From: Nitrospirota bacterium
GTDB taxonomy: Bacteria; Nitrospirota; Nitrospiria; Nitrospirales; Nitrospiraceae
DNA: 50,753 nucleotides
Assembly (NCBI GenBank): GCA_030682135.1
Contig: JAUXQT010000050.1
Location: 1-50,753 of the forward strand
Direction of reading: 5' to 3'
The first letter of the stretch is position 1; every line of letters begins with the position of its first letter. Position numbers and translations under genes: made by a program. The notes under the pieces are model-generated. The model was not told where the DNA came from. It saw nothing but the letters and a program-made list of their open reading frames with translations, and searched no databases. Of this stretch, positions 1-50,753 are shown piece by piece.

Positions 1-65
1 CGCGCCCACTGCGCCAGTTGCTGGCGTTCGGTCTCGGTCACCTGAAGGGAAGGGGCGATGCGCAT
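1..65 (-). CDS. IS630-type transposase, N-terminal fragment (runs off window)
   Basis: Reading the minus strand from the ATG at 65-63 gives MRIAPSLQVTETERQQLAQWA before the window ends. This resembles the start of IS630/Tc1-mariner transposases, which begin with a short segment before the helix-turn-helix that binds the element's ends. A GGAGG lies about 8 bases upstream of the ATG. Only 21 codons are visible, so the family call rests on resemblance of the N-terminus alone. If correct, an insertion sequence ends just left of the nuclease gene at 144 and marks the edge of the accessory strip. Confidence 0.55.
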   Translation of the reverse strand, partial: MRIAPSLQVTETERQQLAQWA

Positions 66-143
66 GGTCCAGTCCTCCTCGGGAGGAGAGCATACCCGTA
101 CCACATAATAAATCAAGCTATTTATGAATCACCGCACTAGCAC

Positions 144-1130
144 ATGTACCAAGTGGGAGTTAAAGGGGGCAACTGGTTGTTCGTCACCGACGGACTAGAG
201 ATCTACGGCGCTGAGGATGACGTTAGATATTCCTCAGGTCCTCAGCTACCTGATCCTGGTTATCGTCCGCGCACCAATCGAATCACTCGATTAGTGCTGA
301 CCCAGGCCGAGTTCGCCCGGCATTGCGCGTCTAATAACATCGAACTTAGAGGATGCATAAGAGTAAACGAGAAAGCTAAGCAAATATCTGGGCCTGCCGT
401 CGGCGGCGGCATCCTTGGCGCTTTATTCGGAGGCCCAGTCGGTGCTGTGCTTGGCGCGGGAGTCGCTGGATGGCTTTACTCCGGCTCTGATTTCACGGAT
501 GAAAACATTGCCAGTGTATTTAATCGCGCTAAAGCCAATCAAATCAAATGGAAGAATCATGACGAACAGAAAGCCAAAATAGAGCTGGAACAAATCGCCG
601 AGTATCAAAAGGTGTCCCAAGAAAGATGGCGCCGGTATCACAAGATCAGAAACGTCACATCAGTTGACGAATTGACCGGCATTGAGTTTGAAGCCGCCGT
701 TGCGAGTCTGTATGAAAGAACCGGGTACACGGTAATGTTGACAAAAGCATCTGGCGATTTTGGCGTCGACGTTTTAGCTAAGAAGGGCACCGAATTCCTA
801 GCCATACAAGTCAAACGGTATACGGGCAACGTCGGGGTGAGAGCAGTTCAGGAAGTTGCCTCAGGTGCTCATTACTATAAAGCGACGACCGCAGTCGTTA
901 TTACGAATTCGTTTTTTACGGAACAAGCAAGAAAGTTGGCGAAATCTCTTCCGGTGACGCTGATCAACAAAAAGCGCCTCGCCAACATGTGGGAGAGCAG
1001 CAGCACGACTACGTCAATTCCACCGTTTGATATCCAACAGTATGAAGCCATAAAGCCAGACATTGACAAGGAGCTACACCGTCTCGATGTTGCTGCGGGG
1101 AAGAAGTTCAGTAGGCGGTTCGTAAGGTGA
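144..1130 (+). CDS. Mrr-like restriction endonuclease domain protein with glycine-zipper segment
   Basis: A 328-residue protein. Residues about 84-115 form a glycine-rich hydrophobic stretch (GGGILGALFGG, GAVLGAGVAG) that looks like a glycine zipper or membrane hairpin. Residues about 175-290 look like an Mrr-type PD-(D/E)xK nuclease: GIEFEAAVASLYERTGY, then GDFGVDVLA and AIQVKRY, giving the D...QxK signature, then a VVITNSFFT segment. Such domains cleave DNA, often modified or foreign DNA. No clear ribosome binding site precedes the ATG. Base composition is more AT-rich than in the housekeeping genes, which fits acquisition. It lies next to an IS630 fragment and a DUF2971 gene, so a defence role is possible but inferred. 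The target and the purpose of the hydrophobic part are unknown. Confidence 0.75.
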   Translation: MYQVGVKGGNWLFVTDGLEIYGAEDDVRYSSGPQLPDPGYRPRTNRITRLVLTQAEFARHCASNNIELRGCIRVNEKAKQISGPAVGGGILGALFGGPVGAVLGAGVAGWLYSGSDFTDENIASVFNRAKANQIKWKNHDEQKAKIELEQIAEYQKVSQERWRRYHKIRNVTSVDELTGIEFEAAVASLYERTGYTVMLTKASGDFGVDVLAKKGTEFLAIQVKRYTGNVGVRAVQEVASGAHYYKATTAVVITNSFFTEQARKLAKSLPVTLINKKRLANMWESSSTTTSIPPFDIQQYEAIKPDIDKELHRLDVAAGKKFSRRFVR

Positions 1131-1184
1131 GGTCATGTCTAACACACGGTTCCATGGGACGATCACGGCCGGACCGTAAGGAAG

Positions 1185-2087
1185 GTGCCCATCACGAGAA
1201 AACTTCCTCGGAAACTCTATAAATACCGTTCTTTCGGTATCAACTCACTTCGCCTCTTGAGTAAGGGGGAGATCTACTATGCCAATCCCCGAAGCTTCAA
1301 CGATCCGCTTGACTGCGATCCAACGGTTCAGACTGACACAGACCGAGCTTCGATCGAGAATCTCTGCTTCCGAATGTTGGCTGCGGCACATGGCAATGAG
1401 GCAGCGCGGAAAATGATGGGAAGCAAGCGGAACAATTCTAGGCAGTACGGGGACTACAGGACCGACCCCAAAGTCGAGGAGGACTACAAGCGAGGACTCT
1501 GCTCTGAGATCAAACGGCTTGTTGATGCCGAAATGGAATCACGGGGGGTTCTGTCCCTGGCAGAGCGATGGGACTCTCCTCTTATGTGGAGTCACTATGC
1601 GGACGAACATCGCGGCCTTTGCATTGAGTACGACATGAACGACCACCAGTGCGCGCACATAAAGCCGGTTGACTATAGACGCACGCGAAGCATCAAAATT
1701 GCCGAATTGATGCAGTGGAAACTACACCAATCAGCTGAAGCGAAGCAGAGCGTTCTGGACACATACTTCTTCGCAAAGTCTTCGCAATGGGAGTATGAGA
1801 AAGAGTGGCGAGATATTCATCTGTCAAATGGCGTCAAGCCGGCACCCTTCGGAATCAGCGGCGTCTATTTCGGTCTTCGATGCGACGATGTTATTCGAAC
1901 CAGCATCGTCAAGTTGTTTGCCAACTTCGATTCGAGCATAGCGTTCTACGACCTCTATGCGTTAGAAGACAGCTTCCGTTTGAATCGACGGTCGGCTAAT
2001 ACTGACGAAATTGAAGCTTGTGGTGTGGAAACCTCACCGCTTCTGGGTTTCAAGGACCTCTCCCTCGATGAAAGCAAAGATACTTAA
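1185..2087 (+). CDS. DUF2971 family protein
   Basis: A 300-residue protein starting at GTG with an AAGGAAG purine tract immediately upstream. The N-terminus (KLYKYRS, then YYANPRSFNDPLDCDP) and the middle (PLMWSHYADEHRGLCIEYD) are the hallmark segments of DUF2971. The biochemical activity of this family is not established. Its members are common in accessory and phage-resistance neighbourhoods. The gene follows the Mrr-like gene by 54 bp on the same strand, so the two may be co-transcribed. Its TAA stop lies inside the left arm of an attC-like palindrome (2082-2153), the arrangement seen in integron gene cassettes. No integrase or second complete attC is visible. Confidence 0.75.
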   Translation: MPITRKLPRKLYKYRSFGINSLRLLSKGEIYYANPRSFNDPLDCDPTVQTDTDRASIENLCFRMLAAAHGNEAARKMMGSKRNNSRQYGDYRTDPKVEEDYKRGLCSEIKRLVDAEMESRGVLSLAERWDSPLMWSHYADEHRGLCIEYDMNDHQCAHIKPVDYRRTRSIKIAELMQWKLHQSAEAKQSVLDTYFFAKSSQWEYEKEWRDIHLSNGVKPAPFGISGVYFGLRCDDVIRTSIVKLFANFDSSIAFYDLYALEDSFRLNRRSANTDEIEACGVETSPLLGFKDLSLDESKDT

Positions 2088-2153
2088 CTCTTCCATCGAG
2101 CGGACACTCTCCGGCCTGCGGCCTCCGTGTGCCGCTCATGTCACGCGTTAGCC
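2082..2153 (+). other. attC-like imperfect palindrome at the end of the DUF2971 gene
   Basis: The left end ACTTAAC (2082-2088) fits the integron core RYYYAAC and contains the gene's stop codon. The right end GCGTTAGCC (2145-2153) resembles the usual attC right end GCGTTAGRC with one departure from GTTRRRY. Between them GAGCGG (2098-2103) pairs with CCGCTC (2132-2137), ACAC (2104-2107) with GTGT (2127-2130), and GGCC with GGCC around a TGC loop. The two spacers are both 9 bases. This matches attC architecture. A plain transcription-terminating hairpin is the alternative, though there is no T-run. Confidence 0.4.
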
Positions 2154-2227
2154 AGTCTAAGTGAAAGTGTCGCGTTGGCCAGGGGTAAGGCGGCAGGAAC
2201 CGTTTTCTTGCGTAATGGCGCGGAACG

Positions 2228-2284
2228 TTAGGATTTCGGTGCTGGAGCGGTGGAGGATTTTTCGACGCGGATGGTGTTGGCCAG
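2228..2284 (-). pseudogene. Displaced 3'-end fragment (copy 3) of the 79-codon gene at 4811-5050
   Basis: On the minus strand this reads LANTIRVEKSSTAPAPKS followed by TAA, in the same frame and with the same stop as the C-terminus of the intact gene (WANTIRVEEVPTAAAPKS). It is the more diverged of two displaced copies; the other is at 3673-3750. Similarity stops 2-3 bp past the stop codon. No start or N-terminal part is present. Confidence 0.75.
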
Positions 2285-2311
2285 TCTGAATGCTAGTGGG
2301 CACTGAGTGTA

Positions 2312-2710
2312 TTATGCGGAATAGTGTTTCCCGAGGTGGTCGCGTTGAAAACGGATGATGTGTCGGATCAATAATTCCTGGTCCTGTGTGGGCATCCTGA
2401 CGAAGCGGGTATGTAGGCGGTAGGTATCGGCCTGATAGGGGAGGGGCTCTAGCCGCAACACTTCGGCGTAGGCTTTGAAGATGATTTTGTCGGGCAGGAT
2501 CAGCGTGATTGACAGGATGTCGTCGGGCTTGTAGACCTCGTTCACGGTCACGCCAATACCCCCGCCGCTGATGTTGACAGTCTTCTCTATGAGCGGACCT
2601 TCTGTTCTGTCCGTTTCGGCCCGAATGCTGATGGGCAAGACGACGTTAATGCGAAAGTACGCGCGACGGTCTTTGGGGGATGGCTGTGAAGTTGGTGCAT
2701 CAGATGGCAT
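2312..2710 (-). CDS. PilZ domain protein (c-di-GMP binding candidate)
   Basis: A 132-residue single-domain protein. It shows the PilZ signature: an arginine motif near residue 15 (DRRAYFR, the RxxxR type) and NISGGGI near residue 48 (the [D/N]xSxxG type), followed by beta-strand-rich sequence to the end. These are the residues that bind cyclic di-GMP in known PilZ proteins, so a role as a small c-di-GMP receptor is likely. The output is unknown. It lies between two displaced 3'-end copies (2228-2284 and 3673-3750) and is read opposite to the TA pair that follows. No good ribosome binding site is seen before the ATG. Confidence 0.85.
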   Translation of the reverse strand: MPSDAPTSQPSPKDRRAYFRINVVLPISIRAETDRTEGPLIEKTVNISGGGIGVTVNEVYKPDDILSITLILPDKIIFKAYAEVLRLEPLPYQADTYRLHTRFVRMPTQDQELLIRHIIRFQRDHLGKHYSA

Positions 2711-2940
2711 GTCACGGGAAAGTATATCAAATTCAATGTGGGAACAATGGGGGAAGCTGCTGTAATCGGCGAATTCTTCGGTCGTCTGCGCCGACAGAGG
2801 ATGGGCTCTCGGTTTGTAGGCTTTGATTGAATGAGTGCTGAATGCTCATATAGACATGTTTTGTCTCACGCCATGTATATTTATAGGGGCGGTGTTCTGC
2901 TGCATGGTCGCTCGCCGCAGACGCGGTAGCTTTCCTGTGT

Positions 2941-2989
2941 GTTGTAGTGATTGACAACATGGTCAGGTGTTGGCGTAGTTGCCAACATG
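2941..2989 (+). promoter_or_regulatory. Putative operator repeats upstream of the TumE/TumA-like TA pair
   Basis: TTGACAACATG (2951-2961) is repeated as TTGCCAACATG (2979-2989), with one mismatch. Each copy forms the right half of an inverted repeat: GTTGT (2941-2945) with ACAAC (2954-2958), and GTTGGC (2969-2974) with GCCAAC (2981-2986). The second repeat ends in the toxin start codon. Tandem palindromes at this place are typical of TA auto-repression sites. Binding by the antitoxin is inferred. Confidence 0.45.
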
Positions 2990-3283
2990 AAGGCTGTGGA
3001 GCTTTTCCGGCGGAGAATTGTGTGCTCGGGGCGTTCTTTCGCTGAGATGGTTCTCTGGCGAGTACCGAAACCTTTTGCCCGATCGAATCACGCGTTCAAG
3101 TATCGGCTCGCGTACGTCGTCGACGGCGAGTGTGTTTTGAGGTTCGACAATGAGGCAGGCAAGGGCGATCATCGGCATTTCGGCGGCACGGAAGGCCACG
3201 ACGCTTTCTCTACGCCTGAGAAACTGATCGCCGACTTTCAACGCGATATTGCGAGGTGGAATCATGAAAACGGTCACGCTTGA
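2987..3283 (+). CDS. TumE-like toxin (DUF6516 family)
   Basis: A 98-residue protein (from MKAVELF). It contains EMVLWRVPKPFARSNHAFKYRLAYVVDG, split here as EMVLWRVPKP and HAFKYRLAYVVDG, then VLRFDNEAGKGDHRHFGG near residue 65. These are the conserved blocks of DUF6516/TumE toxins of the TumE-TumA type II systems. Known relatives are small toxins paired with a DNA-binding antitoxin encoded downstream, and that order is present here. The ATG at 2987 is preferred over an upstream TTG at 2951 because the added residues do not look like the family and would read through the operator repeats. The gene overlaps its partner by 20 bp. The molecular target is not known to me. Confidence 0.75.
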   Translation: MKAVELFRRRIVCSGRSFAEMVLWRVPKPFARSNHAFKYRLAYVVDGECVLRFDNEAGKGDHRHFGGTEGHDAFSTPEKLIADFQRDIARWNHENGHA

Positions 3284-3611
3284 AGTACGCTCACCCGAAG
3301 AAGGCATGAGTGAATTTGTGGAGACTTGGAGGTCCGGGAAGGCCCAACGGTCGGCGCGTATTGGCTTCGCGACGCCGGAACTTCTTTGGAAGGTATTGTC
3401 GGCGAAACGATGGGAGCTTCTGAAGGTTCTTTGTGGTGCCGGGCCGGTCTCCATCCGCGAGGCGGCGCGGCGCGTTCAACGTGACGTGAAGGCCGTTCAC
3501 AGCGACGTAACGGCTTTGTTGTCTGCGGGCCTGCTAAACCGCACCACGACCGGTAACATTGAGTTTCCCTACGAAGCGATCAAGGTTGAATTCCTTCTCC
3601 ATGCTGCGTAG
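3264..3611 (+). CDS. TumA-like winged-helix antitoxin
   Basis: A 115-residue protein starting at ATG 3264, with GAGGTGG 6 bases upstream. The open frame extends to 3249 but the ribosome binding site supports the internal ATG. Residues 50-100 form a winged helix-turn-helix: LLKVLCGAGPVSIREAARRV, then VHSDVTALLSAGLLNR. This matches the antitoxin partner of DUF6516 toxins. It would neutralise the toxin and repress the operon, probably at the repeats at 2941-2989. The overlap with the toxin gene implies translational coupling. Confidence 0.75.
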   Translation: MKTVTLEVRSPEEGMSEFVETWRSGKAQRSARIGFATPELLWKVLSAKRWELLKVLCGAGPVSIREAARRVQRDVKAVHSDVTALLSAGLLNRTTTGNIEFPYEAIKVEFLLHAA

Positions 3612-3672
3612 CCCATCGGACATGCAGTCATAAGTTGGCAGAAGCCATTTTCTGGTGTCACGGCGAAGATCG

Positions 3673-3750
3673 TTAGGATTTCGGTGCTGCAGCAGTAGAA
3701 ACTTCTTCAACGCGAATGGTGTTGGCCCATTTGGCGACGATGGGGTCATC
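3673..3750 (-). pseudogene. Displaced 3'-end fragment (copy 2) of the 79-codon gene at 4811-5050
   Basis: The minus strand reads DDPIVAKWANTIRVEEV then STAAAPKS and TAA. The last 25 codons match the intact gene almost perfectly (RDPIVAEWANTIRVEEV, PTAAAPKS). DNA identity begins 2-3 bp before the stop and fades above position 3750. This copy and the intact gene bracket the two minus-strand TA loci at 3792-4712. This copy and the 2228 copy bracket PilZ and the TumE/TumA pair. Confidence 0.8.
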
Positions 3751-3791
3751 GTGAGATGGTCTTGTTGTCGGTTAGGCCTCCTCAAATGTTG

Positions 3792-4100
3792 CTAAATGGG
3801 CACTCTTCGACTTCGCCAGTATCCAGGTTTGCGATGACCATGCGCGATGGCCACAATCCAGACTTTGGTTCCCTGTAAGAAGTACACAATGACGTAGGGG
3901 AAGCGCCGAACTAGGATGCGTCGATGATGAGGCCCATGGTGGGGCCATCGCTCTGGCGAGTCTGCGATGCGACGGAGTGCTTGATCTATCTCTTGTTCGA
4001 ACCCTTGTCCAAGATGCTCGCCGCATTGGGCATACCAACCGAGTGCTTCAATATATTCTTTAGACGCTTTTGGGTGGAAAGCAAGGTCACCTCGTTCCAC
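3792..4100 (-). CDS. RelE/ParE-family toxin
   Basis: A 102-residue protein of typical size for the family. Recognisable parts are FHPKASKEYIEALGWYA near the N-terminus, ALRRIADSPERWP in the middle, and HHRRILVRRFPYVIVYF followed by VWIVAIAHGHRKPGYW at the C-terminus, the ParE/RelE fold signature. Its gene overlaps the end of the antitoxin gene by 14 bp, so the pair is translationally coupled with antitoxin first. ParE members poison gyrase and RelE members cut mRNA; the sequence alone does not decide between them. Confidence 0.85.
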   Translation of the reverse strand: MERGDLAFHPKASKEYIEALGWYAQCGEHLGQGFEQEIDQALRRIADSPERWPHHGPHHRRILVRRFPYVIVYFLQGTKVWIVAIAHGHRKPGYWRSRRVPI

Positions 4101-4326
4101 GGAGTCGCTCAGCGGCTAGTTTCTTTACTTCTGACCAAGGAACAGGCTTGACGGTCCCCTGTGTTATCTCATGGGTTCTGCGCGCAATCTCGTCGGCCCA
4201 TGCAGCTTCTGCGTCGGGGTCAGGTTCCCCCTCGATTCCGGCCAATAACTCATTGATGACCTGAATCTTCTCTTTCTCAGGAAGTTCCAGCGCAGCATCA
4301 AGGATTTTTTTGGTAGCCTGTTTCAT
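4087..4326 (-). CDS. Addiction-module antitoxin of the paired RelE/ParE toxin
   Basis: A 79-residue protein. The N-terminal helix (ILDAALELPEKEKIQVINELLAGIEG, residues 8-33, seen as ALELPEKEK and INELLAGIEG) and the following WADEIARRTHEI are typical of the short addiction-module antitoxins that accompany ParE/RelE toxins. The C-terminal part (VPWSEVKKLAAERL) would wrap the toxin. It is the first gene of the two-gene operon and overlaps the toxin start. No separate DNA-binding motif is obvious. Confidence 0.8.
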   Translation of the reverse strand: MKQATKKILDAALELPEKEKIQVINELLAGIEGEPDPDAEAAWADEIARRTHEITQGTVKPVPWSEVKKLAAERLRGTR

Positions 4327-4357
4327 AGGGCCTCGTCATCGGGAGATAGTGAAAATT

Positions 4358-4498
4358 TTATGCCCCTGCTATTGCAAAAGCAAGCCACGGACATGTGCGG
4401 AACATGTCTTGGATGATTCGCGGGAGATCGGCTTTGGGGATTTTCCGCAGATCACGTTCTGCGGATTTCTTGAAGAGGAGGCTATAAGAGCCCGTCAC
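4358..4498 (-). pseudogene. Truncated RelE/ParE-type toxin, partner of the RHH antitoxin
   Basis: A reading frame starting at GTG 4498, inside the last codons of the antitoxin gene, gives MTGSYSLLFKKSAERDLRK then IPKADLPRIIQ. This is the N-terminus of a RelE-type toxin. After about 33 residues the similarity ends and 13 unrelated residues lead to TAA at 4360-4358. Complete toxins have about 85-95 residues, so the catalytic C-terminal strands are missing. The break falls close to the inverted repeat at 4390-4408. The start overlapping the antitoxin stop is the normal coupled arrangement, so this is a decayed TA pair. Confidence 0.65.
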
Positions 4499-4712
4499 GT
4501 TTCAGGGCCTCAATTACCTTCTCGATGGGACGGGAGGGCTCTTTGCGTCGTGCGGTCACAGCGGCTAGGTCGATGTCGTCTTCCCGCATAGCTTCCAGCA
4601 CTGCGGCATTGACCAGGTCTGAGACGGTCCGATCCGTCGAGGCTGCTTTGGCTTTCAGGGCCCGGTACACGTTGGGCTTTAGATAAACCGTCGTTCTTGT
4701 ATCTGTTGCCAT
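4482..4712 (-). CDS. Ribbon-helix-helix (CopG-type) antitoxin
   Basis: A 76-residue protein from MATDTRTTVYLK. The N-terminal strand and two helices (TTVYLKPNVYRALKAKA, TVSDLVNAAVLEAM) form a ribbon-helix-helix DNA-binding domain, followed by an acidic and then basic tail. The ATG at 4712 has GGAG at good spacing; the longer frame from TTG 4733 lacks support. The downstream toxin is truncated (4358-4498), so the antitoxin is now an orphan repressor or relic. Confidence 0.75.
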   Translation of the reverse strand: MATDTRTTVYLKPNVYRALKAKAASTDRTVSDLVNAAVLEAMREDDIDLAAVTARRKEPSRPIEKVIEALKRDGLL

Positions 4713-4810
4713 GATCGGCTCCAGCTTTGGCAAGAGGGGCGCTACTTCTCGTGTTGGTATTGTCGCATGGCCGAGGAATGTCGTCTCGCCAGCTTGGTTG
4801 GAGAAGGACG

Positions 4811-5050
4811 TTAGGATTTCGGTGCTGCGGCAGTGGGAACTTCTTCAACGCGAATGGTGTTGGCCCACTCTGCGACGATGGGGTCTCGTTCTTCCATCGA
4901 CATTCCGGCATACTTCATAAACATTTGCGGGCCTTTACGGCGGCGCCAGGTGAGATAGGCGAGAAAATGATCCCGGCAGATGCTGTGGGTGCCGGCCGGG
5001 GCATAGACTCTGGTTTGGCAACCCTTAATTAGACAGGTCAGATCGTGCAT
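4811..5050 (-). CDS. Small conserved Cys/His protein, parent of two displaced 3'-end copies
   Basis: A 79-residue protein of unknown function. The N-terminal half has Cys and His residues spaced like a small zinc site: CLIKGCQ, then HSICRDHF. The C-terminal half has EERDPIVAEWANTIRVEEV and ends APKS. Its last 18-25 codons, including the stop, recur at 3673-3750 and 2228-2284. TA genes lie directly downstream of it on the same strand. I do not recognise a named family. Zinc binding is a suggestion from the residue pattern. Confidence 0.65.
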   Translation of the reverse strand: MHDLTCLIKGCQTRVYAPAGTHSICRDHFLAYLTWRRRKGPQMFMKYAGMSMEERDPIVAEWANTIRVEEVPTAAAPKS

Positions 5051-5066
5051 TCCATCCTCCGGTTCA

Positions 5067-5193
5067 GCAGGATGCTGAAAAAGCCCGCCAGCTTCGTTCT
5101 CGGCTCATCGAAATCCTCAACGTACCCCTCAGTGTGCGCCTCCGGTTTCGACTCGCCTGCGGCCTTGCTGGACGGCCTTTTTGAGCATCCTGC
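5067..5193 (+). repeat. Dispersed ~120-bp palindromic repeat, copy A
   Basis: The ends GCAGGATGCTGAAAAAG and CTTTTTGAGCATCCTGC are inverted copies of each other. The centre carries the shared core CTCAACGTACCCCT with a GTAC-containing palindrome, followed by TGCGGCCTTGCTGG. Six related copies lie in this window. It fills most of the gap between the 79-codon gene and the PhoD-type gene, which contains no other recognised feature. Confidence 0.85.
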
Positions 5194-5351
5194 GGGGCTC
5201 GTTCTTTTCTTACTCCAGCCGCGCAGGTTATCGAAGTTCTGCTGTACTGAAATAGGTCTTCTCGTCAGTCAGAGGATGTAGTATGCAGGACGGACGGATT
5301 GATTATCAACCAGGCTCAGCTTGACGCCTCAACCTCCGTTCCGGTAAGTCC

Positions 5352-6833
5352 ATGGCTATGATTGGCTCGCTGAAGATCCTCTCCATACTCTTGGCCACGC
5401 TCATTTCTCTTCCTAGCTGTGTGTCGGCATCACGTGAGGGGCTTCCCCCTGGGAGTCCCTTTGCCGAGACGGCTGCGACGAGTCTCCTGCCTCAGGGGAT
5501 TGCGGTGGGGGAGGTGACGAGCCGGTCAGCCTTGCTCTGGGTGCGGACCGACGGGCCGATGACGGTGCAATTCGAGTGGGCGCCGGTGGCGGCCTGGGAT
5601 CTTGCGTCGAAGATGGCGACCGCTATCGCTCCCGTGGCGCGTTCGCCGCTGTTCACGACTGGCCTCGAAACGGATTTCACTCTGGCGATTCCCATTGGTG
5701 GATTGATGCCGGCCACCAGGTATCGATTCTACGTCGTTGCCGGCCGCAAGGGGCGCGAGGGGACGCCGACGGAGGCCCGTGCGGCGCTACAAGGTGAATT
5801 TACGACGCTCCCCGATGCAAAGAGTCATGCGCCCGTGATCTTTGCCTGGAGTGGCGACTTGGGTGGGCAGGGGCTCTGTCGGCGGGGTGCTGCCGGTTAT
5901 CCCATCTTCGATCTGTTGCGGACGCAGCCGCTCGATTTCTTCGTATTTCTCGGCGATACGATTTACGGCGACGATCTCTGTCCCTCTCCTCCGAACGAAC
6001 CGGGCGCCGACTTTCGGGCGACGAACCTGGCCGAGTACCGTGCCCGTCATCGCGATCAACGGAGTGCGGAGGCGCTACGGCGGTTTCTCGCCAATGTCCC
6101 GGTCTCTGTCATCTGGGACGATCATGAAGTGAGGAACGACTTTGCCGGGCCCTTCGATAGCCAGATGCCGCCGGGGCGTCAGGCCTTGCGCGAGTATTGG
6201 CCGATCCCTGTTGCGCTTGAGGATACCCAACGACTGTATCGAACGGTGCGGGCCGGGGCGGATCTCGACCTCTTCATCCTCGACACGAGGCAGTATCGGA
6301 GTCGCAACGCCGATCAGGACGGTCCGGCGAAGACGATGCTGGGCGCGACTCAGCTCCAGTGGTTATTGAAGGGGCTGACCGAGTCGACGGCGACGTGGAA
6401 AGTGATTGTGTCCAGCGTGCCTCTTTCCATTCCGAAGGGCGGAGGCAGGGGCGCCTCGGGGTACGATGGCTGGGCCGGAGGGCCTGGCGGTCCAGGGTTT
6501 GAGCGGGAACGGCAGGTGATGGTGGATGCGATTCTCGGACAACAGATGAAGAACGTGGTGTTTCTGGCCGGTGATGTCCACTATGTGCAAGCGAATGCGT
6601 ACGATCCGAACGGGGACGGGATTCCAGACTTTCACGAGTTTGTGGCTGGCCCCCTGTCCGCCGCGCCAGGCCGGCAGACGCCGCCCAATAAAGAGTTACG
6701 TCCGACCACATTGATCAACGAAACCGGGTACATGAATTTCGGCCTCATTCGAGTCACCCAGTCCTCCTTCGACGTGACGGTCCTCGACGAGGCCGGGACC
6801 ACGCGGTTTTCCCACCATCTGGCGGCCAAGTAA
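5352..6833 (+). CDS. phoD: PhoD-type metallophosphatase, probable lipoprotein
   Basis: A 493-residue protein of the alkaline phosphatase D family, which hydrolyses phosphate mono- or diesters outside the cytoplasm. A hydrophobic signal with LISLPSC at residues 17-23 suggests a lipoprotein, although Pro before Ser is unusual in a lipobox. A fibronectin-like PhoD N-domain (AVGEVTSRSALLWVRTDGP) follows. The catalytic part shows metal-binding motifs: WSGDLGGQG (about 170), FLGDTIYGDD (about 200), WDDHEVRNDF (about 254) and LAGDVHYVQ (about 405). There is an in-frame ATG two codons later and neither has a strong ribosome binding site. It appears monocistronic. Release of phosphate from organic sources is the likely role. 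Confidence 0.88.
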   Translation: MAMIGSLKILSILLATLISLPSCVSASREGLPPGSPFAETAATSLLPQGIAVGEVTSRSALLWVRTDGPMTVQFEWAPVAAWDLASKMATAIAPVARSPLFTTGLETDFTLAIPIGGLMPATRYRFYVVAGRKGREGTPTEARAALQGEFTTLPDAKSHAPVIFAWSGDLGGQGLCRRGAAGYPIFDLLRTQPLDFFVFLGDTIYGDDLCPSPPNEPGADFRATNLAEYRARHRDQRSAEALRRFLANVPVSVIWDDHEVRNDFAGPFDSQMPPGRQALREYWPIPVALEDTQRLYRTVRAGADLDLFILDTRQYRSRNADQDGPAKTMLGATQLQWLLKGLTESTATWKVIVSSVPLSIPKGGGRGASGYDGWAGGPGGPGFERERQVMVDAILGQQMKNVVFLAGDVHYVQANAYDPNGDGIPDFHEFVAGPLSAAPGRQTPPNKELRPTTLINETGYMNFGLIRVTQSSFDVTVLDEAGTTRFSHHLAAK

Positions 6834-6931
6834 CCGCCGTCTCCTGCGAAAATCCTCTTGAAATCCGGACAGGTTGCCAGTTACGGTACATGTTCTCTTG
6901 CGTGCCCGTTTGAGGTCTGATGAGGTGATTG

Positions 6932-7180
6932 GTGCTGTTGCAGCTGATTTCTGTGCTAGGTGCCCTGATGGTGTTGTCGGCCTATGGTCTGATTCAGGGT
7001 GGGGTCTGGCGTGAGCTCGACGCGGGGTACCTGGCGTTGAACATCGTCGGGTCGCTGTTGCTGGGAATTGTCGCGATTGCGGATCAGCGGGTGGGATTCA
7101 TTTTCTTAGAGTTTGCGTGGGCCGGCCTTGGATTGGTCGGTGTCGTTAGAGCCGTCAAGGCCAGGCGTACTACGAATTAA
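6932..7180 (+). CDS. CBU_0592-like small membrane protein
   Basis: An 82-residue protein with three hydrophobic segments: LLQLISVLGALMVLSAYGL, YLALNIVGSLLLGIVAIA, and FIFLEFAWAGLGLVGVVRAV, then a basic tail. The pattern and the F-x-E-x-x-W segment match the CBU_0592 family of small membrane proteins of unknown function. GTG at 6932 is chosen because GAGG (6922-6925) stands 6 bases upstream; a TTG at 6929 is also possible. It precedes the gene at 7208 by 27 bp and may share its transcript. Confidence 0.65.
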   Translation: MLLQLISVLGALMVLSAYGLIQGGVWRELDAGYLALNIVGSLLLGIVAIADQRVGFIFLEFAWAGLGLVGVVRAVKARRTTN

Positions 7181-7207
7181 CATGGTTCGAATGAAAGGAC
7201 TATACAG

Positions 7208-7690
7208 ATGGCGGGATTGATGTCAGCGGATGAAATTTTCGAGAAGGCTCAAAATGCTGCGGCGGCGGCCACGAATCCTGATGAAAAGGCCATGCAGATC
7301 GATTACCCGGCGTTGAAAGAAAAAATTCGCGCTGCCTTGGGCGATCGCAAAGTGGCGCTCTGCCATATCAACAAGTTCTTACCTGAGGGCTACGAAGATC
7401 AGGGGCGATTCAACCTGTTGCTCCTGACTGCGGGCAATGTCGTCTTCGACATGGTCATCGGGGATTCGTACTTTCGCTACGATGTCGTGTCGGTCGGGCA
7501 GTTGGACAAGGTCCAGGTCATCGATGCGATGTGGGACAACAAGGAAAAGCGCAAGGAAGAGCCCTTCTTGAGCCTCCGACTGATGCATGCCGAAGAGGCC
7601 CACCTCTTGTTGGCGCTGGAAGATGACGAGCGGACGAGCCTCCTGGCCTTCGCGAAGGCTGTGTCGTCGGTTCGGAACCCCGAAAAGTAA
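7208..7690 (+). CDS. Conserved hypothetical protein
   Basis: A 160-residue soluble protein without a signal peptide. An alanine-rich, probably helical N-terminus (FEKAQNAAAAATNPDEKAMQ) is followed by a mixed alpha/beta part (VVFDMVIGDSYFRYDVVSVGQLDKVQVIDAMWDN, seen as VVFDMVIGDSYFRYDVV and LDKVQVIDAMW), which resembles a small beta-sheet sensor or PH-like fold. AAAGGA at 7194-7199 supports the start. I do not recognise the family. Its end is shared with a convergent ygfZ through the hairpin at 7697-7728. Confidence 0.6.
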   Translation: MAGLMSADEIFEKAQNAAAAATNPDEKAMQIDYPALKEKIRAALGDRKVALCHINKFLPEGYEDQGRFNLLLLTAGNVVFDMVIGDSYFRYDVVSVGQLDKVQVIDAMWDNKEKRKEEPFLSLRLMHAEEAHLLLALEDDERTSLLAFAKAVSSVRNPEK

Positions 7691-7696
7691 CGATTC

Positions 7697-7728
7697 GCAG
7701 GATAGCCGAGCTCGATTGGCTATCCTGC
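7697..7728. terminator. Hairpin between convergent genes
   Basis: GCAGGATAGCC (7697-7707) is the exact inverse of GGCTATCCTGC (7718-7728), an 11-bp stem with a 10-base loop. It lies between the converging stops of the genes at 7208 and 7733, so a bidirectional terminator role fits, although there is no long T-run. Confidence 0.55.
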
Positions 7729-7732
7729 GTAA

Positions 7733-8824
7733 TTACGCCTGGGGGGAGAAGGGGAGGGCCGTCACTGTCGCGTCCTGGCGAGTTCCTTCGATCTCAACAG
7801 CTAGCGTAGTGCCGGGGGCTGAAAAGTCCCGGAGCGGGAAGGCCAAGGCGATAGGGGCCTTGAGTCGTGGGGATTGTGTCGCACTGCTGATCCAGCCGAC
7901 TTCCCGGTCCCCGCTAAATAACTTGGCGCCCTTCGGGGGGATGCTCGAACCCTTCAAGACCAGTCCAACCAAGTGCCGTCTCACGTTGCCGTACGTATCC
8001 ATCCGCGCCACCACTTCTTGCCCAGGATAGCAGCCCTTATTTAAGCTGACCGCTTTCCCTTCCAGGTTCGCTTCCGGTGGAACGATTTCTTCGTTGAGGT
8101 CCGGTCCCGCCTTGGGCAGGCCTGCTTCGATGCGGAGGGCCTCACGGGCCTGGCCGCCGACGGCTTTGATGCCGTACGTCGCGCCCGCTTCCATGAGTCG
8201 CTCCCAGGCCGTGCTGAGGGCCTCAGCTGGCAGCAATACTTCGAGGTCTACCTCTCCAGTCTCTTCTGTCCGCAGGACGAACGAGGCCTGGCCGCCGATC
8301 TGGGCTGCGACGGCGCTGACCGGCTTGAGATCGCTCATCTCGATACCGAATGCTGCGCTGACGGTCGCGCAGGCCTTGGGTCCACTGACCAGCAAGAGTC
8401 CCCAGGATTCTGCGCAGTTCTCCATCTTCGCTTTGATGCCGTAGAGCAGAAACTTTCGGAGCGCTTGGATGGTGGCTTCGCCGACCTCACCGACATCTTC
8501 TATCCACAGACTGTCAGCCTGGACATAGACTCGAAAGTAGCCGAGCATCTTGCCCTTGTGGGTCAGGAAGCTCGAATAACGGCCCTGGCCTGGCTGGAGC
8601 GGAAGAATGTCGTTGCTGATGAGTCCCTGCAGCCATTTCACGCGGTCGTCGCCGGTGACGCGGATCTTGCCACGGTGCGAGAGATCGGAGAGCCCGACCG
8701 CCTGACGGACTGCCTGATATTCCTCGACCCATTTACCATAGTGAGCGGGCATGTCCCATCCGGCGACTTCCTCGAAGGTGGCGCCAAGTTTGGTGTGGAG
8801 ATCGTGGATGCGTGACTGTTTCAT
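7733..8824 (-). CDS. ygfZ: YgfZ/GcvT-like folate-binding protein for Fe-S cluster maintenance
   Basis: A 363-residue protein with the GcvT-like tetrahydrofolate fold. The YgfZ signature KGCYPGQE is present near residue 262, and the N-terminal half has LSHRGKIRVTGDDRVKWLQG and LTHKGKMLGYFRV. In YgfZ proteins the conserved Cys supports repair or assembly of iron-sulfur enzymes in a folate-dependent way. The KGC(Y)PGQE motif separates it from true glycine-cleavage T-proteins. It converges with the hypothetical gene at 7208. The receiver and TPR genes follow upstream on the same strand, but gaps of about 60-90 bp leave an operon uncertain. Confidence 0.85.
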   Translation of the reverse strand: MKQSRIHDLHTKLGATFEEVAGWDMPAHYGKWVEEYQAVRQAVGLSDLSHRGKIRVTGDDRVKWLQGLISNDILPLQPGQGRYSSFLTHKGKMLGYFRVYVQADSLWIEDVGEVGEATIQALRKFLLYGIKAKMENCAESWGLLLVSGPKACATVSAAFGIEMSDLKPVSAVAAQIGGQASFVLRTEETGEVDLEVLLPAEALSTAWERLMEAGATYGIKAVGGQAREALRIEAGLPKAGPDLNEEIVPPEANLEGKAVSLNKGCYPGQEVVARMDTYGNVRRHLVGLVLKGSSIPPKGAKLFSGDREVGWISSATQSPRLKAPIALAFPLRDFSAPGTTLAVEIEGTRQDATVTALPFSPQA

Positions 8825-8885
8825 AGTTCCTTTAGGCTAAGGGCACGAGGCCAGTGGCAAGGGGAAGGATCTTCTCATAGAACCT

Positions 8886-9317
8886 CTAGCCTCTCGCCTC
8901 TTGCCCCGAGCCATTGAGTACTTCTTCTACCAGATCTTTCAGCCGGGCGGAGAACTCATTGCGCGAGACAATCTTGGTCACGCCTAATGTTCTGGCCCGG
9001 TTGAACGTGTCGACTTCTTCATGATTGGCAAAAGCCAGGATGGGAATGGACTTCAAACTCGCGTCGGCTTTGAGCGTTTCCAGAGCTTGAAAGGCGTTCA
9101 AGGTCTCGTCATTCATGTTCAAGATGAAGGCGGACGGGGACATGGTCGACGTCTTATCGGCGATGTCCTGCTGCGTGCGAGCCCGCTCGATCTTGTAGCC
9201 CTTCGCCATCAAGGCGTCACGGACTTTCGTGTAAAAAAAGATGTCGGTGACACCGACGAGGATGGTCCTCTGGTCTTTCTGGTCTGTCTTGTCTGTCTGG
9301 TAAGAGTTCGTCGTCAT
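8886..9317 (-). CDS. Response-regulator-like protein with degenerate receiver domain
   Basis: A 143-residue protein with the CheY-like pattern: beta-1 TILVGVTDIFF, helix, SAFILNMNDETLNAF at the beta-3 position, SIPILAFANHEE at beta-4, and VTKIVSRNEF with the Lys region at beta-5. The acidic pair after beta-1 is not evident, and the usual phospho-acceptor Asp after beta-3 appears as Asn (ILNMND). It is therefore probably a pseudo-receiver used for protein contacts and not for phosphotransfer. The N-terminal YQTDKTDQKDQRT is encoded by a low-complexity repeat (9268-9303) whose inverse lies just upstream of the gene. Confidence 0.7.
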   Translation of the reverse strand: MTTNSYQTDKTDQKDQRTILVGVTDIFFYTKVRDALMAKGYKIERARTQQDIADKTSTMSPSAFILNMNDETLNAFQALETLKADASLKSIPILAFANHEEVDTFNRARTLGVTKIVSRNEFSARLKDLVEEVLNGSGQEARG

Positions 9318-9407
9318 AGGTGGTTATGCCTTCACGTCAAAGTAGATGAGTTGTCTTTTCTGCCGAACCAGATAGACGAGATAGACCAAACAGACCAGAT
9401 AGACCGG

Positions 9408-9923
9408 TTAGTTGAGTGAACTGATCAACCGCCCCAGCGCTTTCTTGGCTAACGCATAATTGGGATTGAGGGCCAGGGCTTTCTTATAGGAGTCGATGGC
9501 CTCGGTCCATTGGCCCTTCTTCTCGTAGACGCGACCCAGGTTGAGATGAGGGAAGGCGGGGCTCTCATACCGTCTGGCCTGCAAGGCTTTTTGGAACCAG
9601 GTGATCGCTTCGTTCAGTTCACCCTTTTCGATCAGGTAGGCCCCGATGTCATTGTAGGGGTTGCCGAATTCCGGGTCCTGCGCGATCGCGTTGTGGCATT
9701 CCTCGATCGCATCGTCGAGCCGCCCCATGAAGCTGTAGGTCCAGCCGAGAAAGGTATAGGCCTCGGCCGTGGGATGGGTCTGAATCGATTTTTTATAGAG
9801 CGTGACAGCTTCTTCCAGTTCGCCCTTCATTTGGCGTTCATAGGCCTGCTGGAACAGCTGCCAGGCTTCGCGCTTATCTTCTTCGTGGCCTTCGCCTTGT
9901 ACTAAAAAATCTTGTACATCCAT
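9408..9923 (-). CDS. TPR protein
   Basis: A 171-residue protein composed of about four tetratricopeptide repeats from residue 22 to the end. Examples are AVTLYKKSIQTHPTAEAYTF, WTYSFMGRLDDAIEECHNAI, NEAITWFQKALQA and EAIDSYKKALALNPNYALAK. TPR domains form helical scaffolds for protein contacts. No signal peptide is seen, so it is likely cytoplasmic. It is 90 bp upstream of the degenerate receiver gene on the same strand. The specific partner is unknown. Confidence 0.85.
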   Translation of the reverse strand: MDVQDFLVQGEGHEEDKREAWQLFQQAYERQMKGELEEAVTLYKKSIQTHPTAEAYTFLGWTYSFMGRLDDAIEECHNAIAQDPEFGNPYNDIGAYLIEKGELNEAITWFQKALQARRYESPAFPHLNLGRVYEKKGQWTEAIDSYKKALALNPNYALAKKALGRLISSLN

Positions 9924-9943
9924 AAAAACACAAAGAGCTAATG

Positions 9944-10004
9944 GCTTATGGCAAATGGCGTATAGCAGGGACGAAGAATTCCGGAATCGTCTTGTGCCAT
10001 AAGC
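9944..10004. repeat. Intergenic inverted repeat between the TPR and thi4 genes
   Basis: GCTTATGGC (9944-9952) is inverted at 9996-10004 (GCCATAAGC), with the palindrome ATTCCGGAAT (9978-9987) in the loop. It stands between the thi4 stop and the TPR gene start; its function is unknown. Confidence 0.5.
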
Positions 10005-10027
10005 TATATGCCATACGCTCCCCCCTG

Positions 10028-10831
10028 CTATTCTTGTTTCAGCTTTTTCTTAATCAACTCTGCGCCGTAGCGTCCTGAGAGCAACATCGAGCCGAAGGCC
10101 GGGCCCATGCGGGGCGTCCCGTAGACTGCTGCCACGGCCAATCCGATGACGAAACAGTTGGGATAGACTTCGCCGGTGCGGTCCATGATTTCCTGCTCAG
10201 ACTGCGCGACCCACATGGCCCCGTTGCCGGGGATGGCCTTGTGCAGGTTCCGCTTGTGCAGGAGCTCCACGACGATGGCATCGTGACCTGTGGCATCCAC
10301 GACGATTTTGCTTTCGAGGGCTATCGGGTCCACATGGATGATGTCATGGCCGGCCATTTCTGCCGTCGTGCTATTGACCACCACCCCTTCCAGTACTGCG
10401 TCTCGCCGAATAATCAGGTCGACCACTCTGGTGAGGTTCATGATCTTGGCTCCGCCTCTGTAGGCCGCGGCGATCAGCGCGCCGGTGGCATGCGGGGGAT
10501 CGACCATATACATGCCTTCGCATTCCGTGATCTTTTTGCAGGGCACGCCGATCTCTTCGAGGATTTCGTTGGCCGGTTCGCAGATCGTGGCCTTGTTCAT
10601 GAGATAGCCGCCCGACCAGAAACCGCCGCCCAGGGCGAGGCTCTGCTCGACGATGACGGTCTTGAATCCCATCGCCGCGAGATCATGGGCGCAGATCAAG
10701 CCGGACGGGCCGGCGCCGACGATGATCACATCACTCTCGATGAGCTGATCGAACTCTTTGTAATATTCCCGCGCGATCTGGCGCGTGATATCTCGTTCGC
10801 GTAGGGGGGCTGGTGCTGGTGGCTTTGCCAT
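10028..10831 (-). CDS. thi4: Thi4 thiazole synthase, sulfide-using type
   Basis: A 267-residue protein of the Thi4 family, which makes the thiazole half of thiamine from NAD, glycine and sulfur. The dinucleotide-binding motif VIIVGAGPSGLICAHD lies near residue 36, then ALGGGFWSGGYLMNK and the C-terminal GTPRMGPAFGSMLLSG. In the suicidal yeast enzyme a Cys follows the TGHDG loop and donates its sulfur. Here the loop reads TGHDAIVVELLHKR with no Cys, so the enzyme should use free sulfide with iron and be catalytic, as in archaeal relatives. It lies downstream of thiC on the same strand with repeat B between them, so it may share the riboswitch-controlled transcript. Confidence 0.9.
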   Translation of the reverse strand: MAKPPAPAPLRERDITRQIAREYYKEFDQLIESDVIIVGAGPSGLICAHDLAAMGFKTVIVEQSLALGGGFWSGGYLMNKATICEPANEILEEIGVPCKKITECEGMYMVDPPHATGALIAAAYRGGAKIMNLTRVVDLIIRRDAVLEGVVVNSTTAEMAGHDIIHVDPIALESKIVVDATGHDAIVVELLHKRNLHKAIPGNGAMWVAQSEQEIMDRTGEVYPNCFVIGLAVAAVYGTPRMGPAFGSMLLSGRYGAELIKKKLKQE

Positions 10832-10851
10832 CGAGTCTTCTCCTTCGTCGA

Positions 10852-10973
10852 CTGCTGAAAATGGCTTCCGGCTTCGTTCTCGGCTCTACCAAATCCTCAA
10901 CGTACCCCTGAGGGTACGCCGCCGGTTTCGATTCACCTCGGGCCTCGTTGGGTGACCGTTTTGAGCATCCTCG
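10852..10973 (+). repeat. Dispersed ~120-bp palindromic repeat, copy B
   Basis: Same orientation as copy A: CTGCTGAAAATGGC at the left, core CTCAACGTACCCCTGAGGG, and GTTTTGAGCATCC at the right. It lies between thiC and thi4. It may reduce readthrough from thiC or process the mRNA; this is inference. Confidence 0.8.
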
Positions 10974-10979
10974 CTTGTT

Positions 10980-12908
<1,929 letters not shown>

Positions 12909-13000
12909 TCAGGATGCTGTCAGCCCTCAGCAGTCAGCTCTTAGCATGCAATCCGGAAGCTGACAGCTGAACGCTGTGTGCTGATCGCTGGTTCTTCCAA

Positions 13001-13034
13001 TAAAAAAGCCGCACCTGAAGCTAGAGGGTGCGGC
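13001..13034 (-). terminator. Riboswitch-associated intrinsic terminator before thiC
   Basis: On the minus strand GCCGCACC (13034-13027) pairs with GGTGCGGC (13015-13008), followed by six T residues. It stands between the TPP aptamer and thiC, as expected for a riboswitch acting by premature termination. Confidence 0.85.
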
Positions 13035-13058
13035 AGAGATCAACGGCGTTCGGTTGTT

Positions 13059-13149
13059 CTCGCTTCCCTACGCTGGTATTACCCAGTTCAGGTTTTGAGG
13101 GTCGTCCGTTCGGGCGGACTCTCAGCCATATGGCTCCCCTAGCTTCGAG
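13059..13149 (-). ncRNA. TPP riboswitch (thi-box) controlling thiC
   Basis: The minus strand contains the conserved thi-box pieces in order: GGGGAGCC, GGCTGAGAGT, ACCCTC, ACCTGAACTGGGTAATACC and AGCGTAGGGAAGCGAG. The closing stem pairs CTCG (13149-13146) with CGAG (13062-13059). The aptamer begins next to the predicted transcription start of the 13155-13183 promoter and is followed by an intrinsic terminator. Binding of thiamine pyrophosphate should favour termination and lower ThiC, and perhaps Thi4. Confidence 0.95.
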
Positions 13150-13154
13150 TGGGA

Positions 13155-13183
13155 ATCGTATCGCCAGCCCCCCTCGTTGTCAA
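13155..13183 (-). promoter_or_regulatory. Sigma-70-type promoter for the thiC riboswitch transcript
   Basis: TTGACA (13183-13178), a 17-base spacer, then TACGAT (13160-13155) on the minus strand. The predicted start lies at about 13149, the first base of the aptamer. Confidence 0.75.
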
Positions 13184-13258
13184 CGGGGTATTAGGCCTAC
13201 CGTGACCGAACCGAGTGGACCATCGCCAGCCTAGGACTTCCTCGCGGCGTCCAGTTCA

Positions 13259-13287
13259 TTGATTGTGGGGGAGCCCTAACGTAGAAT
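13259..13287 (+). promoter_or_regulatory. Sigma-70-type promoter for nadA
   Basis: TTGATT (13259-13264), a 17-base spacer, and TAGAAT (13282-13287, five of six consensus bases). The predicted transcript would start near 13294, about 25 bases before the GTG of nadA, leaving room for the AGAGGAAA ribosome binding site. Confidence 0.65.
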
Positions 13288-13318
13288 CATCTCCTTACGT
13301 TCTTGGGTAGAGGAAACT

Positions 13319-14422
13319 GTGCAGACACTGACAACGCTTCCGAAACCGATCACGTCGTATCAGCAACTGTCTGCGGAGGAACTGTTCCGCCGGACGGTTG
13401 AGGCGAAACGTGTGCTCGGCGACCGGGTCATGATCCTGGGCCATAACTATCAACGGGACGAAGTCATCGAACATGCGGACTTTCGCGGAGACTCTCTTTT
13501 ATTGTCGAAGCTGGCAGCCGAGCGGTCCGAACGACCCTATATCGTTTTTTGCGGCGTGCACTTTATGGCCGAGACTGCCGACATCCTGAGCCGTTCTAAG
13601 CAAACGGTGATCCTCCCGGACATGGCCGCAGGCTGCTCCATGGCGGACATGGCGGCCATCGAACAGGTCGATCAATGTTGGGAGACGCTGGGACGCATCC
13701 TTCCCGTGGAAGAAACCGTCATGCCGGCGGTCTATGTGAACTCTGCTGCCGTCCTGAAAGCTTTTTGCGGCGAACATGGCGGGATTACTTGTACCTCTTC
13801 CAACGCGAGGGCGGTCATCGAATGGTCCTGGGCCAGGCGGGAAAAGATCCTCTTTTTCCCGGACGAGCATCTAGGCCGCAACACGGCCAACAAAATGGGG
13901 CTGCCGCGAGAAGAGATGATAGTCTGGGACCCCTTTCAACCTAACGGGGGGAATACACGCGAGGCGATCAAGCGAGCCAAGTTGATTCTCTGGAAGGGGC
14001 ATTGCAGTGTCCATCAGATGTTCCAGCCCGTGCACATCGACAATTTCCGCAAGCAGTACCCGGACGGGAAGGTCATCGTCCATCCGGAATGTCACGAGGA
14101 TGTCGTCAATAAGGCAGACCTCTCAGGATCAACCGAGTTCATCATCAAGACCGTCACGGCGGCGCCAGCCTGGTCTGTCTGGGCTGTGGGAACTGAGTTG
14201 AATCTGGTCAATCGATTGAAGCGGGATTTGACGGATAAGAAGGTGTTCTTCCTCTCTTCTACGGTCTGCCAATGCGCGACGATGTTCCGGATCGATGGCG
14301 CCCATCTCTGCTGGGCGCTGGAGAATCTCGTCGACGGCCACGTGGTGAACCATATCGTGGTGCCGGACGATGAGAAACATTGGGCGAAGATTGCGTTGGA
14401 CCGCATGATGGCCGTCAGCTAA
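13319..14422 (+). CDS. nadA: Quinolinate synthase NadA
   Basis: A 367-residue protein starting at GTG with AGAGGAAA about 6 bases upstream. NadA condenses iminoaspartate with dihydroxyacetone phosphate to quinolinate in NAD synthesis and carries a 4Fe-4S cluster. Cluster-ligand regions are visible: AAGCSMADMA (about residue 105), GGITCTSSNA and HPECHEDVV in the middle, and STVCQCATMF (about 316). The N-terminal LGHNYQRDEVIEHADFRGDS is also diagnostic. It stands divergent to thiC with its own promoter. nadD lies elsewhere in the window at 45712, so the NAD pathway is split. Confidence 0.95.
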   Translation: MQTLTTLPKPITSYQQLSAEELFRRTVEAKRVLGDRVMILGHNYQRDEVIEHADFRGDSLLLSKLAAERSERPYIVFCGVHFMAETADILSRSKQTVILPDMAAGCSMADMAAIEQVDQCWETLGRILPVEETVMPAVYVNSAAVLKAFCGEHGGITCTSSNARAVIEWSWARREKILFFPDEHLGRNTANKMGLPREEMIVWDPFQPNGGNTREAIKRAKLILWKGHCSVHQMFQPVHIDNFRKQYPDGKVIVHPECHEDVVNKADLSGSTEFIIKTVTAAPAWSVWAVGTELNLVNRLKRDLTDKKVFFLSSTVCQCATMFRIDGAHLCWALENLVDGHVVNHIVVPDDEKHWAKIALDRMMAVS

Positions 14423-14423
14423 C

Positions 14424-14544
14424 GGGAGCGTGAAAAACGCCTCCAGCTGCGTTCTCGCATCGCTCACAGGCTCAACGTACCGCAAGGGTACGCCTCGCAT
14501 GTTCGCTCGCTGCGGCCTTGCTGGAAGACGTTTTTGACGCTCCC
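14424..14544 (+). repeat. Dispersed ~120-bp palindromic repeat, copy C
   Basis: The ends GGGAGCGTGAAAAACG and CGTTTTTGACGCTCCC are exact inverses, although they differ in sequence from the other copies: both arms changed together, which points to selection for pairing. The core GCTCAACGTACC and TGCGGCCTTGCTGG are shared. It starts 2 bp after the nadA stop. Confidence 0.8.
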
Positions 14545-14644
14545 GCATCACAGCTATGGGCTGGTGCCCTGGCCGCCATTCCGGTATATTCCTACCCCTG
14601 ACTCCAACCACGCCTAAGATTTTCGAGAGAGAACAGAATAGGTT

Positions 14645-17458
14645 ATGGATTACAAAGCAACGCTCAATCTTCCTAAAACCGATTTCCCTATGAAGGCGAA
14701 CCTGCCGCAGCGGGAGCCTGAGTTGCTGGCCTCGTGGGAGCAGGAGCGTCTGTATGAACAGATCCAGGAGGCGGGGAAGGGCCGGCCGCTCTATGTTCTG
14801 CACGATGGGCCGCCCTACGCCAATGGCCGCATTCATATCGGTCACGCGCTGAACAAGATCCTCAAAGACATCATCATCAAATCGAAGACGATGGCGGGCT
14901 ATCAAGTGCCCTATGTCCCGGGCTGGGACTGCCATGGCCTGCCGATCGAGCATCAAGTCCTGAAAGAGCTCGGCGACAAGAAAAAGACGCTCGATACTCC
15001 GGCCATTCGTAAACTCTGCCGGGAATATGCGGAGAAATTTTATACGATTCAGCGTGAAGAGTTTCAGCGGCTCGGTATCTTGGGCGATTGGCAACGGCCC
15101 TATCTCACGATGAATCCTGGCTATGAGGCCACGATCATTCGCGAGTTCGGAAAATTCGTGGAGCGGGGTGGCGTCTATAAGGGACTGAAGCCGGTGCTCT
15201 GGTGCACGGCGGACCAGACCGCCCTGGCCGAGGCGGAAGTCGAATACGAGGACCATACCTCTCCCTCGATCTATGTGAAGTTCCCGGTGGTCACGTCGCC
15301 CACTGTCCTCAGCAAGACGTTCCCCGATATCTCCTTTCCCTCCGGTATCAAGCTCGTCTCCGTCGTCATCTGGACGACCACTCCCTGGACCCTTCCGGCC
15401 AATCAAGCGGTCTGCCTCCATGCCGATATCGACTATGCCTTTGTCCAGGTCGGCGACGAAGTGCTGATCGTGGCGGAGAAGCTTGTTGAGAGTATGGCGA
15501 AGGGCTGCAAGCTCGAAGGGGTGCGAGTCTTCGGGGTGAAGAAGGGGAAAGAGGGGTTCGAAGGTCTTGAGACGCAACGGCCCTTGACGACCGGTCTCTC
15601 GCCGATTTTACTCGGCGACTTCGTGACGCTCGATCAGGGAACCGGCTGCGTCCATATTGCGCCGGGCCACGGTATGGAAGACTACATCCTCGTGCTGGAG
15701 CACAATGCCAAGGCGTCAGCGGGAGAGAAGTTAGAGATCCTGGCGCCGGTCGACAACGGTGGGCGCTTTACCGAGATCGTGAAGGAATTTGCCGGCCAGC
15801 ATGTGTTGAAGGCCAATCCAAAGATCGTGGAGTTCCTCCAGGCCAATGGACGGTTGCTGGGCCATGGCTCATTGAACCATTCCTATCCCCATTGTTGGCG
15901 TTGCAAGAATCCCGTCATCTTCCGCGCCACCGAACAATGGTTCGTGTCGATGGAGACGAACGATCTACGGAAAGAAGCCTTGGCGGAGATCGAACGGGTC
16001 CGCTGGATTCCAGCCTACGGCCGTGACCGGATCAACGGGATGATCGAGAACCGCCCCGATTGGTGTTTGTCTCGACAACGTGTGTGGGGCGTGCCAATTC
16101 CAGGTTTCACATGTACCGGTTGCCGGGCTGTGCTGGCTGACCCGACGGTGATCGAGCATCTGGCGACTTTGATGGAATCCAAAGGGGCCGATGTCTGGTT
16201 CGAGCAAGCAGCAGCCGACCTGTTGCCCAAGGGCACGGCCTGTCCGAAGTGTGGAGGGAGAGATTTCGAGAAGGAACGGGATATTCTCGACGTCTGGTTC
16301 GAGTCGGGCGTCAGTTACGCGGCAGTCTTGAAACCGCGTAAGTGGTGGCCGGCGGATCTCTACCTCGAAGGATCGGATCAGCATCGGGGCTGGTTCCACA
16401 GTGCCTTACTGGCCGGTGTCGTCACCGATCGTCGCGCGCCGTACAAGGCAGTCCTGACCCACGGCTTCGTCCTCGATGGGCAGGGCAAGAAGATGTCCAA
16501 GTCGGCGGGCAACGTTGTCGCGCCGCAGGACGTAATCAAACAGTCCGGCGCAGAAATTCTGCGTCTGTGGGTGTCGGCGCAGGATTATCGCGACGATCTT
16601 CGGATTTCACCTGAAATCCTGACTCATATGATCGAGGCCTATCGAAAGATCAGGAATACCTGCCGCTTTCTATTGAGCAATCTGTACGACTTCGATCCGG
16701 AGAAGGACCGCATCCCCTACGAGCAGTTGCCTGAACTGGACCGTTGGGCTTTGCATCGGCTGAGTGAGCTAATCCCGCGGGTGAGGAAGTCCTATGACGA
16801 TTTTGAGTTCCACACGATATTCCATGCCCTCAACAACTTCTGCTCGGTAGATCTGAGTTCCGTCTATCTGGATATTCTAAAGGATCGGCTTTATACCTTC
16901 CGGGCCGATTCGCCCTTGCGTCGTGGATCGCAGACGGTGCTGTTCGAGATTCTCGTCGCGATGACGAAGCTGATGGCGCCGGTGTTGAGCTTTACGGCCG
17001 AAGAGATCTGGCGGACCATGGCGCCGCAGCCGGGGGGGCGTCTCGGAGTCAGCAGCGTCCACCTGAGCACATTCCCGGAGGTTCAGCCTCAATGGCAGGA
17101 TGCTGAGCTGGCCCAGCGGTGGGAGCGGTTGTTGGGCTATCGTACGCAGGTGCAGGGCGTGCTGGAGGGGAGTCGGCGGGATAAAGTGATCGGGTCATCG
17201 CTGGAGGCATCGGTGGAGCTTCGAGCCGATGTTGACGCCTACGAGTTTCTGCAGTCCTATCACAAGGATTTGACCACGCTCTTCATCGTCTCGCAGGTCA
17301 AATTGATCTCCGGTGGGGAGGCCAAAGGCTCGCTGGCGATTACCGCGACGAAGTCCTCTTTCGGAAAATGCGAACGGTGCTGGAATTATCGCGATGCGGT
17401 GGGGAAGGATGTGAGTCATCCCACCTTGTGCGAACGTTGTGTGGAGGCGGTACAGTAA
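14645..17458 (+). CDS. ileS: Isoleucyl-tRNA synthetase
   Basis: A 937-residue class I aminoacyl-tRNA synthetase of bacterial length. The HIGH motif lies near residue 61 ([11 protein letters not shown]) and KMSKS near 615 ([12 protein letters not shown]). The editing-domain entry [17 protein letters not shown]-like segment reads [17 protein letters not shown]. The C-terminal zinc finger is present (CERCWNY and LCERC, about 908-932). It charges tRNA-Ile in the cytoplasm and edits valine. Its stop overlaps the lspA start by one base (TAATG), so the two genes are translationally coupled, a common bacterial arrangement. Confidence 0.97.
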
Positions 17459-17976
17459 TGTCGCGGCCCCTTCGCTATCTGCTCCTGGCCTTGCTCGCCG
17501 GCACGATCATCGTGACCGATCAGGCGACGAAACTCTCCATCGTCGAGTCGATGCGGCTCCATGAATCTATTCCGATCGTTCCCGACTTCTTCAGCCTGAC
17601 CTATATTCGCAATCCCGGTGCGGCGTTCGGGTTGTTAGCCGGCAGCAGCAACGCGTTTCGTATGGTCTTTTTCGGGGTCACGTCGCTCTTCGCTCTGGGC
17701 CTCCTGGGAACGATCCTCTACCGGTTGCCGGAGAAGGATTGGATGGGGCAGCTCAGCATTGCGGGAATTCTTGGCGGGGCGATCGGGAACCTGATCGATC
17801 GACTACGCTATGGGGAAGTGATCGACTTTCTGGATGTTTATGTGAACTCCTACCATTGGCCGGCGTTCAACGTCGCCGACTCGGCGATCAGTGTGGGAGT
17901 CGTCTTTTTGATCATCCATTTCGCTTTCGAGAAAAAAGACGAAGCGCTCTTGCCTCAAGAGCTCCCGCCCGCTTGA
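17458..17976 (+). CDS. lspA: Lipoprotein signal peptidase II
   Basis: A 172-residue inner-membrane protein. Four membrane segments are evident, starting with LLLALLAGTIIVTDQATKL. The catalytic Asp motifs are IGNLIDRLRYGEVIDFLDV (about residue 110-130) and NVADSAISVG (about 140). The ATG at 17458 overlaps the ileS stop; a longer open frame upstream lies within ileS and is rejected. The enzyme cuts the signal peptide of prolipoproteins before the lipid-modified Cys. Likely clients in this window are the proteins at 5352 and 19476. Confidence 0.96.
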   Translation: MSRPLRYLLLALLAGTIIVTDQATKLSIVESMRLHESIPIVPDFFSLTYIRNPGAAFGLLAGSSNAFRMVFFGVTSLFALGLLGTILYRLPEKDWMGQLSIAGILGGAIGNLIDRLRYGEVIDFLDVYVNSYHWPAFNVADSAISVGVVFLIIHFAFEKKDEALLPQELPPA

Positions 17977-17979
17977 TAA

Positions 17980-18103
17980 CAGGCTGCTGAAAAATCCCGT
18001 CAGCTTCGTTCTCGGCTCGTCGAAATCCTCAACGTACCCCTGAGGGTACGCCTCCGGTTTCGATTCGCCTGCGGCCTTGCTGTCGGGCTTTTTGAGCAGC
18101 CTG
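17980..18103 (+). repeat. Dispersed ~120-bp palindromic repeat, copy D
   Basis: CAGGCTGCTGAAAAA at the left and TTTTTGAGCAGCCTG at the right are inverse copies. Here the GGATGCT of other copies became GGCTGCT with the matching change in the opposite arm. It lies between the convergent lspA and uppP genes, where the T-run hairpins could end transcription from both sides. Confidence 0.85.
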
Positions 18104-18111
18104 TGGATTGG

Positions 18112-18990
18112 CTAGAATCCGAAAATATAGAAAACGGCGATGCCCATGACGATTCGATAATAGGCGAAGGGTCGGAGGGTATGGCGTTTGACGAAGGTGA
18201 GGAAGGCTGCGATCACAATCCAGGCGACGATGAACGAGACGAACATTCCGATCCCGAGCGCCAGATAGTCTTCCTGCCGGAAGATGTCCCGCGATTTCCA
18301 CATTTGATAACAGGTTGCGGCGATCAGGGTTGGAAGTGCGAGAAAAAACGAATATTCCGTGGCAACTTTCCGGTCCAGTCCCACCAGGAGTCCTCCGATG
18401 ATCGTGGACCCCGATCGGGACATGCCAGGGAGCAATGAGGCGCACTGAGCTACGCCGATCCAGAACGCCGACGGCAGATCCACCTGTTCGAGCTGCTGAA
18501 CCCGTACTTGGCTGCGGCGTGCTTCGACGGCGAGAATGATCAGCCCTCCAACGATGGAGGAGGCCGCCACGGTTTGAGGGGTAAAGAGATGGCTCTTGAT
18601 CCAGCTATGGGTCAGGAAGCCGATGGCGGCGGCCGGTAAGAAGGCGAGGCCGAGTCCAAGCAGAAACCAGAGATTCCGGTGAGCCGCCCAGGATTTCTTC
18701 AGTACGGTCGTCCAAGGAGTTGTGCCACGTGCCCGGATCATGGCGGTGGCGTCTTGTTGCTCCCGGCCGGCTTGTCCGGCCATGGATGCGAGTTTGCGCC
18801 GTTCGTAGGCGATGACGGCCAGAATGGCGCCAAGTTGAATCGAGATTTCGGCGCTGGCCGCGAGATCTCCCTCAAAGCCAAGGACATGGCCGACAAGAAT
18901 TAAGTGGCCGGTCGAAGAGACGGGGAGAAACTCAGTCAGTCCCTCCACGATACCGAGAATTGTCGCGAGCCCGGGACCCCATTCGTTCAT
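18112..18990 (-). CDS. uppP: Undecaprenyl-diphosphatase UppP
   Basis: A 292-residue polytopic membrane protein of the BacA/UppP family, which dephosphorylates undecaprenyl diphosphate so the carrier lipid can be reused for peptidoglycan and other surface polymers. Signatures are GIVEGLTEFLPVSSTGHL (residues 13-30) and LLPGMSRSGSTIIGGL near residue 190, carrying the Glu and Arg/Ser residues of the active site. Hydrophobic segments continue to the C-terminus. It converges with lspA across repeat D. Confidence 0.95.
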   Translation of the reverse strand: MNEWGPGLATILGIVEGLTEFLPVSSTGHLILVGHVLGFEGDLAASAEISIQLGAILAVIAYERRKLASMAGQAGREQQDATAMIRARGTTPWTTVLKKSWAAHRNLWFLLGLGLAFLPAAAIGFLTHSWIKSHLFTPQTVAASSIVGGLIILAVEARRSQVRVQQLEQVDLPSAFWIGVAQCASLLPGMSRSGSTIIGGLLVGLDRKVATEYSFFLALPTLIAATCYQMWKSRDIFRQEDYLALGIGMFVSFIVAWIVIAAFLTFVKRHTLRPFAYYRIVMGIAVFYIFGF

Positions 18991-19112
18991 GCATCGTCTT
19001 TCTGCGACAGGTTACGGAATCGACGGTGAGCTTTAGCAGGCTGCGGGAAAACTCGGCGCATGCGAAAAACACGGCCCAAATACTCCGAGTGGCACCGCGG
19101 CCAGAACAACCA

Positions 19113-19234
19113 CAGGATGCTCAAAAAGGCCGTCCAGCAAGGCCGCAGCGAGCGAAGAGGCGAGGCGTACTGGTTGGTACGTTGAGCCTCTTCGTGAAGC
19201 GAGAACGCCGCTGGCGGACTTTTTCAGCATCCTG
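19113..19234 (-). repeat. Dispersed ~120-bp palindromic repeat, copy E
   Basis: Inverse orientation to copies A-D: CAGGATGCTCAAAAAGGC at the left, TCCAGCAAGGCCGCAG and GGTACGTTGAG inside, and ACTTTTTCAGCATCCTG at the right. It lies in the 485-bp gap upstream of the lipoprotein gene. The rest of that gap holds a fragment resembling another repeat end (about 19030) and the promoter at 19334. Confidence 0.85.
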
Positions 19235-19333
19235 TTAGGCATAATCACAAAGTGGCGACAGTCCGTCAAGCAGGTCGATGAATCATCGCAGATCATTTTC
19301 GATGAGGTCGGTGGCTGTGGATCTGTTAATCTG

Positions 19334-19362
19334 TTGACAAAGTGAGAGGCTTGGCATACACA
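19334..19362 (+). promoter_or_regulatory. Putative promoter for the lipoprotein gene at 19476
   Basis: TTGACA (19334-19339), a 17-base spacer, and TACACA (19357-19362). The -35 is perfect and the -10 is weak. The leader would be about 105 bases. Confidence 0.45.
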
Positions 19363-19475
19363 GACATTGTACGTAGTTGAAGCCTCGCGCGCCGCGTATG
19401 CCACAGGGCTGAGGGATGAGGCGCGCTGGTCGGAATCTGTGATCGATACCATGCTCAGTGGAAGGGGAGGTTCGT

Positions 19476-20180
19476 ATGAAGTCAGGATGGATGGCGGCAG
19501 TTGTGATGGTCGGCGCAGTTGCAATGGTCGGCTGTGTCAGTCAAAAGAAATATGAAGAGGCGATGGTCGATGTCGATACGGCGAAGTCGGAGTTGGAGCG
19601 GACCAGGGCGCAGAAGAATGCGTTGGAACAGCAGGTCAGGACGCTCAAGGAGCTCAATGTGAAGTTCGGGAACGAAGCGCAGGTTGCGCATGATGAACTT
19701 GAGCGCATTCAGCATGGCCGTGACAAAGAGCGCGGAAGTGTCGAGGGCCGGACCAAGGAACTTGAAGATCGCGCGAAGCAACTCGCCTTGCAGAACAAGG
19801 CTGTGCGCCATGAATACGAGGATGTAAAGAGGCACAACGATACGCTCAAGGCGCTGGTTGCCCGCTATCAGAAAGAGCTCAAGGATCAATCCCGTTCTGT
19901 GACGGGGGGCCTCTCGCATGCCGTGCCGTCCCCGAGCGCCCCTTCCGTGGCCGCCCCTGTTCCCCCGGCGGTGAACGCGCCGCAGGCCATGGCTTCTTCT
20001 ATGAACGTCAATAAGGCGTCTGTCGGAGACATGGTGCTTGTGCTCGGTCTCTCCAAAGATGTGGCGGACCGTATTGTAACGAATCGTCCGTACCGGGTGA
20101 AGGGCGAGCTGGTCGCGAAGAACGTGGTGCCCAAGGAAACGTTCGATATGATCAAGGATCGCATCAGCGTCAGCCCATAA
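19476..20180 (+). CDS. Coiled-coil lipoprotein with C-terminal helix-hairpin-helix domain
   Basis: A 234-residue protein from the ATG at 19476, which has AAGGGGAGG 6 bases upstream. The signal peptide ends in a good lipobox (VAMVGC, Cys at 20), so it should be anchored to a membrane. Residues about 22-145 are a long heptad-like coiled coil (YEEAMVDVDTAKSELERTR and similar). A Pro/Ala-rich linker (about 150-175) follows. The last 55 residues (MNVNKASVGDMVLVLGLSKDVADRI) resemble the ComEA-type helix-hairpin-helix. That fold usually binds DNA, which is unusual on a coiled-coil lipoprotein; a protein-contact role is the alternative. It is followed by a strong terminator. Confidence 0.75.
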   Translation: MKSGWMAAVVMVGAVAMVGCVSQKKYEEAMVDVDTAKSELERTRAQKNALEQQVRTLKELNVKFGNEAQVAHDELERIQHGRDKERGSVEGRTKELEDRAKQLALQNKAVRHEYEDVKRHNDTLKALVARYQKELKDQSRSVTGGLSHAVPSPSAPSVAAPVPPAVNAPQAMASSMNVNKASVGDMVLVLGLSKDVADRIVTNRPYRVKGELVAKNVVPKETFDMIKDRISVSP

Positions 20181-20204
20181 TCGGAGCCCTCGTGACTCGA
20201 ATTA

Positions 20205-20246
20205 CCAGGCCGTCCGCCTCATCGGTGGACGGCCTGGTTCTTTTTT
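20205..20246 (+). terminator. Intrinsic terminator after the lipoprotein gene
   Basis: CCAGGCCGTCC (20205-20215) pairs exactly with GGACGGCCTGG (20227-20237), an 11-bp stem with an 11-base loop, followed by TTCTTTTTT. Confidence 0.92.
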
Positions 20247-20338
20247 GCACATGGAGGGGCCTTTCCGGCAGGTGATTCCCCCCTCGTCTTGTTGATACAA
20301 TGCCACCTGCATAGGTGAGGGAACTGGAGAACGAGTCC

Positions 20339-21616
20339 ATGCGTCGTGCCGTACTGATCGTTGGGGTTCTGGCTATCGGCTTAGCCATCGGGGGTTATGT
20401 CTTCTTTAACGGGGAGCGCAAAGCCCCGGTTCGCTATCGGACCGCCACGGTTGAGCGTGGACCAGTGATTTCTCTGGTGACCGCAACGGGAACGATCAAT
20501 CCGGTCGTTTCGGTTCAGGTCGGGACGCAGGTGTCCGGCATGATCAAGAGCTTGCATGCCGATTTTAATTCGGTCGTCAAAGCCGGAGATATTGTCGCCC
20601 TGATCGATCCGGAGCCCTTCAGAGCCCGCCGCGATCAAGCCGCCAGCAATCTTGAAATGTCGAAAGCGAATGTCGCAAGAGCCAGGACCGATTTGGCCCA
20701 ACGCAAACGAGAGCTCGATCGGGTGAAATCGTTGGTGGCACAGCAGTTCGTTTCCGAGAACGACGTCGACGTTGCGGCGACGAATTTCCAGGGGGCTGAA
20801 GCGCAGGTGAATGTGGCAGGGGCGCAAGTGAAGCAGGCCGAGGCGGCGCTGAATTCAGCTGAGCTGGAGTTGAAATATACCGTGATCCGGTCGCCGGTGA
20901 ACGGGATCGTGGTCGCCAGAAATGTGGAAGTCGGTCAAACCATTGCGGCGAGTTTTGCCACGCCGAATCTGTTCTTAATCGCACTCGATCTGACGAAGAT
21001 GCAAGTTGATACCAACGTCAGCGAGTCGGATATCGGTGGGATTGCCGAAGGGAAAGAGGCGACGTTCACGGTCGATGCGTACCCGGGATATCAATTTGCC
21101 GGCACGATCCGTCAGGTTCGTCTAGCCCCGATCAACGTGCAGAATGTCGTGACCTACAACGTGGTCGTGGCTGTGGACAATCAAGACCTCCGTCTGAAGC
21201 CGGGGATGACCGCGAATGTCTCCATTGTCGTTGCCCAGAGAGATTCCGTGCTCAAAGTGCCCAATGCCGCGTTGCGATTCACCCCTCCGACTGTGGGCCA
21301 GGCAGATCGTCCCGGGCAAGGGGGGAAGCCGACGAAGGCGAAAGGTACAGAGTCATCAGGCGGAGCCGGCAGAGGGGGTATGTCGCCGACTCGTAAGGTG
21401 TGGAAGCAGGGGCCTGCAGGGGAGCTCGAATCCATTGTTGTGCAAACAGGCATTTCTGATGGAGTGGCCACGGAGATCATGTCGGAAGCGTTGGCTGAAA
21501 GTACGCAGATCATTGTCGGGATCGAACGGCCTAAAGGTGAAAAGGGTGGTAGTGATTTGCCGCCTGGGTTCGGGAGCGGCGGACAGAAGGGCTCCTCGCG
21601 TACCAGGGGAATGTAA
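20339..21616 (+). CDS. MacA-like periplasmic adaptor (HlyD/RND adaptor family)
   Basis: A 425-residue protein from ATG 20339. A GTG eight codons upstream is possible but gives a charged N-terminus before the hydrophobic anchor LIVGVLAIGLAIGGYVFF. The lipoyl/barrel halves are visible: SVQVGTQVSGMIKSLHADFNSVVKAGDIVALIDP and ELKYTVIRSPVNGIVVARNVEVGQTI (shown in part as GTQVSGMIKSL and IRSPVNGIVVARNVEVG). A helical hairpin (about 90-165) separates them. It would link the inner-membrane pump to an outer-membrane channel. The ATPase and permease genes follow, making a MacAB-type tripartite exporter; no TolC-like gene is in the window. Confidence 0.88.
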   Translation: MRRAVLIVGVLAIGLAIGGYVFFNGERKAPVRYRTATVERGPVISLVTATGTINPVVSVQVGTQVSGMIKSLHADFNSVVKAGDIVALIDPEPFRARRDQAASNLEMSKANVARARTDLAQRKRELDRVKSLVAQQFVSENDVDVAATNFQGAEAQVNVAGAQVKQAEAALNSAELELKYTVIRSPVNGIVVARNVEVGQTIAASFATPNLFLIALDLTKMQVDTNVSESDIGGIAEGKEATFTVDAYPGYQFAGTIRQVRLAPINVQNVVTYNVVVAVDNQDLRLKPGMTANVSIVVAQRDSVLKVPNAALRFTPPTVGQADRPGQGGKPTKAKGTESSGGAGRGGMSPTRKVWKQGPAGELESIVVQTGISDGVATEIMSEALAESTQIIVGIERPKGEKGGSDLPPGFGSGGQKGSSRTRGM

Positions 21617-21742
21617 CATGTGTGAAGCGTATTTCGTGAAGCGTCGCTCGCTTCAAGGACTTGCACGTCCAGCTATATCCATTGGCATAAACCGTCTGTT
21701 CTTCTCACCTGGTTCACGTTTCACTTTTCACGGGAAACGCTG

Positions 21743-22462
21743 ATGGCCTCGCTGATCGAATGCGACGATGTGTGGAAGATCTATCGGGTCGGCGACGTGG
21801 ACGTCCAGGCTTTGCGCGGTCTGAGCCTTACGATTGAGCAGGGTGAGTTCGTGGCCATCATGGGCTCGTCCGGTTCCGGTAAGTCTACGCTGATGAATAT
21901 GCTGGGCTGCCTCGACCAACCCACGAAGGGGCATTATCGGTTGAATGGAGTCGAGGTCGGCCTGCTCACACCCGATGAATTGGCCGGGATTCGCAATCAA
22001 CAGATCGGGTTCGTCTTTCAGAGCTTCAATCTCATTCCTCGAACTAGCGCGCTCGAAAATGCGCAGCTTCCGTTGTTCTATCGAGGGCTCTCGCTTAAGG
22101 AGCAACGGGCGAAGGCTGCGGAAGCCTTAGGCCGGGTGGGGCTGCATGGCAGAGAAGACCATTACCCGACGCAGTTGTCGGGAGGGCAGCAGCAGCGTGT
22201 GGCCATTGCCCGGGCGTTGGTCACGTCGCCTTCGTTGCTTCTAGCCGATGAGCCGACCGGTAACCTCGATACCCAGTCGAGCCAGGAGATCATGCGAATC
22301 CTGGAAACGCTCAACCGGGATGAAGGAATCACGATCATCCTGGTGACACATGAAGTGGATGTCGCCGCCTATGCTGCGCGCGAGATCGTGATCAAAGACG
22401 GGCAAATCTTGAGCGATCGCAAAACGAAGGCAGGGCCAATATCCAGTCCGGTGGGGGGCTAG
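21743..22462 (+). CDS. ABC transporter ATP-binding protein of the MacB/LolD class
   Basis: A 239-residue ATPase. Walker A GSSGSGKST lies near residue 39, signature LSGGQQQR near 142, Walker B SLLLADEPTGNLD just after, and the His switch LVTHEVD near 198. The N-terminus (LIECDDVWKIYRVGDVDVQALRGLS, in part VWKIYRVGDVDVQAL) is typical of the MacB/LolD group. It abuts the permease gene, with the stop immediately followed by ATG. It powers the adjacent permease and adaptor, probably exporting a peptide, toxin or lipid-like substrate that the sequence does not identify. Confidence 0.92.
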   Translation: MASLIECDDVWKIYRVGDVDVQALRGLSLTIEQGEFVAIMGSSGSGKSTLMNMLGCLDQPTKGHYRLNGVEVGLLTPDELAGIRNQQIGFVFQSFNLIPRTSALENAQLPLFYRGLSLKEQRAKAAEALGRVGLHGREDHYPTQLSGGQQQRVAIARALVTSPSLLLADEPTGNLDTQSSQEIMRILETLNRDEGITIILVTHEVDVAAYAAREIVIKDGQILSDRKTKAGPISSPVGG

Positions 22463-23698
22463 ATGGCGGCGTTTGTCTGGCTCACGATCATGACGGCCTT
22501 GCGGATTCTTGGACGGAATCGTATGCGTGCCGGTCTTACGATGCTGGGCATTGTTATCGGCGTGGCAGCGGTCATTGCGATGGTGAGCATCGGTGAGGGA
22601 GCCAAGCGGGCCGTGCAGGCGCAGATCGCGACAATGGGGACAAACGTCATTATCATCTTTCCAGGGGTCACCTCTGCGAGCGGGGTTCGAGGAAGCCAGG
22701 GGAGCGCCATCACGCTCACCGTGTCCGATGCCTTGGAGCTGAAAAAGCGCATCCCATTGCTGGTTGATACTGGATGGTCCAGGCGGGATGTCATGCAAAT
22801 CGTGTACGGGAACCGAAATTGGAACGGAACGATCAACGGCGTCTCACCGAGTTACCTCACCATTCGAGACTGGTCCTTTACGAGTGGAGGACCGTTTACT
22901 CAGACGGACTTAGACAGCGCGGCCCGCGTCGCGCTCGTCGGCCACACGATTGTGGAGAATTTGTTTGAGCCTGGCGAAGAGCCGGTGGGTGCGGTGATTC
23001 GCATCAAGAACGTGCCGTTTCGCGTCATCGGCGTGCTCGCGCCTAAAGGCCAGTCATCCCAAGGTTCCGACCAAGACGATGTGATATTTATCCCCTTCAG
23101 CACGGCGGAGCGAAAGGTGTTTGGGACGTCATTTATCGGGTCCGTCGCGGCGATGTTCGGCTCGACCGATCAAGTCGATGATTTGCCGATGGCGGCTGAG
23201 CAAATTCGAGAGGTCTTGCGCGCGCGGCACCGACTTCAGTCAGAGCAAAACGATGATTTCACGATCAGGACGCAGGTCGATATCGGAAAGGTGCAGGAAG
23301 GGACCAGTGAGACCTTGACGATGATGCTCTTTGCGATTGCCTCCGTGTCCCTCTTGGTCGGGGGGATCGGTATCATGAACATCTTGCTCGTATCCGTGAC
23401 GGAACGGACGAGAGAGATCGGGGTCCGTATGGCGGTCGGGGCCAAACGTTATCACATTGTGATGCAGTTCCTGATCGAGGCCATGACGTTGAGCCTGGTT
23501 GGCGGGGTGTTAGGTATCGTACTTGGGGTTGCCGGGGCGAAGTTGACGACGCTGATCGCCGGCTGGCCAACCATCATCTCCGGCAACGTCATCGTGATTT
23601 CGTTCTTCTTTTCACTCGTGGTCGGTCTCTTCTTCGGCCTGTACCCTGCAAATAAGGCGGCTCGTCTCAACCCCATCGAAGCGCTTCGGTACGAATAG
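22463..23698 (+). CDS. MacB-like FtsX-domain ABC permease
   Basis: A 411-residue membrane protein with the MacB permease layout: one N-terminal membrane helix (MLGIVIGVAAVIAMVSIGEGA), a periplasmic domain of about 220 residues, then three membrane helices at the C-terminus (MMLFAIASVSLLVGGIGIMNILL, the segment after FLIEAMTLSLVGGVLGI, and VISFFFSLVVGLFFGLYPA). RTREIGVRMAVGAK is the coupling segment of the FtsX domain. It follows the ATPase gene with no gap and forms a MacAB-like mechanotransmission pump with the adaptor at 20339. Confidence 0.92.
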   Translation: MAAFVWLTIMTALRILGRNRMRAGLTMLGIVIGVAAVIAMVSIGEGAKRAVQAQIATMGTNVIIIFPGVTSASGVRGSQGSAITLTVSDALELKKRIPLLVDTGWSRRDVMQIVYGNRNWNGTINGVSPSYLTIRDWSFTSGGPFTQTDLDSAARVALVGHTIVENLFEPGEEPVGAVIRIKNVPFRVIGVLAPKGQSSQGSDQDDVIFIPFSTAERKVFGTSFIGSVAAMFGSTDQVDDLPMAAEQIREVLRARHRLQSEQNDDFTIRTQVDIGKVQEGTSETLTMMLFAIASVSLLVGGIGIMNILLVSVTERTREIGVRMAVGAKRYHIVMQFLIEAMTLSLVGGVLGIVLGVAGAKLTTLIAGWPTIISGNVIVISFFFSLVVGLFFGLYPANKAARLNPIEALRYE

Positions 23699-23741
23699 TC
23701 GTGCAAGGGTTTGGAGCCCGGTGGCTCCTGTCCTGCCGTAC

Positions 23742-24974
23742 TTATGCTGCGCGACTTGCCTCGCCCGACTCTGATGTCACCACACGCGCAATAGAACGTG
23801 GAGGGGACTGTTCCTGGTTGGAGAGGTCAACCGTGATCGGACTTCGGTAGGGGCTGCCCATCTGGTCGTAGGTTAACGCGACGATCGGTTGATGGAGCCT
23901 GGCGGGATTAATGGTGGTGATCATCCCCTGCTCTTTCGTATTGAGCTCCACAAAACTGTAGACGGGGTAGATGCCAACCAACTTGATGAAGACGGACACA
24001 AGACTCAGGTCGAGACGTCCGAATTCTCCTTCTTGGAACAGGTGTTGAACTGCTGCGTGGGACGGCAGCGGTCGGAGACCTCCGAATCCGGTCAGCAGCT
24101 CATCGTATCGATCTGCAATCATCACAATGCGACTCGCTTCTGCCGTGGAGCCAGCCGACGCTTCGGAGGGATAGCCGTGCCCATCCGGGGCGACATGGTG
24201 TTCGGCTGCTATTTGGCGAACGGTCTGGGAAAAACCGCGTTGTGCTTCGATGGCAATGGCGCCGAGTCTTGGGTGATGACGAAAGGTTGCGAGGTCTTCA
24301 CCCGAGAGGGGCGCAGAGGTTTGGAATAGGTGGCGGGGAAGTTGTAATAGACCGATGTCATGGAGGAGCGCGCCGGTCGCCAACTCGTGGAGCTTCATCA
24401 AATCGTAGCCGAGTGATTGGCCGAGTATCATCGACAGGGTGCAGACGGCGAGACTATGGTTGTTGAAGGAGTCATCGAGCTGTCGCCCCTGGCTCATCGC
24501 CATAAATGCAGCGTGGGTGCTGAGGGTTCGTGCGACGATGGTGATTTCCTGTATCGCATCGTTGATCAGTCCTGGATTTGCGGTGCCTGCTTTGCCGATA
24601 TCGTCGAAGACGGTTTTAACCGATTGAGCCAGCTTGTCACGCGCCTCGCGAGCCATCGTCAGTTCCTGGTTCAGTGAACTCACTGAGCGGGGCCTGTCGT
24701 GGCTTGGGGGCGCTTGGGTGGAGGTCAGCAGGCCAATCGTGTGCAGGGCTTCTTCCTCAATCGGTAAAGACGTGATGTCGAGCCCTTTGGAGGTGTCGAT
24801 GTCTACAGTTTGGATGCTGGCTCGCTGCAAGCGCTCGATCTGGTCGACCGTTTGAACCAGAAACCGGTGTGTCAGGAAGGGGCTCCGGAACCAGGAACAG
24901 TCGATACCGGCCACATACATTCCAACCCGAAGTTGACGAAGAGGGATCTGCTTGCGCATACCGTTTCTATCCAT
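23742..24974 (-). CDS. HD-GYP domain protein with N-terminal DUF3391 (c-di-GMP phosphodiesterase candidate)
   Basis: About 410 residues from ATG 24974 (another ATG at 24959). The N-terminal part (QIPLRQLRVGMYVAGID, FLVQTVDQIERL) is DUF3391. The HD-GYP part has HSLAVCTLSMILGQ, ATGALLHDIGLLQLP, then HHPRLGAIAI, AAEHHVAPDGHGYP and IVMIADRYDELLTG. These carry the HD and HHxxxDGxGYP metal and substrate residues, so the enzyme should be active in breaking down cyclic di-GMP. The 15-bp hairpin at 24979-25011 ends 4 bases before ATG 24974. The two PilZ proteins in the window are possible partners in c-di-GMP signalling. Confidence 0.87.
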   Translation of the reverse strand: MDRNGMRKQIPLRQLRVGMYVAGIDCSWFRSPFLTHRFLVQTVDQIERLQRASIQTVDIDTSKGLDITSLPIEEEALHTIGLLTSTQAPPSHDRPRSVSSLNQELTMAREARDKLAQSVKTVFDDIGKAGTANPGLINDAIQEITIVARTLSTHAAFMAMSQGRQLDDSFNNHSLAVCTLSMILGQSLGYDLMKLHELATGALLHDIGLLQLPRHLFQTSAPLSGEDLATFRHHPRLGAIAIEAQRGFSQTVRQIAAEHHVAPDGHGYPSEASAGSTAEASRIVMIADRYDELLTGFGGLRPLPSHAAVQHLFQEGEFGRLDLSLVSVFIKLVGIYPVYSFVELNTKEQGMITTINPARLHQPIVALTYDQMGSPYRSPITVDLSNQEQSPPRSIARVVTSESGEASRAA

Positions 24975-24978
24975 GACG

Positions 24979-25011
24979 AAGGAGCTGTTGGATAAAATCC
25001 AACAGCTCCTT
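24979..25011 (-). promoter_or_regulatory. Perfect 15-bp hairpin just upstream of the HD-GYP start codon
   Basis: AAGGAGCTGTTGGAT (24979-24993) is the exact inverse of 24997-25011, with a 3-base loop. In the HD-GYP transcript the stem ends 4 bases before the ATG at 24974, and its 5' arm begins with AAGGAG. There is no T-run, so it is not a typical terminator. Translational control or mRNA processing is inferred. Confidence 0.6.
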
Positions 25012-25115
25012 ATCGGTTTGCCATGTGCCAAGCTTGAATAGATGGAGGCTGGATCTTGTGTCGCATTTCTTCGTGAAAACGTGTGGTTCTGCGGTCCTGG
25101 CAGGATAGCAGGGCG

Positions 25116-25667
25116 TTAGGAACTGCAGGCTGGGGCCAAGGATACTTCGATGCGAGGGTTGTCCTTATCGATGTGTTTATACAAGTGCGTTTCAACGATG
25201 CGGTTGTCGTTGATCCCGAGTCCCTCACAGAGAGCATCCTGCGCAATCTTGAGTCCACCATCGACGTCTCGCCGCAAGGCTGAAGTGAAATAGAACCGGA
25301 TGGACAGGGCGAGCCACTCCGACTGGAATCGTGAAAGCAAGGAGGCTCGATCGGTAGACTGCGCCAACTTCAGCCAGACGAGTTGCCCGACGTGGGCCTT
25401 ATAGGCGCGGCCGATTGAGGAGAGCAATCGTCGGCCGTTTACCGTGGCATATTGATGATTGATACTCGGGGGGACAGGGAGTGTGAACAGGATCGCATCA
25501 TGGTTCGTCGCTGGTTGCGGTGACGGGGGTGCAGGCATGGGCGCGCTGGGAGCCGTCTTTACGGAGGTCCGTGGTACCGCGATTTTCTTGTCAGGGTTCC
25601 GATAGGACGTGGTGCGAACGGTACGAGGAGCGGATGGGCGTTGGGCCTGGCGGCGGAATGTGGGCAT
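25116..25667 (-). CDS. RusA-type Holliday junction resolvase
   Basis: A 183-residue protein. The first 55 residues are basic and Pro-rich, probably disordered. The RusA fold follows: LFTLPVPPSINHQYATVNGRR, then RRDVDGGLKIAQDALCEGLGINDNRI. The acidic residues in RRDVDGG and INDNRI correspond to the catalytic Asp residues that bind metal and cut four-way DNA junctions. RusA genes often come from prophages, but no phage gene is next to it. It sits 8 bp after mraZ, likely in one transcript with mraZ and the HTH gene. The N-terminal extension is longer than in the E. coli phage protein. Confidence 0.8.
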   Translation of the reverse strand: MPTFRRQAQRPSAPRTVRTTSYRNPDKKIAVPRTSVKTAPSAPMPAPPSPQPATNHDAILFTLPVPPSINHQYATVNGRRLLSSIGRAYKAHVGQLVWLKLAQSTDRASLLSRFQSEWLALSIRFYFTSALRRDVDGGLKIAQDALCEGLGINDNRIVETHLYKHIDKDNPRIEVSLAPACSS

Positions 25668-25675
25668 GGCCCAGC

Positions 25676-26119
25676 TTACAGGAGATTGACGATCTTGGAC
25701 ATGTTCTGCTCGTATCGTTCTTCCGATCGTGAGATAAAACGACGCCAGTCGCTCGGGTTCCAGATTTCCATACGATGGTACATGCCGACCAGCACGATTT
25801 CCTGGTCCTCATCCAACGGAATAAGCTTCCTGAGGCGGCCTGGAATCAAAATACGTCCGGCTTTGTCGAGTTCCGATGTGCCGGATTCCGATACGATGTG
25901 GTGCATAAATAGCCGGCTCTGTTCTTCGTCCAGCGAGGCCTTTGTCCGTTCAAGGACCTTTTCCCACTCCTTCATGGAGTAGAGGAACGTCGACTCTTCA
26001 GGGCCCTTGATGAAGACGACGGCCTGCCCCTCTGACTCGACCTGTTCACGAATCGGCGAGGGGACGATAAACCGTCCTTTTTCATCGACTTTGCATGAAT
26101 ATGAACCGGCAAACATCAA
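25676..26119 (-). CDS. mraZ: MraZ transcriptional regulator
   Basis: A 147-residue protein with two AbrB-like halves, each with a conserved motif: CKVDEKGRFIVPSPIR (about residue 10) and SELDKAGRILIPGRLR (about 80). MraZ normally opens the dcw cluster and represses it by binding direct repeats in its own promoter. Here it is not followed by rsmH, ftsL or mur genes but by a RusA-type resolvase and HD-GYP gene. It is therefore displaced from the division cluster or is an extra copy. Its targets cannot be read from this window. Confidence 0.92.
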   Translation of the reverse strand: MMFAGSYSCKVDEKGRFIVPSPIREQVESEGQAVVFIKGPEESTFLYSMKEWEKVLERTKASLDEEQSRLFMHHIVSESGTSELDKAGRILIPGRLRKLIPLDEDQEIVLVGMYHRMEIWNPSDWRRFISRSEERYEQNMSKIVNLL

Positions 26120-26132
26120 TGCGTCCTATCCC

Positions 26133-26330
26133 TTACGAGGCTTGCGGCGTTCTGGTTCGATCGCGAATCCATTGCTCCAGATCCGAACGTACGAAGCGCC
26201 ATTCTTTCCCAAGCTTGAAGGCGGGTATCTGGCGGCTCCGTAGATACCGATAGAGCGTCCTGGTGGTAATCTTGAGGTATTGGCAGGTCTCCTCCGCCGT
26301 CATCAGCTCGCTCTTGGGCTCTTTGGCCAT
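26133..26330 (-). CDS. Small excisionase-family helix-turn-helix protein
   Basis: A 65-residue protein. The sequence MTAEETCQYLKITTRTLYRYL then IPAFKLGKEWRFVRSDLEQWI is the winged HTH (HTH_17, MerR/Xis-like) signature. It should bind DNA as a small regulator. It lies 13 bp upstream of mraZ and seems to be the first gene of the mraZ transcript, downstream of the promoter at 26389-26417. Such proteins assist excision in mobile elements, but no integrase is present here, so a regulatory role is as likely. Confidence 0.8.
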   Translation of the reverse strand: MAKEPKSELMTAEETCQYLKITTRTLYRYLRSRQIPAFKLGKEWRFVRSDLEQWIRDRTRTPQAS

Positions 26331-26388
26331 TGGAGAACCTGGTTCGATAGAGATGCATATGCCTCACGAGGCTTTGGATACTGTTGTC

Positions 26389-26417
26389 AGAGTAGGAAAT
26401 ATGGGGCGATCTGTCAA
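26389..26417 (-). promoter_or_regulatory. Putative promoter for the HTH-mraZ-rusA-type transcript
   Basis: TTGACA (26417-26412), a 17-base spacer, and TACTCT (26394-26389) on the minus strand. The start would be about 50 bases before the HTH gene. Confidence 0.5.
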
Positions 26418-26440
26418 GCGAAAATGCATGACAGTGTATG

Positions 26441-26785
26441 TCACAGACTGTCAGTGCCCTCCAATTCGAGAGGGCCGGCTTCTTCCGGCTCTATGGCCTC
26501 CGAGAGGTCGCTTCCTAGGTCCTCACCCATTTCGTCTCCCATTTTTTTCATGAATCGAGCCATGCTCTGGGGATCGTTTTCATCGAGCCCGGCCAAATTG
26601 TCTGGCTCAGCCATGGCTTCCAGGCGCGCCGCTTCTGATTTCGGAGAGGCAAACCGAGACAGCATTCGTTCCACTCGAGGGCTCAGGCAATGGGAGCAGG
26701 TTGGCGGCGCGTGATTAGTCAGGCTCAAGACAAGGACCGTGCTGCGCTTGTGGCAGTCGAGACAGCGATATTCATACAGCGGCAT
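26441..26785 (-). CDS. FmdB-family zinc ribbon protein
   Basis: A 114-residue protein. The N-terminal MPLYEYRCLDCHKRS and PPTCSHCLSPRVERMLSRF form the FmdB/CxxC_CxxC_SSSS zinc ribbon, with Cys pairs at about 8/11 and 30/33. The rest is acidic and helical (FMKKMGDEMGEDLGSDL). The family was first noted near formamidase genes and its role is unclear. The gene starts 3 bp after comF on the same strand, so the two are co-transcribed. Confidence 0.82.
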   Translation of the reverse strand: MPLYEYRCLDCHKRSTVLVLSLTNHAPPTCSHCLSPRVERMLSRFASPKSEAARLEAMAEPDNLAGLDENDPQSMARFMKKMGDEMGEDLGSDLSEAIEPEEAGPLELEGTDSL

Positions 26786-26788
26786 GGA

Positions 26789-27646
26789 TCATATTCCTAT
26801 ATGTGTGAGGGCTGGGGGCCCCTGGTCGGCCCATAGGCGATCCGGCACCAGAGCCGCATCGACCGTTCTGGCTAAGGTTAGTGCGAATACTGGTCCACTG
26901 CCGGCTTGTCGTAGCGCTTTTGCACATTCGTTTAGCGTGGTGCCGGTGGTAAAGACGTCGTCGACGAGGAGGATGCGCTTCTCCCTGAGGTCTTGTGGCT
27001 GGCGGACGTCAAAGGCTTTCCGGAGATTGTTCAATCGTGCCTGTCGCGTTAAGGTGGTTTGCGGATCGGTGGCGGTCATCCTGATGAGGTTGGTGGCCGA
27101 TACCGGGCGGTCCATGTGTCTTGCAAGCTGATCGGCCAACAGCAGGGATTGGTTAAACTCGCGCCCTCGTAAGCGGGCTGGGTGTAAGGGCACAGGGACG
27201 ATCATGTCGACGTCGAGCTCACGAGGCAGGGCGCTGATCATGAGGCGTGCGAGTGGCTTGGCCAGGGTATGTTTACCTCGATATTTGAATGAACAGATGG
27301 CCTCCCGTAGTGGCGGGAGATAGGGGAAGAGGGTCCAGGCCCGTTGAAAGTTTGGCGGCCGTTTTTGGCAGTTTTGGCATTGATGGGTTGGTGTATAGGT
27401 CGTGGCCGCTTCTGAGACAAACGGTTGGTCGCAGCGGGCACAAGCTGGTTGTCGGAGCGGGTGGATATTTTGCCAGCAGGCTGTACAGAAGAAGGGCACC
27501 GGATCGATGCTGAGTGGATGGCCACAGGCAAGGCAATCTACCGGCAACACAAACCGGAGAGCCTGACGGCACCATCCGAAGAGCCGATCCTGTACGTCTT
27601 CACGTAACATCGCAGGGGAAGCGCTCCAATCAACCGGTATCGGCAT
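26789..27646 (-). CDS. comF: ComF-family phosphoribosyltransferase-like protein
   Basis: A 285-residue protein. Four Cys pairs (CLACG, CTACW, CARCD, CQNCQ) form the N-terminal zinc part. The phosphoribosyltransferase part follows, with FKYRGKHTLAKPLA, DMIVPVPLHPARLRGREFNQS and the PRPP-binding loop ILLVDDVFTTGTTLNEC. ComF acts in DNA uptake in naturally competent bacteria, although many members are of unproven role. The ATG at 27646 may not be the true start: the predicted promoter at 27649-27677 would put the transcript start at or after it, and a second ATG (27610) is in frame. Confidence 0.87.
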   Translation of the reverse strand: MPIPVDWSASPAMLREDVQDRLFGWCRQALRFVLPVDCLACGHPLSIDPVPFFCTACWQNIHPLRQPACARCDQPFVSEAATTYTPTHQCQNCQKRPPNFQRAWTLFPYLPPLREAICSFKYRGKHTLAKPLARLMISALPRELDVDMIVPVPLHPARLRGREFNQSLLLADQLARHMDRPVSATNLIRMTATDPQTTLTRQARLNNLRKAFDVRQPQDLREKRILLVDDVFTTGTTLNECAKALRQAGSGPVFALTLARTVDAALVPDRLWADQGPPALTHIGI

Positions 27647-27648
27647 CT

Positions 27649-27677
27649 CTTCTAGGAGAATGTGCGAGGCCTGTCAA
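27649..27677 (-). promoter_or_regulatory. Putative promoter for comF-fmdB
   Basis: TTGACA (27677-27672), 17 bases, then TAGAAG (27654-27649) on the minus strand. It is so close to the annotated ATG (27646) that it would need a leaderless message or the downstream ATG at 27610. Confidence 0.35.
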
Positions 27678-27728
27678 GGTTGTTGCCCTGTAAATGGTTG
27701 TGATATACGAAGGCAGTAGGCTGCGAGG

Positions 27729-28451
27729 ATGAGGATGGAGGCGTCGATCGCTGTGGTGAGGCTCGAGCAGGTATCGAAAATTTATGAACGCGGCGGGGAT
27801 ACCATCACTGGGCTCGATCGGGTCACGGTCGAGGTGGCGACGGGTGATTTCTGCGCATTTATCGGTCCCAGCGGCTGTGGGAAGAGTACGTTGCTCAATC
27901 TGGTAGCAGGGTTAGATGTGCCGACGTCAGGGGAGATTCTCCTTGGAGGGAAGTCGGCCAGTCGTTTTACCAGCGACGATTGGACGAGAGTCAGGCGGGA
28001 AACCGTCGGGATTATTTTTCAAGCATTCCATTTGATTCCCGGGCTTACGGCCATGGAGAATGTCGCCTTTCCCTTGTTGCTCAGGGGCGAGCGAGGGGCA
28101 TCGGTTCAATCGCGGGTCGAGGAAGTGCTCGAGTTGGTCTCAATGACCGCACGGCGGCACCATCGCCCCAGCGAACTATCTGGTGGAGAGCAGCAGCGTG
28201 TGGCGATTGCGCGAGCGATCGTACATCGGCCTCAGATCATCCTCGCCGATGAGCCGACCGGGAATCTGGATTCCCAGCATGGGGCCGAGATCATCGCACT
28301 CCTTCGCTCGCTCGTTGGGCATGTTCGTCAAACCATTTTGTTGGTCACCCACAGCCACGCGGCTGCGGAGGCCGCTGATTATGTCTGGGCTATGAAGGAT
28401 GGGCAGCTCGTGACGAGAACGTCGCACGAGCCTGTCCCGGTAGGAGCCTAA
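27729..28451 (+). CDS. ABC transporter ATP-binding protein (LolD/MacB class)
   Basis: A 240-residue ATPase with Walker A GPSGCGKST (near residue 43), signature LSGGEQQR (about 147), Walker B IILADEPTGNLD and His switch LLVTHSHAA. It belongs to the class that pairs with FtsX-type permeases. Its stop overlaps the ATG of pyrD by one base. The likely partner is the large permease at 29834, but pyrD and a small LuxR-type gene lie between. The substrate is unknown; lipoprotein or lipid extraction is common in this class. Confidence 0.9.
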   Translation: MRMEASIAVVRLEQVSKIYERGGDTITGLDRVTVEVATGDFCAFIGPSGCGKSTLLNLVAGLDVPTSGEILLGGKSASRFTSDDWTRVRRETVGIIFQAFHLIPGLTAMENVAFPLLLRGERGASVQSRVEEVLELVSMTARRHHRPSELSGGEQQRVAIARAIVHRPQIILADEPTGNLDSQHGAEIIALLRSLVGHVRQTILLVTHSHAAAEAADYVWAMKDGQLVTRTSHEPVPVGA

Positions 28452-29377
28452 TGGATCTTTCGACCACGATTGCCGGCGTACGATTCCCCAGTTGTTTCAT
28501 GAACGCCTCGGGAGCGCTCTGTGTGACGCGTGAAGAACTGTTGGCCCTTGGCCGATCTCGTGCTGGCGCCATCGTCACCAAGTCGATGACGGTTGAGTCC
28601 CGTGACGGCAATCCGTCCCCCCGGTACTATGGATTTCCCGGCGGGTCCATCAACTCCATGGGTTTGCCGAACCTCGGATACAAGGCCTATGCCGCGCTCA
28701 TTCCAGAGTTGAAGACACTGGGCAAGCCGGTGATTGCCAGTGTGGCTGGTCTTTGCGAGGACGATTTTCCGACGATTGCGGCTGTCATCAATGCGGCCAA
28801 GCCGGACTTGATCGAAGTCAATCTCTCCTGCCCCAACATCCCGGGCAAACCTCAGATTGGTTATGACGCCGAAGCCTCCGAGCGATTGCTGAAACGCGTT
28901 CGCAAAGTTATTACGGTTCCGATGGGGGTGAAACTACCGCCCTACTTCGATCCGGCCCATCACAAAGTCATGGGCGAGGTGATCGGCCGTTGCGGGGTCG
29001 ATTTCCTCAACCTAATTAATTCGGTCGGCAACGGGCTGGTCGTGGATCCGGACCGTGAGGAGGTCGTCATCAAGCCGAAGGGCGGCTTTGGCGGACTGGG
29101 TGGAACGATCATCAAACCGGTTGCGTTGGCCAACGTGCGGGCATTTTGGAAGATCTTCGAAGGCCGCATCCCGATCATCGGGACCGGCGGCGTGGTCAAT
29201 GGCGTGGATGCCTTCGAGCATATCCTCTGCGGCGCGTCAGCGGTGCAGATCGGGACGGTTTTGGTTGAGGAGGGGGTCGAGGTGTTTGACCGATTAGAAC
29301 GGGAGCTGGCAGCACAGTGTGGCAAGAAGGGCTATACGAAGTTGGAGGATTGCAGAGGGAAACTGAAGGAATTGTAG
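28451..29377 (+). CDS. pyrD: Dihydroorotate dehydrogenase, class 1A-like
   Basis: A 308-residue FMN enzyme of pyrimidine synthesis. The N-terminal ASGALCVTREEL, SPRYYGFPGGSINSMGLPN, the catalytic-Cys block VNLSCPNIPGKPQIGYD (about residue 125) and the C-terminal IIGTGGVVNGVDAFEHILCGA fit class 1 enzymes. NIPGKPQ is typical of the soluble 1A type, which can use fumarate. There is no pyrK-like gene for a 1B complex next to it. The start overlaps the ABC ATPase stop (TAATG), a tight coupling that is odd for unrelated functions. Confidence 0.88.
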   Translation: MDLSTTIAGVRFPSCFMNASGALCVTREELLALGRSRAGAIVTKSMTVESRDGNPSPRYYGFPGGSINSMGLPNLGYKAYAALIPELKTLGKPVIASVAGLCEDDFPTIAAVINAAKPDLIEVNLSCPNIPGKPQIGYDAEASERLLKRVRKVITVPMGVKLPPYFDPAHHKVMGEVIGRCGVDFLNLINSVGNGLVVDPDREEVVIKPKGGFGGLGGTIIKPVALANVRAFWKIFEGRIPIIGTGGVVNGVDAFEHILCGASAVQIGTVLVEEGVEVFDRLERELAAQCGKKGYTKLEDCRGKLKEL

Positions 29378-29379
29378 GA

Positions 29380-29718
29380 CTACTTCGCTCCGAACGTTCT
29401 GGCTAGGAGTCCGAGCTGTAGAGCCCTCCGGAGTAGCTGAGCCACATTTCTGACGTTTAACCGCCGCATCAAGTTGAATCGGTGCACTTCCACGGTGCGT
29501 ACGCTGATCTCCAGCATCTCCGCAATTTCACGGTTCGTATGCCCGATCGACACCAGGCGAAGGATGTCACGCTGCCTGGGCGTGAGGAGATCGGCATCGA
29601 TCTCTTCTTCTATCGGTTGGATTTTTCGGCTCAAAGCAGTTTTCACGCCCATCAAGAACCTCTCATCGTCAACTCGTAGAAGTCTAGCAAAGGTCTCTAT
29701 TTCTGTAAACGAAACCAC
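29380..29718 (-). CDS. LuxR-type HTH regulator
   Basis: A 112-residue protein starting at GTG. Residues about 44-100 form the LuxR/GerE helix-turn-helix: LLTPRQRDILRLVSIGHTNREIAEMLEISVRTVEVHRFNLMRRL, in part TPRQRDILRLV and NREIAEMLEISVRTVEVH. No receiver or ligand domain is present; the N-terminal 40 residues are short and helical. It converges with pyrD with only 2 bp between stops and is divergent from the permease gene, so it may regulate the permease. No strong ribosome binding site is visible. Confidence 0.8.
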   Translation of the reverse strand: MVSFTEIETFARLLRVDDERFLMGVKTALSRKIQPIEEEIDADLLTPRQRDILRLVSIGHTNREIAEMLEISVRTVEVHRFNLMRRLNVRNVAQLLRRALQLGLLARTFGAK

Positions 29719-29833
29719 TCATTTGTGCAGGGCTTCCGTCTTGGTTCGAAGGATTCAATCCTTCTCCATTCCCTCATTGGCCATGATTCGTTCTCGGTCT
29801 CCTGAGCCAGGGCCCTAGAGGATTATACCACTT

Positions 29834-32437
29834 ATGTTCAATATCGCTTTGATCCGCTCCCATGGCCTCCAGCAGCCATTTCGGACCTTGCTCAGCATCG
29901 CCGGGGTCGCCCTGGGCGTGCTGGCTTCCGTGGCCATCGGGACGGCGAACGTTCAAGTCCTGCGGTCGTTTGAGCAGGCCGTCACGACGGTGGCCGGTCC
30001 TTCCACATTGGAAATTGTGGGCAGTGATCTCGGTCTGGATGAATCCGTCATCTCGGCTGTTCGCATGGCCGAGGGGGTGGCAAGCGCTGCGCCAGTCATT
30101 GACGAAGCGGTCGTGGTTGCTCAGGGAACACAGCGTGGGCAGGTGCTGAAGGTCTTGGGGCTGGATCTTCTTGCGGAGGTCGGGACGCGCGGATTCCAGC
30201 TCTCGCAGGCTGACACCGAGGTGGCACTGGATAGGCTCCTGGCTCCGGACGCGTTATATCTTGGCCGTCAGGTTGCGGCTGATTGGAACCTGAGAGTCGG
30301 CAGTACCCTTGAGGTGACGGCGGGGGGGCGTCTTGTGCGGCTGCGGGTCGTTGGGCTTATTCATGATGAGGCGGGGCGTTCCTCCCTCTGGGATCGGTTG
30401 GCGATCATGGATATCGCAGCGGCTCAGCAGTTGTTCCAAGCGATTGGACGATTGGACCGGATCGAGTTGGTGACGCAGTCAGGCCGGTCGCTCGACGACG
30501 TCATCGCCTCTGTCCGAACGGTGCTTCCTCCCCATATGGTTGTGCAACGGCCGGCTCAACGGACGAAGCAGCTCGAAAATATGGTGCGGGCCTTCCAGCT
30601 GAACTTAACGGTCTTAAGCTGGGTCGGGCTGCTCGTCGGGATGTTCTTGATCTACAACACGATGGCCTTTGCTGTGGCGCAACGGCGGCGTGAGATCGGC
30701 ATCTATCGCGCGCTCGGAATGACGGAGCGGCGGGTCGCAGGCCTCTTCCTCGTGGAGGCAGGGCTCCTCGGTCTCCTTGGCGGGCTCGTGGGAGGTCTTG
30801 GCGGGGTTTGGCTGGCCAGGGGGCTGGTGTCGCTCGTGAGCCGGACCATCTCAGACCTCTATGCGCCGGTCGCATCCGACGGGTCGATTCTGTCGATGGA
30901 TATCTTGACGTTCGTGGCCGTGGCGAAGGGAGTGCTGCTCGGAACTGTGGTCTCGATGATAGGGGCCTTGGGTCCCAGTGTGGAAGCCGGTAGGACTGTG
31001 ACGGTTCGTGCCTTGGCGCCAGGAGACTATGAATCTGCACACCAACTGAGGGCAGGCCTGTTCGGGTGGATCAGCCTCGTATTGTTGGTGCTGGGAGGCC
31101 TCTGCTCACTGATGGGCCCAGTGGGAGGTGTGCCCCTCTTTGGGTATGTCTCGACAATCTGTCTCTTGGGAGCCCTCTCCTGTTTTGCGCCACTCTGTAT
31201 CAAGGCATTGGGTATGCGGCGCTCTCGCCAAGAGAGTAAGACCATGGCGCTCGGGGGGAGCCTCCGGCATATTGCGGCAGACCAGGCGGCTCGCCATCCT
31301 GGACGGAATGCTGTGACCGTGTCGGCCTTGATGGTGGGACTATCGATCATGATCGGTGTGGCCGTCATGGTGCGCAGTTTTCGTGACACGGTTGAGGTCT
31401 GGGTGAACGAGACCGTCATGGCCGATCTCATCGTGGCCCCGCAATCCTGGCCCCATGGGAAGCAGTCTGGTCAGGCGTCACGCGCCCTCCCAGGGGCCTG
31501 GCGTACAACCCTGTCGGCGATCGACGGCATTGCCGCTGTCGATACCTATCGGGATGTGCATGTGGAGGTAGAAGGCCGGCCGGTTTCGTTGGTCTCACGA
31601 GATCTCAGGCTCCATGCACAGCGGAGCCGATATCTGATGATCCAAGGAGACTCAACTGTGGCCTTGCAGCGAGCTGCCGAGACCGGTGGCGTGCTCCTGT
31701 CGGAAGTGTTGGCAAATCGATTAGGTCTTCGTGAGGGGAACAGGATTTCAGTCACGACACAGGCTGGACCAGTGAATGTGCCCGTCGAGGGGATCTTCTA
31801 CGATTACGCGACCGACGGCGGAAAGATGGTGATGGATCGAGAATGGTATCAGCAACGATGGGACGATGGGCGTGTGACGGTATTCCCAATTTACCTAGCT
31901 GCTGGGGTCGATGGTGAACGCGTGCGGCAGTCGATTCTCACGGAGATTTCGGGGATGGAGGGAGTGACGGTTCCCCCATCTGTGATCCGGAACCACGAGT
32001 TGAGGAAGGAGATTCTCGATATCTTCGACCGCACCTTCGTGCTCACCTATGTTCTCGAAGCCATTGCCGTGTTGGTGGCAGTGTTGGGCATCATTAATAC
32101 GCTGGTGACGGCGGTGTTGGAACGGCGTCGTGAATTTGCCACGCTGCGGGCGATCGGTGCCAGCCCCAGGCAGGTGGAGCGATTGGTCTTGTGGGAAGCG
32201 GCTTATCTCGGATTAATCGGGGCGGCGCTGGGCGTCGTTGGAGGACTACTACTCGCGCTGCTGCTCATCCATGTGATCAATAAACAATCCTTTGGCTGGA
32301 CGATTCAGATGACCGCTCCGGGCGGACTGATTCTGCAAGCAGTCGCACTCGCTCTTACGGCGGCCCTGGTAGCCGGCTATTGGCCCGCACGCTGGGCCGC
32401 GAGGCAGCCGGTGGTGGAGGGATTAAGAGAGGAATAG
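29834..32437 (+). CDS. Large FtsX-type ABC permease (two FtsX domains)
   Basis: An 867-residue membrane protein. The N-terminal helix (TLLSIAGVALGVLASVAIG) is followed by a periplasmic domain and three to four helices near residues 255-390. A second set of hydrophobic segments (about 400-450), another FtsX helix (AVTVSALMVGLSIMIGVAVMV, about 495), a second periplasmic domain and a final set of helices from about 735 complete it. RRREIGIYRALGMTERR and RRREFATLRAIGASPRQ are the paired coupling segments. It is likely the partner of the ATPase at 27729. Its stop codon lies inside the 22-bp arm of the inverted repeat at 32432-32527. Confidence 0.88.
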   Translation: MFNIALIRSHGLQQPFRTLLSIAGVALGVLASVAIGTANVQVLRSFEQAVTTVAGPSTLEIVGSDLGLDESVISAVRMAEGVASAAPVIDEAVVVAQGTQRGQVLKVLGLDLLAEVGTRGFQLSQADTEVALDRLLAPDALYLGRQVAADWNLRVGSTLEVTAGGRLVRLRVVGLIHDEAGRSSLWDRLAIMDIAAAQQLFQAIGRLDRIELVTQSGRSLDDVIASVRTVLPPHMVVQRPAQRTKQLENMVRAFQLNLTVLSWVGLLVGMFLIYNTMAFAVAQRRREIGIYRALGMTERRVAGLFLVEAGLLGLLGGLVGGLGGVWLARGLVSLVSRTISDLYAPVASDGSILSMDILTFVAVAKGVLLGTVVSMIGALGPSVEAGRTVTVRALAPGDYESAHQLRAGLFGWISLVLLVLGGLCSLMGPVGGVPLFGYVSTICLLGALSCFAPLCIKALGMRRSRQESKTMALGGSLRHIAADQAARHPGRNAVTVSALMVGLSIMIGVAVMVRSFRDTVEVWVNETVMADLIVAPQSWPHGKQSGQASRALPGAWRTTLSAIDGIAAVDTYRDVHVEVEGRPVSLVSRDLRLHAQRSRYLMIQGDSTVALQRAAETGGVLLSEVLANRLGLREGNRISVTTQAGPVNVPVEGIFYDYATDGGKMVMDREWYQQRWDDGRVTVFPIYLAAGVDGERVRQSILTEISGMEGVTVPPSVIRNHELRKEILDIFDRTFVLTYVLEAIAVLVAVLGIINTLVTAVLERRREFATLRAIGASPRQVERLVLWEAAYLGLIGAALGVVGGLLLALLLIHVINKQSFGWTIQMTAPGGLILQAVALALTAALVAGYWPARWAARQPVVEGLREE

Positions 32438-32527
32438 CGACCCCGTTCATTCCTGTGCTCGCGCAACGCGCGGCCTCAGAAGGCCCTCGTTGGACGCGCG
32501 CAGGGGGAATGAACGGGGTCGCTATTC
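32432..32527. repeat. Long inverted repeat overlapping the permease stop codon
   Basis: The 22 bases at 32432-32453 (GAATAGCGACCCCGTTCATT and two more) are the exact inverse of 32506-32527. The 52-base loop contains further GC-rich pairing (GGCCTCAGAAGGCC; GCGCG). The permease TAG (32435-32437) is within the left arm. It could end or protect the permease message, or be a remnant of a mobile repeat. Confidence 0.85.
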
Positions 32528-32957
32528 TTGGAAGGGGTGTGCCTGAGCCAAATTCTGAACCAGTAGGGGCTCGATGGTCGCAGTTGTGGGCATGCCTCTG
32601 CGCGCTCAAAGAGACCGTGCTCACGAGACGAGGTGTCATCTATTATCCAGGAACCAAGCAGATCAGTGGATTGCCTGAGCTCACCAATATGCCGATAGGC
32701 TTGATCCACTAGCCAAATCATCATGAAGTGATAGCATTTCCCCCCTGAAGAGGGGTCGAGCTATTACTGGTTTTAGAGTACACTGCTAACTCTGGTTGAT
32801 ATCCACCGCAGGACTGAGCCTATGCTCTGGGTTGTTCCCTCCGAGAAAGGCACCCTGACATCAAAGCCGACTACGTGCTAACCAATCCAATTTATTCCAT
32901 CAAACAGTGGGACTGCGACACGGTTGCCTCCGATCCGTGGGCACTCTGGAGGAAGAA
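32528..32957 (+). other. Intergenic region before zorA
   Basis: About 430 bp between the inverted repeat and the zorA start. I see no convincing gene. A minus-strand frame of 82 codons here has no recognisable domain and overlaps the inverted repeat. The zorA promoter should lie here, but I could not find a convincing -35/-10 pair. Confidence 0.5.
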
Positions 32958-34946
32958 TTGATAATTCAACCACTCGTCACATTCCTGGAACAAGTACACC
33001 CGGCATTTAGTAATTTGACGGGCGTCCCATTCTACGTCTTCCTATTGGTGTTGGCGCTATCTGGTGTCTTTCTCGTCGGCTATTTAGTGCAGGGAATCCG
33101 TGTTGGGTGCCAGCTTTGGTTAGCGGTGAGGGGAATTCGCAAGCTCACTGCGGCTAAGAAGCCGGTTGATCCTAAGGAGATTGCCAAGCTCTTGAAGAAG
33201 GAGCCTTTCCGGCACCTCTGGGACGAGTATTCGGACACGCTACACTCTCTCCAGGGGGCTTCAAGTGGGACCGCCACGCTCGTTGAGGTTCGAGCTACCA
33301 TGCCGGCCGAGGTCTTCTTCACGCGAGATGTTCTCGTCGACAGCCGCATGTTCGATGATTTCGTACGACATTTGCCTGGCGTACTCACTGGTCTTGGTAT
33401 TATTGGAACTTTCGCTGGTCTTCTGGATGGCCTATCACAGTTTAATCCCTCGACAACGTCGACAGCGGTAGCGGGTCTCAAGCCCCTGCTCGATGGGGTT
33501 GCCCATGCGTTCATTGCCTCCGCCGCCGCTATCAGTTGCGCGATGATCGTATTGTTCATCGAGAAGCTGGTATTGGCGTTTTTCTATGGCATGGTCGAAC
33601 AACTCAATCAAGTCATCGATGCGTTGTACCGCACCGGGGCGGGTGAAGAGTATCTGGCGCGACTCACGCAGTCGGCTGAAAAGAGCGAGGCGCATGCTGC
33701 TCAGTTGAAGGAGGCGCTGGTCGAGGACCTCAAGACGATGATGACCAACTTGGTCGACCGCCAGATTGAGGCGCAGCAGCAGTCAACGCAAGCACTCGGC
33801 AACCAATTAGGCAATGCCATTCTTGAAGGACTACAGAAGCCTATGCAAGATATCGGCGAGGCTGTGAAGCGCGCTTCGGGCGAGCAGGGCAGCGCTGTTC
33901 ACGGGATGCTTGAAAGTGTGCTTACCGCCTTCATGGCCAGACTAGAAGACACATTTGGTGGGCAGATGCGGGGCATCAACGAAAGCATGGAGCGCTCAAT
34001 GGATGCGATGGCGAATGTTCAAGCCTCGCTGCAGAGATTGCTAGAGAATATAGGGAAAAGCACTGAGAGCGCTACATCGCAGATGAGCCAGACGCTGGAA
34101 GACGCGATGAAGCAAGCGGCAACCAACCAACAGGTGATGACTGACCAAATGCGGGAGTTCGTCCAGGAGTTTCGAAAGCTCGTGACTGACGAGCAGTCAA
34201 AGTCCAAACAAGTCATGGACGAGGCGATGTCGAACGTCTTGACCCAGTTGTCTACAGCAATGGAGCACCTGAAGCACGAGCGCAACATATCTGCTCAAGA
34301 GGAGTCCGACCGCCAAGAGCAAACAAAGATTCGTACGACAGAATTGGTAGGCGGCCTGTCTGGTCAGGTGGAGGCACTGGTCCGATCCATTGCTGAGCAG
34401 GTTGAGAAGACGCAACGCAATATCGACACTATCGGTGCGGTCTCAATCCGCGCCATCGACGGGATGAACCAAGGTGCGTTAACCATGGGCTCGGCAGCGC
34501 AGCGATTTGAGACCGCTGGCAGCGCTGTGAGTACTGTCTTTGAACGATCGAAGACGGTCGCGGACCAGCTCCAGTCAGCGGCGCTGGCGGTCAAGCAGGG
34601 CTTTGATCAATACGAAAATACTCGAAAGACGGTGGATAGTCACGTTAACACGCTCACAGCGCTTATCGAGAATGCAAAACGAGAGGCTGGTTTGACGAAG
34701 GAGATGCTTGGCGACATGGAGCGAATTGTCGAACAGCTGCGTGCAGCTGAGGCCCAAAGCCTGCAATACCTTGAACAGGTAAACGGGGCTCTGGTGAAAG
34801 CGTTCACGGACTTCGGGACCCAGATGCGCAATCAGGTCGCCAGCACCATCGCTCAGACAGACACCCACCTTGGCAATGGTGTGCTCAATCTTAAAGCTGT
34901 TGTGCAGGAGTTCGGCGATGCGATCTCGAGGATTCCACGTAATTAG
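32958..34946 (+). CDS. zorA: ZorA: MotA-like channel protein with long coiled-coil tail (Zorya type I)
   Basis: A 662-residue protein from TTG 32958, chosen because GGAGGAAGAA stands directly upstream. An open frame from GTG 32907 would read through this site. Three membrane helices are visible: GVPFYVFLLVLALSGVFLVGYL (about 22-47), VLTGLGIIGTFAGLLDGL (about 138-160) and HAFIASAAAISCAMIVLFIEK (about 182-212). The cytoplasmic remainder is a very long coiled coil rich in Gln, Glu, Lys and Ala. This is the ZorA design: a proton- or ion-driven motor of the MotA family whose tail reaches into the cytoplasm to signal phage invasion. It is the first gene of zorABCD. Confidence 0.92.
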   Translation: MIIQPLVTFLEQVHPAFSNLTGVPFYVFLLVLALSGVFLVGYLVQGIRVGCQLWLAVRGIRKLTAAKKPVDPKEIAKLLKKEPFRHLWDEYSDTLHSLQGASSGTATLVEVRATMPAEVFFTRDVLVDSRMFDDFVRHLPGVLTGLGIIGTFAGLLDGLSQFNPSTTSTAVAGLKPLLDGVAHAFIASAAAISCAMIVLFIEKLVLAFFYGMVEQLNQVIDALYRTGAGEEYLARLTQSAEKSEAHAAQLKEALVEDLKTMMTNLVDRQIEAQQQSTQALGNQLGNAILEGLQKPMQDIGEAVKRASGEQGSAVHGMLESVLTAFMARLEDTFGGQMRGINESMERSMDAMANVQASLQRLLENIGKSTESATSQMSQTLEDAMKQAATNQQVMTDQMREFVQEFRKLVTDEQSKSKQVMDEAMSNVLTQLSTAMEHLKHERNISAQEESDRQEQTKIRTTELVGGLSGQVEALVRSIAEQVEKTQRNIDTIGAVSIRAIDGMNQGALTMGSAAQRFETAGSAVSTVFERSKTVADQLQSAALAVKQGFDQYENTRKTVDSHVNTLTALIENAKREAGLTKEMLGDMERIVEQLRAAEAQSLQYLEQVNGALVKAFTDFGTQMRNQVASTIAQTDTHLGNGVLNLKAVVQEFGDAISRIPRN

Positions 34947-34952
34947 CAAATC

Positions 34953-35660
34953 ATGCTGAATCGCATCGTTCTCAAAAGGGGCGGGAAACAAGAGGGGGAA
35001 AGCCCATTTTGGATTTCCTTCTCTGACCTGATGTCGGCACTCATGATGCTGTTCCTAGTCGTTATGGCGGTGACTCTCATTGCAGTTACGAAAAACATCA
35101 CCTCTGAGGAGCAGCGAAAGATTCAGAGAGAGGTCGACATTAAGGAGCTGATGTCACGAATCAACGAAAAGTCTCGGATCTTTCAGGATGTCCGAGTCGA
35201 CGAAACCACGTATCGCATTAATCTCGGTGCGAAAGCTCATTTCGATAGTGGTAGCGCAGATATCCGACCAGACGATGCTCGGCTTCTGCGTAGTTACGTG
35301 CCTGTCTTGCTTGACGCGCAGAATTCAGAGCTCGGCCGCCGGTGGATTCGCCGCATTGTTGTTGAAGGATTCACCGACCAGGATGGGACGTACCTCTACA
35401 ACCTTGGCCTAAGCCTCAACCGAAGCCGACAGGTAGTTTGCGTGCTGTTCGCGCCACCGTTTACTGGGGAGACCCCGCTTGTGGACGCTCAGAAGCGCAA
35501 GATTCAAGACCTCTTTTTGGTGGGTGGCTACTCGTTTAATTCAATGAAGGCTTCGAAAGAGGAAAGTCGGCGCGTGGAATTCAAGGTCGACTTCTGGGCG
35601 CTTGACGAAGAGAAACCTGCCGCCTTTGATGTCTCCGAGAAGGAGTTCGGGAAATGTTGA
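34953..35660 (+). CDS. zorB: ZorB: MotB/OmpA-like partner of ZorA
   Basis: A 235-residue protein starting 6 bp after zorA. A single membrane helix (FSDLMSALMMLFLVVMAVTLI, about 23-43) contains Asp25, the position of the ion-carrying Asp of MotB and ZorB. A periplasmic OmpA-like domain follows: GAKAHFDSGSADIRPDDARLL, VEGFTDQDGTYLYNLGLSLNRSRQV (in part VEGFTDQDG and LSLNRSRQV). It should bind peptidoglycan and form the ZorAB motor, which senses envelope disturbance on phage entry. It overlaps zorC by 7 bp. Confidence 0.93.
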   Translation: MLNRIVLKRGGKQEGESPFWISFSDLMSALMMLFLVVMAVTLIAVTKNITSEEQRKIQREVDIKELMSRINEKSRIFQDVRVDETTYRINLGAKAHFDSGSADIRPDDARLLRSYVPVLLDAQNSELGRRWIRRIVVEGFTDQDGTYLYNLGLSLNRSRQVVCVLFAPPFTGETPLVDAQKRKIQDLFLVGGYSFNSMKASKEESRRVEFKVDFWALDEEKPAAFDVSEKEFGKC

Positions 35661-37402
35661 GCGACACGGACGCGATTCATTCTCTGGATCGTGCGCTGGC
35701 GGGTGCGTTGGCCGCTCTTTGCATTCCGACAACCGAGTTTGGCCGCCCTGCAATTGTCGAGAGGGCTGCGCAGCAGGCTGAAGCTGCTTTCCGTGGCGCA
35801 GCGACGGCTCGCCCGAGCAAAGAAGACGCATCTCAGGCAGTGCATGTTTTCATGCGTGGATTGCCTTTGAACCAACACCAGTGCCATTTAGTAGCTAGTG
35901 CACTGTGCGAGCCGTTTCGAGAGCAGCAAGGCGTTCGGGCGGTCGGGGACCGTCTCTTTGACGGGTTGCTCCAGCAGTACGAGGCCCAGGCGACAAGCGG
36001 CAAGCTGTGGAGGCTGACTTGGTATGGACTGCTCACGTCCTACTTCTCCTTTGATCCTGCCAAGGCCAGTAAGAACGAACGAGATGGGTGGAGTAAGTTG
36101 AGGGAAATGCTGAGGCGTACCTGGCCTGACATCGACCGAGAAAGTGGGTCCGGCCTTGCTCCAGACTGGATCAAGGTTATGCGAATGGAGTCCCAATTGC
36201 TGACCGATACAGCTGCCGATAAGTACTCAGCCGACTACCTTGACGGTCGCACTGAGGGAGTCACTCAACTGGTAGAAGATCTTGGAATTCATCAGTCTAG
36301 CTGGTTTTGGCATTCGTTGGTCTTGGGCGCCGTACATAGGTGCTGCAATTTCAAGGACGATGTCGAGTTTAAGACTCGAATCCCGCGGGTACTTGAACTG
36401 CTGAACGCGCGACCGGTGTTCCGGGACCAAGCACTTGAAATCATTCTCACGCGATATCACCAGTGCTCTTCTACCGAAGTCCATCAGCAACTGTGCGATT
36501 TCGTGGTAAGCAAGGATGTGTGGCGTAATCCAAAACTTAAAGCTGCCGGTTATGCGACCGCATGGAATCGAGTTCCAGAGCCTGTTTGGCAAATGGTGCT
36601 TGCCTGGGTCAACGAAGCCAACCTAAAGCTGTTTTTCGAGCTACTTGCCGGCCGTTCAGGTAGCGATTCAGGGCGCCTGGAATTTTGGAGCCGCTACCTT
36701 GGCCAAATTACATGGACGCGGCTTATTTTTGGTTCTGAGACCGTGGCTCTTGCGCGGAGCAACCCAGAAATTCGAAATCTTCTCGCGCAGGAAGAAGGGG
36801 CCTACGCCACGCTCACAAGCAACAAGGAGGTTGATGCCTTCATGATGCAAATCGGTGACTACATTGTCGTAGAGTTCAGCAAGAAGCCTAATGCCTGTAA
36901 CGTCTATAAAACATCGCTACTTCAATTTGACCGGCATGCCAACAGCTATCACGGGGGCACCGATGACCTTAAGTATGGCTATCATCCTGGAAGAGCAGCC
37001 GTTCACTTTCCCCATCCCCCAGGCTGGGAACCGGGAGCCGAAGCAAAGCTGAAGACCATTGGTATCTACCCAGACAAGAATTCCATAAAGTGTAAAGCAG
37101 CGGGCTCCTCCTCGTTGGCATCGATAAGCCGCGTGATACCCGCCCCTGTCAGCACGCACACCACCACTCCCGATGGCCTTGCCCGTGCCCCAAGGAATGC
37201 AATGTTCTCTATCGAGAATGTACTGAAACTTGTCAGTAATTATTCCGGAGCCCGCATAAATGACGAGAGAAGCACCAGTAGCTATAAGGGGCGTCTCTGG
37301 GTCGAAGACCCCCAGCAGAATGCCGCACTGGGCAAAGCATTGCAGCGGTGGTACTTCAAGTGGTCCAACACTCGAAACGCTTGGTATTTCCCCGAGGACT
37401 GA
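35654..37402 (+). CDS. zorC: ZorC: EH-signature protein (Zorya type I)
   Basis: A 582-residue soluble protein. AAGGAG at 35641-35646, inside zorB, supports the ATG at 35654. Little of it resembles common enzymes. The segment FMMQIGDYIVVEFSKKP, NACNVYKTS, FDRHANSYHG near residues 395-435 carries the Glu and His of the EH-signature domain that defines ZorC. In the known type I system ZorC binds DNA and acts with ZorD. The size and position between zorB and zorD agree. Its TGA overlaps the zorD ATG (TGATG), so the two are translationally coupled. Confidence 0.87.
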   Translation: MLSDTDAIHSLDRALAGALAALCIPTTEFGRPAIVERAAQQAEAAFRGAATARPSKEDASQAVHVFMRGLPLNQHQCHLVASALCEPFREQQGVRAVGDRLFDGLLQQYEAQATSGKLWRLTWYGLLTSYFSFDPAKASKNERDGWSKLREMLRRTWPDIDRESGSGLAPDWIKVMRMESQLLTDTAADKYSADYLDGRTEGVTQLVEDLGIHQSSWFWHSLVLGAVHRCCNFKDDVEFKTRIPRVLELLNARPVFRDQALEIILTRYHQCSSTEVHQQLCDFVVSKDVWRNPKLKAAGYATAWNRVPEPVWQMVLAWVNEANLKLFFELLAGRSGSDSGRLEFWSRYLGQITWTRLIFGSETVALARSNPEIRNLLAQEEGAYATLTSNKEVDAFMMQIGDYIVVEFSKKPNACNVYKTSLLQFDRHANSYHGGTDDLKYGYHPGRAAVHFPHPPGWEPGAEAKLKTIGIYPDKNSIKCKAAGSSSLASISRVIPAPVSTHTTTPDGLARAPRNAMFSIENVLKLVSNYSGARINDERSTSSYKGRLWVEDPQQNAALGKALQRWYFKWSNTRNAWYFPED

Positions 37403-40400
37403 TGGCCTGGACTGACCTCTTTAGACGGAAGGGCGAGGATAGCGCTGGTAAGCCCATGTTATCGACCGCTGCACAAGCTGGCGGTTTGCGTATCGCATTC
37501 GCAAATCCCCTGACGGCATCGACACCTGAAGCATTATTCGACGCAGCGAACGAAGCCCCAGTACAGGATGCATTCTTGGCGACGTACGCGGCGCAACTAG
37601 GGCAAGAGGGCCTTTGCCTAATCGACATCAACGGTGTGACGCTCCCTTGGCAGCAAGTGTATTCGCTAGCAAAGTTGCCTGAGCATGCCGGGGCCATCAA
37701 TGAGTTAGATCTGCCACCTGAGATGGCCCTGCAGCCGATCATTGACTGCAAAGGTATTCTGTCTGATCCAGACTTTGAGCTGCAGATTGTTGGCTGGGCG
37801 CAAGGCGATCAGAGCGTTGAAGTTCAAGGTTTAATTGGCGCATTCGCCGTGGTTGCCGGTGAGTCTGTACTGCTGCCAGAAGCGGCCTGGGCAACAGCGA
37901 ATGCCATTGCTGGGTTCAAGGCTCGATCAGGGGACGAGCGAACCCGGCACGCACATGAACTCGCGTGGGGCCATATCCGCCAGCTCGCAACCCACGCAGG
38001 CGCCTTCTACCAATCCCCTTATTTGCAGACCACGATTGTGCTGACGCCCCAGACGCTGCGATTGCCAATGACGAAAGAAGAAGTAGTTGGTGTGCGTGTT
38101 CTGACGGTCGCGCCGACGTTCGACGACGCACCAGAGGAATGGCTAAGCACATTCGATCGCTACGGCGACGTGCAAGATCATTACGACTTGACCCGTGGGG
38201 GCGGCCTAGTTCGTGTGGTGCTATCCGAGCCCGTGAAGCGGGTCCTACGAGTCGTCAAACGCGAAATGCCGGGCCGACGAGTTGCAGGTGCTCGCGCTGA
38301 GAGGTTCATGCACAATCCATGGGCCTATCTTGGGGATACGGCCCAGGAGGTTATCAATGAAGAGGATTTTCTCAATGATAAGGCCGCGGCCGGTGGATTG
38401 TCGGCCGCTTTCATCATCGTTCCCCGTTCAGACGGTGGTCGCATTGAGCGAGTCGACCTTATTGTCAGCGAGATGTTTGTCGATGGCAGTGGGCGTACTG
38501 AGATTAGGCATTTTCCCGATCCGTCCGAACTGAACACTTTCGTTGGGAAGCTCGAGCAGGCGCTTCGTGATGAACGGGAATGGTTCACCTGGGGCGAATA
38601 CGACCTAACGATTGACGGAGAGTCCACGAGGCAATTGGAGATAGCTAGGCAAATTCACTTTCTATGGAAGAGCCAGTCGGGAAAGCGAATTGAGTTCGAG
38701 GAAATATACGCCCTGGCGAACTACAGCGAACGCATTGAGGGCATTGGTGTTGCGAAGCCTATCTATGTGCCAGTATTTCAGAAGTCTTCAGACAGGGGTG
38801 AGGGCAATCCTATAGGGATACCGACCGACCTTGAGCCGGGAGTGGCGATCAAGATTGCTGGACACGAAGGACGAGTGCTCATTCCTCTGACGAGGATATG
38901 GGTCGCCGAATTTGAGCAGCAAGTTGAAGCCGCAGAGCGCGGAGACGCGGCATCCGTCAGGAACACGTCCTTACCAACTCCAGTCGAGACTGGGGAGGCA
39001 CGTGCATTGGTCGATGCGTTCAAGTCTATGTTGACTGCGCAAGAGACCGTCAAAACATCACAGCGAGCGAAGGGGACGAAGGAGAGGCCCAAACGGGAAG
39101 CGTTGCTGCTCAAGCTGAACTTTCATGGCGTGGATTATTTGGAAGCCCGCAAGGAATCGTTGAGTGTAGGTGAAGACCAGCAGCCAAAGTTGCCGAAGTG
39201 CTTGCGTCCTACCGTCGAGCTAAAGAAGCACCAGATTTTTGGCGTTGCTTGGTTTCAGCATCTTATATCTCTGGCCCCGTTTGACTGCCGCGGCGCTCTG
39301 CTGGCGGACGATATGGGACTAGGGAAGACGCTACAACTCCTATGTGTGCTTGCTCGCCACTATGAGGAAAATCCTGAGGCCTCGCCTTCTCTCATCCTTG
39401 CGCCTAAAAGCCTTTTGGATAATTGGCGCAAAGAGGTTGATCGCTTCTTCACACCAAGCTTTCCTGAAATACTCGTGCTCTACGATGGCGAGCTCATGAA
39501 GCGCAAGCAACCACTGGGGCTGATTGATGAGCAGCTTCAGACTCGAGGCGTTACAGAGTTGCTGCGTCCAGGTTGGTTAGGCAATGCAAAGGTGCTTATC
39601 ACAACATATGAAGTCTTGACGGGTTATGAGTTCTCACTCGCCAAACAACCGTTTAGTTTCATTATTTGCGATGAAGCGCAGCGCATTAAGACGCCAGGCA
39701 CCCGAGCCACCTTATCAGTAAAGGCACTACGTGCGGACTTCCGTGTTGCCTGCACGGGAACTCCTGTCGAAAACTCTCTTGCGGATCTCTGGTGCCTATT
39801 CGATTTAGTGCAACCGGGCCTCCTGGGCGGCCTCGAAGAGTTCGGACAAACCTACCGGCGCCCCATCGAAAGCAATACCCCTGAGCTGCAGGCTGCACTC
39901 GAAAAGCTCAAAGCAGCCATCACACCGCAGACCTTGCGTCGAACTAAGGCGGACATCGCCGAGGAGCTTCCTCGCAAACTGTTCGCGTATGCGGAAGCTA
40001 CGGAAGACGTATTGCAGTTCGTAGATCGTCTTGAAGCAGGCATGCGACTAGAGGTCGCTCTGTCGGATCATCAAGTCGCTCTTTATCGGGGAGGTCTCAG
40101 ACGCCTGCAAGATGCGAACGAAGAGCGAGACGGTCGCAAACGGGCTCGTCTGTCCTTTGACGCCTTCCACCTGATGAAGGCGGTCTGTGCAGAACCGTAT
40201 TGTATCCCTGGCCGAAAATTCTTGGTTGATGAGCGCGGGGTTCATGCGCATCTAATGAATTCCCGCAAGATGGCTTGGCTGTTGAAAACACTGGAAGGTA
40301 TTCGCGCTTCCGGCAAAGGTGACAAGGTCATCGTCTTCACTGAGTTGCGCGAGGTTCAGAATGCCTTGGCATACTTTCTCCGGCAGACCTTTGGACTGAA

Positions 40401-41253
40401 ACCTTTCATAATAAACGGTGACACGGAGGGGCGGCAGGCCTACATTGATCGATTCTCCGAAAGCGAAGGATTCAATGTAATTATTCTCTCGACGTTGGCT
40501 GCTGGTGCGGGGTTGAACGTCACCGCTGCAAATCATGTTTTTCATTTTACGCGTGCGTGGAATCCGGCCAAAGAGAATCAGGCTACCGACCGGGCATACC
40601 GGATTGGGTCAACAAAAGATGTCTTCGTGTACTGTCCGGTCATGGTGACCGAGGCATTTACTACTTTCGAGGTTCGACTCGACGAGATGATGAATCGCAA
40701 GGCGAAATTGTTCGATGCGACACTCGGCGGTTCAGACATGGTTGGCATGCTCGATGGCACCGGCGCAGCAGATATCAGCATTAAGGACCTAGTCGGCGAT
40801 GGGAAACTTGGTGAGGCAGAAATGCTTAAGGAACGAGCGCTGACCATGGATGATGTTGACCGAATGGATGGTCTCAGCTTTGAGTTTTTCTGTAAGTTGC
40901 TGTGGGAGAAGCGTGGCTTTGTTAGCAGCGTCACGCCCAAGAAGGGTGGTGATGGCGGAATAGACGTGGTAGCTCAGCTTGGCAGGGATGGTCAGTTGCT
41001 GCAATGCAAGACTTCCATTCATTCTGAAATTGGCTGGGACGCTATCAAGGAGGTTGTTGCCGGTGCGGTACGGTATCAGACGAGATTTTTCGGAACTCGC
41101 TTCTCGAAGGTTGCCGTGACCAATCAGCGCTTCACATCCGGGGCCCGTGAACAAGCGGAAGCGAATCGCGTCAATCTCGTTGAACGGGACGAGCTGGCGA
41201 GTCTGCTGCAAAAATACTCAGTGACGAACTACGACCTGGATGAGGAATTGTAG
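37402..41253 (+). CDS. zorD: ZorD: Snf2-type helicase with C-terminal Mrr-like nuclease (Zorya type I)
   Basis: A 1283-residue protein from ATG 37402, overlapping the zorC stop. The first 600 residues are an N-terminal region of unknown fold. The Snf2 motor has motif I DDMGLGKTLQ (about 636), motif II CDEAQRIK (DEAQ, about 756), motif III TGTPVENSLADLW (about 784), and motifs V/VI LAAGAGLNVT and ENQATDRAYRIGS (about 1033-1073). The C-terminal 130 residues are an Mrr-like nuclease: KKGGDGGIDVVAQ (about 1181) and LLQCKTS (about 1200), an intact D...QxK site. In known systems ZorD degrades invading DNA once the ZorAB motor signals. All expected catalytic residues that I can identify are present. 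Confidence 0.92.
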   Translation: MAWTDLFRRKGEDSAGKPMLSTAAQAGGLRIAFANPLTASTPEALFDAANEAPVQDAFLATYAAQLGQEGLCLIDINGVTLPWQQVYSLAKLPEHAGAINELDLPPEMALQPIIDCKGILSDPDFELQIVGWAQGDQSVEVQGLIGAFAVVAGESVLLPEAAWATANAIAGFKARSGDERTRHAHELAWGHIRQLATHAGAFYQSPYLQTTIVLTPQTLRLPMTKEEVVGVRVLTVAPTFDDAPEEWLSTFDRYGDVQDHYDLTRGGGLVRVVLSEPVKRVLRVVKREMPGRRVAGARAERFMHNPWAYLGDTAQEVINEEDFLNDKAAAGGLSAAFIIVPRSDGGRIERVDLIVSEMFVDGSGRTEIRHFPDPSELNTFVGKLEQALRDEREWFTWGEYDLTIDGESTRQLEIARQIHFLWKSQSGKRIEFEEIYALANYSERIEGIGVAKPIYVPVFQKSSDRGEGNPIGIPTDLEPGVAIKIAGHEGRVLIPLTRIWVAEFEQQVEAAERGDAASVRNTSLPTPVETGEARALVDAFKSMLTAQETVKTSQRAKGTKERPKREALLLKLNFHGVDYLEARKESLSVGEDQQPKLPKCLRPTVELKKHQIFGVAWFQHLISLAPFDCRGALLADDMGLGKTLQLLCVLARHYEENPEASPSLILAPKSLLDNWRKEVDRFFTPSFPEILVLYDGELMKRKQPLGLIDEQLQTRGVTELLRPGWLGNAKVLITTYEVLTGYEFSLAKQPFSFIICDEAQRIKTPGTRATLSVKALRADFRVACTGTPVENSLADLWCLFDLVQPGLLGGLEEFGQTYRRPIESNTPELQAALEKLKAAITPQTLRRTKADIAEELPRKLFAYAEATEDVLQFVDRLEAGMRLEVALSDHQVALYRGGLRRLQDANEERDGRKRARLSFDAFHLMKAVCAEPYCIPGRKFLVDERGVHAHLMNSRKMAWLLKTLEGIRASGKGDKVIVFTELREVQNALAYFLRQTFGLKPFIINGDTEGRQAYIDRFSESEGFNVIILSTLAAGAGLNVTAANHVFHFTRAWNPAKENQATDRAYRIGSTKDVFVYCPVMVTEAFTTFEVRLDEMMNRKAKLFDATLGGSDMVGMLDGTGAADISIKDLVGDGKLGEAEMLKERALTMDDVDRMDGLSFEFFCKLLWEKRGFVSSVTPKKGGDGGIDVVAQLGRDGQLLQCKTSIHSEIGWDAIKEVVAGAVRYQTRFFGTRFSKVAVTNQRFTSGAREQAEANRVNLVERDELASLLQKYSVTNYDLDEEL

Positions 41254-41425
41254 CGGGTGGTGTGGTGATGATGGCGGCGGCTACTTGAGATAGGAAGGAC
41301 CTAGGTGGAGAAAAATAAGTGGTCTCAGGCACAGTTTCGGTAAGCGACCTTCATTTACTAGGTTGTGTTGATGCTTGGGCTGGGAGTAGTGCTTTAGGTG
41401 CTCCTCATGTCTCCGGAGGCTCGCC

Positions 41426-41776
41426 ATGTGGATGGTCTGGCTCTTCTGCTTCCTTCTCTTCGCTTCTCCCGCTATAGCTGAACCAGGCTTCTCAGAGAAA
41501 TACGAGCGCGATTACAATATTTTCAATCCAGCCAGTCGGTACGCACCGGACAACCTACTGAACCCAGCCCAGATCTATGCGCCAGATAATCCCTTCAACC
41601 CTGCAAACCGCTATGATCCCGGTAATCCGGTTAATCCAGCGAATCGTTACAGTCCCAACAACCCGTTCAATCCCGCTAACCAGTACAACCCTGATAATCC
41701 CCTGAGCCCCGCCAATCGCTACAATCCCACGACGCCATTCGAGCCTCTGAACCGCCCACCAAGCAGCGCTCGCTAG
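41426..41776 (+). CDS. Secreted 12-residue tandem-repeat protein (NPANRY type)
   Basis: A 116-residue protein. A signal peptide (MWMVWLFCFLLFASPAIAEP, cleavage likely after AIA) precedes a short linker and six 12-residue repeats of the form F-N-P-A-N-R-Y-x-P-x-N-P (residues about 33-104). The repeats are rich in Asn, Pro and Tyr with few charges, like short structural or surface-associated proteins. GGAGG lies at 41415-41419, about 6 bases before the ATG. Function unknown. It lies 170 bp downstream of zorD on the same strand, but nothing suggests it is part of Zorya. Confidence 0.7.
   Translation: MWMVWLFCFLLFASPAIAEPGFSEKYERDYNIFNPASRYAPDNLLNPAQIYAPDNPFNPANRYDPGNPVNPANRYSPNNPFNPANQYNPDNPLSPANRYNPTTPFEPLNRPPSSAR
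41522..41737 (+). repeat. 36-bp coding tandem repeat, six units
   Basis: Six in-frame 36-bp units encode variants of FNPANRYxPxNP. The DNA differs between units mostly at third positions, so the repeat is old and the protein sequence is what is conserved. Confidence 0.8.
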
Positions 41777-41842
41777 GAGTTGAAAGAACTGGGTTTTAGT
41801 TTATTGTGCTCGGCAGAGCAAATAGTCTGCGAGCAGCTGTTG

Positions 41843-41954
41843 CAGGTTGCTCAAAAAGGCGTCCAGCAAGGCCGCAGGGAGGGAGAATTGCGAGGCGTAC
41901 TATTTGTGTACGTTGAGCGATTCGAGCGACTGAGAACGATGCTGGAGACTTTTC
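41843..41954 (-). repeat. Dispersed ~120-bp palindromic repeat, copy F (right end replaced)
   Basis: Orientation as copies E and G: CAGGTTGCTCAAAAAGGC, then TCCAGCAAGGCCGCAG and GTGTACGTTGAGCG. The right end breaks off in the run ACTTTTC, and the displaced bioB 3' end begins there in place of the usual CAGCATCCTG. Confidence 0.75.
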
Positions 41955-42059
41955 TTAGCTCGCCACCGGCTGCTGATGGTCCACTTCGATCTTGAATCCG
42001 AGGTCTTCGATCATGCCCCAGACTTCGGGGACAGGAGAGCCTGGAGTCGTGAGGTAGCC
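41955..42059 (-). pseudogene. Displaced 3'-end fragment of bioB
   Basis: The minus strand reads GYLTTPGSPVPEVWGMIED then LGFKIEVDHQQPVAS and TAA, in the frame of the bioB C-terminus (NYLTTPGSPAPEVWGMIED, LGFKIEVEHQQPVAK). Over about 105 bp the two differ at roughly 15% of positions, with several silent changes, so it looks like a bioB end from a related strain. It and bioB bracket the TA pair at 42081-42643. Confidence 0.85.
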
Positions 42060-42080
42060 GTTTCGTCCTCCTTGCCCATG

Positions 42081-42356
42081 TTATCGATAGACTTCATCAT
42101 GGGTTCCGATATCAAGCAGGATGATCTCTTTCTTGGTCACTCTCAACGTGAGAGTGACGCGGTACGAATGAGTCACGCTGACGGCGTGCAGCCCTTCCAA
42201 TTCTCCTTTGAGTGCATGCAATCGGAGATGTGGCTGAAAGGGATCGGTTTCCAGACTGCTGAGGACTTTGGCAAGCGGTTTCTTTAGCTGGGGGTGGGCT
42301 CGCGTGAACTTTGCCGCGCGCCGATCGAAATAGCTGGTCGTGACCAGCGCATACAT
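42081..42356 (-). CDS. RelE/YafQ-type toxin
   Basis: A 91-residue protein of the RelE superfamily: SYFDRRAAKFTRAHPQLKKPLAKVL at the start, FQPHLRLHALKGELEGLHAVSV in the middle, and SYRVTLTLRVTKKEIILLDIGTHDEVY at the end (seen in part as HALKGELEGL and IILLDIGTHDEVY). The HALKG...DIGTHDEVY pattern is typical of mRNA-cutting YafQ/HigB relatives. It overlaps the antitoxin stop (ATGA), so translation is coupled. The pair lies between bioB and the displaced bioB end. Confidence 0.85.
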   Translation of the reverse strand: MYALVTTSYFDRRAAKFTRAHPQLKKPLAKVLSSLETDPFQPHLRLHALKGELEGLHAVSVTHSYRVTLTLRVTKKEIILLDIGTHDEVYR

Positions 42357-42643
42357 CAGGATTTGAGTCGGAGTTCGTCGATGAGTGTTTGCGCTGTGAC
42401 GTGACGGACACGTCCTTCCTTGAGATCTTCTAAGGATCGGCGAATTCGGCTCACGTACGATTTGCGATATCGCTCAGACAGTTCCCGATACTGCTCTTCT
42501 GCCATGATGACGTAGGTGGGTTCGTTGCCCTTGAGGACATGGACCGGGCCGCGTTTCAGAGCTTTGTCGATGGCGGAGAGCCCTCGGCGCTTGATCTCTG
42601 TTGCGGGGATCGTTTTTCGTAATGCACTGGTAGAGCTTCGCAT
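42356..42643 (-). CDS. Phd/YefM-type antitoxin
   Basis: A 95-residue protein. The N-terminal IPATEIKRRGLSAIDKALKRGPVHVLKGNEPTYVIMAEEQY (in part IPATEIKRRGLSAI and PTYVIMAEEQYREL) is the Phd/YefM DNA-binding fold. The C-terminal helices (RIRRSLEDLKEGRV) would bind the toxin. As first gene of the operon it should repress its own promoter, in the gap of about 95 bp after bioB. Confidence 0.85.
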   Translation of the reverse strand: MRSSTSALRKTIPATEIKRRGLSAIDKALKRGPVHVLKGNEPTYVIMAEEQYRELSERYRKSYVSRIRRSLEDLKEGRVRHVTAQTLIDELRLKS

Positions 42644-42737
42644 GGAGGTACTCTATCCCAAGATTTCGACTACGGCAAGCCATTCCCCTTGCCAAGGGAG
42701 TTGGGTGGGGAGAGAGATGGGTGTCTGGAACCGTTTC

Positions 42738-43745
42738 CTACTTTGCGACCGGTTGCTGGTGCTCCACTTCGATCTTGAAACCGAGATCCTCGATCATGCC
42801 CCAGACTTCTGGGGCTGGAGAGCCTGGTGTCGTGAGGTAGTTGTTTACGAAGATGGAGTCGGCCGGGTAGAGGGCCAAGGGCTGGAGAGACCGAAGGTTA
42901 TGTTCGCGGCCGCCTGCCACGCGGAGCTCGGTTCTTGGATGCAGGAATCGGAAGAGGCAGAGCACTTTTAAGCAGCGTTGAGGGGTCAGGTTGTCGCAGT
43001 TCTCCAGCGGCGTGCCTGTTGCCGGATGGAGCGTGTTCAGAGGAATCGAATCCGGCTTGACGTCGATCAGGGCCATTGCCAGGTCGATGAGGTCTTCGTC
43101 CTTCTCTCCCATTCCGACGATCCCGCCTGAACAGATTTCCAGTCCTGCTGCCCGCGCGTTCTGGATGGTGTTGAGCCGGTCTTGGAAGGTATGCGTGGTG
43201 CAGATGGACGCGTGAAAGGCTTCGCCCGTATTCAAATTATGGTTCACGCGATCGACGCCCGCCGCCTTCAGCCGATTGGCCTGTGGTTCGCTCATAAGGC
43301 CGAGTGAACAGCAAATTTGAATTGGAATCTCCTGCTTGATCGCGCGGACGGCTCCAGCAATTTCATCGATCTCCCGGTCCAAGGGACTCCGACCGCTGAT
43401 CACGATGCAGTAGCGCTGGGCCTTCGAGGCTGCAGCCTGTCTGGCTCCGTCGATCATCTCTTTTTGCGGCAAGAGGTTATAGCGCTCGATCGGGGCGGTG
43501 GAAATCGCAGACTGAGAACAGTAGTGGCAGTCTTCCATGCAGGCTCCGCTCTTGGCATTCTGCAACATCTGGAGGCGAACGGTCTTGCCGAAATAGCGTG
43601 ACCGGACGGTAAAGGCGGCTTGGAGGAGTTCCAGCAATCGCTCATCGGGACTATCGAGCACCGCCTGACATTCACTCCTGGTCAGCGTCTCGTCGCGCAA
43701 GGCTTTAGCTGCGAAATCCTGATAGTCGACCATGGGACACTCCAT
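42738..43745 (-). CDS. bioB: Biotin synthase BioB
   Basis: A 335-residue radical-SAM enzyme that inserts sulfur into dethiobiotin. The SAM-cluster motif is CMEDCHYC (about residue 69). The second-cluster residues lie in ICCSLG and LEICSGGIVGMGE, and the conserved Arg in RVAGGRE. Blocks such as VNHNLNTGEA and IPLNTLHPATGTPL fit the family. Start at ATG 43745 or the in-frame ATG at 43733 (MVDYQDF). No other bio genes are nearby. Its C-terminus is duplicated at 41955-42059. Confidence 0.96.
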   Translation of the reverse strand: MECPMVDYQDFAAKALRDETLTRSECQAVLDSPDERLLELLQAAFTVRSRYFGKTVRLQMLQNAKSGACMEDCHYCSQSAISTAPIERYNLLPQKEMIDGARQAAASKAQRYCIVISGRSPLDREIDEIAGAVRAIKQEIPIQICCSLGLMSEPQANRLKAAGVDRVNHNLNTGEAFHASICTTHTFQDRLNTIQNARAAGLEICSGGIVGMGEKDEDLIDLAMALIDVKPDSIPLNTLHPATGTPLENCDNLTPQRCLKVLCLFRFLHPRTELRVAGGREHNLRSLQPLALYPADSIFVNNYLTTPGSPAPEVWGMIEDLGFKIEVEHQQPVAK

Positions 43746-43819
43746 TATCTGATGAGGTTGAATCGATCGCGATGCGGATGGTCTGGGCCTAGTATTAAGC
43801 AGCCAGACTGGCCGAAAAC

Positions 43820-45220
43820 CTACACGGTTTCGAAGGGAGAAGCAATGCCTTGATAGGGAACAAGGGAGGCCGGAGAGGGGCTATTGTCTTGGCCTTGGAC
43901 CGTTTGGCCGGCATTCGGCCAGGGCAATGCCACGAACGTATTCCACGTCCCGCAGCGGTGGCAACGTCCCGACCATTCGGTCGATTCTTGTTGGCAGGCG
44001 GTACAGACGTAGGGCACGACCACACGCTTCTTGAAATGCAGCGCTTTTTTGAGCTCGACGACGGCCTGCTCCATATGTTGCTTGCGCAGAAAGAGATTGG
44101 CCATGATCTTATGGTAATCGACCAGCTGGTCCTGTATCCCTTCGACGGTTGAGAGGATGTCGAAGGCCTCGTCGGCCATTTCGAGCCGGTAATAGAGCTT
44201 GCCCAAATAAAACTGGAGGGCCGCGTTGCTCGGGTCCTGCTGGAGGGCTTCCTGATAGACCCGGATAATTTCGCTGGGTTCGCCCTGTTCGAGAAACAGC
44301 TCTTCGAGGCGGTGCAGGATGATGATGTTGCGGGTCCTGGCATAGACCTTCTTGAGAATCTCCACCGCGTCTTTCGTTTTGCCTTCCCGAATCAGAATTT
44401 CTCCAATGCCGATGTAGGCGGGCAGGAAGGTCCGGTCTTTCTTGATCGCGCCACGGAAATAGCGCCGTGCCTTATCGGGGTGGCCACGTTCCAGTAGTTG
44501 GCGCCCGACTTCGTAGGTGCAGCCGGTGAGGAGATGGGCTTCGGCTTTGCGTTCCGGCTCAGGCAGGTTGGCTTTCAGCAGGCGATGCTGGATTTCAAGC
44601 GCTTCGCTCCATTTTTCAAGCCGGATCAAGAGGTCGCGCTCGCGAATGAGCGCGGTGAGGTTATCCGGTTCGATCCTGAGCATTTTGTGCAGGGCCTGCA
44701 AGGCGTCTTCGTAGCGCTTGGCACCTTCCAGGTCTTTCGCGAGCTCCAGCAGGATTTCGATGTTGCGATCGTCGACGCGATTCGCTCGTTGATGCAGACG
44801 GATGGCTTCTGCGTAGTTGCTCTCTGCGCGGTAAATGTTGCCAAGCCAGAGCAGCGAATCGACACGATTCGGATCCATGGCCAAGGCCTTTTCAAATAGG
44901 CCGATCGCTTCGACGATGCGTTTGGACATGAAGGCATGGGTGCCTTCACGATGGAGCGCATCGATCTTTTCCTTGCGGCGCAGCAGCCGCGTGCTGCGCC
45001 AGTTGCCGATGGCGTGGGCGGTTTGCCGCATGCCGACGGCTAAGGCGACGAGTACGGCGCCGACGGCCATGGAAAAGACGACGAGCGTGACCGGACTGAG
45101 TTCAAATTGGATGGAGGGGCTGGTACGGACTGCGACCGTGCCTGGATTTAACTCGCGAAAATAACTGTAGAGGAAGATTCCGACGCAGATGAGGAAGATA
45201 GTGGTGAGCAGTCGGAGCAT
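43820..45220 (-). CDS. lapB: LapB-like TPR protein with N-terminal LapA-like membrane segment
   Basis: A 466-residue protein. Two hydrophobic segments (MLRLLTTIFLICVGIFLYSYF, and VTLVVFSMAVGAVLVALAVGM near 45-65) with NPGTVAV between them resemble LapA. About eight TPRs follow from residue 90 to 395. A rubredoxin-like zinc site (VCTACQQE, GRCHRCGTW, about 405-430) resembles the one that ends LapB. In LapB the TPR and zinc parts regulate LPS assembly through FtsH and LpxC. Here a LapA-like piece seems fused at the N-terminus. It begins 4 bp after rsfS and is likely the last gene of the run from rplU. Confidence 0.75.
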   Translation of the reverse strand: MLRLLTTIFLICVGIFLYSYFRELNPGTVAVRTSPSIQFELSPVTLVVFSMAVGAVLVALAVGMRQTAHAIGNWRSTRLLRRKEKIDALHREGTHAFMSKRIVEAIGLFEKALAMDPNRVDSLLWLGNIYRAESNYAEAIRLHQRANRVDDRNIEILLELAKDLEGAKRYEDALQALHKMLRIEPDNLTALIRERDLLIRLEKWSEALEIQHRLLKANLPEPERKAEAHLLTGCTYEVGRQLLERGHPDKARRYFRGAIKKDRTFLPAYIGIGEILIREGKTKDAVEILKKVYARTRNIIILHRLEELFLEQGEPSEIIRVYQEALQQDPSNAALQFYLGKLYYRLEMADEAFDILSTVEGIQDQLVDYHKIMANLFLRKQHMEQAVVELKKALHFKKRVVVPYVCTACQQESTEWSGRCHRCGTWNTFVALPWPNAGQTVQGQDNSPSPASLVPYQGIASPFETV

Positions 45221-45224
45221 CGAT

Positions 45225-45683
45225 CTAGGCCTTTTTTTTCGCAGGAGCCTTTTTTGCCGGTGCTTTTTTCGCTGGCGGTTTCTTCGTCGATGCTTTCTTT
45301 GCCGATGCCTTTTTCTCCGGTGCTTTTTTCGGTTTCTTCACGGGCTCCGGGGCGGCAACTGTCTCTACTGTCGGCGGTTCGTCCGACACGGGGATGCGTT
45401 TTGCGTCAGCCCATAGCCGTTCGAGGGCGTAATGTCCCCGGACGTCCTGCCGGAAGATATGGGCAATGACGTCGCCGTAGTCCATCAGGACCCATTGCGA
45501 ATTTCTCGCGCCTTCGATGCTGCGGGCTCTGGAGCCGGCGAGAGCGAGGATGCCGTTAATATGATCGGCGATGGCACTCGCTTGGCGATCCGAATCTGCA
45601 GAGCCGATGACGAGATAGTCGGCAACGGAGGTCAGAGGCGCGACCTGGAGGACGAGGACGTCGGTGGCCTTTTTGTCGAACAT
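45225..45683 (-). CDS. rsfS: Ribosome silencing factor RsfS with Lys/Ala-rich tail
   Basis: RsfS binds ribosomal protein L14 (uL14) and blocks subunit joining in poor growth. The core is clear: DVLVLQVAPLTSVADYLVIGSADSDRQASAIADHI (in part SVADYLVIGSADSDRQ) and WVLMDYGDVIAHIF. ATG 45683 leaves out about 10 residues that the family usually has; the frame stays open upstream into nadD (STALAIAKA) but no ordinary start codon is visible there. The last 40 residues are a low-complexity tail of Lys, Ala and Pro (KKAPAKKAPAKK), longer than in most relatives and perhaps RNA-binding. Confidence 0.88.
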   Translation of the reverse strand: MFDKKATDVLVLQVAPLTSVADYLVIGSADSDRQASAIADHINGILALAGSRARSIEGARNSQWVLMDYGDVIAHIFRQDVRGHYALERLWADAKRIPVSDEPPTVETVAAPEPVKKPKKAPEKKASAKKASTKKPPAKKAPAKKAPAKKKA

Positions 45684-45711
45684 GGCCTTGGCGATGGCGA
45701 GGGCCGTGGAT

Positions 45712-46452
45712 CTAGCTGTTGGTACGATCGCGGTCCTCTTGGTATAGATGATGCCGGAGTATATAAGATTCCACTGAAGGCGGCAACAGATTTACCACGG
45801 GCAGCCCTTGGCGAATTCTTGTGCGAATGTCCGATGCAGAGATCGGGCTGGGCGGTAGTTTCAGGCAGGTGAGGCCCTGCGCCCCTAGCGGAGCCTCGAT
45901 TCTGGTAATTCGTCCTGCATCCAGGTCTGCCAGCGAAGGGATTGGTATCGGCGGAATCAGGCGGACCGTGGACAGCGACCGAAACGTGAGTCCTGGCCTG
46001 GAGAGAACGACGAATTGGCAGAGCTCCAGCAATGCCTGAGGGTCGCGCCAGGTGGGAAAATCCAGAAAGGCATCGAGCCCGATCAAGAAAAAGAGCTGAG
46101 TCTGTGCGCCATATTCTTGCTGCAGCAGGCGAATCGTATCGATGGAGTAGGACTTGCCGGGTCGACGGATTTCGATATCCGAGATGGCAAGAGCGGGGTC
46201 AGAGGCAATCGCCAGGCGGACCATTTCATAACGGTCTTGGGCTGTGGCCAGGCTTCCGCTCGGTTTATGGGGCGGTTGACTCGTGGGAATGAAGAGCACT
46301 TGGTCGAGCCCGAGAGCCTCGCGCGTTTCGCGCGCAATGGCCAAGTGACCGTTATGCACGGGATTGAAACTGCCGCCGAGGAGACCAAGGCGAAGGATGC
46401 CGGATTGTTGAGTGCTGGGTGTTGAGGATTGAGATTCAGAATGTGAGGACAT
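45712..46452 (-). CDS. nadD: Nicotinate-nucleotide adenylyltransferase NadD
   Basis: A 246-residue protein. The nucleotidyltransferase motif GLLGGSFNPVHNGHLAIA lies near residue 24, followed by FIPTSQPPHKP, DIEIRRPGKSYSIDTI and FLIGLDAFLDFPTWRDP. It joins nicotinate mononucleotide and ATP to deamido-NAD, downstream of NadA in the same pathway. The first 18 residues are Ser/Gln-rich and probably disordered. It forms a conserved cluster with rsfS, proB and obg. Repeat G stands between it and proB. Confidence 0.94.
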   Translation of the reverse strand: MSSHSESQSSTPSTQQSGILRLGLLGGSFNPVHNGHLAIARETREALGLDQVLFIPTSQPPHKPSGSLATAQDRYEMVRLAIASDPALAISDIEIRRPGKSYSIDTIRLLQQEYGAQTQLFFLIGLDAFLDFPTWRDPQALLELCQFVVLSRPGLTFRSLSTVRLIPPIPIPSLADLDAGRITRIEAPLGAQGLTCLKLPPSPISASDIRTRIRQGLPVVNLLPPSVESYILRHHLYQEDRDRTNS

Positions 46453-46483
46453 TATAGTTCAGCACTCAAGAAATAACCCTCCC

Positions 46484-46608
46484 GCAGGATGCTCAAAATG
46501 GCCGTCCAGCAAGGCCGCAGCGAGTGAAGGGCCGAGGCGTACCCTTGGGGTACGTTGAGGGTCTGAACGATGCGAGAACGATGCTGGCGGACTTTTTCAG
46601 CATCCTGC
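46484..46608 (-). repeat. Dispersed ~120-bp palindromic repeat, copy G
   Basis: GCAGGATGCTCAAAATGGC at the left, TCCAGCAAGGCCGCAG and GGGGTACGTTGAGG inside, and ACTTTTTCAGCATCCTGC at the right. The right end touches the last base of the proB stop codon (46608-46610). It separates proB from nadD within the minus-strand run. Confidence 0.85.
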
Positions 46609-47729
46609 TAGAGAATCACCAAGTTGTCCCGGTGGATGACTTCTTCATATTCTTGAGGCCCGAGTTGCTGCTGGATCTCGGTGGTTTTGAGCCCTTTGAT
46701 CTTCAGGATCATCTCGGACGAGAAGTTCACCAACCCCTTCGCGAATTCTTTGCCGTCCTGATCGAGACAGCTGACGGCATCGCCCGTCTCAAATGGACCG
46801 CTGGCATTAACGATACCGGAAGCCAGGAGGCTCTTGCCTCGCCGGGCCAGCGCCTCAACGGCTCCTGGGTCGAGCGTCAAGGTCCCTCGCGGTCTGAGCG
46901 TAAAGGCGATCCAATGTTTGCGGCTGGTGAAACGACGCTCTTTCGCAAGAAAGAGGCTGCCACCAGGGCCGCCGGCCAATACGTGAGGGAGGAGGCCGGC
47001 CTCTTGCCCATTCAAGATTAACGTGGCCACGCCATACTCACTGACTTTCTTAGCAGCCCGGACCTTCGTCGCCATGCCCCCGGTTCCCTCGAATGAGCTG
47101 GAAGCCCCAGCTCGCTGCTCAATGTCTTCGGTAATGTCTTGAATCAATGGAATCAGTGTGGCTGACGGGTTTTTGCGTGGGTCCTCGGTAAACAGGCCGG
47201 CGATATCGGACAGGATGATCAGCAGTTCTGCATCGACCAGATGGGCCACCTCGGCGGCCAGGGTATCGTTGTCTCCCACGCGAATTTCATCCACGGCGAC
47301 CGTATCGTTTTCGTTGATGATGGGAATGACCCCGAACCCGATCAACGCATTCAAGGTGTGGCGGGCGTTGAGAAAACGACGCCGATCGGCGAGGTCCTGG
47401 TGCGTCAGGAGGATTTGCGCGACCTTGATGTCGAGCCGTTCAAACGACTTTTCGTAGGCCCACATGAGCCGGCTCTGGCCGACCGCCGCGGCTGCCTGTT
47501 TTACGGGGAGACTTTTTGGGTATTCCGTCAGCCCCAACTTCTTGATGCCGGAGACAATCGCGCCGGAGGAGACAATTAGGACTTCACGGCCGCTCGATCG
47601 GAGTCTCGCAATTTCATCCGCGAGCCGATCGATCTGCTCCGGGCGCAGCCCAGTCTCCCGGGACGCGATGAGACTGCTCCCGATTTTGATGACGATGCGG
47701 GTGGCCTGCTTTAGGAGTTGATCTCGCAT
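46608..47729 (-). CDS. proB: Glutamate 5-kinase ProB
   Basis: A 373-residue protein from ATG 47729. The longer frame to 47819 adds residues unlike the family and lies inside obg. The kinase part begins RIVIKIGSSLI and contains VSSGAIVSG, NENDTVAVDEIRVGDND and TGGMATKVRAAKKV. A C-terminal PUA domain follows (GTLTLDPGAVEALARRGKSLL, in part LDPGAVEALARRG). It phosphorylates glutamate in proline synthesis. The start overlaps the obg end by 19 bp. Confidence 0.95.
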   Translation of the reverse strand: MRDQLLKQATRIVIKIGSSLIASRETGLRPEQIDRLADEIARLRSSGREVLIVSSGAIVSGIKKLGLTEYPKSLPVKQAAAAVGQSRLMWAYEKSFERLDIKVAQILLTHQDLADRRRFLNARHTLNALIGFGVIPIINENDTVAVDEIRVGDNDTLAAEVAHLVDAELLIILSDIAGLFTEDPRKNPSATLIPLIQDITEDIEQRAGASSSFEGTGGMATKVRAAKKVSEYGVATLILNGQEAGLLPHVLAGGPGGSLFLAKERRFTSRKHWIAFTLRPRGTLTLDPGAVEALARRGKSLLASGIVNASGPFETGDAVSCLDQDGKEFAKGLVNFSSEMILKIKGLKTTEIQQQLGPQEYEEVIHRDNLVIL

Positions 47730-48736
47730 GGCGTGGCTCGAAGCTGCGTAACCTGTTGCCCCACATAGTTGACGAGTTCCGTGAGCCCTTCTCTCGTGGC
47801 GGCGGAGATCGGAAGGCACGGATAGCGATGGCGCTTACAATACTTTTGTAACTCACGCAGGCGCGCGCCATCTCCGGCCGCGTCGATTTTAGTTGCGACG
47901 ACGGCAAAGGGGCGCGCAGTGATCGGCTCATCGTAGGCAGCCAATTCTTGACGCATGACCTTGAAGGTGTGGACCGGTTCTTCGGGGGCCCACTCCGACA
48001 CGTCGATCAGATAGAGGAGGAACGATGTGCGCTCGATATGCCTGAGAAACCGGAGTCCCAGGCCCTTGCCCTCGTGGGCGCCTTCAATGATTCCTGGAAT
48101 GTCGGCGACGGCGAAGCTGCCCTTTTCTCCCCAACGCACGATTCCCAAATTCGGCACCAGCGTGGTGAAGGGATAGTCGGCAATCTTCGGTCGTGCGGCC
48201 GAAATGACGGAGATCAGCGTCGATTTTCCGGCATTGGGAAATCCAACCAGTCCGACGTCGGCCAGCAGCTTCAGCTCAAGCCTGAGAGACCGTACTTCGC
48301 CCTCTGTGCCGAGTTCAAATTCAGTCGGCGTGCGGTTTGTCGGGGTTGCGAAATGGTTGTTGCCTCGTCCTCCGTGGCCCCCATGTGCCGCCACAAACCG
48401 CTGTCCTGGGGCGACCAGGTCGGCCATGACCTCGTTGGTTTCATCGTTGAAGATGACGGTGCCGACGGGAAGGAGTACCACCACATCTTCGCCGCATCTT
48501 CCGGAGCAATTGGCAGCGCCTCCCTGGCGACCGACCTCCGCTTCGTAGTGTTTTTGGTACCGGAGGTCGAGGAGCGTGGTCATGCGAGGCGACGCTTCGA
48601 ACACGACGTTGCCGCCGTTTCCGCCATCGCCGCCATCGGGTCCGCCGCGCGGCACAAACTTCTCGCGCCGAAAACTGCATGAGCCGTCGCCGCCCCGGCC
48701 GGCTGTGATACGAATACGGACTTCATCGACAAACAT
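47711..48736 (-). CDS. obg: Obg/CgtA GTPase
   Basis: A 341-residue GTPase. The glycine-rich Obg fold (ITAGRGGDGSCSFRREKFVPRGGPDGGDGG, in part GRGGDGSCSFRREK and GGPDGGDGG) occupies residues 10-160. The G domain follows with GFPNAGKSTLI (G1, about 167), DIPGI (G3) and ATKID (G4, about 280). It acts in late large-subunit assembly and the stress response. Its place after rplU and rpmA and before proB is a widely kept gene order. It overlaps proB by 19 bp. Confidence 0.96.
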   Translation of the reverse strand: MFVDEVRIRITAGRGGDGSCSFRREKFVPRGGPDGGDGGNGGNVVFEASPRMTTLLDLRYQKHYEAEVGRQGGAANCSGRCGEDVVVLLPVGTVIFNDETNEVMADLVAPGQRFVAAHGGHGGRGNNHFATPTNRTPTEFELGTEGEVRSLRLELKLLADVGLVGFPNAGKSTLISVISAARPKIADYPFTTLVPNLGIVRWGEKGSFAVADIPGIIEGAHEGKGLGLRFLRHIERTSFLLYLIDVSEWAPEEPVHTFKVMRQELAAYDEPITARPFAVVATKIDAAGDGARLRELQKYCKRHRYPCLPISAATREGLTELVNYVGQQVTQLRATPCEINS

Positions 48737-48861
48737 CGGCGCACCGTTTCTTCAGTGTGAGAGCTGTGAGACCATTGCCTGCGAGGAGCATCCCGTTGCA
48801 CGTACAGTCATGCCGGGAGTCCTCGCGGGTAACGAAGTTGTGACGAGAGAAGAGAGAAGCG

Positions 48862-49131
48862 CTAGGAAATCACAGGTATGGAGTCGGAGTAGACACTGAT
48901 CTTCTTCCGTCCACGGCCACGTTCGAACTTTACAATTCCCGTGATGAGGGCGAAGAGGGTATGGTCTTTACCGAGGCCCACGTTGAAGCCGGGGAAGAAC
49001 TTCGTTCCTCGCTGACGGATCAGGATGGATCCGGCTTTCACGGTCTCTCCGCCGTAGGCTTTGACCCCGAGATATTGCGGATTGCTGTCGCGCCCGTTTC
49101 TAGTTGATCCGCCGCCTTTATTTGTTGCCAT
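48862..49131 (-). CDS. rpmA: Ribosomal protein L27
   Basis: An 89-residue protein. The N-terminal [20 protein letters not shown] and [22 protein letters not shown] (in part [13 protein letters not shown]) are the L27 signature, with the N-terminal tail that reaches the peptidyl-transferase centre. The start is Met-Ala without the cleavable extension seen in Firmicutes. It is 12 bp after rplU in the same transcript. The 125-bp gap to obg holds nothing recognised. Confidence 0.97.
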
Positions 49132-49143
49132 GACTGATCCTCG

Positions 49144-49458
49144 TTAGGCTGTTTCGATACCGGTAATGCGCAGCTTGGTGAAGCCCTGGCGATGGCCACG
49201 GGTCCGCCGATAGTTCTTGCGCCGTTGTTTCTTGAAAATGGTGATGGAACGCGTGCGATCCTGGGCAATGATTTCGGCTTTGACGGTGGCCCCTTTGACC
49301 AACGGTTGCCCGACTTCCATGCCCTTTTCGCCGTGAACCAGTCGAACCTGGTCGAGGTCGATCGTCCCCCCGATCTCGCCGGGAAGGGATTCCACCTGGA
49401 CCAAGGATCCAGTTTCAACGCGATACTGCTTGCCGCCCGTCTCAATGATTGCGTACAT
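49144..49458 (-). CDS. rplU: Ribosomal protein L21
   Basis: A 104-residue protein from ATG 49458 (MYAIIETGGKQYRVETG). The frame also has a GTG at 49464, but GGAGG 9 bases upstream of the ATG favours the shorter form. The C-terminal RRKNYRRTRGHRQGFTKLRI is typical of L21. It is the first gene of the rplU-rpmA-obg-proB run, downstream of the promoter at 49489-49517. Confidence 0.96.
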   Translation of the reverse strand: MYAIIETGGKQYRVETGSLVQVESLPGEIGGTIDLDQVRLVHGEKGMEVGQPLVKGATVKAEIIAQDRTRSITIFKKQRRKNYRRTRGHRQGFTKLRITGIETA

Positions 49459-49488
49459 AAACACCTGCCTCCGTTACAGAAGATGATT

Positions 49489-49517
49489 GTGTAACACAGG
49501 GGTCCGAAGACTGTCAA
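49489..49517 (-). promoter_or_regulatory. Putative promoter for the rplU-rpmA-obg run
   Basis: TTGACA (49517-49512), a 17-base spacer, and TTACAC (49494-49489) on the minus strand. The -35 is perfect and the -10 weak. The message would start about 25 bases before the rplU ATG. Confidence 0.5.
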
Positions 49518-49670
49518 GGTAAAGGCAGGCCTTCCCCTGAGATTCCATCCCGGCTTGGTCCGTCGGACCCCCTCCTTCGGGCTACCCTATTCGTGGGCTA
49601 TCCAGCTCCGGCTCCTGCGCGTATGCTGCTATTCTATTGTCGAGTTAGTTCACGGATTGGAGACAACATT

Positions 49671-50045
49671 ATGGCCGTAGCCCCGAAGTCCAGTCTTGCC
49701 AAACCGAAAAGCACTCGATTCGTGCTTCGGCCCTATCGGCGCATCCCAATCTGGCGCGTGCTCTACTATCTCAGCGGAGAGAGTATCGGGAAGGGTGTGG
49801 TGACCAATCTCTCTCAATCCGGCATGCGCATTCAAGGCGAACATGCCGTGAAGCCAGGTCTTTGTTTAGCGTTACGGCTCTCACTTGCGGAAGATGGGCC
49901 GACCATAGAAATCGAACTGGTCACAGTTCGCTGGGTCGATGGATATGATTTCGGTGTGGATTTCATCCATATCAGTCCCGTCTCTGCGAAGCACATCGCT
50001 GCAGCCATGAATCAGCAGATTCGTGCCCATCAGATGCCACGCTGA
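49671..50045 (+). CDS. PilZ domain protein
   Basis: A 124-residue protein from ATG 49671, which has GGAGA 8 bases upstream; the longer frame from 49593 lacks this. It shows PYRRIPI with an Arg pair near residue 20, then GVVTNLSQSGMRIQGE near residue 42 (the [N/D]xSxxG motif) and VRWVDGYDFGVDFI near 90. This fits a PilZ receptor, although the first motif is a weaker match to RxxxR. It may be a second c-di-GMP receptor besides 2312-2710, with the HD-GYP protein as a possible regulator. Confidence 0.78.
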   Translation: MAVAPKSSLAKPKSTRFVLRPYRRIPIWRVLYYLSGESIGKGVVTNLSQSGMRIQGEHAVKPGLCLALRLSLAEDGPTIEIELVTVRWVDGYDFGVDFIHISPVSAKHIAAAMNQQIRAHQMPR

Positions 50046-50171
50046 GCGCGCGCGGCATCCTTCATCGCCCTCTCCAGGCCTTGCTTGGCCCGTTTGCTTG
50101 ACGCTCCTTCCGGCCCGCTGCTATATTCCGTTTTCGACTTACTCTGACTCACCTCTGTATGGTTGCCACTT

Positions 50172-50753
50172 ATGCTTGAGACTCAAGGAAAAATTTGGAT
50201 GGACGGGTCGTTCGTCAATTGGGCGGACGCCAATGTCCATGTCATGACCCATTCACTCCATTATGGGCTGGCTGCGTTCGAGGGCATTCGCTGTTACAAG
50301 GGTAAATCCGGCTCTGCGATTTTCCGGTTACAAGAACATGTGGATCGGCTGTTTGACTCCGCCCATATCGGGATGATGCAGTTGCCGTTCGACCGGAAGC
50401 AGGTTGCAGAGGCCATCGTGGAGACGGTCAGGATCAATAAGCTGGATGCCTGCTACATCCGCCCGCTCGTCTACATCGGGCATGGCGCGATGGGGGTCTA
50501 TCCCGGTGACAATCCAATCAAGCTCGCGATTGCAGCCTGGACCTGGGGCGCCTATCTCGGCGACGACGCCTTGGCCAACGGGATGCGAGCCCGCGTGTCC
50601 TCGTTTACTCGGCATCACGTCAACGTCTCGATGACGAGAGGGAAGATTTCTGGTTATTACGTGAATTCGATTCTCGCGAAGCGAGAAGCCAAAGCCGACG
50701 GCTACGATGAAGCCATTCTTCTCGATACTGAGGGGTATGTATCCGAAGGAACG
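50172..50753 (+). CDS. ilvE: Branched-chain amino acid aminotransferase IlvE, N-terminal part
   Basis: The first 194 codons, cut by the window end. The class IV PLP aminotransferase pattern is clear: GKIWMDGSFVNWADANVHVMTHSLHYGLAAFEGIR (in part HSLHYGLAAFEGIRCY), then YIRPLVYIGHGAMG and SGYYVNSILAKREA, with the PLP Lys in AKREAK. Such enzymes make or degrade Leu, Ile and Val. A ribosome binding site is not obvious before the ATG. It reads away from the PilZ gene on the same strand, about 125 bp downstream. Confidence 0.93.
   Translation, partial: MLETQGKIWMDGSFVNWADANVHVMTHSLHYGLAAFEGIRCYKGKSGSAIFRLQEHVDRLFDSAHIGMMQLPFDRKQVAEAIVETVRINKLDACYIRPLVYIGHGAMGVYPGDNPIKLAIAAWTWGAYLGDDALANGMRARVSSFTRHHVNVSMTRGKISGYYVNSILAKREAKADGYDEAILLDTEGYVSEGT

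Follow-up and report, generated by a model that had tools for sequence, protein, structure and literature searches.

A Mrr-family nuclease gene beside a DUF2971 gene with a predicted ADP-ribosyltransferase-like fold: probably two stand-alone defence-type genes in a variable cargo site

A Mrr-type nuclease gene and a DUF2971 gene that lie 54 bp apart on one strand, next to an insertion sequence (IS), raise the question of whether the two form a defence unit, as an earlier note on this DNA had put forward as a candidate, or are neighbours with separate roles. The window analysed here (50,753 nucleotides) is the whole of contig C96 of a Nitrospirota genome of 3.75 Mb in 113 contigs. The layout described in that note is confirmed: ORF1 and ORF2 are both read from the + strand with a gap of 54 bp (1131–1184), and a repeated IS end abuts ORF1. 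The features to which we refer are the following.

1–139, − strand: end of a repeated insertion sequence, probably of IS630 type, with a transposase-like ORF that reads leftward off the contig
144–1130, + strand: ORF1, 328 aa, ATG start
390–485, + strand: glycine-rich hydrophobic stretch of ORF1 (residues ~83–114, from hydropathy), a probable membrane anchor or hairpin
666–989, + strand: Mrr_cat nuclease domain of ORF1 with D209, Q222 and K224 (residues 175–282; Pfam, alignment and structure model)
1185–2087, + strand: ORF2, 300 aa, GTG start; DUF2971 protein with a predicted ADP-ribosyltransferase-like fold (PF11185, PDC-S31, phrog_1762, model and structural rows)
1797–1805, + strand: E205-x-E207 of ORF2, a glutamate motif proposed as catalytic from its invariance, which opens a predicted strand (207–212)
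2951–3611, + strand: TumE and a HVO_A0114-type protein, a toxin–antitoxin-like pair
3792–4326, − strand: ParE and an addiction-module component, a toxin–antitoxin-like pair
32907–34946, + strand: ZorA
34953–35660, + strand: ZorB
35654–37402, + strand: ZorC
37348–41253, + strand: ZorD, with a Mrr nuclease domain of its own

We consider that ORF1 and ORF2 are two stand-alone defence-type genes that lie next to each other at a variable cargo site (a probability of about 0.62), with individual roles that we propose below.

ORF1 is identified from its sequence as a Mrr-family PD-(D/E)XK nuclease. Residues 175–282 match Pfam Mrr_cat (PF04471; E 1.6e-30, 106 bits against a gathering score of 21), the PADLOC ZorD1 model matches as well (E 6.5e-25), and comparison of the modelled nuclease domain with known structures gives AF1548 (Z 15.4), AspBHI (11.9) and MspJI (11.5). 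The D...QxK residues are catalytic in the Mrr_cat family, and the motif is intact in ORF1, as had been noted: it has D209, Q222 and K224, which 42, 41 and 42, respectively, of 44 aligned rows retain (distinct sequences, with ORF1 itself counted). Outside residues 175–282 there is no Pfam match at E ≤ 0.01, and the model of the N-terminal part is very poor. Within the glycine-rich stretch, Kyte–Doolittle analysis gives a single hydrophobic segment (residues 90–108), helices are predicted with low confidence at 85–94 and 99–112, and matches to other proteins are weak (e.g. pdsO, E 1.7e-6, 27.9 bits where the cutoff is 152.2). Judging from its hydropathy, this segment probably anchors ORF1 in the membrane. 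It had been described as an unusual glycine zipper; the glycine-rich hydrophobic stretch is real, but a hydrophobic segment ahead of the nuclease domain is found by hydropathy in 21 of 43 other nuclease homologues (11 of these 21 coming from one Bacillota family), so that proteins with Mrr_cat commonly have a membrane segment ahead of it. What is distinctive in ORF1 is the glycine-rich sequence together with a stretch of 65 initial residues for which no relative was detected. Among the matches listed from 394 other phylum genomes, in a search that scores just a few candidates per genome, none begins before residue 66; in 268 plasmid records no place covers 80 % of ORF1; peptide-pattern scans of viral contigs gave no full-length relative; and in 12 loci from genome contigs with ORF1 relatives the match is confined to the nuclease part. 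ORF1 would add to the Mrr nucleases that have a membrane segment, a group in which one can ask whether the enzymes act where DNA enters.

The part of this locus that seems most worth following is the ADP-ribosyltransferase-like fold predicted for DUF2971. ORF2 belongs to this family (PF11185; E 4.2e-9, 38.1 bits against a gathering score of 22), which is its only Pfam match at E ≤ 1, so that the DarT profile (PF14487) is not among its matches, and it aligns over nearly its full length with PADLOC PDC-S31 (1.5e-52) and phrog_1762 (5.5e-44). PDC families are presented, in excerpts of the two relevant reports, as so far uncharacterised candidates from ‘guilt by embedding’ (PMC10855318, PMC12482510). 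The literature searched gave no assigned function for DUF2971, PF11185 or PDC-S31 and no experimental test of the ORF1 or ORF2 protein, and DUF2971 is not named in a survey of viral NAD+/ADP-ribose systems (PMC9503650).

The AlphaFold2 model of ORF2 (pLDDT 91.1, pTM 0.86; 69 sequences in the alignment) suggests a resemblance to ADP-ribosyltransferases. When 484 Foldseek candidates were realigned structurally, Thermus DarT came out on top (7omv, 142 residues) with a Z of 6.6, which, being below 8, is under the level that proves a fold, and DarT1 was aligned over 152 residues (Z 5.5). Among the 50 rows listed, 15 align at least 100 residues to the model, and all 15 are ADP-ribosyltransferases. 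These rows represent eight proteins, namely pertussis toxin S1 (7 of the 15 rows), Thermus DarT, DarT1, a Salmonella effector (7dn9, presumably SopF), cholera toxin A, CteC (8hte, named ‘effector mutant’ only and taken as CteC from its residue range), pierisin-1 and PARP1. The shorter rows comprise helical pieces on residues 50–118 (up to Z 5.8) and, over shorter stretches, gelsolin, TSEN and MPN/Rpn11-type domains (Z 3.2–4.1); RES and other ADP-ribosyltransferase families do not appear in the list, an absence that excludes nothing. Residues 54–118 form three helices in the model, which we take as an insertion relative to DarT.

Residue conservation within DUF2971 may be read in the same direction. 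E205 and E207 are invariant in all 69 sequences of a first set (ORF2 and 68 viral proteins, picked from 85 by length and redundancy), and in a second set of 31 (ORF2 with 20 sequences from the phylum and 10 from plasmids), collected without the pattern named below, E207, R209, K198 and W202 are kept in 31/31 and E205 in 30/31. Since the viral loci were fetched by the pattern [LV]MW[SA]HYA, the invariance of M134, W135, H137, Y138 and A139 in the first set is partly built in; E205, E207, K198, W202 and R209 are unaffected by this pattern. Excerpts of published work give E152 as the characteristic ADP-ribosyltransferase glutamate of DarT1 and describe an E-x-E that carries a key glutamate in iota-like toxin (PMC11543638, PMC11281641). 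We infer from its conservation that E207 may be the catalytic glutamate of ORF2 and, by analogy, would be the counterpart of the glutamates in DarT1 and iota-like toxin.

An alternative is that DUF2971 has another fold and is no NAD+ enzyme, or that it serves mobile elements in counter-defence or as a sensor. At E ≤ 0.001, Foldseek found nothing in the PDB for the ORF2 model, and a profile search of the PDB was also empty; comparison of the DUF2971 profile with nine phylum DarTs was likewise negative (probability 0.1 of 100), a result to be read beside a control comparison (alignment A3) that was equally negative and a DarT alignment of those nine sequences only. In a viral structure library the single match with E ≤ 0.001 is an uncharacterised Dickeya phage protein (6.0e-4). 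Viral DUF2971 genes, moreover, often lie beside an integrase: at least 11 of 131 viral neighbour proteins are phage integrases, and 4–5 match methyltransferase models (both among the matches listed). Against this alternative stand the long structural alignments, each of them to an ADP-ribosyltransferase, and the invariance of E207, and we regard it as somewhat unlikely. We propose tentatively, at a little short of even odds, that DUF2971 represents a so far unrecognised family of DarT-like ADP-ribosyltransferases that work without an antitoxin in phage–host conflict, with E207 as the catalytic residue. If this holds true, a gene of predicted prophages, plasmids and defence islands would gain a testable function and one residue to remove.

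The distribution of DUF2971 bears on both its proposed lack of an antitoxin and its independence of particular partners. It was found in 91 plasmid records and 261 viral-contig stretches, as against 3 of 50,697 records of isolated phages, and given this rarity, predicted prophages may account for many of the viral copies. In none of 18 genomes (our own counted; draft contigs, some of them short) does the contig with DUF2971 carry a macrodomain, five of the 18 have no macrodomain at all, and NADAR was found in none of these 18 drafts, our own again included; PF14487 (DarT) has no match in our genome. A separate observation, made by eye, is that in one viral locus (L046, 3641–4600) the genes around DUF2971 read as morphogenesis genes of a phage or gene-transfer agent; its position resembles that of a moron. 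In 10 plasmid regions DUF2971 has unrelated neighbours, which include Shedu, type I restriction–modification (R-M), BglII R-M and an abortive-infection gene. The 30 phylum and plasmid loci together give 113 neighbour proteins; each Pfam family matches two of these at most, and the PADLOC models found (best 25 of 311 families) include type I methyltransferases, Shedu, GajA and pAgo, with ZorD/Mrr models matching 2 of the 113. Such neighbourhoods are the behaviour of stand-alone cargo genes.

The genomic site has a corresponding character. Window positions 5352–9317 find a match in 32 of 32 same-genus genomes (in G396 over a short repeat only), and in five of these regions that were compared, similarity ends at window 2190–2230 in four, while in the fifth the contig stops earlier. 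In three relatives (L203, L204 and L206) the shared block resumes ~0.8 kb further on, by eye with an EamA-like transporter first and cytochrome-c biogenesis genes after it; in our genome contig C68 has this block, preceded by 4.6 kb of other DNA. ORF2 was found in none of 13 other same-genus genomes. Beside it are PilZ, the TumE toxin gene with its HVO_A0114-type partner and the ParE/addiction-module pair, and the same contig has all four genes of a Zorya type I system (32907–41253, + strand). We read the ORF1–ORF2 site as a variable cargo site. Short repeats at 2192–2282, 3639–3752, 4805–4878 and 5066–5193 are common to intergenic places in our own and related genomes, and the type at 5066–5193 looks dispersed, a similar piece of L204 having ~40 places in our genome.

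To the left of ORF1, bases 1–140 are present identically at two more places of the genome (contigs C61 and C28), and the three copies have CTAG in common (its TA being 138–139 here) and differ beyond it. On contig C28 (locus L003, 1–1500) the same end stands directly behind a NACHT/AAA-type-like ORF (P-loop, by eye), which it apparently interrupts. We take the element to be IS630-type; the visible 36-aa transposase-like fragment has no Pfam match, and the first 3 kb of contig C38, which carries an IS630-type DDE_3 transposase, have no blastn match to the IS end. The element is incomplete here, because only the start of the divergent ORF is visible and the contig ends inside it. For IS630-family elements, TA is given as the insertion target that is duplicated on insertion in an excerpt of PMC2170065. 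Three bases separate the repeat end, CTAG included, from the ORF1 ATG, and an in-frame TAG (138–140) lies immediately ahead of that ATG; if the duplication of TA holds here, this TAG is older than the insertion, and the coding region of ORF1 has therefore probably not been truncated by the IS.

The insertion may nevertheless have cost ORF1 its promoter and ribosome-binding site, and on this ground both genes could be remnants, decayed or silent cargo. The closeness of the IS end to the ATG is consistent with such a loss, and upstream of ORF1 no sigma-70-type promoter-like site was found on the + strand and no clear ribosome-binding site was seen by eye. Both frames are open, however, the known or proposed active-site residues are conserved, the ORF1 coding region is probably intact if the TAG predates the insertion, and outward promoters can be supplied by IS elements; we hold decay to be unlikely.

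Whether the two genes belong together could be judged from other genomes. Of 395 phylum genomes, 18 (our own counted) have a DUF2971 relative, and in all 20 other phylum loci (17 genomes) each ORF of at least 60 aa was scanned against the ORF1-nuclease model. A Mrr-type gene was present in 3 of the 20 loci (3 of the 17 other genomes), 1.2–3.8 kb off and adjacent in none, and a PF04471 search of the 18 DUF2971 genomes returned the same three genes near DUF2971, plus ORF1 itself. In L074 the gene is 1.2 kb from DUF2971, on the opposite strand and behind fabD, with QxK absent by eye; in L075 it is 3.2 kb from a DUF2971 gene that by eye lies within a type I R-M locus; and in L079 the distance is 3.8 kb. 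None of these three nucleases matches the first 65 residues of ORF1. The ORF1-nuclease model found no Mrr-type gene in 82 viral loci, there was none in 10 plasmid loci, and DUF2971 was absent from 12 loci of close nuclease relatives. By eye, the DUF2971 gene of L075 (6155–12995) lies between hsdM- and hsdS-like genes, and nucleotidyltransferase-type toxin–antitoxin-like genes adjoin the same R-M locus.

Thus, neighbour co-occurrence across genomes, which the earlier note had itself named as the refuting check, was seen in 0/82 viral, 0/10 plasmid and 3/20 phylum loci, the last non-adjacent, and a Mrr-type gene is adjacent to DUF2971 in 0 of the 112 other loci; flanking DNA on both sides exceeds 1 kb in 67/82 viral and 16/20 phylum loci and 3 kb in 40/82 and 15/20, respectively, and there is some redundancy among the viral loci (e.g. 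L046/L047, L107–L112). As a conserved two-gene system, Mrr plus DUF2971 is rejected on this count. Chance alone would place roughly 0.02 Mrr-type genes in 20 windows, a rough figure built on round values (99 hits and 3.2 Mb per genome), and three in 20 therefore indicates a real clustering of Mrr-type genes near DUF2971, likely as members of shared defence islands. The defence reading survives as far as both genes match defence or candidate models in PADLOC, the nuclease motif is intact, and they lie in a variable stretch next to toxin–antitoxin genes, on a contig with Zorya type I; its extension to one unit is not supported. A true two-gene unit, in which an ADP-ribosyltransferase-like ORF2 would sense or mark DNA or the host state and a membrane nuclease, ORF1, would cut, draws on the common strand and 54 bp gap, the family matches of both genes and the three other phylum genomes (out of 17) in which a Mrr-type gene lies less than 5 kb from DUF2971, but the lack of adjacency at any of the 112 loci (some with short flanks, the viral ones partly redundant), the L074 nuclease behind fabD without a visible QxK and the three nearby nucleases that do not match the start of ORF1 make it highly improbable.

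Considering ORF1 and ORF2 as two stand-alone genes, we suggest that ORF1, as an enzyme of the Mrr/modification-dependent type, would most likely cut, close to the membrane, DNA that enters the cell or is abnormal, its anchoring, substrate and role all being proposed. In a phage infection, ORF2 would most likely use NAD+ to modify a protein or a nucleic acid (a putative activity, target and role), acting with no macrodomain or NADAR antitoxin detected beside it and with E207 as its catalytic glutamate. Adjacency and a common strand may give co-transcription of the two genes here, as no obligate pair.

Compared with known systems, ORF1 is like the Mrr/modification-dependent PD-(D/E)XK enzymes (MspJI, AspBHI and the C-terminal nuclease of ZorD) in its catalytic domain and D...QxK motif, and unlike them in having a glycine-rich hydrophobic segment and a relative-less start of 65 residues, with no DNA-recognition domain found. 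ZorD of the Zorya type I system on the same contig, ~31 kb away, shares a related Mrr nuclease domain with ORF1, which in contrast has no SNF2 helicase part. Within DUF2971, PDC-S31 and phrog_1762, ORF2 is an ordinary member with nothing notable about it. Unlike DarT of DarTG, it shows no profile similarity in the comparison with nine DarTs, carries the helices at 54–118 and has neither a macrodomain on its contig nor NADAR; with DarT it has in common the long structural rows (Z 6.6 and 5.5) and a conserved candidate catalytic glutamate.
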